From positions 25,899,547-25,963,546 of the forward strand of contig CM046873.1 in NCBI GenBank assembly GCA_025617745.1: a stretch of DNA of 64,000 bases. Reading direction: 5' to 3'. Positions 1 through 64,000 of this stretch are shown in pieces. This stretch comes from Heliocidaris erythrogramma. Its lineage: Eukaryota > Echinodermata > Echinoidea > Camarodonta > Echinometridae. The position numbers were made by a program, and so were the translations under genes. Each line of letters opens with the position of its first letter. Position 1 is the stretch's first letter. Below the pieces are notes generated by a model. That model did no database searches. It saw nothing but the letters and a program-made list of their open reading frames with translations, and was not told where the DNA came from.

Positions 1-293
1 ACAACATTACTTAGAATCCTAATGAAAAACAAATAATTGAGAAGAATGATTCCTATACTACCTTTACTGAATACCTTGACCATGTTCATGAATAACGATC
101 TAACCTATCTGGCAGGGTCCATTGACTTACCATAAATAAGGAAATTGAGAAAACTTTATATATTCAAAATTAACACGAATCATTAATTCAGGGGTGTTCA
201 CATGAATTAATTTTACTGTATAATACGCTCTGTGTCTTCAACTGATATTACATTATCTGCTTAATTTTTTTCCTATTCGTGTGTTACGTTTAG

Positions 294-350
294 AAATTCC
301 AACAGCTGAAACTCCCGAGACAACGTCGTCATCCCTTCAAAATATATCAG
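294..350 (+). CDS. Gene 1 cassette exon A (57 nt)
   Basis: Acceptor TTTAG, donor CAG|GTACCT, phase 1-1. Codes for IPTAETPETTSSSLQNIS with split codons at both ends. It is rich in Thr, Ser and Pro with one N-I-S sequon, like an O- and N-glycosylated linker. Confidence 0.75.
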
Positions 351-3300
351 GTACCTTACGTCAACTGCATTGCTTAATGAACATCGCATGCAATAGAGAT
401 TACTTCAAATTCCATACAACAACAACTGAAAGTATACGAATGCTTTGAAAGAGCAATATTCTATTCTATTGATACCATTGGTATCATTGGTCTTCCCCTA
501 ACCCCACTTATCTCTGAGTTCAAGTCTGAGGCAAACATGAAAAATGCATGTTTTAAATTCTTCATAAAAATTAAAGAATTTGCATTGTCATACATTTTAC
601 ATATTTTGTTGGAGAATATAATTCTATTTCATATAGCTTGTCTCAGAGATGTCATTCAGGTCTTTAATGATGATATACTAATGTACTTTGTATATTCCAG
701 GAAATATGACGACTGACGCCTCAACTGTCAAGATGGACACGACAGCAAAATTGACAGGTGAATCTTACCACTTCTATCTTTTTCAGCTACAACTCGTCTT
801 TTTTTTTTTTTTGCATTGATTAGCAAATTCTAAGGAATAAAGAGATTTAAATCTAGTTTTTGTCACATTTCAAATGAGTAAGTATCAACGCAAATATTTT
901 TTCTTTGAAGTACAATGTAAATGATTGGACGTAGAATGAATTCAAAGTGATTTTTCTTTTATAAAAGGTAATAGAATAGACTGCCCAAATTCGTAAAATG
1001 TCTATGATTGATCCATCTAAACATTTTTCGGGAACATTCGATATTCAGAATTTGTGTGTATTACTGTTTATTAGTGCGATATAATTATGTGTATTATATT
1101 TTGTATAATACGATGTGTTTCTTCAATATAGATATTGGATCATTCTATCTACTTTATTTATTTTATTCTTTATGAAGTGTAATACCGTCTATCCATTAAT
1201 ATCTTTCATATTTGTTCATTCTGTCTAGAAAGTCCAACAACTGAAGCCCCCCTGCCAGTGTCGGTACCCCTTCAAAATGTATCAGGTACCTGGTTACGTT
1301 ATTACTTAATGACATGAGCATCCTAAGATACGGAATCATAAAAAAATAACCTTTTGCAATAAGATTTTACTCGAATTTCTTAGAAATAACATTTAAATTC
1401 ATAACATTTTTACATTTTAACATAACATTTAAATTTGTAAAGTAAATACTTCATAAAAATTACAGAATTTGCATTGTCATACATTTTAGATATTTTGTTG
1501 GAGAATATAATTCTATTTCATATAGCTTGTCTCAGAGATGTCATTTAGGTCCTTAATGATGATATACTAATGTACATTGTATATTCCAGGAAATATGACG
1601 ACTGACGCCTCAACTGTCAAGATGGACACGACAGCAAAATTGACAGGTGAATCTTACCACTTCTATCTTTTTTCAGCTACAACTCGTCTTTTTTTTTTTG
1701 CATTGATTAGCAAATTCTAAGGAATAAAGAGATTTAAATCTAGTTTTTTTCACATTTCAAATGAGTAAGTATCAACGCAAATATTTTTTCTTTGAAGTAA
1801 AATGTAAATGATTGGACGTAGAATGAATTCAAAGTGATTTTTCTTTTATAAAAGGTAATAGAATAGACTGCCCAAATTCGTAAAATGTCTATCATTGATC
1901 CATCTAAATATTTTTGGGGAACATTCGATATTCAGAATTTGTGTGTATTACTGTTTATTAGTGCGATATAATTATGTGTATTATTTTGTATAATACGATG
2001 TGTTTCTTCAATATAGGTATTGGATCATTCTATCTACTTTATTTGTTTTATTCTTTATGAAGTGTAATACCGTCTATCCATTATTTCTTTCATACTTGTT
2101 CATTCTGTCTAGAAAGTCCAACAACTGAAGCCCCCCTGCCAGTGTCGGTACCCCTTCAAAATGTATCAGGTACCTGATTACGTTATTACTTAATGACATG
2201 AGCATCCTAAGATACGGAATTATAAAAAAATAAACTTTTTGCAATAAGATTTTACTCGAATTTTTTAGAAATAACATTTAAATTCATCTATAATATGTTT
2301 TTAGTCATTTCCTCACACAACATTTTAATGTAATGTACAGTTTTGATTATTCATTGTTTTGTTCTAGTTCGTTTTTTTTTCACTCTGTTTGCTTGTTGTT
2401 TTTTTCTCTCTCTGGCGACTGTTGTTGTCGTTTTGGTTGTTTTTGTTTTTTAAACTAATTCTCTCTATTTTACTAATTTCACCAACAGATTGTATGTCAA
2501 GCCCCTGCGAGAATGGAGGAACTTGTACGGAGACTCCCACAGGATACCGATGTTATAACTGTACTACAGGATTCTACGGTTTAACATGTTGTACGTGCTG
2601 AATTCTGGTAGTAATTAAAGTAGGAATGGTCTGGTTTTCTTACCTTTACAATGCTTTGGCGGTGGACAATTATTATCTGCAAATCATGATATTGCAATCG
2701 GAAATATCTTTTCAATTTGTATCATTTTATTTTATTACGTGTATATACACATATAAGCTTATCTAACAATATCACTGTCAGAATTCCTACCATTGGTTGC
2801 GATGCACACATTGTTTTGTTTTGTTTTGTTTTTTGTATTTTTTTTTTCAAATCGATACTGTTATGATATTTTTTTTAATGGTATTATGCAACAGATGTGA
2901 TATTCTAACCAAATAAATATATACCTCTCTCTCTCTCTCTCCCTTCCTCTATATGCCATTGCATCTCTGTTGATAGCATGCCCCATTCACACTCGTGATG
3001 TCGGTAATACCAGAGAGTACACCTTTCCTGGCATCAAGATTCCTGAGAACGTGACGTCATTTGACTTCGAGGTCAGTGCTAATAATGACGCGTACATCGG
3101 ACTGTCAAGAAGCAATGGGCCAGAACAATATATGTACGAAATAGGTCAGTTTGCTGTCAATGACTGGCAACATTTTCTCACAGGATAATAGATTTAAAGT
3201 ATCTGTGATATCTGCATACATTTATACTTAAGACGGTAATCATTCTGACTGAAATTTCAGTTATGTCAATTTCGAGTATCATCATAGAAGAAATGTTCCC

Positions 3301-4365
3301 TGAAAAAGGATTGCTCTTCAAAAGCCCTCATATTACAAAACAAATAGCTCAAAAGCTTGGACCGAACTTTCATGCCATGTGTGTGTAGTCCTACATACAC
3401 ATTTCTGTGTGCAGTGCGCGTGACTTTGAGTCAATTCTCAGTTTTCATTTCGCTAATTCCAAAACCTCACAATATAAATCAATTCGTATGTACTACCTAA
3501 TCAATCTTTCCTCAATGCTGCCACACAGTTTCTTTATAATATACTCGCATGACCAGAACTCAACTTCATCTTTAAGAGTTGAGTAATAATGAAATGTCTG
3601 AACATGGACAGCTGGCCATTATTCAGGTTTAATCAAATGGTAGACATTTGACGATGTATTTACCAGTATGGTCACAATAGTTCTTATCGGTGGAATATAT
3701 TTCGACAGAATGACATAGACGCTATGAGTCTGTCTGCACTGTAAAGTAGGTTAGAAAAAATTCTACCCAATGATTTTAGAGTGTGGCATTCTGTCATATG
3801 ACCAATGACAGATCTCCTTTGCAAACGGTTACATTATGTTATATCGTTGTGGCAACGACACACCTCTGACGGAGTTATCCCTTTCATTTTCATACAATAA
3901 CCCTGCCGTTTTTCTGAATTTCATTGTATCAGTAATAACTTTCAATAATTATTCTATTATTTTAGTGAGATTAATTTATTTGATTAAATCCTCTATGAAG
4001 TATCAAAAGAAACTTGATGTCATCCAATTACATGTTTTGTGAACGTCTTTGTGTTTTCCTATACAGCTATTGGTGTAAGGACGAATACTGGTGGTGGTAT
4101 TCGACGATGCGTTATTAAAAGGGATTTTTCTTGCGGCTTACTTGTTCAAATTGGAAATCCAGCCGCTATGGGGCTTTCTGGTATTCCGTTGTATGACCGT
4201 TATAACATATCCTTTGCAGACGGTCATATCAAGTTGTATCGCTATGGCGGCAGTACACCTCTGATGGAATTCAACGACCCACATCCTCTCGATATCAACT
4301 ATGTTGGAATCTGGACAGGGTACGGGTCTGAAGGGTATTGGAAATTCCCTTCCTTTTGCCAATAG
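294..4365 (+). CDS. Gene 1, 3' part: secreted cassette-EGF-FAMeT protein
   Basis: Eight exons can be read: 294-350 (A), 701-757 (B), 1229-1285 (C), 1590-1646 (B'), 2113-2169 (C'), 2489-2590 (EGF), 2977-3144 and 4067-4365 (FAMeT). All have AG acceptors and GT donors, and every internal exon is phase 1-1. Upstream exons lie outside the window. The chain is a Ser/Thr/Pro-rich stalk with an N-glycosylation sequon in each cassette, then a six-cysteine EGF module, then a complete FAMeT-like domain ending in TAG. Despite the family name there is no sign of a classical SAM-dependent methyltransferase fold; in animals this domain also occurs in extracellular proteins such as CPAMD8. Gene 1 differs from genes 2 and 3 by two extra cassettes and many replacements in the last exon. 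The domain assignment is firm; extracellular location is inferred. Confidence 0.78.
701..757 (+). CDS. Gene 1 cassette exon B (57 nt)
   Basis: Acceptor TTCCAG, donor ACAG|GTGAAT, phase 1-1. Codes for GNMTTDASTVKMDTTAKLT with an N-M-T sequon. Genes 2 and 3 have Pro for one Thr in the D-T-T-A stretch. Confidence 0.73.
1229..1285 (+). CDS. Gene 1 cassette exon C (57 nt)
   Basis: Acceptor TCTAG, donor CAG|GTACCT, phase 1-1. Codes for ESPTTEAPLPVSVPLQNVS. It shares the L-Q-N-(I/V)-S ending and the P-T-x-E core with cassette A, so A and C look like old duplicates. Confidence 0.74.
1590..1646 (+). CDS. Gene 1 cassette exon B' (second copy of B)
   Basis: Same coding sequence as the B exon at 701-757, including splice sites, 889 nt downstream. 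Found only in unit 1. Confidence 0.72.
2113..2169 (+). CDS. Gene 1 cassette exon C' (second copy of C)
   Basis: Same coding sequence as the C exon at 1229-1285, 884 nt downstream, with intact splice sites (donor GTACCT). Found only in unit 1. Confidence 0.72.
2489..2590 (+). CDS. Gene 1 EGF-like module 2 exon
   Basis: 102 nt, phase 1-1, acceptor AACAG, donor GTACGT. Six cysteines with EGF spacing: D-C-x4-C-x5-C-x8-C-x2-C-x8-C, and the motifs ENGGTC and GFYG. No calcium-binding DxNEC motif. The Met after D-C is Thr in genes 2 and 3. Read without splicing it meets TGA three codons later. Confidence 0.85.
2977..3144 (+). CDS. Gene 1 FAMeT domain, first exon
   Basis: 168 nt, phase 1-1, preceded by a (CT)n tract that serves as polypyrimidine tract. 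Codes for the N-terminal half of the Methyltransf_FA-like domain: R-E-Y-T-F-P, then N-V-T-S-F-D-F-E-V-S-A-N-N-D-A-Y-I-G-L-S and the closing Y-E-I, all typical of the family. The donor is GTCAGT, weaker than the GTGAGT of units 2 and 3. Confidence 0.82.
3655..3885 (+). pseudogene. Decayed second copy of FAMeT exon 2 inside the intron (unit 1)
   Basis: The stretch 3783-3880 aligns with the central part of the last exon (about 4180-4275): the shared words ATATGACC, ATCTCCTTTGCA, the GG(T/C)-TA-CAT-AT block, TTATATCG, TGGC, ACACCTCTGA occur in the same order. In the matching frame there is a TGA just before Q-I-S-F-A. An upstream ATCGGTGGAAT near 3687 may be the start of the same relic. No usable splice sites. 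Confidence 0.6.
4067..4365 (+). CDS. Gene 1 FAMeT domain, last exon with stop
   Basis: 299 nt from acceptor ATACAG to TAG. Codes for the C-terminal half of the domain: G-G-G-I-R-R, then GLLV, SGIPLYD, HIKLYRYGG, DPHPLDINYVGIWTG and G-Y-W-K-F-P-S-F. The family's I-G-G-W at the exon start is I-G-V-R here, and the penultimate residue is Cys rather than Gly. A good donor (CTCTGTGAGT) follows the stop, so reading on would require skipping the TAG. Confidence 0.85.
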
Positions 4366-4857
4366 CTCTTTGGCTGCCTTGCAAAATACCCTCTGTGAGT
4401 TTAGTGTACAGTTTCCAAATAACACGATAAGATTTAAATGATTTATGGACTTCTTATTATGTGACTCCTTCACAGAATCATACGAACTTTACACGAAATG
4501 TTGCAGACAATATATTAGTCGGATGTACTTTGAAAAACTGCGTTAAAAGGAAAGTAAGATTGGGATATCTTGGTTAGAATTAGATTAATATATTTGCATT
4601 GCTGTGGTATCAATATAGTCTATGAGTATTCTCATCATGCCGTTGTCACCTCCTTCCTATAGATGACTGAAAAAAAGAAGATAGAAAGAAATTTAATTGA
4701 ATATTATTTGTTTGCATTTTGGCAACGACGATATCGAATTCTACAGTTTAAAAAAATGATATCACTCATCATGTGCTACAAAATTTGCTTGGTATTAATT
4801 AAGATTTTCTTTTGTTTAAACATTTTCTATTTCATAGCTGTGAATGACGATTATAAT

Positions 4858-6353
4858 AGTTATGTTCACATGTAGTACATAGCATCGATGCTATGTAAGT
4901 TTCAAAAATATTTCCAGTACGTTCAGACAGGCCGTGATCGACTTGCTTCTATCACCCACTCGTGACTATTCATCGCTCACCCGCTGTCAAAACAATAATT
5001 ACTGCGCCACACAGAGTGACCCGGGTATAATTGGTATGCATGGTCAAACGCGCGGAAGTTTTTGTACAGGGGTCATATGATGCGAAGCTTTTGTTTTGAA
5101 TAATATTTTATTTTTCTTCATAAATCAACATAATAACACAATAACAATTCATTTGTAATATCGATAATACAATCAAGTAGCAAATGCATGTGTTATAATT
5201 TTAAATAAACATTGTACATGTCAAAATTGACTGAACTCCAATCTTGTGCCAAAATAAAACACATGCATGCACACTATATTCTCTGGTAAGCACATGTAAA
5301 TCAATATCTAAAGACCACATCATACTTTAGTTAAGGTCTGATTCTGAAAGAGTAGATTCTCAGCTTTAAAATGATATATAACTCATTGGATGTTCATAAC
5401 TCAATGTCCAAAGAGAAGAATGCACAGTCCCTCATAATGTTACTTCTTAATAAGGGTTTAAAGGTTGCAGTCTATTGAAGCACTCTGACTTGCAAAGTGT
5501 TGTGCTAAGGTGACAAATGGAGGATTAGAACTCAATGAAAATTTCTATGAAGGGATTATCAGATTGTCCTAAAACTTGGCATACTACCTAGACATATCCT
5601 GTTTATCATAGTGCACAAGTATCAATACAAAAACTTACGCCAGGAGATTTATGGGAGAATAAAATGAGACAAGTATTCAGGGTCGTGAAAAAGAAAAGTA
5701 ATACAGCAAAATGCAGAGAAGACATACATAAGTCTGATAAAAAGCTGTCAAAAATACCACTTCTAGATTATTTGGTGCCTCCACATTTTAGATTACTTAG
5801 AAAAAAAGTATACTCATTCAAGAAATACCCAAAACTAAAATTTGACCATGCATGCAAACCAAAACACATTGATTGAGCTCTAACTGAAAATCACACAGTG
5901 CGACTTTTGGGTGGTTTTGTGGTGCCTGGTCATAATATATAAAAAAGAAAAAGATAAAAAGAAGGAACCCCCCCCCCCCCCCAAAAAAAAAAAAAAAAAA
6001 AAAAAAAACAAGCAAACAACAAAACGCCCTTCCTTACCACACAGTATACACATTAGCCTACGTACCCCTACGTAACAGACAGAATTACAATGCAGCGAGT
6101 GAAGATAGCAGCGATTGCGCTCACATTACAAATAGTCACAAGCGCGGTGGGTGATCTACCGGAAAGCGTCGATGCTATGTCGCTGGATCCTGAGATTTAC
6201 TCCTGCTAAACTCGCTGCAAGAATAGTTTGGAAACTCGCTTCTATCTCGTGACTATCTGCGTTCAGACAGCGTTTGGTCTCGACACTATCTTCACCAAAA
6301 TAGCATCGACACCTCGATAGCATCGATGCTATCGCTCTACGTGTGAACGTACC
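4858..6353. mobile_element. Non-autonomous DNA transposon, about 1.5 kb, unit 1 only
   Basis: Ends are inverted: the left starts AGTTATGTTCACATGTAG, and the reverse complement of the right reads AGGTACGTTCACACGTAG, each followed by the palindrome AGCATCGATGCT. The flanks carry TAAT on both sides (4854-4857, 6354-6357), and units 2 and 3 show the uninterrupted site at 23774 and the equivalent in unit 3. It contains a C-run plus A-run at 5968-6008 and no transposase-like frame. Target duplication of 3-4 bases would fit PIF/Harbinger or a related family; the family is not certain. Confidence 0.75.
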
Positions 6354-8488
6354 TAATTGTTGTTTGACTTTTAGTATACAAGATGAAAGAAATATCAACC
6401 TAGATCAATATACGAATTGTAAATACATGTAACAAATATTCGGAATGTAGAATATTTTTTACTTTGTTAATAATTCTTTAATTTGTTTATATAAAAGTAA
6501 GATATCTATCATTGGAAACGGAAATGTTGGAGTAACAAAATTTATCAGCGGAGTTAGAAAGCAATTTATATGATCTTGCTGCCATTACTATTGTTTGGGA
6601 ATGCTGGTAGTTTTACTTTGGAATATATGAACAATACAGAGTAGTAAAGCGTTAGTGTAAATTAAAGAAACGGTCGTTTATTGCATGTTTTTATATCGTC
6701 ATTTAAATAATGACATCAGATTTGAAATTTAAAATCTATGATTAATATATAACAACATTTAGATGTTATAAATTCCTGAAACATGTTGTAAATTTCCACT
6801 TCATTTTATCATTTAGATTCATTTATATCTTTCTATTTTCATGGGGATGTTGTTTTGAAATGGTATGTTTAATTTCAAGTTTGAATAATAGTTTTTTCGG
6901 GGGTCAAATGTTCCGAGTTTTAAATCATCTTCTTTGTAATAATCACTATTTGGTATGTATGTAAAAAGAAATAAAGCCGCCTTTACTTCAATATTCAAAA
7001 ATTATTTGTAAATGTATAATGAAAGCTTCCAGGATCCTGTGAAAGGTAGTTTTGTGACTGAGAATGATACCCTGATAAATCAACGTTTGTTCCGTCACTC
7101 TTTCCCCTTTCATATCTTACTTCACCCTTGTGAGTACATTGGACGCTATTTTTTTTTTCTAGGGGGGATACTGTGAGGAGAAAGGAAAAACGGAGAAGAC
7201 AGAGAAAAAGAGGCGGTTGATATCATGGTGGCCATCCATCTATCCATGGTGTATGGATGGCTCTGTGTCACAGCGCCCTCGTGGTCTTTCCGAAGCCTAC
7301 GCAAAACCTACTAATGGGCTCACATACGTAATTCACGGCCCCTTTCACTTACGTGTTATAACGAAGGTTGTCTAAACATTATATTTTGAACATCGCTCGG
7401 TATAAATCATTTAAATTCACAGGATATAGAGACAAAATATAAAAATTCCCCAAATGAAGTACCTGAAAAAAAAATATTTAGGCTTAAACAAGGCTAGCCG
7501 AAATTTCCGCCCATTCGCACATAGAAACAGTGGAAGTGCACTAGTGATAAAATAAATTCTTTAAAAAAAATAAAAGGCTAGCCAACTTCAGCTAAGGTGT
7601 GAAATTGGAAAGAGTATGTCTATCAAACACCATTTACGCTGTTTAAATTTACTGAGGACAATTAACTGGCGCGAATAATCTGAAGAGATTGAAGAGCGCC
7701 AACATACCAAGAACCAACCAACCAATAATCAATAACGTGAAGAAATAAATTTACCCCGAGAGATTATCTTCTTGTTTATGGAGTATAATCAACCAAGATT
7801 TTCCTTATGATAATCATCTTTGTTTACCCTTGCTGGCTAAATATTGTCTTTGGGGGGGGGGTTAATATTTTGAATGCAGTTGCAATGTATAAAGAAATTC
7901 AATCTTGGAACGTTTTATTGGTCAGAAAACACATAATAATATACAAAATATGCGTTATAATTGTTTCCAGAAAATAAGCAATCATATACTGTTTGACACA
8001 TTTAGATTGTACCATTAAAAAAGTTTCCTTCCTGCACACCCCTGCAGCACCGAAGAGACCACCATCAGACCGACAATAAACCGAAAGAAAGCGAGGAGAG
8101 AGAGAGAGAGAAATAATATCACCCCTATAACAGCAGTGATTCCATCCGTCCCCGGTCGGTCTGGAAACGGCCCGGCGGCACCGCCGGGGTATATTAACAC
8201 AATGTATAAATGTATAAAACTATTCCTTTTCTGATTACAATTCTTTATGTATTCAGTTTTTTAATCCTATAAATCTAAATGCAGATTAGCGTCTAAATAA
8301 ATAATTTACACATTTTCAGTTTACCACTAATAAAAATGGTGTATGCAGATGTATATCATCTGATTATAATGTTTTACGAGTTGTAACACTGTATTTTGTT
8401 TCTGTTAAAAAACGATATACATGTAATACATTGTGAATACTGCCTATTCACGTTATGAATTCAGGTTAAAAAAATCATCAACAGCAAG
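6354..8488. other. Intergenic, no gene seen (unit 1)
   Basis: Holds the candidate polyadenylation signal, an A/T-rich stretch shared by all units, a GA microsatellite near 8090-8113 and a GC-rich patch (GGCGGCACCGCCGGGG) at about 8173-8188. The counterparts are 23786-25880 and 46009-48075. No frame in it looks like a protein once the microsatellite translation is discounted. Confidence 0.5.
6970..6975 (+). promoter_or_regulatory. Candidate polyadenylation signal, gene 1
   Basis: AATAAA in a context conserved in units 2 and 3. It sits 2.6 kb after the stop only because of the 1.5-kb element at 4858-6353; in units 2 and 3 it is about 1.1 kb after the stop. Another AATAAA lies inside the inserted element near 5246. 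Confidence 0.3.
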
Positions 8489-8841
8489 CAGGAGCGGATC
8501 AAGCTTTTTTCCAAGGGGGGGGGGGGTTGACCCGCGTAGCGGCGAGCCGATTTTTTTGTAGCTATTTTGAATGATTTTTGATGTTTTCCTGGCATCTACT
8601 AACGCAATGGAGACCATAAAAAGCAGTCCATGATAAGGTTTTTTTTAATGATGGCAGCCCGGGGGGGGGGGGGGGGGTTTAACCCCTAACCCCCCCCCCC
8701 CCCTCCCCCCCCCCCCCCCCCTGTAGAATTTGTAGCATTTTATTGACTCTTTGACCCCATCTCGGGGTATGAGAGTACAAACATAAGAGTATAAATGACA
8801 ATGCATGACTTTTGAATACAATTATTTTAGATCCGCCACTG
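8489..8841. mobile_element. G-rich CAG-GGCGGATC element, complete copy (unit 1)
   Basis: Starts CAGGAGCGGATC and ends GATCCGCCACTG, the same inverted termini as the hAT-type element at 12352. The middle has long G and C runs (8661-8720). Near the right end (8740-8790) is the reverse complement of the tail seen at 13690-13735 (ATACCCCGAGA motif). Flanks share only GCAAG, so a clean target duplication is not visible. Units 2 and 3 keep the left end and lack the right. Confidence 0.6.
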
Positions 8842-9559
8842 GCAAGGTGTGATGCATTTGTGTTCTTTGAGACAAAAACTTAATCTACATATAATATGCA
8901 TATCTCTTTTGCAGCTTGTGATATTTCACAATCGCTTCATTTCCGTTTCATTACATTATCAGCTGTAACGTAATAATAATTAGGTAATAATAATTATTTT
9001 TTATAGCGCAACTACTAAAATGGTGTAATATGTCTAATGGTGCCTCTATTTTTGGAGAAGGTGCCAATGAGTAGGTGCTGTCAAAGGAAATTCTAAAATG
9101 TTGCTGGTGAAATTTCTTAAAAGGAATAAGCCCATCACACTACGGTCCAAACACTGCGATTTTAAAATTTGTGATGTTATGCCCCGTTCTCACTAACGAT
9201 ACCGACAGGGCGACATCAGACCGATACCACAGCGAACAAAAATGATATTACCACGAAAAGCAAAGAATGGGTCGGTTTGGAATCTGTGAGGGTCGGTTGG
9301 GTGGTTCGAAACTATACCAATGATACCAACTACACCAACTACACCAAACTCACCCAATCATAGGACAAGTGCTGCAGAAACCTCATGTATAATGTGTTAT
9401 ATATTTTCACATTTCCACTAATGTTTATGTCCCCTTGGTGCCTCATGAAGGTTTCTTATTGAAGGATGTCGGCTCATCCGACTGCCTAAGCAAGGTGCAC
9501 AAGGGAAAAATGCGAGAAATTATACTACTCGCCAAACTTACATTTATTATAATCCTTGC

Positions 9560-9730
9560 CATCAATTTTTCGAAGCAGTATACTGATGTGTGCAAATAAC
9601 TTCACTCAATTTTACAAATTGCAAAAGTACTTGTGCGCGATGATTCATGAAGCCAAAACGGAGTGCCATAAAAATGGTGATTGTTTTTCAATCATTTTGC
9701 CTCAGTCTGTTATCATTTACATTTCACGAA
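9560..9730 (+). other. Cys-rich open stretch of unknown meaning (unit 1)
   Basis: An open frame beginning S-I-L-M-C-A-N-N-F and containing H-E-A-K-T-E-C-H-K-N is kept open in units 2 and 3 (26846-27000 and about 49060-49205) although the DNA differs at many sites. It runs into a C-run. I see no convincing splice sites and do not recognise a domain. Confidence 0.2.
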
Positions 9731-9827
9731 AACAATCCCCCCCCCCCCCCCCCCCCCCCCCAACGCCCCCATTTGAATTGTTAAGAAGAAAATTGTTGGG
9801 ATGTACTTTTCAGAATATTTTATTTTC

Positions 9828-10160
9828 TCATAGCCTTTTCTCGTTTGTGCATAATTACCAAAAGAATCATCTTAATGAGTGTAATATTAAGCAGGAAAAT
9901 ACACGTTCAATGCCATTAGTAAAAGACTAATAGTCTATAATCTATAACTGGAGGTCATGCTATATGTTGAAGAATGCCGGTAGAAACACTCATTAGAATA
10001 GTTTTTACTCATAGCCTTTGTTCGTTTGTGAATAATTTTCAAATGAATTATCTGAACGAGTGTAATGAGCAGGAAAGGACACTGTCATTAGTGAAAGACT
10101 GATTCGCTATTAAAGGTCATGCTCTAGAATGGTGGTAGAAATTCACGGTGAAATAAAAAT
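9828..10160. repeat. Degenerate tandem duplication (about 180 bp), unit 1 only
   Basis: The words TCATAGCCTTT, CGTTTGTG, ATAATT, GAGTGTAAT, AGCAGGAAA, CATTAGT(G/A)AAAGACT, GGTCATGCT and GGTAGAAA recur in the same order in 9828-10008 and 10009-10160. Units 2 and 3 have none of this between the C-run and the following shared sequence. Confidence 0.7.
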
Positions 10161-10627
10161 GTCTAGAGGCTATTCTGAAAAGTTATTTTATAGAAAATAC
10201 AAATGGTTGTGTATTTAAAGATTTTAGAACCATCGAATTCATAACTAAAGTCACATTTCAAGAGAATCTCTCCCTCAAGGCATCCTTATCATCATGATTT
10301 TCTACATGGTTTTGAAAAAAATATAAAAACTGCTTTTGAAATCATTCTGTTGTCTGTAATCCTTTTTGTTCTTTTCATGTTTGTGGGGTTGTTTGGAAAG
10401 AGAGGAAGAAACTTTTTTAAGAAAGAGGGAGAGATGGCCAGGGAGGGCGAGGAAAAGAGTACTTTTAATTTAAAAAGAGGAAGTAATTTATACCAGACGG
10501 ATTGAAGAAAAGGAAGTCAGACATGAAGATCCGTGAAAATGAGAGTGAGGGAGAGAGAGATAGAGAGAGAAAGAGAGAAGATATAAACACCGAAAGGTTG
10601 GGAGGTACCTGTGATCACAATGGAGAT

Positions 10628-11160
10628 TGTATTTCCATTTGATAACAATGGAAAGCGCCACTGATATTACTTCTGTAACAAAAAAAAATGTCACCTTTCT
10701 ATCAGCTTTGTTCTTAAAAGAAACTTTAGTTTAAAAAACAAATCATTTTGATTGAAGGTACCATTTTAATACAAAACATGCCCTTTACTTAACCCCAACT
10801 TCGACAAAACATTTACCATCCTTTATTGTATGATGATGGCATTATCCTTGCCCTCATTGAAAGAAATATATGACAACAGTCTTCTCACAGTGTTTCAAAA
10901 AACCATGTTATTTATATCATGTTCGCATGTGATCCTAACGTTTTCACGGTTTTACCCAAATCCGGCACAACTGAGTTTTTACACGTCATCTTCAAAATGC
11001 TGCTGCTCGGTAAAGCATGTACGGATGGATACCGTCGAGGTATCATTGAAAAGCATAATACATCTAGTTTATGGAAAATAGATAATTATTGTCATGGAGC
11101 ACATAGTGTAGTCACAATAACCCTTTGTTTTAGGGTTTCTTATTTTTCTGGGACGCACTG
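10628..11160. mobile_element. Right half of the long inverted-repeat Tc1/mariner-type element (unit 1 remnant)
   Basis: Corresponds to about 29221-29732 in unit 2, ending in CTGGGACGCACTG followed by TA. The left half, including the other terminus, is missing, so this copy is a deletion derivative. Confidence 0.75.
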
Positions 11161-11341
11161 TATATTGTACTCATTCATTAATCACTGGTGAAACTAGTAG
11201 CCATGACTGCAGCGTTAAAACTAGTTAGCAATCAACTCCCCCGGTGCCGCGATGGAGATGTATGATTATCACTCGCGGAGAGTGCGTTTGTGTTGGGTGT
11301 GGGTGTGGGTTGTTGGCAGGGATAAACCACTTCGTACACCA

Positions 11342-11479
11342 GGGGGCGTTTCATGAAAGGACTTGTCAGATATTTTATCCGACAAATTTGCTCTCAGCCA
11401 ATCAGATGCAAGGATTCCAGTAGCTTATAACAGTTGTCGGATAAAATATCTGACAACCTCCTTTCTTGAAACGCTCCCC
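11342..11479. mobile_element. 138-bp short inverted-repeat element (unit 1)
   Basis: The left arm GGGGGCGTTTCATGAAAGG continues through TTGTCAGATATTTTATCCG; the right arm is its inverted copy ending AACGCTCCCC. Arms are about 45 nt around a 45-nt centre. CCAGG flanks both sides, partly overlapping the termini. One arm has CTTGAA for CATGAA. Confidence 0.85.
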
Positions 11480-11565
11480 AGGACCGTAGCAGCATTAGAG
11501 ATTTGCTGGTAGAATTATGGGTGTGTTTGCGCATGCGTGATCTATGAGGTTACTTTATGTTACAG

Positions 11566-11704
11566 TTGGTGAGCTACATTTTCCGGTTTGTGGTGATCAT
11601 ACACTCATCAATAATGTTACTCTATATGTTGGATCTGCAAACAGATAAAGTGTGTGAAGAGCTCTGCAAGTATCGCGTTGGTCTGTATGACTATCCCAAG
11701 ATAG
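11566..11704 (+). other. Candidate upstream exon of gene 2 with a frame break
   Basis: Bounded by acceptor TTACAG and donor ATAG|GTGACC. Two coding-like readings meet near 11641-11648. The first half (phase 1) reads G-E-L-H-F-P-V-C-G-D-H-T-L-I-N-N-V-T-L-Y. The second half, one frame over, reads D-K-V-C-E-E-L-C-K-Y-R-V-G-L-Y-D-Y-P-K-I. One surplus base would explain the break. A single other frame is open throughout, starting L-V-S-Y-I-F-R-F. It would exit in phase 1, matching the next exon at 16441. Copies at 30137-30275 and 52349-52487 have the same break. Either a dead exon or an exon read in the less coding-like frame. Confidence 0.35.
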
Positions 11705-12201
11705 GTGACCGATTTAAAGATGTATAATCATCAACAAGTATAGAATTAACGTTTTATTCCGCTTGAAGACCCCTAAAGACGACCACCAGTTGATGAATTA
11801 GTTTGACAAGTGACTGATTTTTGAAGTGAAGTTTAATGCAGCGTCTTGCATTGATTGCTATAGACTTGAAAAATTAATCATATTTCAGAAGAAGTGCTCT
11901 AATAGTCCACCACGCTTTTGGTCCATCAGTGATCCTTGGGTCATGTTGACTTCTGATCGAAAGACTGATATTCAACAACCAGTGCATCTTCTTTACACGC
12001 ATTTGAATGTTAAAACCAAAACCCATCACATTGTGTTCCCGATATTCATTTCTGTTTACATCGATCTGTTCGTACCCGTTTCCTACTTGAAAGAATATGG
12101 TAAGTTTTCATTAGCTCATATGCCATATTTTGAAACTAGGTTGTGGTCAGTGCCTAAAAAAATCATAAGACAGTATTTCCGACCAAAATGCCAACCCAAA
12201 T

Positions 12202-12276
12202 AATAATAATATTATTATTATTATTACAATTATTATTATTAATACTATTATTATTATTATTATTATTAACATTAAT
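12202..12276. repeat. (ATT)n microsatellite (copies at 30779 and 52991)
   Basis: Imperfect AAT/ATT repeats; length and interruptions differ slightly between units. Confidence 0.9.
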
Positions 12277-12351
12277 ATTGCGTGTTATAACTCTTATTAT
12301 TAATACTATTGCTATTTCAATAGATGCAATTTAAAGGTATAAAGGTGAAGA

Positions 12352-12645
12352 CAGTGGCGGATCCAGGGGGGGCACTTCCGGCCCGTGTGCCCCCCCCCCC
12401 CCCCCTTGGAAGATAAGTATGCATTTTGACCATAAAGGATCCACCCTTTTGTCGATTGTGCCCCCCTTTTAGAATGAAAAATTAGGTCTGGCGAAAAAAG
12501 AAATTGTCGCTCCACCCCCCCCCCCCCCCCATGAGCGAGCTGGAAAGACCAAAATAATACAGGTCTACCTTTTCCAAAAGTTGACAAGACTGTTTTTTGT
12601 GCCTCTCCCCCCCCCCCCCCCCCCCTTATCCTGGATCCGCCCCTG
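12352..12645. mobile_element. hAT-type short element, full copy (unit 1)
   Basis: Termini CAGTGGCGGATCCAGG and, inverted, CAGGGGCGGATCCAGG. Flanked on both sides by the 8-base duplication GGTGAAGA (12344-12351 and 12646-12653), the hallmark of hAT transposition. The inside has several C-runs and no transposase. Unit 1 has 294 bp; units 2 and 3 have 189 bp after an internal deletion between C-runs. Confidence 0.9.
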
Positions 12646-13120
12646 GGTGAAGATTGTTATCAATATGAATAAAATCATAAAGAGTAGCATTTTGTAGAAG
12701 ACGTTATCGTAGATGGCCAACATGGACATAGAAATAGTCATAATCATTCAATGTTAATGTTTACTCTCGATTTAGGGGTTTAGAATTTCATTAAAACGAT
12801 AAAACATGTGCTACCGTTTTAATGAAACCCGAAAATTCCAGGTAACCTCCTAAATGGCCATCATTTTCCTAAAAGTGTCTGGAAGAGAGTTACTTTTAAA
12901 CAATATAAATGTTATTGTTATGCTTCATCGATATGATGACCCATGAAAGTTTACATAAGTGTGCTTAAGTTTTAGGATAGCCTGGGATTCAAAGTAGTAT
13001 CCAAAATAGTGATAAACAAGTTTAGTCTTAAATTATCAAGTAAAATTTTAGTAAAATCATAAAACAGTTTCTTCGGCGGTCATTCTATTTGTACACTGTC
13101 GGGTTGCGCGCATGGAGAGC

Positions 13121-13182
13121 GGACGGTTCGTGGTGAAATAGCTAAGCGCGATCGAGCATTTCATCTTTTCCACGAACCGTCC
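13121..13182. repeat. Strong hairpin, 13-bp arms (copies at 31598 and 53807)
   Basis: GGACGGTTCGTGG at 13121 pairs with CCACGAACCGTCC ending at 13182; an inner TGAAAT/ATTTCA adds to the stem. Perfectly kept in all three units. A third GACGGTTCGTGG lies 210 bp downstream. Confidence 0.8.
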
Positions 13183-13309
13183 TCTTTGTTTACAAACCGA
13201 TTGTAGCTAAAATACCCCGTCTAAAAAAATTGTTATTCATACTATATAAAACTTTAAAACCTATGCTATCAAGCCTTTACATTTATTTTCAATAATCATC
13301 TACTTTAAG

Positions 13310-13740
13310 ATGCAGAAAATTCCGTTTAAAAAAGTCCTTTCCTTTAAACGCGTTTTCAGCAAAACCGAGTTTCGCCTCAAAACACGCAGAAATGACGGTT
13401 CGTGGGGCGGGCGACGATTTGTTAAAATTATTATGCAGCAATTTAGATATAAATCCAGAGAGGATGCAGTTGTTGATATTGTAGTTGACGATCAAAGTCA
13501 TATATGTACACGTAGTGGTAGAATAGTTAAAAATCATATACGTTTAGTACTTTAGTTGTATTTACACTGTATATACATTTTTAGTTGTTTGTTGACTGTT
13601 TTATTGAGAAATGTTGTTTAAAATGTAAACTATAGACCCATGAACATGTATTCAATATACATGTACCATTTATATTATTGTAAATATGTTGTGCTCTCAT
13701 ACCCCGAGAGGGTGTCGATAGAGTGAATAAAATCTTACGT
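13310..13740 (+). mobile_element. Possible 3' end of a retroelement
   Basis: An 81-codon open frame ends with T-R-S-G-R-I-V-K, a wording often found at the tail of retroelement polyproteins. It is followed by a tail with ATACCCCGAGAGGG and AATAAA, ending near 13735. The reverse complement of that tail occurs at 8740-8790, so it is a dispersed repeat end. In unit 2 (31787 onward) the frame is broken; in unit 3 (53996-54241) it is open. The call rests on a short motif. Confidence 0.35.
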
Positions 13741-13909
13741 TATCTTTATACCATGTTTACATGGTATAGAAACTTGGCCCTTTCGAACACTTAGGCCAAT
13801 GGTATCCTATGATTTATTTGTATAGATACGATTACAGAAAACCTTCTTGTAAATGAAGAGGGGGCGAGACGATTCTCCCCATATCACTTTATATTTCCAA
13901 GATTTTAAC

Positions 13910-14832
13910 CTAGTCTAAGATTGGCCTAATTTCATCATTATTCCCTAAATCAGGGTCTATCATAGACACTAATATTACAACTCCATGGCGTAAACGCGTT
14001 TTGGTCTGGTGGATAAAGCGTTGGTCCCATCCCGCCGTACTTGCAAGTGCGTGCTGTCTACGTGCAAAAACATGGACAAAAACATGGTTTTTGCAATATG
14101 CTGCAAAGTGTCCCTTTAAATGGCATTTGTTGCACTTGGCATCTTTGGCTGGACAATCATCTCTTTTATGGGAAGGCGTCTTGCCACAGCTTCCACACTT
14201 CTGGTTCTGCTGCTTCTTTTTGTTGGAGGTGTTTGTTTTTGTCTTATATCTGTTTGTTTGTTTCACAGCCTCTACATTTACTTCATCTCGTTCATGGAAC
14301 AACACTGATCGCTGCTTCCTCACTGTTTCACTTTGTCTTCATTGTTCTACTGCCTTTTCAAGTGTCGGTTGATCATCAAGTTGCAGTCTCTCTGAGAGCT
14401 TATGATCTAGCAGACCTACAACGATCCTATCTCTGATCATTTCGTCTTTAAGGGCATCATACTTGCAGTGTTCACTGAGACAGAACAGATCAGTTATGAA
14501 AATGGGAGCTGTTTTCTAGCATTGAACTTTGCTCGTTCGAAGATGACGTTGTGATTCTTTACAAAATGTTCATCAAACTTATTCCTGATCACATCATACT
14601 TTGTCTTGTCTGCTCCACTTAGTTTAAATGACATTAGGATATCATCTGCCTGGTCCTCCATCGTGTATATCATTGTGTTCACTTGGGATTCTTCAGTTGA
14701 AGAGCAAAGGTTGGATGCTTGCCTAAACCTTTCAAACCGGCGTATCCATTTTAGCCATTATTGTGGTGTAGAGAAGTTAAATGCTTTTGGTGGTGCTATT
14801 TGATAGGTTGCTTTTGGCCCAGTTGTTGCCAT
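13910..14832 (-). mobile_element. LTR retrotransposon gag remnant (unit 1)
   Basis: A gag-like reading starts at ATG 14832, has an in-frame TAA after about 25 codons, and resumes through a conserved block (14682-14497) typical of Gypsy-like gag. It then changes frame to a C-terminal part (14323-13910). That part has two zinc knuckles: C43-x2-C46-x5-H52-x4-C57 and the canonical C64-x2-C67-x4-H72-x4-C77. No protease, RT or integrase follows. Described as a dead copy only. Confidence 0.8.
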
Positions 14833-15032
14833 TTTCAGAGATCATTCACTTTTCAGCATGTATGTTTACTGACTAAACTACTGCACTAACGTGAAATTGA
14901 GTATATGCGGCAACACAAACTTGTACTCACCAGCGATGCTGACTGTCACTTTTCTGGACGTCAAAAGTCACTTTTCAAGCTAAACTATCTCCACTTTGTT
15001 ACTGCTGTCCGCGATCCCACTATTTGACACCA

Positions 15033-15180
15033 TGTTGCGTATTGTCAGGTTATTATTCTGGTCTCCTGAGATGGGTTAACACTAATCGACGGTAGGCAAT
15101 AATTCAGTCAGACAAGCAATGTTTAGTGACTGATATCTTTAATGCACCCAATAGCTTCCAACTTACATCATTATGCCACA
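15033..15180 (-). mobile_element. Single 148-bp LTR with primer-binding site (unit 1)
   Basis: On the minus strand it begins TGTGGCATAATG and ends ACGCAACA, that is TG...CA. It is directly followed by TGGTGTCAAATAGTGGGATC (15032-15013), which has the look of a tRNA primer-binding site, and then by the gag leader. The upstream edge cuts a LINE RT frame exactly. No second LTR is found on the far side of gag, so the element is truncated. Confidence 0.75.
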
Positions 15181-15614
15181 CCATGTAACAAAATAGGTAG
15201 CACTATACGATCAAACAATTCACATTGAGTATCAAGAGATAACTGCAATCGTTTAGTTTTTACCAACATACTGAACAAACCTTTCCTAGCTTGAGTCACC
15301 TGTTTGGCTATTGCCTTAGGAAAACTGACATTGTAATTAAATTCAACTCCTAAATAATTAAAGTCATCTACTACTTCAAGTTCATCCCCATTAAAAATAA
15401 ATCTAGGTACTTTCCTCACCTTTCCCCTTGAAAAAATAACAATTTTCGTCTTACTCGTATTTACTTGAAGATACGATTTCTCGCAGTACTCCTCCGCAGC
15501 ATTCAATGCTTTCTGAAGCTCATCCGGATTTTCAGCAAAAATAAGAGTATCATCAGCATATAACAAACAATAAAGCCTGGAAAAAATGAATATCCTCATC
15601 ATATCATCCATCAT
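15181..15614 (-). mobile_element. LINE reverse transcriptase fragment (unit 1)
   Basis: About 145 codons of non-LTR reverse transcriptase with the catalytic Y-A-D-D at residues 19-22, followed by the N-T-S-K-T-K and F-x-Y-L-G-V motifs of the palm/thumb region. It stops at L-L-H-G where the LTR begins. The 5' part of the RT is missing: upstream of the motif the sequence is unrelated. Confidence 0.88.
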
Positions 15615-15749
15615 AGAAAGGCCCCTATAAAATTTAAAATATGACTTTCGAAATCATTCAAATCATTCAAATCATGGTAAAGCTATCTTTTATCTCGGTT
15701 GCTACGCTATGTATCTCGCACAAATAATAAATGTGCCTTAAAGGCATTT

Positions 15750-16102
15750 GGTAACTTTGTGGAAGCTTGATTTAATAACTTGTTGAATTTTTATATCTGT
15801 CTTGTATAATGATGTTCAGAAGGATAAATAAATAGCCAGGCATAGAAAGGTTTTCAAATATGTTATGCTATTATTAAGATATCTGTGAGTGAATACTCCC
15901 ATTTAAGAAAGCGTATGGCCATACGCTTTTGTCTTACACTGAGTCTGGCATTTCCGGTCACTTTCATATGTTTACTTTTGTGCAGCACATGATGATTTTG
16001 AAGTGCTTTTTTCGAATGGGCTTCATTTTTACACCACATTACATACACTGATAGCATGTAAGACCAGACAGGTCATATTTTATCAAGCCTCCACAAAGTT
16101 AC
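15750..16102. mobile_element. Inverted-repeat short element, about 350 bp (unit 1)
   Basis: GGTAACTTTGTGGAAGCTTGAT at the left reappears inverted as ATCAAGCCTCCACAAAGTTACC at the right. In the centre is the perfect palindrome GCGTATGGCCATACGC (15912-15927); units 2 and 3 have one changed base there and about 18 extra bases nearby. Confidence 0.75.
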
Positions 16103-16252
16103 CTAATCACTTTAAATACGGTAACTATTGAAATGCAAGTATTTTGAGAGAGTGGGGGAGTGTTAACCCAAAGAACCCTCGCCCGCCGAGCCTCTTCGTC
16201 GAGTGCTCACTTGATATTTTGTTGCATTATTAGGTATAACCATACCAGAGAC

Positions 16253-16255
16253 ATG
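16253..16255 (+). other. Alternative start: ATG directly at a splice donor (gene 2)
   Basis: ATG|GTAAAT would join in phase 0 to the exon at 16441 and give M-S-L-T-L-T-L-V-F-F-T-M-A-T-L-S-C-V-V-V, a signal-peptide-like start. It then needs the weak acceptor at 17416. Same layout at 34743 and 56957. Less favoured than the phase 1 reading of the exon. Confidence 0.3.
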
Positions 16256-16440
16256 GTAAATGTAGTAGAAATTTTGCTGCTCCAAATTTTACAACGAGTT
16301 CTCGGTATTTTTTGCTGATGTTATAAGGTAATCTCATTGACAGGCCTGTACTATACAGATATTTTGTCAAGGTTGAGCAGTTAGCTATATTAAAAAGCAC
16401 CCTAATCAATGATTAAATTTTGTTTCATTAATTTGTATAG

Positions 16441-16504
16441 TCGTTGACGCTCACCTTGGTGTTTTTCACCATGGCTACACTGTCATGCGTAGTGGTGAAT
16501 TCAG
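16441..16504 (+). CDS. Gene 2 first recognised exon (64 nt)
   Basis: Clear borders: TATAG acceptor and TCAG|GTGAGT donor. Read in phase 1 it gives V-D-A-H-L-G-V-F-H-H-G-Y-T-V-M-R-S-G-E-F and exits in phase 2. In that frame 18 of 20 complete codons end in a pyrimidine, a strong coding pattern, and the exit phase fits the good acceptor at 17384. Read in phase 0 it is hydrophobic and signal-like (see the ATG at 16253). In genes 3 and 4 one base changes Gly to Ser in the first reading or Met to Ile in the second. Confidence 0.6.
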
Positions 16505-19500
16505 GTGAGTCTCAATTTCTTGTTGATGTTGTATTCGGATCATACACTATTCCCTGCTTTAAAATTCATAAACTGAGCATTTTAATCTAATCCAAGCCAC
16601 ATACTTCCGAGTGAAATATTTTTCCCTGTTGTATAGTCGGTCAATAACTATCCTTGTAATGGATTTTTCAAGTGTGTCATTGAATAGGAAGAACATTCTT
16701 AAGGCAATTAGCATGGTTAGCATTCAAATTCATCTTCAGTTTCCTCCGTTCTACCCGAGAAGGGGATGTACATTTAGCATTTACATGTATATAATCATTC
16801 ATTTTTCTATTCATCTTTCTATATATTTATTCATATAATTATTTATTTTTACTTATTTATTATTAGTTATTAATTTTAGTCTCCTTCATTATTTTCCTTG
16901 AATATCAGCAGCAAAATACTTCTATCAAGGAGTTATCACAGAACTGTGATAACTCATTGCTTCTATTAATCGAATCTCACCTTATACACGCCTTTAAACA
17001 CACGTTTAAAAATAAAACACTGCAAAAAATTTACATAGCCGAACATATCGTATCGGTGTGCCTGGTAATAAAAATATGTAGCATTGGCTGCCAGTTTTCG
17101 TATGTGTGGTGGTAATTCATGGAATATTAACTTACTATGAATCCAGTAACCATTCTAAACTGAGGCATGTTATTAGGGAATATCGAAATAAGATACATTC
17201 ATCGCACTTTAAAATCTTCATACCTCAGTCGCATCGCCCAAAAGACTCCACACCGACTCAAAAATGAAGACTCTTTGGCCACTGGTGTCGTTTGTGTTAA
17301 TGTGACTGACGTAAAACAGATCCGCTTATGAATAAACAATTTCCTTTAACAACCGTATTGATTGGACAGCAGATTTTCTTTCAGTATTTATTTTTGGTTA
17401 AATTTGACCTCACAAGAAGGGAGTTCATGTCCTGATGGATACAATCTAAAGTACACTCTACCGATGTTTGAGCGGTGTAAGATGAAGAGGATCAACGGGA
17501 GCGAGGTACAGCTCATACCCAAGCTCATCCCTCGAAAATTCGGCGCTAAGAATTGCTATGGACAGCTGCACGACGGCATTCCATCGGGCTATCGTGTCTG
17601 TCGTATTCCAGGTTGGTTTATCATTTTTGGCGACGGGCATCGAAGGGAAGTGGATATCCCACATCCAAACACCCACACACATAAGTGCATGGGGCGGGGG
17701 AAGAAGGCCTGTTTGGTGAACCCTTCCCTCCCTCTCTCCCCCCCCCCCCCCCCCCCCATATTGGAGGGAAAAAGCAATATTCTACCGCCAACGCAAGTTC
17801 CGGAACACACCACCACATATTTCGGCACCCCATTTCAGATAAGGGCATTGAGAGGGTTTGTGTACCTCATTGTCTTATTTTATAAATGTTGCACCCAAAC
17901 TAATATATTTTGATGACCCCTAGATAAATTGTCACTAGAATTAAAATATTACAAATTTGCTGGCTCGCTCGCTTCACTTTGTCCCAAAATTTAGAAAATG
18001 GAAGTTGGTATTCTGACAAGCGACAGTAGCTCCTCCACCTGTAAAATTTGTCCTTACACCTATGCACACACAACACACGCATACCAACACGCACACACAG
18101 TTGTTAGTTGTGTAAGTGCTAGCTTTGCGGGATAATTCTAATCGGGATCTCTACTCCAAGGGGTGCAAGAATCACGTGGATTTCCTCCGTCATAAGTTGT
18201 TCGTCATCAGGTGGAAACGTTACAGAGAGAAGACATGAACGTTAAACAAGTCATGATTACAATGTAATAAGTAATTGTTTTTCTTCAAATTCTAAAATGT
18301 TAAATGTTGAAATATTTAGATTTTCAGATTTTCAAAAGTCTAAATTTGCAAAATTTCAAATCAATGATATTTTTGCATTTGAACTTATAAAATATATTTA
18401 ATTCTCATCACCTGTCTCACGGCTAAATCATGTACCCTTAATTGGGCTTACTATGAAATAATAAAGATACTACTTTTTTGTTTATTCCCAATATTTTCAT
18501 GAATTTTTCCAAGTTAATTTAACTTACTATTATATACTACTTTCTTACTTCTTTATTCCGTATGTTTCATGCCTACGTTAAAAAGTTGAAAAATAACAAC
18601 ATTCTTTTTCATTGTAGATTGTCTGACGCAGCCTTGCAAGAACGGTTGGTGTCAGGAAGAGATGACGAACTACACATGCATTTGTCCGCCCGAGTTTACT
18701 GGAATACACTGTGAATTCAGTGAGTCCAGAAGGTCCCTCTGTCTATTTCTATATCACGCTATTGCCTACTGTCATAAATATAGCTTGTGTTTATGCTGGT
18801 TCATTAAAAAAAAATCAGCTTTCACTGACCCGTTTCCTTGTTGTTGTTGTTTTCTGATTTTATTCATATCACCAAAAGGTCAGTGAAGCCTTCCTATTTA
18901 ATCAATAGGAAAACTTTTGTTTTCAACTGAGCAACAATTTCACAGAAGAAAATGACAACATTACTTAGAATCCTAATGAAAAACAATTAATTGAGGTCCA
19001 CAGGGTCCATTGACTTACCATAAATAAGGAAATTGAGAAAACTTTATATATTCAAAAATTAACGCGAATCATTTAATTCAGGGGTGTTCACATGAATTAA
19101 TTTTACTGTATAATACGCTGTGTGTCTTCAAGTGATATTACATGTTCTGCTTAATTTCTTTCCTATTCGTGTGTTACGTTTAGAAATTCCAACAGCTGAA
19201 ACTCCCGAGACAACGTCGTCATCCCTTCAAAATATATCAGGTACCTTACGTCAACTGCATTGCTTTATGAAGATCGCATGCAATACAGGTTATTTCAAAT
19301 TCCATAAAAACAACAACTGAAAGTATACGAATGCTTTGAAAGAGCAATATTCTATTCTATTGATACCATTGGTATCAGTGGTCTTCCCCTAACCCCACTT
19401 ATCTCTGAGTTCAAGTCTGAGGCAAACATGAAAAATGCATGTTTTTTTTTGTAAAGTAAATTCTTCATAAAAATTAAAGAATTTGCATTGTCATACATTT

Positions 19501-22500
19501 TAGATATTTTGTTGGAGAGTATGATTCTATTTCATATAGCTTGTCTCAGAGATGTCATTCAGGTCTTTAATGATGATACACTAATGTACATTGCATATTC
19601 CAGGAAATATGACGACTGACGCCTCAACTGTCAAGATGGACACGCCAGCAAAATTGACAGGTGAATCTTACCACTTCTATCTTTTTTCAGCTACAACTCG
19701 TCTTTTTTTTTTTTGCATTGATTAGCAAATTCTAAGGAATAAAGAGATTTAAATCTAGTTTTTTTCACATTTCAAATGAGTAAGTATCAAGCAAATATTT
19801 TTTCTTTGAAGTACAATGTAAATGATTGGACGTAGAATGAATTCAAAGTGATCTTTCTTTTATAAAAGGTAATAGAATAGACTGCCCAAATTCGTAAAAT
19901 ATCTATCATTGATCCATCTAAATATGTTTGGGGAACATTCGATATTCAGAATTTGTGTGTATTACTGTTTATTAGTGCGATATAATTATGTGTATTATAT
20001 TTTTTATAATACATATGTGTTTCTTCAATATAGATATTGGATCATTCTATCTACTTTATTTCTTTTATTCTTTATCAAGTGTAATACCGTCTATCCATTA
20101 TTTCTTTCATTCTGTCTAGAAAGTCCAACAACTGAAGCCCCCCTGCCAGTGTCGGTACCCCTTCAAAATGTATCAGGTACCTGGTTACGTTATTACTTAA
20201 GATTTTACTCGAATTTCTTAGAAATAACATTTAAATTCATCTATAATATGTTTTTAGTCATTTCCTCACACAACATTTTAATGTAATGTACAGTTTTGAT
20301 TCTAGTTCGTTTTTTTCACTCTGTTTGCTTGTTGTTTTTTTTTCTCTCTCTGGCGACTGTTGTCGTTTTGGTTGATTTTGTTTTTTAAACTAATTCTCTC
20401 TATTTTACTAATTTCACCAACAGATTGTACGTCAAGCCCCTGCGAGAATGGAGGAACTTGTACGGAGACTCCCACAGGATACCGATGTTATAACTGTACT
20501 ACAGGATTCTACGGTTTAACATGTTGTACGTGCTGAATTCTGGTAGTAATTAAAGTAGGAATGGTCTGGTTTTCTTACCTTTACACTGCTTGGACGGTGG
20601 ACAAGTAATATCTGCAATATGATTTTGCAATCCGAAATATAGTTTTGATTTGTATTATTTAATTTTATGACGTTTATATACACGTATACGCTTATCTAAC
20701 AATATCAATGTCAGAATTCCTACCATTGGCTGCCATCCACACATTGTTTTGTTTGTTTGTTTTTTTTTTTTTTAAATCGATACTGTTGTTATGATATTAC
20801 TGTTACTGGTATTATGTAACAGATGTGATGTTCTAACCAAATAAATATATACCCCTCTCTCTCTCTCTCTCTGCCTCGATGTGTCATTGCATCTCTGTTG
20901 ATAGCATGCCTCATTCACACTCTTGATGTAGGTCGTACAAGGGAGTACACCTTTCCTGGCATCAAGATTCCTGAGAACGTGACGTCATTTGACTTCCAGG
21001 TCAGTGCTAATAATGACGCACACATCGGACTGTCAAGAAGCAATGGACCGGAACAATATATGTACGAAATAGGTGAGTTTGCTGTCAATGACTGGTAACT
21101 CATTTGAGGAACATATCTAGGATTCGTAAATTTATTGATCAAACTACTTGTCATCATGCTGCAAGGTCACTTATTCTTTCCAGACTAGACTATTGTAATG
21201 GGCTTCTTTCCTCTATACCAAAGTCTCATGTAAACCGTCTACAGCGTCTACAGAATTGGGCTGCACGTCTTGTTTTTGAGGTTGGCAGAAGTCATTCTTC
21301 CAAACCTTTACTTCGTTCCCTTCACTGGCTGCCCGCCAGAGTATCATCTTCAAACGTATCATCTTCAAATTAGTTCTTTATGTTTATAAATCTATCAATA
21401 ACCAGGCTCCAGGGTACATATCTGAATGCTTAACTGTATATACACCTAGTAGAAATCTCAGATCCTCAAATCACAACCTTCAGCTCAGCTACCCAATGAC
21501 CCGAAATTTGTCAGGTGATAGGAATTTCACAGTTACTGCATCTAGGCTATGGAATAATCTCCCCTTGACCATTAGACAGTCAGCATCCATAAAGACCTTT
21601 GAAAAAGCTGTGAAATCATATTTATTTTAAATCCGCTATCAAACTTTGTAACAGGTACATTCATTACATTTTGTCTCCCTAAAAACCACCTGGTAGTTCC
21701 CACATGGACGATTGAAGAGTTTTCTGATTTGTGTTTATATACAAATTATAATGTGTTCTATAATTTAAATATTTTTGTAAACGCTCCGAGCCTTATGGGA
21801 AGGGCGTACTAAATGCTTATTGTATTGTATTGTATTGTATTATAACATTTTCTCACAGGATATTAGATTTTAAGTATTTGTGATATCTGCATATATGTAT
21901 ACTTAAGACGGTTATCATTCTGACTGAAATTTCAGTTACGTAAATTTTGAGTATCATCATAGAAGAAACGTTCCCTGAAAAAGGATTGCTCTTCAAAAGC
22001 CCTCATATTACAAAAAAAAATAGCTGAAAAGCTTGGACCGAACTGTCATGCCATATGTGTGTGGAGTCCTATATACACTTTTCTGTGTGCAGTGCACGTG
22101 ACTTTGAGTCAAATTCTTATCATTTTGCTGATTCCAAAACCTCACAATATACATCAATTCGTATGTACTACCTAATCAATCTTTCCTCAATGCTGCCACC
22201 CAGTTTCTGTATAATATACTTGCATGACCAGAACTCAACTTCATCTTTAAGAGGTGAGTAATAAGGAAATGTCTGAACATGGACAGCTGGTCGTTATTTA
22301 TGTTTAATCAAATGGTAGACATTTGACGATGTATTTACCAGTATGGTCACAATAGTTCTTATCGGTGGAATATATTTCGACAGAATGACATAGACGCTAT
22401 GAGTCTGTCTGCACTGTAAAATAGGTTAGATAAAGTTTTACCCAATGATTTTAGAGTGTGGCGTTCTGTCATATGACCAATGACAGATCTCCTTTGCAAA

Positions 22501-23295
22501 CGGTTACATTATGTTATATCGCTGTGGCAACGACACACCTCTGACGGAGTTATCACTTTCATTTTCATACAATAACCCTGCCGTTTTTCTTCAGTAATAA
22601 CTGTCAATAATTATTATATTGGTGAGATCGCATTGCGACTGATTATATCATTTGATTAAATCCTCTATAACATCATCATTAAATTGGTTCCACATTTCAC
22701 TTCATTATTTTTTCCTCATTCAATTACAACAATGGATTATCTTCTCATAGCAACAAAAAGTCCAAAAATTGTACTATATCCTGTTTTTCCTGCCTAAAAA
22801 TCCAACATCTTAAACACGTTTATGCACTAAACGCTCCATTTCAAAAATCGCGATACGGGTAAGATGGCTAGTGATGTTAAATAATCCACTTTTGCCAACT
22901 TGAGGAAGAATACCAATATGCAGTATGAAGTATCGAAAGAAACTTGATGTCATCCAGTTACATGTTTTGTGAACGTCTTTGTGTTTTCCTATACAGCTAT
23001 TGGTGGATGGGAGAACACTGGTGGTGGTATTCGACGATGCATTATTAAACGGGATGTTTCTTGCGGCTTACTTGTTAAAATCGATGATCCAGCCGCTATG
23101 GGGCTTTCTGGTATTCCGTTATATGACCATTATAAGATCTCCTTTGCAGGCGGTCATATCAAGTTATATCGCTATGGCGGCAGTACACATCTGATGGAAT
23201 TCAACGACCCACATCCTCTCGATATCAACTATGTTGGAATCTGGACAGGGTTCGGGTCTGAAGGGTATTGGAAATTCCCTTCCTTTGGCCAATAG
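16441..23295 (+). CDS. Gene 2: secreted 4-Cys / EGF / cassette / EGF / FAMeT protein
   Basis: Exons: 16441-16504, 17385-17611 (or from 17417), 18618-18719 (EGF1), 19184-19240 (A), 19604-19660 (B), 20120-20176 (C), 20424-20525 (EGF2), 20905-21072 and 22997-23295 (FAMeT, TAG). About 355 codons from the second listed exon to the stop, all in frame. Donors are mostly GTGAGT, GTGAAT, GTACCT or GTACGT. From EGF1 to the first FAMeT exon every exon is phase 1-1. At least seven N-glycosylation sequons are visible, consistent with an extracellular glycoprotein. The 5' end is unresolved: either upstream exons (candidate at 11566) or a start ATG at 16253-16255 that abuts a donor. No transmembrane segment is seen after the start. 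It is the only copy in the window with all downstream exons present and intact. Confidence 0.75.
16930..16955. repeat. Perfect hairpin in intron (copies at 35412 and about 57630)
   Basis: GAGTTATCACAG and CTGTGATAACTC with a 2-base loop. In unit 2 the stem is 16 bp (35412-35445, CAAGGAG...CTCCTTG); units 1 and 3 have a mismatch in the outer part. Confidence 0.8.
17385..17611 (+). CDS. Gene 2 four-cysteine module exon (unrecognised domain)
   Basis: Donor CCAG|GTTGGT. Two acceptors are possible: TTTCTTTCAG at 17384 (strong, entry phase 2, adds I-Y-F-W-L-N-L-T-S-Q) or ACAAG at 17416 (weak, entry phase 1). The common part has S-S-C-P-D-G-Y-N, F-E-R-C-K-M-K, N-G-S, K-N-C-Y-G-Q-L-H-D-G and Y-R-V-C-R-I-P. 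Four cysteines suggest two disulfides; sequons N-L-T and N-G-S. I do not recognise the family. A C-run follows in the intron and varies in length between units. Confidence 0.65.
18618..18719 (+). CDS. Gene 2 EGF-like module 1 exon
   Basis: 102 nt, phase 1-1, acceptor TTGTAG, donor TTCA|GTGAGT. Six cysteines: D-C-x4-C-x4-C-x8-C-x1-C-x8-C with K-N-G-W-C and P-E-F-T-G. Carries an N-Y-T sequon. This C4-x-C5 spacing is the usual EGF form, unlike the x2 of module 2. Confidence 0.87.
19184..19240 (+). CDS. Gene 2 cassette exon A
   Basis: Identical coding sequence to gene 1 cassette A; the first codon is completed by A from EGF1, giving Lys. Confidence 0.75.
19604..19660 (+). CDS. Gene 2 cassette exon B
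   Basis: As gene 1 cassette B but with Pro for Thr (D-T-P-A-K). Confidence 0.74.
20120..20176 (+). CDS. Gene 2 cassette exon C
   Basis: Same as the gene 1 C cassette. No second B-C pair follows; the EGF2 exon comes 247 nt later. Confidence 0.74.
20424..20525 (+). CDS. Gene 2 EGF-like module 2 exon
   Basis: Six cysteines as in gene 1, starting D-C-T-S-S-P-C. Ends in donor GTT|GTACGT. Confidence 0.85.
20905..21072 (+). CDS. Gene 2 FAMeT domain, first exon
   Basis: 168 nt, phase 1-1, consensus donor ATAG|GTGAGT. Five residue changes against gene 1 (for example C-L-I-H-T-L for C-P-I-H-T-R), with the core F-D-F-Q-V-S-A-N-N-D-A-H-I-G-L-S kept. Confidence 0.85.
21100..21844 (+). mobile_element. 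CR1/L2-type LINE 3' tail in the FAMeT intron (unit 2)
   Basis: The end of a LINE ORF2: R-K-F-I-D-Q-T, then S-R-L-D-Y-C-N-G-L-L, L-Q-R-L-Q-N-W-A-A-R-L-V, L-H-W-L-P. After a frame change come A-P-G-Y-I-S-E and S-R-L-W-N-N-L-P. It ends with TTGTA/TATTG repeats. It begins 27 nt after the exon donor. Unit 1 has the empty site (GACTGGCAACATTTTC at 3162-3177). Confidence 0.9.
22330..22565 (+). pseudogene. Decayed second copy of FAMeT exon 2 (unit 2)
   Basis: Counterpart of 3655-3885; best match to the live exon at 22458-22560 (about 23110-23205 in the exon). Interrupted by TGA. Confidence 0.6.
22997..23295 (+). CDS. Gene 2 FAMeT domain, last exon with stop
   Basis: 299 nt to TAG. Begins A-I-G-G-W-E-N-T-G-G-G-I-R-R, the family form including the Trp that gene 1 has lost, and ends G-Y-W-K-F-P-S-F-G-Q. 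Identical to gene 3. Confidence 0.88.
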
Positions 23296-24392
23296 CTCTT
23301 TTGGCTGCCCTGCAAAATACCCTCTGTGAGTTTAGTGTACAGTTTCCAAATAACACGATAAGGGTTAAATGATTTATGGACTCCTTATTATGTGACTCCT
23401 TCACAGAATCATACGAACTTTACACGAAATGTTGCAGACAATATATTAGTCAGATGTACTTTGAAAAACTGCGTTAAAAGGAAAGTAAGATAAGAATATC
23501 TTGGTTAGAATTAGATTAGTATATTTGCTTGGCTGTGATATCAATATAGTCTATGAGTATTCTCATCGTGTCGTTGTCGCCTCTTTCCTATAGCTGATTA
23601 AAAAAAAAGAATTTGAACTGAATATTATTTGTTTGCATTTTGGCAACGACAATATCGAATTCTACAATTAAAAAAAAATGATATCACTCATGTGATACAA
23701 ATTTTGCTTCGGTATTAATTAAGATTTTTTTTTCTTTAAACAATTTCTATTTCATAGCTGTGGATGACGATTATATTGTTGTTTGACTTTTAGTTTACAA
23801 GATGAAAGAAATATCAACCTAGGTCAATATATGAATTGTAAATACATGTAACAAATATTTGGAATGTAGAATATTTTTTACTTTAGTAATAATTCTTTAA
23901 TTTGTTTATATAAAAAGGAAGATATCTATCATTTGAAACGGAAATGTTGGAGTAACAAAATTTATCAGCGGAGTTAGAAAGCAATTTATATGATCTTGCT
24001 GCCATTACTATTGTTTGGGAATGCTGGTAGTTTTACTTTGGAATATATGAACAATACAGAGTAGTAAAGCGTTAGTGTAAATTAAAGAAACGGTCGTTTA
24101 TTGCATGTTTTTATATCGTCATTTAAATAATGACATCAGATTTGAAATTTAAAATCTATGATTAATATATAACAACATTTAGATGTTATAAATTCCTGAA
24201 ACATGTTGTAAATTTTTACTTCATTTTATCATTTAGATTCATTTATATCTTTCTATTTTCATGGGGATGTTGTTTTTAAAATGGTATGTTTAATTTCAAG
24301 TTTGAATAGTAGTTTTTTTCGGGGGGTCAAATGTTCCGAGTTTTAAATCATCTTCTTTGTACTAATCACTATTTGGTATGTATGTTAAAAGA

Positions 24393-24398
24393 AATAAA
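24393..24398 (+). promoter_or_regulatory. Candidate polyadenylation signal, gene 2
   Basis: AATAAA 1.1 kb after the stop; the same site is at 46612 in unit 3 and 6970 in unit 1. Confidence 0.35.
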
Positions 24399-25880
24399 GC
24401 CGCCTTTACTTCAATATTCAAAAATTATTTTTAAATGTATAATGAAAGCTTCCAGGATCCTGTGAAAGGTAGTTTTGTGACTGAGAATGATACCCTGATA
24501 AAATCAACGTTTGTTCCGTCACTCTTTCCCTTTCATATCTTACCTCACCCTTGTGAGTACATTGGACGCTATTTTTTTTTTCTAGGGGGGATACTGTGAG
24601 GAGAAAGGAAAAAACGGAGAAGACAGAGAAAAAGAGGCGGTTGATATCACGGTGGCCATCCATGGTGTATGGATGGCTCTGTGTCACAGCGCCCTCGTGG
24701 TCTTTCCGAAGCCTACGCAAAACCTACTAATGGGCTCACATACGTAATTCACGGCCCCTTTCTCTTACGTGTTATAACGAAGGTTGTCTAAACATTATAT
24801 TTTGAACATCGCTCGGGAGAAATCGTTTAAATTCACAGGATAGAGACAAAATATAAAAATTCCCCAAATGAAGTACCTCAAAAAAAGATATTTAGGCTTA
24901 AACAATGCTAGCCGAAACAGTGGAAGTGCACTAGTGATAAAATAAATTCTTTAAAAAAAAAATAAAAGGCTAGCCAATTTCAGCTAAGGTGTGAAATTGG
25001 AAAGAGTATGTCTATCAAACACCACTTACGCTGTTTAAATTTACTGAGGACAATTAACTGGCGCGAATAATCTGAAGAGATTGAAGAGCGCCAACATACC
25101 AAGAACCAACCAACCAATAATCAATAACGCGAGGAAATAAATTTACCCCGACAGATTATCTTCTTGTTTATGGAGTATAATCAACCGAGCTTTTTCTTAT
25201 CATAATCATCTTTGTTAACCATTGCTGGCTAAATATTGTCTAGGGGGGTTTAATATTTTGAATGCAGTTGCAATTTATAAAGAAATTAAATCTTGGAACG
25301 TTTTATTGGTCAGAAAACACATAATAATAGACAAAATAAGCGTTATATTATTTTGTTTCCAGAAAATAAGCAATCATATACTGTTTGACGCATTTACATT
25401 GTACCATTAAAAAAGTTTCCTTCCTGCACACCCCTGCAGCACCGAAGAGACCACCATCAGACCAACAATAAACAGAAAGAAAGAAAGAGAGAGAGAGAAA
25501 GAGAAATAATATCACCCCTATAACAGCAGTGATTCCTGCCGTCCCCGGTCGGTCTGGAGACGGCCCGGCGGCACCGCCGGGGTATATTAACACCAATGTA
25601 TAAATGTATAAAACCATTCCTTTTCTCATTACAATTCCTTATGTATTCAGTTTTCAGATATAAATCTAAATGCAGATTAGCGTCTAAATAAATAATTTAC
25701 ACATTTTCAGTTTACCTCTAATAAAAATGGTGTTTGCAGATGTATATCATCAGATTATAATGTTTTACGAGTTGTAACACTTTTTTTTGTTTCTGTTAAA
25801 AAAACGATATACATGTAATATATTGTGAATAATACCTATTCACGTTATGAATTCAGGTTAAAAAAATCATCAACAGCAAG

Positions 25881-26085
25881 CAGGGGCGGATCTAGCTTTT
25901 TTCCAGGGGGGGGGGGGGTTTGACCCAACGACGATACAGAGCATCGCCCACAAGCCGCGTAGCGCGAACCGATTTTTTTGTGGCTATTTTAAACCCCTGT
26001 AAGTGATGTTTTCCTGGCATCTACTAACGCAATGGAGACCATAAAAAGCAGTCCGTGATAACGTCTTTTTAATGATGGGATTAAA
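25881..26085. mobile_element. Truncated G-rich element (unit 2)
   Basis: Left terminus CAGGGGCGGATCTAG and a G-run near 25906-25918, then sequence shared with unit 1; the right terminus is missing. The counterpart in unit 3 starts at about 48075. Confidence 0.5.
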
Positions 26086-28054
26086 AAACCACTTAATCTA
26101 CATATAATATGCATATCTCTTTTGCAGCTTGCGTAGTATATTTCACAATCGCTTCATTTCCGTCTCATTACATTATCAGTCAGCTGTAACGTAATAACAA
26201 TTAGGTAATAATAATAAGATTAATTTTTATAGCGCAACTACTAAACTGGTGTAATATGCCTAATGGTGCCTCTATTTTTGGAGAAGGTGTCAATGACTAG
26301 GTGCTGTCCAAGGAAATTCTAAAATGTTGATGGTGAAATCTCTTAAAAGAAAGAATAAGCCCATTACACTACGGTCCAAACACTGCGATTTTAAAAGTTG
26401 TGATGTTATGCCCCGTTCTCACTAACGATACCGACAGGGCGACATCAGACCGATACCACACTGAACAAATATGCTATTACACACAAAGAATGGGTCAATC
26501 TGTGAGGGTCGGTTGGGTGGTTCGAAACTATACCAACGATACCAACTACACCAACTACACCAAACTCACCCAATCATAGGACAACTGCTGCAGAAACATC
26601 ATGTATAACGTGTTAAATATTTCCACATTTCCACTAATGTTTATGTCCCCTTGGTGCCTCGTGAAGGTTTCTTATTGAAGATGTTGGCTCATCCGACTGC
26701 CTAAGCAAGGTGCACAAGGAGAAAAATGCGATATATTATACTGCTTACCAACTTACACTTATTATAATTCTTGCACGTTTCTTTCTATAAAGATTCAATC
26801 AATCCACTTACCCTACCCCATTCAGAGACCATCAATATTTCGAACCAGTATACTGATGTGTGCAAATAACTTCAATCAAGTTTACCAATGGCAAAATTAC
26901 GTGTGCTCGAGGATTCATGAAGCCAAAACGGAGTGCCATAAAAATTGTGATTGTTTTCAATCATTTTGCCTCTGTTATCATTTACATTCCACGAAAAACA
27001 TCACCCCACGCCCCCCCCCCCCCCCCCCCTTTGAATTGCCATGGTATTCTTTTTTAAAGCAAGCCTTTAAAAAGACAAATACTACCTAAGAACAGGGCCT
27101 AAATCCGTTACGGTCCCAAATACTCTATAAATGGTTGTGTAGTTAAAGATTTTAGAACCATCGAATTCATAACTAAAGTCACATTTCAATGGAATCTCTC
27201 CCTCAAGGCATCCTTATCATCATGATTTTCTACATGGTTTTGAAAAAAAAAGAAAAACTGCTTTTGAAATCACTCTGTTGTCCTTTATGTTCTTTACATG
27301 TTTGTGGGGTTGTTTGGAAAGAGAGGAAGAAACGTCGCCAACATTTTAAGAGAGAGGGAGAGATGGCCAGGGAGGGCGAGGAAAAGGGTACGTTTAATTT
27401 AAAAAGAGGAGGTAATTGATACCAGACGGTTTGAAGAAAAGTCAGACATGAAAGTCCGTGAAAATGAGAGTGAGGGAGGGAAAGAAGAGAGAAAGAAGAT
27501 ATAAACACCAAAAGGTTGGGAGGTACCTGTGATCACAATCGAGATAGAAAAAGAGAGAGGGGAGAGGGGGGGTGAGAGAGGAATGGAGAGTGTGAGTATC
27601 GAAAGAGTAAACTAATTTGGTATAATACTCCAAACTGATATTTTTTTCTTCTTCTTTTCTCAAGTATCCAATGAAGAATATTTTCAGGTGAGGGGAATAT
27701 GGTTGAGCTTGTGTTAAAACTCAATTTTCCTCAATAAACAATTGAACAATATCATAATTGCGATTACACCTTATGACCACGTGGTCTGTACACGAATAAA
27801 CATTACTCTTCAAGAACTACTTCCCTAAAATATGTCATGAGATATTAATTTGTTTTATTTCTAAATCTAAAGAAGGGGAATATTTATACTGTCGTTCGTT
27901 TCCATTCAAGGTTTTTTTTAATGTTATTACTTTCCTCTTCTACTAAACTTAATCTTGTTTCATATCCAAACTTACACTGGCCTAGTTCTTGATTTTACTT
28001 TTAATCATGAGTAAAAAAAACGGAACATCATGAATATAGTAGAGTATGTATTTA

Positions 28055-29732
28055 CAGTGCGTCCCAGAAAAAACGAAACTCTAAAACAAAGGGTTACTGT
28101 GACCATAAATGAAAGTAAATACATCTACTATGTAGATCTACATGTTGAAAATATTGAAAGACTATGGTGGTGTATTCCGACCTAAGTATAGGTCGGCTGT
28201 TCGGACACCTTGTTGGTGATATAAGGTCGTACCGTCTGTCTATGGGTAAGGTTGATAAATGTCAGAAATATTAAAGATTTCCCCATGACAGACGGTTATT
28301 TCTGTCTACATCCGTACGTGCTTTACCGAGCAGCAGCATTTTGAAAATGACATGTAAAAACCCAAACGGATTTGGGTTAAACCGTGAAGACGTTAGGATT
28401 ACATGCCAAAATGGCTAAAGGGTAGTTCCAGCTTTAACAGCAATGGTACATTATACTATTAATGCATGGTTAGGAGTGCGTTGGTGCGATCTGGCAACAC
28501 AAAGGTTTTTATCGTGGTGTACTATAATATAGTACACCACGTATATTATACGCACGAGGCGCAAGCCGAGTGTGTTGGACACCACGATAAAAACATGTGT
28601 GTTGCCGGATCGCACTAACGCACGAACTCACAATCATGTATTAATAGTTTTATAAAACGGGTCGGCAATATGCTTATTAAGTCTATAAAAATGGTTACGA
28701 ACCCCATAGAAATGCCGAGAGTCGCACAGTCATGGAGGCTGCCATTTGCTTTCGGATTACATCTCATAAGCGCAGCCAACAAGAGTCATGCGCGTTTCAG
28801 AGCGCACATGTAATCCCTGCGCTAAAATGACAATTAAACTACGCAATTTCATTCCGTTTTAAGTTTGCACGCACCAGAGTTACGCGTACGCGCAGCTCAG
28901 CCGTGCATAAGTGCCTTTTTGCCGTGCAGTAGCACTTTTTTGCACGGTCACGTGGTGTTATTTGACCAATCAGGATGGCTACATACTTGAACCCGTTTTA
29001 TAAAAAATACCCTTGTGTGATGGCATGCAATCAATCAAAAATTCATAAAACACTGGTCAATACCAATTTCAACGGTGGCAGGGGCATACGCCCAAGCCAC
29101 CGCCCCCTCCCCACTTCCAAAATCGATGGAAGTGCCCTCCGTGTGATGAAAAAGGTGCGCCTCCTGAGGAGGGAAAATGCCATCTTTATATTTTCTCTGC
29201 CTTATTTGCCCTTTCTACCTTGTATTTTCATTTGATAACAATGGAAAGTGCCATTGATATTACCTTTGTAAAAAAAAAAATGTCACCTTTCTATCCGCTT
29301 TGTTCTTTAAAGAAACTTAATTTCAAAAAAATCATTTTGATTGAAGGTACAATTTTATTTAACCCAACTTCGACAAAATATTTACCATCCTTTATTGTAT
29401 GTTGATGGCATTATCCTTGCCCTCATTGAAAGAAATATATGACGACAGTCTTCTCACAGTGTTTAAGAAAACCATGTTACATTTGGATCATGTTCGCATA
29501 TGATCCTAACGTTTTCACGGTTTTACCCAAATCCGGCACAACTGAGTTTTTACACGTTATCTTCAAAATGCTGCTGCTCGTTAAAGCATGTACAGATGGA
29601 TACCATCGAGGTATCATTGAAAAGCATAATACATCTAATTTTATAGAAAATACATAATTATTGTCATGGAGCACATATTGTAGTCACATTCACCCTTTGT
29701 TTTCGGGTTTCTCTTTTTTCTGGGACGCACTG
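28055..29732. mobile_element. Long inverted-repeat Tc1/mariner-type element (unit 2)
   Basis: Left end CAGTGCGTCCCAGAAAAAAC; the right end is its inverted copy, with TA on both outer sides (28053-28054 and 29733-29734). The inverted arms go far inside: 28055-28415 pairs with about 29490-29732, including the GAGCAGCAGCATTTTGAA and CGTTAGGAT words, with about 170 bp extra in the left arm. No transposase frame is seen in the middle, which instead holds a nested hairpin element. A TA duplication with long arms fits a foldback-like, non-autonomous Tc1/mariner derivative. Confidence 0.85.
28455..28648. mobile_element. Nested hairpin short element (unit 2)
   Basis: Arms of about 70 nt pair around a near-palindromic centre (GTGTACTATAATATAGTACAC region, 28517-28538). 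Left-arm words GTGCGAT, GGCAACACA and TTTTTATCGTGGTGT reappear inverted on the right as ACACCACGATAAAAA, TGTGTTGCC and ATCGCAC. It lies between the arms of the larger element. Confidence 0.75.
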
Positions 29733-29912
29733 TATATTGTACTCATTCATTATTCACTGGTGAAACTAGTAGCCATGACTGCAGCGTTAAAACTAGTTAG
29801 CAATCAACTCCCCGGTGCCGCAATGGAGATGTATGATTATCACTCGCGGAGAGTGCGTTTGTGTTGGGTGTGGGTGTGGGTTGTTGGCAGGGATAAACCA
29901 CTTCGTACACCA

Positions 29913-30050
29913 GGGGGCGTTTCATGAAAGGACTTGTCAGATATTTTATCCGACAAATTTGCTCTCAGCCAATCAGATGCAAGGATTCCAGTAGCTTATA
30001 ACAGTTGTCGGATAAAATATCTGACAACCTCCTTTCATGAAACGCTCCCC
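29913..30050. mobile_element. 138-bp short inverted-repeat element (unit 2)
   Basis: Same element as in unit 1, with the arm match improved (CATGAA on both sides). Confidence 0.85.
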
Positions 30051-30136
30051 AGGACCGTAGCAGCATTAGAGATTTGCTGGTAGAATTATGGGTGTGTTTG
30101 CGCATGCGTGATCTATGAGGTTACTTTATGTTACAG

Positions 30137-30275
30137 TTGGTGAGCTACATTTTCCGGTTTGTGGTGATCATACACTCATCAATAATGTTACTCTATATGT
30201 TGGATCTGCAAACAGATAAAGTGTGTGAAGAGCTCTGCAAGTATCGCGTTGGTCTGTATGACTATCCCAAGATAG
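30137..30275 (+). other. Candidate upstream exon of gene 3 with a frame break
   Basis: Copy of the 11566-11704 candidate, with the same splice-site-like borders and the same internal break. Confidence 0.33.
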
Positions 30276-30403
30276 GTGACCGATTTAAAGATGTATAATC
30301 ATCAACAAGTATAGAATTAACGTTTTATTCCGCTTGAAGACCCCTAAAGACGACCACCAGTTGATGAATTAGTTTGACAAGTGGCTTGTACTGATTATTT
30401 GAA

Positions 30404-30682
30404 GTGAAGTTTAATGCAGCGTCTTGCATTGATTGCTATAGACTTGAAAAATTAATCATATTTCAGAAGAAGTGCTCTAATAGTCCACCACGCTTTTGGT
30501 CCATCAGTGATCCTTGGGTCATGTTGACTTCTGATCGAAAGACTGATATTCAACAACCAGTGCATCTTCTTTACACGCATTTGAATGTTAAAACCCAAAA
30601 CCCATCACATTGTGTTCCCGATATTCATTTCTGTTTACATCGATCTGTTCGTACCCGTTTCCTACTTGAAAGAATATGGTAA
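30404..30682 (+). other. Open frame, possible exon (unit 2; copies at 11826 and 52616)
   Basis: A 92-codon open frame with coding-like codons from an acceptor-like TTTCAG (30466) to a donor-like ATATG|GTAAGT (30678). The protein includes C-S-N-S-P-P-R-F-W-S-I-S-D-P-W. Identical in unit 3 (52616-52894). In unit 1 (11826-12203) one C is missing at about 12016, which shifts the second half. Its phase (0 in, 2 out) does not fit the phase 1 modules of the gene, so it may be unrelated or non-coding. Confidence 0.25.
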
Positions 30683-30932
30683 GTTTTCATTAGCTCATAT
30701 GCCATATTTTGAAACTAGGTTGTGGTCAGTGCCTAAAAAAATCATAAGACAGTATTTCCGACCAAAATGCCAACCCAAATAATAATAATATTATTATTAT
30801 TATTACAATTATTATTATTAATACTACTATTATTATATTATTATTATTAACATTAATATTGCGTGTTATAACTCTTATTACCAATACTATTGCTATTTCA
30901 ATAGATGCAATTTAAAGGTATAAAGGTGAAGA

Positions 30933-31121
30933 CAGTGGCGGATACAGGGGGGGCACTTCCGGCCCGTGTGCCCCCCCCCCCCCCCCCTGGAAGATAAGTA
31001 TGCATTTTGACCATAAAGGATCCACCCTTTTGTCGATTGTGCCCCCCTTTTAGAATGAAAAATTAGGTCTGGCGAAAAAAGAAATTGTCGCTCCACCCCC
31101 CCTTATCTGGATCCGCCCCTG
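30933..31121. mobile_element. hAT-type short element, internally deleted (unit 2)
   Basis: Same insertion site and 8-base duplication as in unit 1. About 105 bp between two C-runs is missing. Confidence 0.88.
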
Positions 31122-32384
31122 GGTGAAGATTGTTATCAATATGAATAAAATCATAAAGAGTAGCATTTTGTAGAAGACGTTATCGTAGATGGCCAACATG
31201 GACATAGAAATAGTCATAATCATTCAATGTTAATGTTTACTCTCGATTTAGGGGCTTAGAATTTCATTAAAACGATAAAACATGTGCTACCGTTTTAATG
31301 AAACCCGAAAATTCCAGGTAACCTCCTAAATGGCCATCATTTTCCTAAAAGTGTCCGGAAGAGAGTTACTTTTAAACAATATAAATGTTATTGTTATGCT
31401 TCATCGATATGATGACCCATGAAAGTTTACATAAGTGTGCTTAAGTTTTAGGATAGCCTGGGATTCAAAGTAGTATCCAAAATAAGTGATAAACAAGTTT
31501 AGTCTTAAATTATCAAGTAAAATTTTAGTAAAATCATAAAACAGTTTCTTCGGCGGTCATTCTATTTGTACACTGTCGGGTTGCGCGCATGGAGAGCGGA
31601 CGGTTCGTGGTGAAATAGCTAAGCGCGATCGAGCATTTCATCTTTTCCACGAACCGTCCTCTTTGTTTACAAACCGATTGTAGCTAAAATACCCCGTCTA
31701 AAAAAATTGTTATTCATACTATATAAAACTTTAAAACCTATGCTATCAAGCCTTTACATTTATTTTCAATAATCATCTACTTTAAGATGCAGAAAATTCC
31801 GTTTAAAAAAGTCATTTCCTTAAACGCGTTTTCAGCAAAACCGAGTTTCGCCTCAAAACACGCAGAAATGACGGTTCGTGGGGCGGGCGACGATTTGTTA
31901 AAATTATTATGCAGCAATTTAGATATAAATCCAGAGAGGATGCAGTTGTTGATATTGTAGTTGACGATCAAAGTCAAGTATTTACGCGTAGTGGTAGAAT
32001 AGTTAAAAATCATATACGTTTAGTACTTTAGTTGTATTTACACTGTATATACATTTTTAGTTGTTTGTTGACTGTTTTATTGAGAAATGTTGTTTAAAAT
32101 GTAAACTATAGACCCATGAACATGTATTCAATATACATGTACCATTTATATTATTGTAAATATGTTGTGCTCTCATACCCCGAGAGGGTGTCGATAGAGT
32201 GAATAAAATCTTATGTTATCTTTATACCATGTTTACATGGTATAGAAACTTGGCCCTTTCGAACACTTAGGCCAATGGTATCCTATGATTTATTTGTATA
32301 GATACGATTACAGAAAACCTTCTTGTAAATGAAGAGGGGCGAGACGATTCTCCCCATATCACTTTATATTTCCAAGATTTTAAC

Positions 32385-33306
32385 CTAGTCCAAGATTAGC
32401 CTAATTTCATCATTATTCCCTAAATCAGGGTCTATCATAGACACTAATATTACAACTCCATGGCGTAAACGCGTTTTGGTCTGGTGGATAAAGCGTTGGT
32501 CCCATCCCGCCGTACTTGCAAGTGCGTGCTGTCTACGTGCAAAAACATGGACAAAAACATGGTTTTTGCAATATGCTGCAAAGTGTCCCTTTAAATGGCA
32601 TTTGTTGCACTTGGCATCTTTGGCTGGACAATCATCTCTTTTATGAGAAGGCGTCTTGCCAGAGCTTCCACACTTCTGGTTCTGCTGCTTCTTTTTGTTG
32701 GAGGTGTTTGTTTTTGTCTTATATCTGTTTGTTTGTTTCACAGCCTCTACATTTACTTCATCTCGTTCATGGAACAACACTGATCGCTGCTTCCTCACTG
32801 TTTCACTTTGTCTTCATTGTTCTACTGCCTTTTCAAGTGTCGGTTGATCATCAAGTTGCAGTCTCTCTGAGAGCTTATGATCTAGCAGACCTACAACGAT
32901 CCTATCTCTGATCATTTCGTCTTTAAGGGCATCATACTTGCAGTGTTCACTGAGACAGAAAGATCAGTTATGAAAATGGGAGCTGTTTTCTAGCATTGAA
33001 CTTTGCTCGTTCGAAGATGACGTTGTGATTCTTTACAAAATGTTCATCAAACTTATTCTTGATCACATCATACTTTGTCTTGTCTGCTCCACTTAGTTTA
33101 AATGACATTAGGATATCATCTGCCTGGTCCTCCATCGTGTATATCATTGTGTTCACTTGGGATTCTTCAGTTGAAGAGCAAAGGTTGGATGCTTGCCTAA
33201 ACCTTTCAAACCGGCGTATCCATTTTAGCCATTATTGTGGTGTAGAGAAGTTAAATGCTTTTGGTGGTGCTATTTGATAGGTTGCTTTTGGCCCAGTTGT
33301 TGCCAT
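32385..33306 (-). mobile_element. LTR retrotransposon gag remnant (unit 2)
   Basis: Same remnant with the same internal stop and frame change. The second Cys of the first zinc knuckle is Ser here. Confidence 0.8.
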
Positions 33307-33506
33307 TTTCAGAGATCATTCACTTTTCAGCATGTATGTTTACTGACTAAACTACTGCACTAACGTGAAATTGAGTATATGCGGCAACACAAACTTGTAC
33401 TCACCAGCGATGCTGACTGTCACTTTTCTGGACGTCAAAAGTCACTTTTCAAGCTAAACTATCTCCACTTTGTTACTGCTATCCGCGATCCCACTATTTG
33501 ACACCA

Positions 33507-33654
33507 TGTTGCGTATTGTCAGGTTATTATTCTGGTCTCCTAAGATGGGTTAACACTAATCGACGGTAGGCAATAATTCAGTCAGACAAGCAATGTTTAG
33601 TGACTGATATCTTTAATGCGCCCAATAGCTTCCAACTTACATCATTATGCCACA
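33507..33654 (-). mobile_element. Single 148-bp LTR (unit 2)
   Basis: Same length, same ends and same insertion point in the LINE as in unit 1. Confidence 0.75.
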
Positions 33655-34087
33655 CCATGTAACAAAATAGGTAGCACTATATGATCAAACAATTCACATT
33701 GAGTATCAAGAGATAACTGCAATCGTTTAGTTTTTACCAACATACTGAACAAACCTTTCCTAGCTTGAGTCACCTGTTTGGCTATTGCCTTAGGAAAACT
33801 GACATTGTAATTAAATTCAACTCCTAAATAATTAAAGTCATCTACTACTTCAAGTTCATCCCCATTAAAAATAAATCTAGGTACTTTCCTCACCTTTCCC
33901 CTTGAAAAAATAACATTTTCGTCTTACTCGTATTTACTTGAAGATACGATTTCTCGCAGTACTCCTCCGCAGCATTCAATGCTTTCTGAAGCTCATCCGG
34001 ATTTTCAGCAAAAATAAGAGTATCATCAGCATATAACAAACAATAAAGCCTGGAAAAAATGAATATCCTCATCATATCATCCATCAT
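33655..34087 (-). mobile_element. LINE reverse transcriptase fragment (unit 2, frameshifted)
   Basis: Same fragment with a 1-base loss near 33912 that splits the frame just after N-T-S-K-T-K. Confidence 0.88.
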
Positions 34088-34222
34088 AGAAAGGCCCCTA
34101 TAAAATTTAAAATATGACTTTCGAAATCATTCAAATCATTCAAATCATGGTAAAGCTATCTTTTATCTCGGTTGCTACGCTATGTATCTCGCACAAATAA
34201 TAAATGTGCCTTAAAGGCATTT

Positions 34223-34593
34223 GGTAACTTTGTGGAAGCTTGATTTAATAACTTGTTGAATTTTTATATCTGTCTTGTATAATGATGTTCAGAAGGATAA
34301 ATAAATAGCCAGGCATAGAAAGGTTTTCAAATATGTTATGCTATTATTAAGATATCTGTGAGTGAATACTCCCATTTAAGAAAGCGTATGGCCACACGCT
34401 TTTGTCTTACACTGAGTCAATGAGGGGAAATGAGTCTGGCATTTCGGTCACTTTCATATGTTTACTTTTGTGCAGCACATGATGATTTTGAAGTGCTTTT
34501 TTCCAATGGGCTTCATTTTTACACCACATTACATACACTGATAGCATGTAAGACCAGACAGGTCATATTTTATCAAGCCTCCACAAAGTTACC
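34223..34593. mobile_element. Inverted-repeat short element (unit 2)
   Basis: Same element as 15750-16102 with the short internal insertion. Confidence 0.75.
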
Positions 34594-34930
34594 TAATCAC
34601 TTTAAATACGGTAACTATTGAAATGCAAGTATTTTGAGAGAGTGGGGGAGTGTTAACCCAAAGAACCCTCGCCCGCCGAGCCTCTTCGTCGAGTGCTCAC
34701 TTGATATTTTGTTGCATTATTAGGTATAACCATACCAGAGACATGGTAAATGTAGTAGAAATTTTGCTGCTCCAAATTTTACAACGAGTTCTCGGTATTT
34801 TTTGCTGATGTTATAAGGTAATCTCATTGACAGGCCTGTACTATACAGATATTTTGTCAAGGTTGAGCAGTTAGCTATATTAAAAAGCACCCTAATCAAT
34901 GATTAAATTTTGTTTCATTAATTTGTATAG

Positions 34931-34994
34931 TCGTTGACGCTCACCTTGGTGTTTTTCACCATAGCTACACTGTCATGCGTAGTGGTGAATTCAG
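34931..34994 (+). CDS. Gene 3 first recognised exon
   Basis: As gene 2 with one base changed (Gly to Ser in the preferred frame; Met to Ile in the signal-like frame). The upstream ATG|GTAAAT is at 34743. Confidence 0.58.
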
Positions 34995-37900
34995 GTGAGT
35001 CTCAATTTCTTGTTGATGTTGTATTCGGATCATACACTATTCCCTGCTTTAAAATTCATAAACTGAGCATTTTAATCTAATCCAAGCCACACACCGAGTG
35101 AAATATTTTCCCTGTTGTATAGTCGGTCAATAACTATCCTTGTAATGGATTTTTCAAGTGTGTCATTGAATAGGAAGAACATTCTTAAGGCAATTAGCAT
35201 GGTTAGCATTCAAATTCATCTTCAGTTTCCTCCGTTCTACCCGAGAAGGGGATGTACAGTTAGCATTTACATGTATATAATCATACATTTTTCTATTCAT
35301 CTTTCTATATATTTATTCATATAATTATTTATTTTTACTTATTTATTATTAGTTATTAATTTTAGTCTCCTTCATTATTTTCCTTGAATATCAGCAGCAA
35401 AATACTTCTATCAAGGAGTTATCACAGAACTGTGATAACTCCTTGCTTCTATTAATCGAATCTCACCTTATACACGCCTTTAAACACACGTTTAAAAATA
35501 AAACACTGCAAAAAAATTTACATAGCCGAACATATCGTATCGGTGTGCCTGGTAATAAAAAAATTTAGCATTGGCTGCCAGTTTTGTATGTGTGGTGGAA
35601 ATTCATGGAAAATTAATTAACTTACTATGAATCCAGTAACCATTCTAAAATGAGGCATGTTATGAGGGAATATCGAAATAAGATACATTCATCGCACTTT
35701 AAAATCTTCATACCTCAGTCGCATCGCCAAAAAGACTCCACACCGACTCAAAACTGACGACTCTTTGGCCAATGGGGGTAATGCAATTTTTTTGTCGTCT
35801 ATCGTCAGTATGGTGTCGTTTGTGTTAATGTGACTGCCGTAAAACAGATCCGCTTATGAATAAACAATTTCCTTTAACAACCGTATTGATTGGACAGACA
35901 GCAGATTTTCTTTCAGTATTTATTTTTGGTTAAATTTGACCTCACAAGAGGGGAGTTCATGTCCTGATGGATACAATCTAAAGTACACTCTACCGATGTT
36001 TGAGCGGTGCAAGATGAAGATGATCAACGGGAGCGAGGTACAGCTCATACCCAAGCTCATCCCTCGAAAATTCGGCGCTAAGAATTGCTATGGACAGTTG
36101 CACGACGGCATTCCATCGGGCTATCGTGTCTGTCGTATTCCAGGTTGGTTTATCATTTTAGGCGACGGGCATCGAAGGGAAGTGGATCTCCCACACCCAA
36201 ACCCACACACATAAGCGCATGAGGCGGGGGAAGAAGGCCTGTTTGGTGAACCCTTCCCTCCCTCTCCCCCCCCCCCCCCCGAATATTGGAGGGAAAAGCA
36301 ATATCCTACCGCCAACGCAAGTTCCGGAACACGCCACCACATTATTTCGGCACCCCATTTCAGATAAGGGCATTGAGAGGGTTTGTGTACCTCATTGTCT
36401 TATTTTATAAATGTTGCACCCAAACTAATATATTTTGATGACCCCTAGATACATTGTCACTAGAATTAAAATATCACAAATTTGCTCGCTCGCTTCACTT
36501 TGTCCCAAATTTTGAAAATGGAAGTTGATATTCTGACAAGCGACAGTAGCTCCTCCACCTGTAAAATTTGTCCTTACACCTATGCACACACAACACACGC
36601 ATACCAACACGCACACACAGTTGTTAGTTGTGTAAGTGCTAGCTTTGCGGGATAATTCTAATCGGGATCTCTACTCCAAGGGGTGCAAGAATCACGTGGA
36701 TTTCCTCCGTCATAAGTTGTTCGTCATCAGGTGGAAACGTTACAGAGAGAAGACATGAACGTTAAACAAGTCATGGTTACAATGTAATAAGTAATTGTTT
36801 TTCTTCAAATTCTAAAATGTTAAATGTTGAAATATTTAGATTTTCAGATTTTCAAAAGTCTAAATTTGCAAAATTTCAAATCAATGATATTTTTGCATTT
36901 GAACTTATAAAATATATTTAATTCTCATCACCTGTCTCACGGCTAAATCATGTACCCTTAATTGGGCTTACTATGAAATAATAAAGATACTACTTTTTTG
37001 TTTATTCCAATATTTTCATGAATTTTTCCAAGTTAATTTAACTTACTATTATATACTACTTTTTTACTTCTTTATTCCGTATATGTCATGCCTACGTTAA
37101 AAAGTTGAAAAATAACCACATTCTTTTTCATTGTAGATTGTTTGAAGCAACCTTGCAAGAACGGTTGGTGTCAGGAAGAGATGATGAACTACACATGCAT
37201 TTGTCCGCCCGAGTTTACTGGAATACACTGTGAATTCAGTGAGTCCAGAAGGTCCCTCTGTTTATTTCTATATCACGCTATTGCCTACTGTCATAAATAT
37301 AGCTTGTGTTTATGCTGGTTCATTTTAAAAAAATCAGCTTTCACTGACCCGTTTCCTTGTTGTTGTTGTTTTCTGATTTTATTCATATCACCAAAATTTC
37401 AGTGAAGTCTTCCTATTTAATCAATAGGAAACTTTTGCTTTCAACTGAGAAACAATTTCACAGAAGAAATGACAACATTACTTAGAATCCTAATGAAAAA
37501 CAATTAATTGAGAAGAATGATTCCTATACTACCTTTACTGAATACCTTGACCATATTCATAAATAATGATCTAACCTATCTGGCAGGGTCCATTGACTTA
37601 CCATAAATAAGGAAATTGAGAAAAATTTATATATTCAAAATTAACGCCGATATTACATCAGTTACTATAATTAATTTTGGCTAATATGTGTGTGTGTGTC
37701 TGTCTGTTCGTCCGTTTGTTTAAAAGCGCTTTTTTCCGTGGTTTTCCACTCAATCCAGCTGGGGGTTTTTTAAACGTGGTTAAATTGTTCCCAGATTTTA
37801 ATTAGGGGGGATGTTTGTGGTATTTTGGTCGTATTATGTAAAGTTTTTTACATTTCGTAACTTTCTTTGGCAGGCCCCGAATAAAGCTTCGAAGTTCCAG

Positions 37901-40900
37901 TCCTTTCGACCCTTTTCTGGTCAGCGAATTTATTTACATGTATATAGGCATAAGTTTCACGTACGGTTCGCTTCCACCGTGTACCGTCTATTTGAAGCTG
38001 CCTAATACAAGTAAGGCTATATATGCTGATGAATGAACCGATGCACCGCGTGTACATAGATCTACATGTACACACTCGACCTTCAGTCAGTGTTTTTCCG
38101 TCCACGTCCAGTGAATACATGTACATGGTATGGTTGTACATGAAACGTTAGATCTAATCTGAAAACTAGCACTTGTATTTCAGTCACATCGGACATCGGG
38201 AACTGCTCTATTTCGGCTTTAATGTCGAGTGGGGGTATGGAGGTCATTTTTCCTCCATAATTCTCTAACAAGCAAAGAAAAAGAAAGAGAAAGAGAAAGA
38301 AAGTTTTCGTTCTAAAAGGGGGGCACAATTATGCATACTTTTCTTCCAAAGAGGGGGCACAGGCCGGATGTGCCTCCCCTAAATCCCCTAACATATACAC
38401 CTGTCAGTATTGTTATTTATTTTTAATGGAAACTGAATATTGTATTCTAATAAGTGAAGATGTCCATATAACGTTTAATAGATGCACAAGTTCCATAAGA
38501 TATTCATTTTCAGTGTATATGTTCTAAGATTTTTAATAATTCCTTCAATGCATAAATACTTATCCTACCAGGGAAAAAAAATCAGAAGCCTAAAACATGC
38601 CAGTGGAAGCCCTACAAATCTTATCACTTTTCATCACAACAGCTAAACTCTCTCTTTTTCTCTCCCTCTCTCTTCTTTCAACATTCCACTATATACAGGG
38701 TTGGAAAAAAGTTTGGAATATTTTTTTTGGCGATGAGTATGTCTGATTTTAAATGCTAGTTTCTACTATATTGTGATGAATAATTCATCCAAATCGGATT
38801 AACTGTGTTGAATGAAGTCTACTGTTCCATCTTGTACCAAAGATTACGTAATATTGTTAAACATGTTACAATGGCTGACCAATGAACCACATGTTGTCAG
38901 ATTTGCTCTATTTGTGTTTGAACATCTTGTTATACATTTCTGTACTTCACGTGGAATTTTGAAAAAGCTACGTGCAGTTTGCAGTCATTTTGAGGACTTC
39001 GGTTATAGCAATTAAACTGTATCTGATTATTTAACTTTTTCGTTAGACATTTGCAAAAACAGCAAATATACGCTTCCGAATTCCAAGTGGACCTCTGCAC
39101 TGTGTGATAAGCCTGATTTTTAATGTTGTGCTTTTAAAGTTAAAAAGGGACACATATCTTTTATTTGAACCTCAAAGAAGAACTTAAAATGACGAGGGAT
39201 ATGTTTAAGACAAGAAATAATTCTTGGAATAAAAATATTCCAAGCTTTTTTCAACCCTGTATGATTGAGCAACCTTTAATTGGAGAACTACAAACAAATG
39301 CAATCTGTTGTACACTGTAGGGTACATATACTTCGACATTCATTTTCGACTTACTGTAATGATATTTTTTATATTATAGGTTTTCCCGCTCGATTTCATA
39401 TTTTTGTCAGTAAAATTAATTTAGATGCATTCAAATTCAGACACTATCGTCTAACGATCGATATCGGTCTTTCAAATTGTGAATGGAGTCATTGAAATTC
39501 TTTTCGAGACAAGCGGATTAATTTATGAACACTGAAATTCATTTATGGACAAGATTATTTCAATTAATATCATTCCATTTTTCTTTATCCACATTCGATT
39601 TATTCAAATTAGCGATCGCTCTTACGAATTCGTTTTAGTACTATAAGGTTTCAAATTTCGTGCATTAGATTTCAATGTTCATGCATTCAAATTAAGAAAG
39701 TACCCCAGATGGGCTGTTTGGGCTTTCACTTTCATTTTAAGGAATTCATTTTAAAATCATAGATTCGTTGATCAACTTTCACGGATTTCGTGGTTTTTAA
39801 TGTACTCAAACTTATACTGTCTCGTATATTTAAAGGGAGGGAATTCCAAATTTAGGAGCTGTATATGAAAAGTATTCTGGGTTAAAGGGAAAGTAAATCC
39901 TGGCAATTTAGGTAGCTGTTTAGTTGAAGGGCCATTGTTGAGTATATATGTCGAATTTCAACACATTTGGGCCCCCCTAACGCCGTCAAAAGTAGTTAGA
40001 AATATCATTTTGTCGTCTGCTAGAAGGTCCTATATCGATCGTGTGCGTCGCCATTTTGAACAGATAAGCCCGCCCTGTGACGTTTGTCGGACCTCTCGGA
40101 CCAGAAGTACCCGGATGCCGCCATTATTACGCGTTTCAAAAATGGTGTACTGCCAGGCGTTCGGATCACAGAACTCCTAAAGGACGTACGTGATCACGTG
40201 ATATCCGCCATGTTGGTTAGTCCTTCGCTCTCCAGCTCCGGATTCATGAAGCTCGTCGCGTCAACGGCATTCATTCAGTACAAATTGTTTTGATCAACAC
40301 TAGGGTTATTTGAAATCTTACTGAAATTGCTAGATTTTGTTAATGCTAATATCCAAATGAACCAAGACAAAAAAAGAGAGGGAAGTTTCTCTCGATATAC
40401 ATGAAATATATTATTGCCAGTGTTATCTGCTTTGGGCATTTTCATGCTTATTTGTTATTATAGAAATGCAGTCATCATCCACTCTTGTTGCTCATTTTTG
40501 ATAATTTTACTGCACTACATTTAGGCCTACTTACCATTTCAAACAACTTTGATCACTGAAATGATTCTCATGGTTCTGGCAAATGAAAGTGGAAATTTAT
40601 GTTATTGTATTCATATCCTGATGCCAGACTTCATGCTTGTAATCGGAGTTTGATTATGAGGTGTGCTCACAGTACGTTGCAATAATAGCCCTCAAGAAAA
40701 TTCTTTGTCTTTACAGATCACTGTTATGATCCAGACATCTGTGTTTTGTTGAAGGTTGTCACTCTAAATAATAAGAACATAATGTGTATACATAAATTGA
40801 AATCATTTTTTCCTAAAGACATTCTTCTTATAATGTACTCAACATTAATTCTTCCGTATCTCANNNNNNNNNNNNNNNNNNNNNNNNNNNNNNNNNNNNN

Positions 40901-43900
40901 NNNNNNNNNNNNNNNNNNNNNNNNNNNNNNNNNNNNNNNNNNNNNNNNNNNNNNNNNNNNNNNNNNNNNNNNNNNNNNNNNNNNNNNNNNNNNNNNNNNN
41001 NNNNNNNNNNNNNNNNNNNNNNNNNNNNNNNNNNNNNNNNNNNNNNNNNNNNNNNNNNNNNNNNNNNNNNNNNNNNNNNNNNNNNNNNNNNNNNNNNNNN
41101 NNNNNNNNNNNNNNNNNNNNNNNNNNNNNNNNNNNNNNNNNNNNNNNNNNNNNNNNNNNNNNNNNNNNNNNNNNNNNNNNNNNNNNNNNNNNNNNNNNNN
41201 NNNNNNNNNNNNNNNNNNNNNNNNNNNNNNNNNNNNNNNNNNNNNNNNNNNNNNNNNNNNNNNNNNNNNNNNNNNNNNNNNNNNNNNNNNNNNNNNNNNN
41301 NNNNNNNNNNNNNNNNNNNNNNNNNNNNNNNNNNNNNNNNNNNNNNNNNNNNNNNNNNNNNNNATTACATGTTCTGCTTAATTTCTTCCTATTCGTGTGT
41401 GACGTTTAGAAATTCCAACAGCTGAAACTCCGGAGACAATGTCGTCATCCCTTCAAAATATATCAGGTACCTTACGTCAACTGCATTGCTTTATGAAGAT
41501 CGCATGCAATACAGGTTATTTCAAATTCCATAAAAACAACAACTGAAAGTATACGAATGCTTTGAAAGAGCAATATTCTATTCTATTGATACCATTGGTA
41601 TCAGTGGTCTTCCCCTAACCCCACTTATCTCTGAGTTCAAGTCTGAGGCAAACATGAAAAATGCATGTTTTTTTTTGTAAAGTAAATTCTTCATAAAAAT
41701 TAAAGAATTTGCATTGTCATACATTTTAGATATTTTGTTGGAGAGTATGATTCTATTTCATATAGCTTGTCTCAGAGATGTCATTCAGGTCTTTAATGAT
41801 GATACACTAATGTACATTGCATATTCCAGGAAATATGACGACTGACGCCTCAACTGTCAAGATGGACACGCCAGCAAAATTGACAGGTGAATCTTACCAC
41901 TTCTATCTTTTTTCAGCTACAACTCGTCTTTTTTTTTTTTTTGCATTGATTAGCAAATTCTAAGGAATAAAGAGATTTAAATCTAGTTTTTTTCACATTT
42001 CAAATGAGTAAGTATCAAGCAAATATTTTTTCTTTGAAGTACAATGTAAATGATTGGACGTAGAATGAATTCAAAGTGATCTTTCTTTTATAAAAGGTAA
42101 TAGAATAGACTGCCCAAATTCGTAAAATATCTATCATTGATCCATCTAAATATGTTTGGGGAACATTCGATATTCAGAATTTGTGTGTATTACTGTTTAT
42201 TAGTGCGATATAATTATGTGTATTATATTTTTTATAATACATATGTTTTCTTCAATATAGATATTGGATCATTCTATCTACTTTATTTCTTTTATTCTTT
42301 ATCAAGTGTAATACCGTCTATCCATTATTTCTTTCATTCTGTCTAGAAAGTCCAACAACTGAAGCCCCCCTGCCAGTGTCGGTACCCCTTCAAAATGTTT
42401 CAGGTACCTGGTTACGTTATTACTTAAGATTTTTACTCGAATTTCTTAGAAATAACATTTAAATTCATCTATAATATGTTTTTAGTCATTTCCTCACACA
42501 ACATTTTAATGTAATGTACAGTTTTGATTCTAGTTCGTTTTTTTCACTCTGTTTGCTTGTTGTTTTTTTTCTCTCTCTGGCGACTGTTGTCGTTTTGGTT
42601 GTTTTTGTTTTTTAAACTAATTCTCTCTATTTTACTAATTTCATCAACAGATTGTACGTCAAGCCCCTGCGAGAATGGAGGAACTTGTACTGAGACTCCC
42701 ACAGGATACCGATGTTATAACTGTACTACAGGATTCTACGGTTTAACATGTTGTACGTGCTGAATTCTGGTAGTAATTAAAGTAGGAATGGTCTGGTTTT
42801 CTTACCTTTACACTGCTTGGACGGTGGACAAGTAATATCTGCAATATGATTTTGCAATCCGAAATATAGTTTTGATTTGTATTATTTAATTTTATGACGT
42901 TTATATACACGTATACGCTTATCTAACAATATCAATGTCAGAATTCCTACCATTGGCTGCCATCCACACATTGTTTTGTTTGTTTGTTTTTTTTTTTTTT
43001 AAATCGATACTGTTGTTATGATATTACTGTTACTGGTATTATGTAACAGATGTGATGTTCTAACCAAATAAATATATACCCCTCTCTCTCTCTCTCTCTG
43101 CCTCGATGTGTCATTGCATCTCTGTTGATAGCATGCCTCATTCACACTCTTGATGTAGGTCGTACAAGGGAGTACACCTTTCCTGGCATCAAGAGAGAAC
43201 GTGACGTCATTTGACTTCCAGGTCAGTGCTAATAATGACGCACACATCGGACTGTCAAGAAGCAATGGACCGGAACAATATATGTACGAAATAGGTGAGT
43301 TTGCTGTCAATGACTGGTAACTCATTTGAGGAACATATCTAGGATTCGTAAATTTATTGATCAAACTACTTGTCATCATGCTGCAAGGTCACTTATTCTT
43401 TCCAGACTAGACTATTGTAATGGGCTTCTTTCCTCTATACCAAAGTCTCATGTAAACCGTCTACAGCGTCTACAGAATTGGGCTGCACGTCTTGTTTTTG
43501 AGGTTGGCAGAAGTCATTCTTCCAAACCTTTACTTCGTTCCCTTCACTGGCTGCCCGCCAGAGTATCATCTTCAAACGTATCATCTTCAAATTAGTTCTT
43601 TATGTTTATAAATCTATCAATAACCAGGCTCCAGGGTACATATCTGAATGCTTAACTGTATATACACCTAGTAGAAATCTCAGATCCTCATATCACAACC
43701 TTCAGCTCAGCTACCCAATGACCCGAAATTTGTCAGGTGATATAGGACTTTCACAGTTACTGCATCTAGGCTATGGAATAATCTCCCCTTGACCATTAGA
43801 CAGTCAGCATCCATAAAGACCTTTGAAAAAGCTGTGAAATCATATTTATTTTAAATCCGCTATCAAACTTTGTAACAGGTACATTCATTACATTTTGTCT

Positions 43901-45516
43901 CCCTAAAAACCACCTGGTAGTTCCCACATGGACGATTGAAGAGTTTTCTGATTTGTGTTTATATACAAATTATAATGTGTTCTATAATTTAAATATTTTT
44001 GTAAACGCTCCGAGCCTTATGGGAAGGGCGTACTAAATGCTTATTGTATTGTATTGTATTGTATTATAACATTTTCTCACAGGATATTAGATTTTAAGTA
44101 TTTGTGATATCTGCATATATGTATACTTAAGACGGTTATCATTCTGACTGAAATTTCAGTTACGTAAATTTTGAGTATCATCATAGAAGAAACGTTCCCT
44201 GAAAAAGGATTGCTCTTCAAAAGCCCTCATATTACAAAAAAAAATAGCTGAAAAGCTTGGACCGAACTGTCATGCCATATGTGTGTGTCCTATATACACT
44301 TTTCTGTGTGCAGTGCACGTGACTTTGAGTCAAATTCTTATCATTTTGCTGATTCCAAAACCTCACAATATACATCAATTCGTATGTACTACCTAATCAA
44401 TCTTTCCTCAATGCTGCCACCCAGTTTCTGTATAATATACTTGCATGACCAGAACTCAACTTCATCTTTAAGAGGTGAGTAATAAGGAAATGTCTGAACA
44501 TGGACAGCTGGTCGTTATTTATGTTTAATCAAATGGTAGACATTTGACGATGTATTTACCAGTATGGTCACAATAGTTCTTATCGGTGGAATATATTTCG
44601 ACAGAATGACATAGACGCTATGAGTCTGTCTGCACTGTAAAATAGGTTAGATAAAGTTTTACCCAATGATTTTAGAGTGTGGCGTTCTGTCATATGACCA
44701 ATGACAGATCTCCTTTGCAAACGGTTACATTATGTTATATCGCTGTGGCAACGACACACCTCTGACGGAGTTATCACTTTCATTTTCATACAATAACCCT
44801 GCCGTTTTTCTTCAGTAATAACTGTCAATAATTATTATATTGGTGAGATCGCATTGCGACTGATTATATCATTTGATTAAATCCTCTATAACATCATCAT
44901 TAAATTGGTTCCACATTTCACTTCATTATTTTTTCCTCATTCAATTACAACAATGGATTATCTTCTCATAGCAACAAAAAGTCCAAAAATTGTACTATAT
45001 CCTGTTTTTCCTGCCTAAAAATCCAACATCTTAAACACGTTTATGCACTAAACGCTCCATTTCAAAAATCGCGATACGGGTAAGATGGCTAGTGATGTTA
45101 AATAATCCACTTTTGCCAACTTGAGGAAGAATACCAATATGCAGTATGAAGTATCGAAAGAAACTTGATGTCATCCAGTTACATGTTTTGTGAACGTCTT
45201 TGTGTTTTCCTATACAGCTATTGGTGGATGGGAGAACACTGGTGGTGGTATTCGACGATGCATTATTAAACGGGATGTTTCTTGCGGCTTACTTGTTAAA
45301 ATCGATGATCCAGCCGCTATGGGGCTTTCTGGTATTCCGTTATATGACCATTATAAGATCTCCTTTGCAGGCGGTCATATCAAGTTATATCGCTATGGCG
45401 GCAGTACACATCTGATGGAATTCAACGACCCACATCCTCTCGATATCAACTATGTTGGAATCTGGACAGGGTTCGGGTCTGAAGGGTATTGGAAATTCCC
45501 TTCCTTTGGCCAATAG
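34931..45516 (+). CDS. Gene 3: paralogue of gene 2, frameshifted in the FAMeT domain
   Basis: Exons: 34931-34994, 35917-36143 (or from 35949), 37137-37238 (EGF1), 41410-41466 (A), 41830-41886 (B), 42347-42403 (C), 42651-42752 (EGF2), 43132-43294 (FAMeT first exon, 163 nt) and 45218-45516 (last exon). The first FAMeT exon lacks 5 bases, which shifts the frame and would end the protein early. Skipping this phase 1-1 exon would restore the frame but leave half a domain. The EGF1-A intron is about 4.2 kb and holds the composite insertion and the 500-N gap. All other exons are intact. Either a young pseudogene, a truncated variant, or a sequence error. Confidence 0.68.
35917..36143 (+). CDS. Gene 3 four-cysteine module exon
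   Basis: Same module; Met replaces Arg in K-M-K-M-I-N-G-S. Both acceptors are kept. Confidence 0.65.
37137..37238 (+). CDS. Gene 3 EGF-like module 1 exon
   Basis: All six cysteines kept. It differs from gene 2 by D-C-L-K-Q and E-M-M-N. Confidence 0.86.
38310..38398 (-). mobile_element. Fragment of the hAT-type G-rich element in the unit 3 intron
   Basis: On the minus strand it reads through GGCACATCCGGCCTGTGCCCCC, TTTGGAAGA, AGTATGCAT and GTGCCCCCCTTTTAGAA in the same order as 12366-12475. A copy is at 60550-60625 in unit 4. Confidence 0.6.
38696..39259. mobile_element. 564-bp mariner-type element (unit 3)
   Basis: Termini CAGGGTTGGAAAAAAGTTTG and an inverted copy ending CTTTTTTCAACCCTG, with TA outside both ends (38694-38695, 39260-39261). 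About 30 bp of inverted repeat. Short frames inside do not resemble a transposase. Confidence 0.88.
39732..39900 (-). mobile_element. LINE ORF2 C-terminal scrap (unit 3)
   Basis: Counterpart of 61962-62132, with the frame broken by single-base losses. Confidence 0.4.
40746..40863 (+). mobile_element. LINE reverse transcriptase tail, cut by the gap (unit 3)
   Basis: Reads K-L-K-S-F-F-P-K-D-I-L-L-I-M-Y-S-T-L-I-L-P-Y-L up to the first N. Continues in unit 4 beyond 63133. Confidence 0.75.
40864..41363. other. Assembly gap, 500 N
   Basis: Exactly 500 N, the usual placeholder for unknown length. By comparison with unit 4 it replaces at least the rest of a LINE tail (870 bp or more are visible in unit 4 without reaching cassette A). 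Confidence 0.98.
41410..41466 (+). CDS. Gene 3 cassette exon A
   Basis: As in gene 2 with Met for Thr (P-E-T-M-S-S). It is the first exon after the gap. Confidence 0.74.
41830..41886 (+). CDS. Gene 3 cassette exon B
   Basis: Same sequence as gene 2 cassette B. Confidence 0.74.
42347..42403 (+). CDS. Gene 3 cassette exon C
   Basis: Same protein sequence as gene 2 cassette C with one silent change. Confidence 0.74.
42651..42752 (+). CDS. Gene 3 EGF-like module 2 exon
   Basis: Same protein sequence as gene 2, six cysteines, donor GTACGT. Confidence 0.85.
43132..43294 (+). pseudogene. Gene 3 FAMeT first exon with 5-base deletion
   Basis: Against 20905-21072 the bases TTCCT are missing after GGCATCAAGA, so the exon is 163 nt and no longer a multiple of three. 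Splice sites and the rest are unchanged. Confidence 0.85.
43322..44067 (+). mobile_element. CR1/L2-type LINE 3' tail in the FAMeT intron (unit 3)
   Basis: Same insertion as in unit 2, duplicated with the unit. Confidence 0.9.
44555..44785 (+). pseudogene. Decayed second copy of FAMeT exon 2 (unit 3)
   Basis: Counterpart of the relics in units 1 and 2, with the same TGA. Confidence 0.6.
45218..45516 (+). CDS. Gene 3 FAMeT last exon
   Basis: Identical to the gene 2 exon by eye over its whole length, including the TAG. Confidence 0.85.
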
Positions 45517-46611
45517 CTCTTTTGGCTGCCCTGCAAAATACCCTCTGTGAGTTTAGTGTACAGTTTCCAAATAACACGATAAGGGTTAAATGATTTATGG
45601 ACTCCTTATTATGTGACTCCTTCACAGAATCATACGAACTTTACACGAAATGTTGCAGACAATATATTAGTCAGATGTACTTTGAAAAACTGCGTTAAAA
45701 GGAAAGTAAGATAAGAATATCTTGGTTAGAATTAGATTAGTATATTTGCTTGGCTGTGATATCAATATAGTCTATGAGTATTCTCATCGTGTCGTTGTCG
45801 CCTCTTTCCTATAGCTGATTAAAAAAAAAGAATTTGAACTGAATATTATTTGTTTGCATTTTGGCAACGACAATATCGAATTCTACAATTAAAAAAAATG
45901 ATATCACTCATGTGATACAAATTTTGCTTCGGTATTAATTAAGATTTTTTTTTCTTTAAACAATTTCTATTTCATAGCTGTGGATGACGATTATATTGTT
46001 GTTTGACTTTTAGTTTACAAGATGAAAGAAATATCAACCTAGGTCAATATATGAATTGTAAATACATGTAACAAATATTTGGAATGTAGAATATTTTTTA
46101 CTTTAGTAATAATTCTTTAATTTGTTTATATAAAAAGGAAGATATCTATCATTTGAAACGGAAATGTTGGAGTAACAAAATTTATCAGCGGAGTTAGAAA
46201 GCAATTTATATGATCTTGCTGCCATTACTATTGTTTGGGAATGCTGGTAGTTTTACTTTGGAATATATGAACAATACAGAGTAGTAAAGCGTTAGTGTAA
46301 ATTAAAGAAACGGTCGTTTATTGCATGCTTTTATATAGTCATTTAAATAATGATATCAGATTTGAAATTTAAAATCTATGATTAATATATAACAACATTT
46401 AGATGTTATAAATTCCTGAAACATGGTGTAAATTTCCACTTCATTTTATCATTTAGATTCATTTATATCTTTCTATTTTCATGGGGATGTTGTTTTGAAA
46501 TGGTATGTTTAATTTCAAGTTTGAATAGTAGTTTTTTTCGGGGGGTCAAATGTTCCGAGTTTTAAATCATCTTCTTTGTAATAATCACTATTTGGTATGT
46601 ATGTAAAAAGA

Positions 46612-46617
46612 AATAAA
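46612..46617 (+). promoter_or_regulatory. Candidate polyadenylation signal, gene 3
   Basis: AATAAA 1.1 kb after the stop, at the position matching 24393. Confidence 0.35.
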
Positions 46618-48079
46618 TCCGCCTTTACTTCAATATTCAATTATTTGTAAATGTATAATAAAAGCTTCCAGGATGCTGTGAAAGGTAGTTTTGTGACTGA
46701 GAATGATACCCTGATAAATCAACGTTTGTTCCGTCACTCTTTCCCCTTTCATATCTTACTTCACCCTTGTGAGTACATTGGACGCTATTTTTTTTTTCTA
46801 GGGGGGATACTGTGAGGAGAAAGGAAAAAACGGAGAAGACAGAGAAAAAGAGGCGGTTGATATCACGGTGGCCATCCATGGTGTATGGATGGCTCTGTGT
46901 CACAGCGCCCTCGTGGTCTTTCCGAAGCCTACGCAAAACCTACTAATGGGCTCACATACGTAATTCACGGCCCCTTTCACTTACGTGTTATAACGAAGGT
47001 TGTCTAAACATTATATTTTGAACATCGCTCGGGAGAAATCGTTTAAATTCACAGGATAGAGACAAAATATAAAAATTCCCCAAATGAAGTACCTCAAAAA
47101 AAGATATTTAGGCTTAAACAATGCTAGCCGAAACAGTGGAAGTGCACTAGTGATAAAATAAATTCTTTAAAAAAAAAATAAAAGGCTAGCCAATTTCAGC
47201 TAAGGTGTGAAATTGGAAAGAGTATGTCTATCAAACACCACTTACGCTGTTTAAATTTACTGAGGACAATTAACTGGCGCGAATAATCTGAAGAGATTGA
47301 AGAGCGCCAACATACCAAGAACCAAACAACCAATAATCAATAACGCGAGGAAATAAATTTACCCCGACAGATTATCTTCTTGTTTATGGAGTATAATCAA
47401 CCGAGCTTTTTCTTATCATAATCATCTTTGTTAACCATTGCTGGCTAAATATTGTCTAGGGGGTTAATAATTTGAATGCAGTTGCAATTTATAAAGAAAT
47501 TAAATCTTGGAACGTTTTATTGGTCAGAAAACACATAATAATTTAAATGTTTCCAGAAAATAAGCATATCATATACTGTTTGACACATTTACATTGTACC
47601 ATTAAAAAAGTTTCCTTCCTGCACACCCCTGCAGCACCGAAGAGACCACCATCAGACCAACAATAAACAGAAAGAAAGAAAGAGAGAGAGAGAAAGAGAA
47701 ATAATATCACCCCTATAACAGCAGTGATTCCTGCCGTCCCCGGTCGGTCTGGAGACGGCCCGGCGGCACCGCCGGGGTATATTAACACCATGTATAAATG
47801 TATAAAACCATTCCTTTTCTCATTACAATTCCTTATGTATTCAGTTTTCAGATATAAATCTAAATGCAGATTAGCGTCTAAATAAATAATTTACACATTT
47901 TCAGTTTACCTCTAATAAAAATGGTGTTTGCAGATGTATATCATCAGATTATAATGTTTTACGAGTTGTAACACTTTTTTTTTGTTTCTGTTAAAAAAAC
48001 GATATACATGTAATACATTGTGAATAATGCCTATTCACGTTATGAATTCAGGTTAAAAAATCATCAACAGCAAGCAGGG

Positions 48080-50264
48080 GCGGATCTAGCTTTTTTCCAA
48101 GGGGGGGGGGGGTTTTGACCCAACGACGATACAGAGCATCGCCCACAAGCCGCGTAGCGCGAACCGATTTTTTTGTGGCTATTTTAAACCCCTGTAAGTG
48201 ATGTTTTCCTGGCATCTACTAACGCAATGGAGACCATAAAAAGCAGTCCGTGATAACGTCTTTTTAATGATGGGATTAAAAACCACTTAATCTACATATA
48301 ATATGCATATCTCTTTTGCAGCTTGCGTAGTATATTTCACAATCGCTTTATTTCCGTCTCATTACATTATCAGTCAGCTGTAACGTAATAACAATTAGGT
48401 AATAATAATAAGATTAATTTTTATAGCGCAACTACTAAACTGGTGTAATATGCCTAATGGTGCCTCTATTTTTGGAGAAGGTGCCAATGACTAGGTGCTG
48501 TCCAAGGAAATTCTAAAATGTTGATGGTGAAATCTCTTAAAAGAAAGAATAAGCCCATTACACTACGGTCCAAACACTGCGATTTTAAAAGTTGTGATGT
48601 TATGCCCCGTTCTCACTAACGATACCGACAGGGCGACATCAGACCGATACCACACTGAACAAATATGCTATTACCACAAAAAGCAAAGAATGGGTCGGTT
48701 TGGAATCTGTGAGGGTCGGTTGGGTGGTTCGAAACTATACCAACGATACCAACTACACCAACTACACCAAACTCACCCAATCATAGGACAACTGCTGCAG
48801 AAACATCATGTATAACGTGTTAAATATTTCCACATTTCCACTAATGTTTATGTCCCCTTGGTGCCTCGTGAAGGTTTCTTATTGAAGGGATGTTGGCTCA
48901 TCCGACTGCCTAAGCAAGGTGCACAAGGAGAAAAATGCGATATATTATACTGCTCGCCAACTTACATTTATTATAATTCTTGCACGTTTCTTTCTATAAA
49001 GATTCAATCAATCCACTTACCCTACCCCATTCAGAGACCATCAATATTTCGAACCAGTATACTGATGTGTGCAAATAACTTCAATCAAGTTTACCAATGG
49101 CAAAATTACGTGTGCTCGAGGATTCATGAAGCCAAAACGGAGTGCCATAAAAATTGTGATTGTTTTCAATCATTTTGCCTCTGTTATCATTTACATTCCA
49201 CGAAAAACATCACCCCACGCCCCCCTTTGAATTGCCATGGTATTCTTTTTTAAAGCAAGCCTTTAAAAAGACAAATACTACCTAAGAACAGGGCCTAAAT
49301 CCGTTACGGTCCCAAATACTCTATAAATGGTTGTGTAGTTAAAGGTTTTAGAACCATCGAATTCATAACTAAAGTCACATTTCAATGGAATCTCTCCCTC
49401 AAGGCATCCTTATCATCATGATTTTCTACATGGTTTTGAAAAAAAAAGAAAAACTGCTTTTGAAATCACTCTGTTGTCCTTTATGTTCTTTACATGTTTG
49501 TGGGGTTGTTTGGAAAGAGAGGAAGAAACGTCACCAACATTTTAAGAGAGAGGGAGAGATGGCCAGGGAGGGCGAGGAAAAGGGTACGTTTAATTTAAAA
49601 AGAGGAGGTAATTGATACCAGACGGTTTGAAGAAAAGTCAGACATGAAAGTCCGTGAAAATGAGAGTGAGGGAGGGAAAGAAGAGAGAAAGAAGATATAA
49701 ACACCAAAAGGTTGGGAGGTACCTGTGATCACAATGGATAGCAAGACAATCGAGAGAGAAAAAGAGAGAGGGGAGAGGGGGGTGAGAGAGGAATGGAGAG
49801 TGTGAGTATCGAAAGAGTAAACTAATTTGGTATAATACTCCAAACTGATATTTTTTTCTTCTTCTTTTCTCAAGTATCCAATGAAGAATATTTTCAGGTG
49901 AGGGGAATATGGTTGAGCTTGTGTTAAAACTCAATTTTCCTCAATAAACAATTGAACAATATCATAATTGCGATTACACCTTATGACCACGTGGTCTGTA
50001 CACGAATAAACATTACTCTTCAAGAACTACTTCCCTAAAATATGTCATGAGATATTAATTTGTTTTATTTCTAAATCTAAAGAAGGGGAATATTTATACT
50101 GTCGTTCGTTTCCATTCAAGGTTTTTTTTAATGTTATTACTTTCCTCTTCTACTAAACTTAATCTTGTTTCATATCCAAACTTACACTGGCCTAGTTCTT
50201 GATTTTACTTTTAATCATGAGTAAAAAAAACGGAACATCATGAATATAGTAGAGTATGTATTTA
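48080..50264. other. Intergenic, no gene seen (unit 3; unit 2 counterpart 25886-28054)
   Basis: Contains a G-run after the truncated element, a CCAACTACA tandem motif near 48748-48770, a GA-rich tract near 49680-49800 and unassigned AT-rich sequence. Open frames here are short and mostly translations of low-complexity tracts. Confidence 0.5.
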
Positions 50265-51943
50265 CAGTGCGTCCCAGAAAAAACGAAACTCTAAAACAAA
50301 GGGTTACTGTGACCATAAATGAAAGTAAATACATCTACTATGTAGATCTACATGTTGAAAATATTGAAAGACTATGGTGGTGTATTCCGACCTAAGTATA
50401 GGTCGGCTGTTCGGACACCTTGTTGGTGATATAAGGTCGTACCGTCTGTCTATGGGTAAGGTTGATAAATGTCAGAAATATTAAAGATTTCCCCATGACA
50501 GACGGTTATTTCTGTCTACATCCGTACGTGCTTTACCGAGCAGCAGCATTTTGAAAATGACATGTAAAAACCCAAACGGATTTGGGTTAAACCGTGAAGA
50601 CGTTAGGATTACATGCCAAAATGGCTAAAGGGTAGTTCCAGCTTTAACAGCAATGGTACATTATACTATTAATGCATGGTTAGGAGTGCGTTGGTGCGAT
50701 CTGGCAACACAAAGGTTTTTATCGTGGTGTACTATAATATAGTACACCACGTATATTATACGCACGAGGCGCAAGCCGAGTGTGTTGGACACCACGATAA
50801 AAACATGTGTGTTGCCGGATCGCACTAACGCACGAACTCACAATCATGTATTAATAGTTTTATAAAACGGGTCGGCAATATGCTTATTAAGTCTATAAAA
50901 ATGGTTACGAACCCCATAGAAATGCCGAGAGTCGCACAGTCATGGAGGCTGCCATTTGCTTTCGGATTACATCTCATAAGCGCAGCCAACAAGAGTCATG
51001 CGCGTTTCAGAGCGCACATGTAATCCCTGCGCTAAAATGACAATTAAACTACGCAATTTCATTCCGTTTTAAGTTTGCACGCACCAGAGTTACGCGTACG
51101 CGCAGCTCAGCCGTGCATAAGTGCCTTTTTGCCGTGCATTAGCACTTTTTTGCACGGTCACGTGGTGTTATTTGACCAATCAGGATGGCTACATACTTGA
51201 ACCCGTTTTATAAAAAATACCCTTGTGTGATGGCATGCAATCAATCAAAAATTCATAAAACACTGGTCAATACCAATTTCAACGGTGGCAGGGGCATACG
51301 CCCAAGCCACCGCCCCCTCCCCACTTCCAAAATCGATGGAAGTGCCCTCCGTGTGATGAAAAAGGTGCGCCTCCTGAGGAGGGAAAATGCCATCTTTATA
51401 TTTTCTCTGCCTTATTTGCCCTTTCTACCTTGTATTTTCATTTGATAACAATGGAAAGTGCCATTGATATTACCTTTGTAAAAAAAAAAATGTCACCTTT
51501 CTATCCGCTTTGTTCTTTAAAGAAACTTAATTTCAAAAAAATCATTTTGATTGAAGGTACAATTTTATTTAACCCCAACTTCGACAAAATATTTACCATC
51601 CTTTATTGTATGTTGATGGCATTATCCTTGCCCTCATTGAAAGAAATATATGACGACAGTCTTCTCACAGTGTTTAAGAAAACCATGTTACATTTGGATC
51701 ATGTTCGCATATGATCCTAACGTTTTCACGGTTTTACCCAAATCCGGCACAACTGAGTTTTTACACGTTATCTTCAAAATGCTGCTGCTCGTTAAAGCAT
51801 GTACAGATGGATACCATCGAGGTATCATTGAAAAGCATAATACATCTAATTTTATAGAAAATACATAATTATTGTCATGGAGCACATATTGTAGTCACAT
51901 TCACCCTTTGTTTTCGGGTTTCTCTTTTTTCTGGGACGCACTG
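50265..51943. mobile_element. Long inverted-repeat Tc1/mariner-type element (unit 3)
   Basis: Near-identical to the unit 2 copy, with the same TA flanks and nested hairpin. It was duplicated with the unit, not inserted anew. Confidence 0.85.
50665..50858. mobile_element. Nested hairpin short element (unit 3)
   Basis: Same structure as the unit 2 hairpin, carried along by the segmental duplication. Confidence 0.75.
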
Positions 51944-52124
51944 TATATTGTACTCATTCATTATTCACTGGTGAAACTAGTAGCCATGACTGCAGCGTTA
52001 AAACTAGTTAGCAATCAACTCCCCCGGTGCCGCAATGGAGATGTATGATTATCACTCGCGGAGAGTGCGTTTGTGTTGGGTGTGGGTGTGGGTTGTTGGC
52101 AGGGATAAACCACTTCGTACACCA

Positions 52125-52262
52125 GGGGGCGTTTCATGAAAGGACTTGTCAGATATTTTATCCGACAAATTTGCTCTCAGCCAATCAGATGCAAGGATTC
52201 CAGTAGCTTATAACAGTTGTCGGATAAAATATCTGACAACCTCCTTTCTTGAAACGCTCCCC
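52125..52262. mobile_element. 138-bp short inverted-repeat element (unit 3)
   Basis: Same element; carries CTTGAA in the right arm as in unit 1, not CATGAA as in unit 2. Confidence 0.85.
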
Positions 52263-52348
52263 AGGACCGTAGCAGCATTAGAGATTTGCTGGTAGAATTA
52301 TGGGTGTGTTTGCGCATGCGTGATCTATGAGGTTACTTTATGTTACAG

Positions 52349-52487
52349 TTGGTGAGCTACATTTTCCGGTTTGTGGTGATCATACACTCATCAATAATGT
52401 TACTCTATATGTTGGATCTGCAAACAGATAAAGTGTGTGAAGAGCTCTGCAAGTATCGCGTTGGTCTGTATGACTATCCCAAGATAG
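52349..52487 (+). other. Candidate upstream exon of gene 4 with a frame break
   Basis: Copy of the 11566-11704 candidate, same borders and break. Confidence 0.33.
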
Positions 52488-53142
52488 GTGACCGATTTAA
52501 AGATGTATAATCATCAACAAGTATAGAATTAACGTTTTATTCCGCTTGAAGACCCCTAAAGACGACCACCAGTTGATGAATTAGTTTGACAAGTGGCTTG
52601 TACTGATTATTTGAAGTGAAGTTTAATGCAGCGTCTTGCATTGATTGCTATAGACTTGAAAAATTAATCATATTTCAGAAGAAGTGCTCTAATAGTCCAC
52701 CACGCTTTTGGTCCATCAGTGATCCTTGGGTCATGTTGACTTCTGATCGAAAGACTGATATTCAACAACCAGTGCATCTTCTTTACACGCATTTGAATGT
52801 TAAAACCCAAAACCCATCACATTGTGTTCCCGATATTCATTTCTGTTTACATCGATCTGTTCGTACCCGTTTCCTACTTGAAAGAATATGGTAAGTTTTC
52901 ATTAGCTCATATGCCATATTTTGAAACTAGGTTGTGGTCAGTGCCTAAAAAAATCATAAGACAGTATTTCCGACCAAAATGCCAACCCAAATAATAATAA
53001 TATTATTATTATTATTACAATTATTATTATTAATACTATTATTATTATTATTATTATTAACATTAATATTGCGTGTTATAACTCTTATTACCAATACTAT
53101 TGCTATTTCAATAGATGCAATTTAAAGGTATAAAGGTGAAGA

Positions 53143-53331
53143 CAGTGGCGGATACAGGGGGGGCACTTCCGGCCCGTGTGCCCCCCCCCCCCCCCCTGGA
53201 AGATAAGTATGCATTTTGACCATAAAGGATCCACCCTTTTGTCGATTGTGCCCCCCTTTTAGAATGAAAAATTAGGTCTGGCGAAAAAAGAAATTGTCGC
53301 TCCACCCCCCCTTATCCTGGATCCGCCCCTG
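53143..53331. mobile_element. hAT-type short element, internally deleted (unit 3)
   Basis: Same as the unit 2 copy, including the internal deletion. Confidence 0.88.
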
Positions 53332-54595
53332 GGTGAAGATTGTTATCAATATGAATAAAATCATAAAGAGTAGCATTTTGTAGAAGACGTTATCGTAGAT
53401 GGCCAACATGGACATAGAAATAGTCATAATCATTCAATGTTAATGTTTACTCTCGATTTAGGGGCTTAGAATTTCATTAAAACGATAAAACATGTGCTAC
53501 CGTTTTAATGAAACCCGAAAATTCCAGGTAACCTCCTAAATGGCCATCATTTTCCTAAAAGTGTCCGGAAGAGAGTTACTTTTAAACAATATAAATGTTA
53601 TTGTTATGCTTCATCGATATGATGACCCATGAAAGTTTACATAAGTGTGCTTAAGTTTTAGGATAGCCTGGGATTCAAAGTAGTATCCAAAATAGTGATA
53701 AACAAGTTTAGTCTTAAATTATCAAGTAAAATTTTAGTAAAATCATAAAACAGTTTCTTCGGCGGTCATTCTATTTGTACACTGTCGGGTTGCGCGCATG
53801 GAGAGCGGACGGTTCGTGGTGAAATAGCTAAGCGCGATCGAGCATTTCATCTTTTCCACGAACCGTCCTCTTTGTTTACAAACCGATTGTAGCTAAAATA
53901 CCCCGTCTAAAAAAATTGTTATTCATACTATATAAAACTTTAAAACCTATGCTATCAAGCTTTTACATTTATTTTCAATAATCATCTACTTTAAGATGCA
54001 GAAAATTCCGTTTAAAAAAGTCCTTTCCTTTAAACGCGTTTTCAGCAAAACCGAGTTTCGCCTCAAAACACGCAGAAATGACGGTTCGTGGGGCGGGCGA
54101 CGATTTGTTAAAATTATTATGCAGCAATTTAGATATAAATCCAGAGAGGATGCAGTTGTTGATATTGTAGTTGACGATCAAAGTCAAGTATTTACGCGTA
54201 GTGGTAGAATAGTTAAAAATCATATACGTTTAGTACTTTAGTTGTATTTACACTGTATATACATTTTTAGTTGTTTGTTGACTGTTTTATTGAGAAATGT
54301 TGTTTAAAATGTAAACTATAGACCCATGAACATGTATTCAATATACATGTACCATTTATATTATTGTAAATATGTTGTGCTCTCATACCCCGAGAGGGTG
54401 TCGATAGAGTGAATAAAATCTTATGTTATCTTTATACCATGTTTACATGGTATAGAAACTTGGCCCTTTCGAACACTTAGGCCAATGGTATCCTATGATT
54501 TATTTGTATAGATACGATTACAGAAAACCTTCTTGTAAATGAAGAGGGGGCGAGACGATTCTCCCCATATCACTTTATATTTCCAAGATTTTAAC

Positions 54596-55518
54596 CTAGT
54601 CCAAGATTAGCCTAATTTCATCATTATTCCCTAAATCAGGGTCTATCATAGACACTAATATTACAACTCCATGGCGTAAACGCGTTTTGGTCTGGTGGAT
54701 AAAGCGTTGGTCCCATCCCGCCGTACTTGCAAGTGCGTGCTGTCTACGTGCAAAAACATGGACAAAAACATGGTTTTTGCAATATGCTGCAAAGTGTCCC
54801 TTTAAATGGCATTTGTTGCACTTGGCATCTTTGGCTGGACAATCATCTCTTTTATGAGAAGGCGTCTTGCCAGAGCTTCCACACTTCTGGTTCTGCTGCT
54901 TCTTTTTGTTGGAGGTGTTTGTTTTTGTCTTATATCTGTTTGTTTGTTTCACAGCCTCTACATTTACTTCATCTCGTTCATGGAACAACACTGATCGCTG
55001 CTTCCTCACTGTTTCACTTTGTCTTCATTGTTCTACTGCCTTTTCAAGTGTCGGTTGATCATCAAGTTGCAGTCTCTCTGAGAGCTTATGATCTAGCAGA
55101 CCTACAACGATCCTATCTCTGATCATTTCGTCTTTAAGGGCATCATACTTGCAGTGTTCACTGAGACAGAACAGATCAGTTATGAAAATGGGAGCTGTTT
55201 TCTAGCATTGAACTTTGCTCGTTCGAAGATGACGTTGTGATTCTTTACAAAATGTTCATCAAACTTATTCCTGATCACATCATACTTTGTCTTGTCTGCT
55301 CCACTTAGTTTAAATGACATTAGGATATCATCTGCCTGGTCCTCCATCGTGTATATCATTGTGTTCACTTGGGATTCTTCAGTTGAAGAGCAAAGGTTGG
55401 ATGCTTGCCTAAACCTTTCAAACCGGCGTATCCATTTTAGCCATTATTGAGGTGTAGAGAAGTTAAATGCTTTTGGTGGTGCTATTTGATAGGTTGCTTT
55501 TGGCCCAGTTGTTGCCAT
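54596..55518 (-). mobile_element. LTR retrotransposon gag remnant (unit 3)
   Basis: Same remnant, with Ser for the second knuckle Cys as in unit 2. The early stop is retained although a nearby base differs. Confidence 0.8.
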
Positions 55519-55718
55519 TTTCAGAGATCATTCACTTTTCAGCATGTATGTTTACTGACTAAACTACTGCACTAACGTGAAATTGAGTATATGCGGCAAC
55601 ACAAACTTGTACTCACCAGCGATGCTGACTGTCACTTTTCTGGACGTCAAAAGTCACTTTTCAAGCTAAACTATCTCCACTTTGTTACTGCTATCCGCGA
55701 TCCCACTATTTGACACCA

Positions 55719-55866
55719 TGTTGCGTATTGTCAGGTTATTATTCTGGTCTCCTAAGATGGGTTAACACTAATCGACGGTAGGCAATAATTCAGTCAGACA
55801 AGCAATGTTTAGTGACTGATATCTTTAATGCGCCCAATAGCTTCCAACTTACATCATTATGCCACA
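55719..55866 (-). mobile_element. Single 148-bp LTR (unit 3)
   Basis: Same length, same ends and same insertion point as in units 1 and 2. Confidence 0.75.
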
Positions 55867-56300
55867 CCATGTAACAAAATAGGTAGCACTATATGATCAA
55901 ACAATTCACATTGAGTATCAAGAGATAACTGCAATCGTTTAGTTTTTACCAACATACTGAACAAACCTTTCCTAGCTTGAGTCACCTGTTTGGCTATTGC
56001 CTTAGGAAAACTGACATTGTAATTAAATTCAACTCCTAAATAATTAAAGTCATCTACTACTTCAAGTTCATCCCCATTAAAAATAAATCTAGGTACTTTC
56101 CTCACCTTTCCCCTTGAAAAAATAACAATTTTCGTCTTACTCGTATTTACTTGAAGATACGATTTCTCGCAGTACTCCTCCGCAGCATTCAATGCTTTCT
56201 GAAGCTCATCCGGATTTTCAGCAAAAATAAGAGTATCATCAGCATATAACAAACAATAAAGCCTGGAAAAAATGAATATCCTCATCATATCATCCATCAT
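55867..56300 (-). mobile_element. LINE reverse transcriptase fragment (unit 3)
   Basis: Same fragment, frame open as in unit 1. Confidence 0.88.
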
Positions 56301-56435
56301 AGAAAGGCCCCTATAAAATTTAAAATATGACTTTCGAAATCATTCAAATCATTCAAATCATGGTAAAGCTATCTTTTATCTCGGTTGCTACGCTATGTAT
56401 CTCGCACAAATAATAAATGTGCCTTAAAGGCATTT

Positions 56436-56807
56436 GGTAACTTTGTGGAAGCTTGATTTAATAACTTGTTGAATTTTTATATCTGTCTTGTATAATGATG
56501 TTCAGAAGGATAAATAAATAGCCAGGCATAGAAAGGTTTTCAAATATGTTATGCTATTATTAAGATATCTGTGAGTGAATACTCCCATTTAAGAAAGCGT
56601 ATGGCCACACGCTTTTGTCTTACACTGAGTCAATGAGGGGAAATGAGTCTGGCATTTCCGGTCACTTTCATATGTTTACTTTTGTGCAGCACATGATGAT
56701 TTTGAAGTGCTTTTTTCCAATGGGCTTCATTTTTACACCACATTACATACACTGATAGCATGTAAGACCAGACAGGTCATATTTTATCAAGCCTCCACAA
56801 AGTTACC
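56436..56807. mobile_element. Inverted-repeat short element (unit 3)
   Basis: Same element as in units 1 and 2. Confidence 0.75.
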
Positions 56808-57144
56808 TAATCACTTTAAATACGGTAACTATTGAAATGCAAGTATTTTGAGAGAGTGGGGGAGTGTTAACCCAAAGAACCCTCGCCCGCCGAGCCTCTT
56901 CGTCGAGTGCTCACTTGATATTTTGTTGCATTATTAGGTATAACCATACCAGAGACATGGTAAATGTAGTAGAAATTTTGCTGCTCCAAATTTTACAACG
57001 AGTTCTCGGTATTTTTTGCTGATGTTATAAGGTAATCTCATTGACAGGCCTGTACTATACAGATATTTTGTCAAGGTTGAGCAGTTAGCTATATTAAAAA
57101 GCACCCTAATCAATGATTAAATTTTGTTTCATTAATTTGTATAG

Positions 57145-57208
57145 TCGTTGACGCTCACCTTGGTGTTTTTCACCATAGCTACACTGTCATGCGTAGTGGT
57201 GAATTCAG
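57145..57208 (+). CDS. Gene 4 first recognised exon
   Basis: Same as gene 3, including the Gly to Ser (or Met to Ile) base. Confidence 0.58.
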
Positions 57209-59459
57209 GTGAGTCTCAATTTCTTGTTGATGTTGTATTCGGATCATACACTATTCCCTGCTTTAAAATTCATAAACTGAGCATTTTAATCTAATCCAAG
57301 CCACACACCGAGTGAAATATTTTTCCCTGTTGTATAGTCGGTCAATAACTATCCTTGTAATGGATTTTTCAAGTGTGTCATTGAATAGGAAGAACATTCT
57401 TAAGGCAATTAGCATGGTTAGCATTCAAATTCATCTTCAGTTTCCTCCGTTCTACCCGAGAAGGGGATGTATAGTTAGCATTTACATGTATATAATCATA
57501 CATTTTTCTATTCATCTTTCTATATATTTATTCATATAATTATTTATTTTTACTTATTTATTATTAGTTATTAATTTTAGTCTCCTTCATTATTTTCCTT
57601 GAATATCAGCAGCAAAATACTTCTATCAAGGAGTTATCACAGAACTGTGATAACTCATTGCTTCTATTAATCGAATCTCACCTTATACACGCCTTTAAAC
57701 ACACGTTTAAAAATAAAACACTGCAAAAAATTTACATAGGAAAACATATCGTATCGGTGTGCCTGGTAATAAAACAATTTAGCATTGGCTGGCAGTTTTG
57801 GTATGTGTGGTGGAAATTCATGGAAAATTAATTAACTTACTATGAATCCAGTAACCATTCTAAAATGAGGCATGTTATGAGGGAATATCGAAATAAGATA
57901 CATTCATCGCACTTTAAAATCTTCATACCTCAGTCGCATCGCCCAAAAGACTCCACACCGACTCAAAACTGACGACTCTTTGGCCAATGGGGGTAATGCA
58001 ATTTTTTTGTCGTCTATCGTCAGTATGGTGTCGTTTGTGTTAATGTGACTGCCGTAAAACAGATCCGCTTATGAATAAACAATTTCCTTTAACAACCGTA
58101 TTGATTGGACAGACAGCAGATTTTCTTTCAGTATTTATTTTTGGTTAAATTTGACCTCACAAGAGGGGAGTTCATGTCCTGATGGATACAATCTAAAGTA
58201 CACTCTACCGATGTTTGAGCGGTGCAAGATGAAGATGATCAACGGGAGCGAGGTACAGCTCATACCCAAGCTCATCCCTCGAAAATTCGGCGCTAAGAAT
58301 TGCTATGGACAGTTGCACGACGGCATTCCATCGGGCTATCGTGTCTGTCGTATTCCAGGTTGGTTTATCATTTTAGGCGACGGGCATCGAAGGGAAGTGG
58401 ATCTCCCACACCCAAACACCCACACACATAAGCGCATGGGGCGGGGGAAGAAGGCCTGTTTGGTGAACCCTTCCCTCCCTCTCCCCCCCCCCCCCCCCCG
58501 AATATTGGAGGGAAAAGCAATATTCTACCGCCAACGCAAGTTCCGGAACACGCCACCACATTATTTCGGCACCCCATTTCAGATAAGGGCATTGAGAGGG
58601 TTTGTGTACCTCATTGTCTTATTTTATAAATGTTGCACCCAAACTAATATATTTTGATGACCCCTAGATAAATTGTCACTAGAATTAAAATATTACAAAT
58701 TTGCTCGCTCGCTTCACTTTGTCCCAAAATTTAGAAAATGGAAGTTGATATTCTGACAAGCGACAGTAGCTCCTCCATCTGTAAAATTTGTCCTTACACC
58801 TATGCACACACAACACACGCATACCAACACGCACACACAGTTGTTAGTTGTGTAAGTGCTAGCTTTGCGGGATAATTCTAATCGGGATCTCTACTCCAAG
58901 GGGTGCAAGAATCACGTGGATTTCCTCCGTCATAAGTTGTTCGTCATCAGGTGGAAACGTTACAGAGAGAAGACATGAACGTTAAACAAGTCATGATTAC
59001 AATGTAATAAGTAATTGTTTTTCTTCAAATTCTAAAATGTTAAATGTTGAAATATTTAGATTTTCAGATTTTCAAAAGTCTAAATTTGCAAAATTTCAAA
59101 TCAATGATATTTTTGCATTTGAACTTATAAAATATATTTAATTCTCATCACCTGTCTCACGGCTAAATCATGTACCCTTAATTGGGCTTACTATGAAATA
59201 ATAAAGATACTACTTTTTTGTTTATTCCCAATATTTTCATGAATTTTTCCAAGTTAATTTAACTTACTATTATATACTACTTTCTTACTTCTTTATTCCG
59301 TATGTTTCATGCCTACGTTAAAAAGTTGAAAAATAACAACATTCTTTTTCATTGTAGATTGTCTGACGCAGCCTTGCAAGAACGGTTGGTGTCAGGAAGA
59401 GATGACGAACTACACATGCATTTGTCCGCCCGAGTTTACTGGAATACACTGTGAATTCA
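57145..59459 (+). CDS. Gene 4, 5' part: same family
   Basis: Exons 57145-57208, 58132-58358 (or from 58164) and 59358-59459 (EGF1). The EGF1 exon matches gene 2 (D-C-L-T-Q-P-C, E-M-T-N-Y-T), while the four-cysteine module matches gene 3 (Met after K-M-K), so gene 4 is a mix of the two. The next exon (cassette A) would lie beyond the window, past the composite intron insertion. Alternative start ATG|GTAAAT at 56957. Confidence 0.7.
58132..58358 (+). CDS. Gene 4 four-cysteine module exon
   Basis: All four cysteines and both candidate acceptors present; protein as gene 3. Confidence 0.65.
59358..59459 (+). CDS. Gene 4 EGF-like module 1 exon
   Basis: Protein identical to the gene 2 exon; six cysteines. 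Confidence 0.86.
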
Positions 59460-60923
59460 GTGAGTCCAGAAGGTCCCTCTGTCTATTTCTATATCACGCT
59501 ATTGCCTACTGTAATAAATATAGCTTGTGTTTATGCTGGTTCATTTTAAAAAATCAGCTTTCACTGACCCGTTTCCTTGTTGTTGTTGTTTTCTGATTTT
59601 ATTCATATCACCAAAAGGTCAGTGAAGCCTTCCTATTTAATCAATAGGAAAACTTTTGTTTTCAACTGAGCAACAATTTCACAGAAGAAAATGACAACAT
59701 TACTTAGAATCCTAATGAAAAACAATTAATTGACAAGAATGATTCCTATACTACCTTTACTGAATACCTTGACCATATTCATAAATAACGATCTAACCTA
59801 TCTGGCAGGGTCCATTGACTTACCATAAATATAAGGAAATTGAGAAAACTTTATATATTCAAAATTAACGCCGATATTACATCAGCTGACTATAATTAAT
59901 TTTGGCTAATGTGTGTGTGTGTGTCTGTCTGTTCGTCCGTTTGTTTAAAAGCGCTTTTTCCATGGCTTTCCACTCAATCCAGCTGGGTGTTTTTTTAAAC
60001 GTGGTTAAATTGTTCCCAGATTGTCATGAGGGGGGTTGTTTGTAGTATTTTGGTCGTATTATGTAAAGGTTTTTTACATTTCGTAACTTTCTTTGGCAGG
60101 CCCCGAATAAAGCTTCGAAGTTCCCAGTCCTTTCGACCTTTTTCTGGTCAGCGAATTTATTTACATGTATATAGGCATAAGTTTCACGTACGGTTCGCTT
60201 CCACCGTGTACCGTCTATTTGAAGCTGCCTAATACAAGTAAGGCTATATATGCTGATGAATGAACCGATGCACCGCGTGTACATAGATCTACATGTACAC
60301 ACTCGGCCTTCAGTCAGTGTTTTTCCGTCCACGTCCAGTGAATACATGTACATGGTATGGTTGTACATGAAACGTTAGATCTAATCTGAAAACTAGCACT
60401 TGTATTTCAGTCACATCGGACATCGGGAACTGCTCTATTTCGGCTTTAATGTCGAGTGGGGGGTATGGAGGTCCATTTTCCCTCCATAATTCTCCAACAA
60501 GCAAAGAAAAAGAAAGAGAAAGAGAAAGAAAGTTTTCGTTCTAAAAGGGGGGCACAATTATGCATACTTTTCTTCCAAAGAGGGGGCACAGGCCGGATGT
60601 GCCTCCCCTAAATCCCCTAACATATACACCTGTCAGTATTGTTATTTATTTTTAATGGAAACTGAATATTGTATTCTAATAAGTGAAGATGTCCATATAG
60701 CGTTTAATAGATCCACAAGTTCCATAAGATATTCATTTTCAGTGTATATGTTCTAAGATTTTTATTAATTCCTTCAATGCATAAATACTTATCCTACCAG
60801 GGAAAAAATATCAGAAGCCTAAACATGTCAGTGGAAGCCCTACAAATCTTATCGCTTTTCATCACAACAGCTAAACTCTCTCTTTTTCTCTCCCTCTCTC
60901 TTCTTTCAACATTCCACTATATA

Positions 60924-61487
60924 CAGGGTTGGAAAAAAGTTTGGAATATTTTTTTTGGCGATGAGTATGTCTGATTTTAAATGCTAGTTTCTACTATATT
61001 GTGATGAATAATTCATCCAAATCGGATTAACTGTGTTGAATGAAGTCTACTGTTCCATCTTGTACCAAAGATTACGTAATATTGTTAAACATGTTACAAT
61101 GGCTGACCAATGAACCACATGTTGTCAGATTTGCTCTATTTGTGTTTGAACATCTTGTTATACATTTCTGTACTTCACGTGGAATTTTGAAAAAGCTACG
61201 TGCAGTTTGCAGTCATTTTGAGGACTTCGGTATAGCAATTAAACTGTATCTGATTATTTAACTTTTTCGTTAGACATTTGCAAAAACAGCAAATATACGC
61301 TTCCGAATTCCAAGTGGACCTCTGCACTGTGTGATAAGCCTGATTTTTAATGTTGTGCTTTTAAAGTTAAAAAGGGACACATATCTTTTATTTGAACCTC
61401 AAAGAAGAACTTAAAATGACGAGGGATATGTTTAAGACAAGAAATAATTCTTGGAATAAAAATATTCCAAGCTTTTTTCCAACCCTG
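60924..61487. mobile_element. 564-bp mariner-type element (unit 4)
   Basis: Same length, same ends and TA flanks as the unit 3 copy. Confidence 0.88.
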
Positions 61488-61961
61488 TATGATTGAGCAG
61501 CCTTTAATTGGAGAACTACAAACAAATGCAATCTGTTGTACATTGTAGGGTACATATACTTCGACATTCCTTTTCGACTTACTGTAATGATAAAATTTTT
61601 ATATTATAGGTTTCCCGCTCGATTTCATATTTTTGTCAGTCAAATTAATTTAGATGCATTCAAATTCAGACACTATCGTCTAACGATCGATATCGGTCTT
61701 TCAAATTTTGAATGGAGTCATTGAAATTCTTTTCGAGACAAGCGGATTAATTTATGAACACTGAAATTCATTTATGGACAAGATTATTTCAATTAATATC
61801 ATTCCATTTTTCTTTATCCACATTCGATTTATTCAAATTAGCGATCGCTCTTACGAATTCGTTTTAGTACTATAAGGTTTCAAATTTCGTGCATTAGATT
61901 TCAATGTTCATGCATTCAAATTAAGAAATTACCCCAGATGGGCCAGTTTGGGCATTCACTT

Positions 61962-62132
61962 TCATTTTAAGGAATTCATTTTAAAATCATAGATTCGTTG
62001 ATCAACTTTCACGGATTTTGTGGTTTTTAATGTACTCAAACTTATACTGTCTCGTATATTTAAAGGGAACGAATTCCAAAATTTAGGAGCTGTATATGAA
62101 AAAGTATTCTGGCTTAAAGGGAAAGTAAATCC
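61962..62132 (-). mobile_element. LINE ORF2 C-terminal scrap (unit 4)
   Basis: The minus-strand reading has Y-T-A-P-K-F-W-N-S-F-P-L-N-I-R-D-S-I-S-L, which fits the end of a LINE ORF2 (x-P-x-x-W-N-S-x-P followed by I-R-x-S-x-S-L). No other part of the element is recognised nearby. Confidence 0.45.
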
Positions 62133-63049
62133 TGGCGATTTAGTTAGCTGTTTAGTTGAAGGGCCCATTGTTGAGTATATATGTCGAATTTCAACACATT
62201 TGGGCCCCCCTAACGCCGTCAACAAGTAGTTAGAAATATCATTTTGTCGTCTGCTAGAAGGTCCTATATCGATCGTGTGCGTCGCCATTTTGAACAGATA
62301 AGCCCCGCCCTGTGACGTTTTGTCGGACCTCTCGGACCAGAAGTACCCGGATGCCGCCATTATTACGCGTTTCAAAATGGTATACTGCCAGGCGTTCGGA
62401 TCACAGAACTCCTAAAGACGTAGAAGGCTCGTGCGGGTGCGAAATTGTAGGCATTGTTCGTACGTGATCACGTGATATCCGCCATGTTGGTTAGTCCTTC
62501 GCTCTCCAGCTCCGGATTCATGAAGCTCGTCGCGTCAACGGCATTCATTCAGTACAAATTGTTTGATCAACACTAGGGTTATTTGAAATCTTACTGAAAT
62601 TGCTAGATTTTGTTAATGCTAATATCCAAATGAACCAAGACAAAAAAAGAGAGGGAAGTTTCTCTCGATATACATGAAATATATTATTGCCAGTGTTATC
62701 TGCTTTGGGCATTTTCATGCTTATTTGTTATTATAGAAATGCAGTCATCATCCACTCTTGTTGCTCATTTTGATAATTTTACTGCACTACATTTAGGCCT
62801 ACTTACCATTTCAAACAACTTTGATCACTGAAATGATTCTCATGGTTCTGGCAAATGAAAGTGGAAATTTATGTTATTGTATTCATATCCTGATGCAAGA
62901 CTTCATGCTTGTAATCGGAGTTTGATTATGAGGTGTGCTCACAGTACCTTGCAATATATAGCCCTCAAGAAAATTCTTTGTCTTTACAGATCACTGTTAT
63001 GATCCAGACATCTGTGTTTTGTTGAAGGTTGTCACTCTAAATAATAAGA

Positions 63050-63582
63050 ACATAATGTAATACATAAATTGAAATCATTTTTTCCTAAAGACATTCTTCT
63101 TATAATGTACTCAACATTAATTCTTCCGTATCTCAATTATGGTGTCCTTGCATGGGGTAATTCCCTTAAAACTCATCTTGAAAAATTATATTTGATTCAA
63201 AAGAGAGTCTTAAGAATTATTTGTAATGTCAGCTTTCGTACGCACACTAACCCACTTTTTTATAGGCATAGAATTTTAAACTTGCAAGATATTTATAACT
63301 TTCAACTGGGTGCTCTGCATGTATGGCTTCAATTCTGGTGTCCTACCACTGGCTCTGGCCAGCATTTTTAAGAAAAAGAGTCAAGTACATCACCATGATA
63401 CACGAAATGCTTCTGCGTTTCACTTACCCCAAGTGAGGACAAAGTTTATTTTCAATACATTGGTTTGCACTGGTCCTAGGTTCTGGAACTCTCTTGATTC
63501 TAGCGTTAAGCAATCTGTTAGCCTCTCTGCATTTCAGCGTGCACTTAAGGTTTTTCTTCTTGATAATTATTGTGACTCTTAG
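63050..63582 (+). mobile_element. LINE reverse transcriptase C-terminal region (unit 4)
   Basis: Reads Y-S-T-L-I-L-P-Y-L-N-Y-G-V-L-A-W-G-N, then L-I-Q-K-R-V-L-R-I-I, then, after one frame change near 63330, H-D-T-R-N-A-S and G-P-R-F-W-N-S-L-D and a stop at 63582. It is the thumb and C-terminal part of a non-LTR RT. A T-rich 3' untranslated stretch continues to the window end. It is a different LINE from the one at 21100. Confidence 0.85.
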
Positions 63583-64000
63583 AGTATCGGTATAATATTG
63601 TAGTTATTTTGGTGCCTATTGTGAAGTTACTATGATGTGTAGTTTCGTTTTATTGATATCTCGTGTCTAACTGAATATTTTCAGACTGTCAGCTTATTAT
63701 TCCTTTGTTCCCTATGTTTCTGTACTCGTCGTGTGAATTGTGATGTACCTATTGTTACTGTGCTGTATACTCTTACTTTTATCATTTCTCATATTTTCTT
63801 TCTTCTCTCCCGTCTTGTTATGTATAACTCTATTCTCCCTTTTTGTATATAGCTCGTTTTGTCGTTTGTTTTGGGTTTTTTTTGTCTTACATACCCCATT
63901 CTTTTCATAATGTACGTATTCTTTAATGTATATACTCCCTTTAAATACATTTATTTCGTTGCTCATGTATGTACCAGCCAATTATTTTGGCGCTGAGGGG

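Follow-up and report, generated by a model that had tools for sequence, protein, structure and literature searches.

What does a gene make of a row of short exons that are all of the same length and the same phase? The question is raised by a 64,000-nucleotide stretch of the Heliocidaris erythrogramma genome (called the window here), which carries tandem copies of one gene. This gene contains 57-nt cassette exons of three types, A, B and C, and the first-pass annotation read them as a device for making protein length and glycan number variable. To all appearances the array is a product of common exon duplication, a mechanism already known, and not a novel device. Exon duplication, together with the cassette numbers found in genes 1 and 2, is the best explanation overall, and one that we hold to be probable.

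The exons were identified by reading the sequence of gene 2, and those of the other copies were found by blastn projection; all of them lie on the + strand. Gene 2 comprises, in this order, a signal-peptide-like exon called by eye (16441-16504), a cysteine exon (17417-17611), EGF1 (18618-18719), the cassettes A (19184-19240), B (19604-19660) and C (20120-20176), EGF2 (20424-20525), FA1 (20905-21072) and FA2 (22997-23295), with the stop at its end. A search by eye for the start-codon exon of gene 2 did not find one. The single in-frame ATG of the signal exon is an isoleucine codon in genes 3 and 4, so the true start of gene 2 probably lies further upstream. Gene 1 ends with EGF2 (2489-2590, phase 1-1), FA1 (2977-3144) and FA2 (4067-4365, stop at its end), the Methyltransf_FA domain of the last two having been named on the gene 2 model. 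The 5' exons of gene 3 (34931-34994, 35949-36143 and 37137-37238) lie upstream of a gap of 500 N, and its EGF2 (42651-42752), FA1 (43132-43294) and FA2 (45218-45516) are also present. Gene 4 is represented by its 5' exons only (57145-59459), with no cassette between them and the window end.

The five cassettes of gene 1 fill exactly the range given by the first-pass annotation (294-2169), in the order A-B-C-B-C, with AG before and GT after each: A at 294-350, B at 701-757, C at 1229-1285, and second copies of B (1590-1646) and C (2113-2169) that are identical to the first copies. Each is 57 nt long and of phase 1-1, and each type has, as had been noted, a single N-x-S/T sequon (NIS in A, NMT in B, NVS in C). 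When both strands of the window were scanned with A, B and C as queries, allowing up to 18 mismatches, 11 cassettes were obtained: the five in 294-2169 and six more, starting at 19184, 19604 and 20120 in gene 2 and at 41410, 41830 and 42347 in gene 3, where A (41410-41466), B (41830-41886) and C (42347-42403) lie downstream of the gap. A single nt (T to P) separates the B of gene 2 from its counterpart in gene 1. Extra or decayed cassettes were sought across the window by profile scans, which gave nothing beyond the known 11 that was better than E 5.8 (A/C) or E 17 (B). All 11 have AG/GT borders and an open phase 1-1 frame, and their neighbours match them in phase; they are mutually related and so do not amount to 11 independent tests, and 115 of 322 unrelated AG..57 nt..GT segments are likewise open in the cassette phase. 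Such borders and frames, fitting the phase of the neighbouring exons in every case, make it extremely improbable that the cassettes are unused as exons.

In their equal phase the cassettes follow the gene as a whole. The gene 2 model has seven internal exons (cysteine, EGF1, A, B, C, EGF2 and FA1), every one of them of phase 1-1, and the shared phase therefore needs no special design. The equal length can be followed through the DNA of the cassettes. A and C are identical at 44 of 57 nt, and their alignment score is attained by none of 1000 dinucleotide shuffles. B scores 6 against C, where shuffles average -14.3 and 0 of 1000 attain 6, and it scores 0 against A, which 3 of 1000 shuffles attain. 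As ungapped identity, the likeness of B to A is attained in 44 of 1000 shuffles and that of B to C in 10. Among 322 control segments of the form AG..57 nt..GT, drawn from both strands outside the cassettes, none attains the B-C or the B-A score. The B-C score is attained by 0 of 13,031 57-mers taken at every third base of the first 40 kb, and of 586 57-mers drawn from the remaining exons of this gene the best reaches -4 against C, compared with 6 for B. When five scoring schemes were applied to the 322 segments, none attained the B-C score in any of the five or the A-B score in four (nine of ten comparisons); in the tenth, the ungapped A-B score, 12 of 322 did so. The B alignments hold two one-base gaps, which may mean a frame shift inside B, and shuffled sequences gain about equally from gaps. 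At the peptide level B has no recognisable likeness to A (600 of 1000 shuffles are equally good) and a weak likeness to C (42 of 1000 are as good).

The introns were compared in the same way. Those that precede A and C align better than any of 500 shuffles, and the score is still reached by 0 of 500 when the last 40 bases are left out; blastn of the whole gene 2 introns did not report this pair at E up to 0.01. The introns downstream of A and C show no kinship (190 of 500 shuffles), and those around B show no clear kinship to the introns of A or C (461, 448, 224 and 43 of 500 shuffles). From these comparisons we conclude that A, B and C all come from one 57-nt exon and that A is closer to C than either is to B; the link between A and C is firm, and the evidence for B is good but indirect. 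The cassettes would then be tandem descendants of a single 57-nt phase 1-1 exon, with A and C, their upstream intron included, as the older pair and B as a more diverged copy. A functional need for the shared length was considered and rejected, since common descent explains it: with A and C alike at so many positions and the DNA of B pointing to the same ancestor, equal length calls for no special design.

Cassette number varies among the paralogues, in agreement with the earlier reading: five were counted in gene 1, three in gene 2 and three in gene 3. The count for gene 1 is that within the window; this gene begins beyond the window edge, so more cassettes may exist upstream of A. The difference between genes 1 and 2 lies in two tandem B-C blocks of gene 1 (554-1444 and 1443-2337, + strand), which are 95% identical by blastn and about 889 bp apart from start to start. 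Compared with each other, the two B-C units show 16 differences in 780 positions; compared with the unit of gene 2, they show 19 in 736 and 18 in 734. Eleven substitution sites set the two copies in gene 1 apart from those in genes 2 and 3, none supports another pairing, and internal indels at alignment columns 333, 557 and 650 agree with this grouping; contrary to it is a gap of 2 nt at column 243, common to the second unit of gene 1 and to gene 2. By these sites and indels the extra B-C pair is placed in the gene 1 lineage, where it arose or was homogenised. The junction of the blocks, placed by eye at approximately 1403-1434 (+ strand), contains a short filler that from 1422 repeats a 14-mer found just before it, at 1386; such a filler may well be the mark of repair or replication. 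Through genomic duplication of a B-C block of about 889 bp, gene 1 came to have a longer linker, A-B-C-B-C, where gene 2 has A-B-C.

A difference of this kind could also be made by the assembly, if two haplotypes had been joined in tandem, and either the extra B-C pair or gene 3 might have such an origin. The sole run of N in the window (40864-41363) falls between the EGF1 and A exons of gene 3, with gene 2 on one side and the cassettes of gene 3 on the other. The blocks of genes 2 and 3 that flank it (19137-40863 and 41364-63135) are 98.6% identical by blastn and show 118 substitutions in 20,934 aligned bases (21 full 1-kb windows), a divergence that might also be met between alleles in a polymorphic animal. 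The assembly may thus have set a second haplotype in tandem as gene 3. Because of the gap, and because the frame is broken in its FA1, which is 5 nt shorter than that of gene 2, gene 3 is doubtful and may be a pseudogene or contain an assembly error. Genes 1 and 2, however, share one stretch without N, and the contrast of five cassettes with three accordingly appears as sound as the assembly itself, independently of gene 3. Both B-C copies of gene 1 lie on this stretch, with their mutual differences and the filler junction between them, and the divergence between genes 1 and 2 over seven stretches of the gene body is 2.7 to 10.4%, which also argues against an artefact. It is highest in the intron between EGF2 and FA1 (10.4%) and lowest in the 73 bases that precede FA2 (2.7%), with 6.5% for the FA1-FA2 intron and 7.1% downstream of the stop. 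We regard the artefact as improbable. The stretches before the 5' exons of gene 2 (12616-16440) and gene 3 (31093-34930) differ at 20 of 3819 bases, and this figure, set against those for gene 1 and gene 2, points to exchange or conversion acting unevenly along the gene array.

Under a rival account, regulated exon skipping, single genes would yield isoforms of differing cassette number, and the equal-phase exons would serve that purpose. The uniform 57 nt and phase 1-1 of the 11 cassettes favor this view, as does the finding that when the donors of EGF1, A, B and C are joined to the acceptors of A, B, C and EGF2, the seam codon is a sense codon, never a stop, for each of the 16 combinations. 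Duplicated symmetrical exons are described as prone to skipping in one report, where a reviewer remarks that skipped exons lie mostly in disordered regions (PMC6335736). The same phase makes all internal exons of gene 2 equally skippable, however, the EGF modules included. The donor sites are mixed in this respect: G at +5 is absent from all 11 cassette donors and present in the five other donors of gene 2, but the cassette donors carry G at -1, and their pairing with U1 (-7.1 to -8.4 kcal/mol) falls inside the range of those five (-0.7 to -11.7 kcal/mol). Weak donors were for this reason rejected as evidence of skipping. Regulated skipping seems unlikely on balance. We infer routine inclusion of every cassette, a spacer role for the linker and use of the sequons. 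The earlier proposal that the length can change without breaking the frame stands as far as the seams and the observed duplication are concerned; for the variability itself being selected, no evidence was found.

The protein that contains the cassettes is best read from the gene 2 model, in which Pfam finds Methyltransf_FA (PF12248; 4.4e-22, 78.8 bits against a cut-off of 24.2) and EGF (PF00008; 8.3e-07, 29.6 bits against 21.5), the latter on two stretches when E values up to 1 are admitted; hEGF (PF12661), at 16.4, falls short of its cut-off of 29.3. The cassettes are placed between the two EGF-like exons, and the model ends with the Methyltransf_FA domain. No membrane anchor or hydrophobic tail after the signal region was visible by eye in this model, whose first exon was not found. 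The word stalk, by which the cassettes had been described, fits less well than linker, since they join two EGF-like exons and no hydrophobic tail is seen. With the cassettes so placed and no anchor apparent, the protein is probably secreted, with the order EGF-linker-EGF-Methyltransf_FA. In this tandemly repeated gene the cassettes would encode a cysteine-free, Ser/Thr-rich, sequon-bearing linker between two EGF-like modules. They have neither cysteine nor aromatic residues, and Ser and Thr make up 8, 7 and 5 of the 19 residues in A, B and C, a composition that would also suit O-glycans.

The sequons were thought to occupy similar positions in the three types, which is not the case: among the 19 residues of a cassette, the site is number 17 in both A and C and number 2 in B. 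As a consequence every seam of the A-B or C-B kind brings two sites close together (N-[IV]-S-G-N-M-T), with a lone site before EGF2. The presence of one sequon per cassette is in itself unremarkable, judging from shuffled peptides, of which 35% for A, 35% for B and 20% for C contain one, and from A and C not being independent. The gene 2 model has seven sequons, four of them beyond the cassettes. In human cells, closely spaced NXS sites reportedly belong to those skipped by the co-translational oligosaccharyltransferase (PMC4750078), so two glycans per seam are not to be assumed. The linker might still work as a graded spacer. The addition of B-C pairs would then govern both its length and its glycan load: the twin sequon of each A-B or C-B seam would place glycan clusters at the meeting points of exons, and paralogues or isoforms would differ in steps of 38 residues and two sequons. 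We think this quite improbable.

The number of cassettes may, on the other hand, have no consequence at all. If the length of the linker were functionless, duplications that keep the frame would go unpunished, and the difference in copy number would be neutral; this departs from the duplication account on function only. The filler at the duplication junction, as read by eye, the uneven divergence along the array and the occurrence of sequons near the level of chance given the composition are all in keeping with neutrality. So is the comparison of A with C, in which the excess of 12 nonsynonymous changes over 1 synonymous change (dN 0.365, dS 0.067) is not significant (Fisher P 0.15, from rounded counts). 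As proof of positive selection these figures were rejected, resting as they do on 13 changes. For the FA exons of genes 1 and 2, dN is 0.062 and dS is 0.132. The cassettes are, however, slightly better kept than the introns around them: in the A-B-C region, gene 1 departs from gene 2 at 1 of 171 exon positions and at 30 of 879 intron positions (Fisher P 0.047), with 0 and 8 indels, respectively. This conservation of exons over introns is marginal, and would lend mild support to coding use. The identity of both B copies and of both C copies in gene 1 also speaks against neutrality. We treat a neutral copy-number difference as a serious contender, somewhat short of an even chance, and retain exon duplication, with all cassettes spliced in as a spacer, as the preferred account.

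The array has relatives among known systems. In modular extracellular proteins of animals, exons with the same phase on both sides form symmetrical modules that can be duplicated without harm to the frame, and many such proteins were put together from modules of this kind (PMC6335736). The cassettes have in common with these modules the flanking phase 1, seen in all seven internal exons of gene 2, and tandem exon duplication; the unit duplicated here is a short piece of linker, not a folded domain. The micro-exon genes of schistosomes (PMC4350168) likewise have a secreted product and small symmetrical exons in series. In those genes such exons are most of the coding region and differential splicing gives variant proteins, whereas the cassettes make up 171 of 1101 nt in the known exons of gene 2, and the cassette gene differs also in having EGF and Methyltransf_FA domains. 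The sea star footprint proteins Sfp3, Sfp4a and Sfp7 are secreted and have EGF-like and FAMeT domains (PMC9382459). The same two domain types occur here, the likeness being one of description, and passages of that report on these proteins leave a cassette linker unmentioned; it calls the role of FAMeT in the footprint unknown (PMC9382459). A FAMeT domain has also been reported in mussel shell repair (PMC8194122). A PDB search with the EGF2 and FA exons returned 49 sequences, none of them named as a FAMeT-type protein; 48 are confined to query residues 1-49, the EGF part, and one is a cytochrome matching residues 5-63 (E 0.028). For FA2, collections of virus and prokaryote contigs gave 4 and 55 pattern matches, of which tblastn confirmed 0. 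No account of this exon array was met in the literature searched (titles and abstract starts, among the matches listed). The locus provides a readable example of an extracellular linker growing by whole exons, in which one can see the older copies together with a recent duplication of a block and the junction it left, and in which two neighboring genes on one ungapped stretch differ in outcome. If isoforms or individuals were also to differ, linker length could be studied as a quantitative trait.

Some further features of the window lie outside the cassette region. A partial, diverged copy of FA2 (72-76% identical) is found within the FA1-FA2 intron of all three genes (3784-3876, 22464-22551 and 44685-44772), and by these copies exon duplication appears to have touched the domain exons as well. 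The same intron has an insertion of about 745 nt in gene 2 (21100-21843) and gene 3 (about 43322-44067), absent from gene 1; in gene 2 the insertion has TATTG-type repeats at its end. Rfam gave 0 matches at gathering scores. Upstream of the 5' exons, two retroelement open reading frames lie on the minus strand (15171-15653 and 55857-56339); the first matches RVT_1 at 1.4e-12, and the second, which was itself outside that scan, is nearly identical to it.
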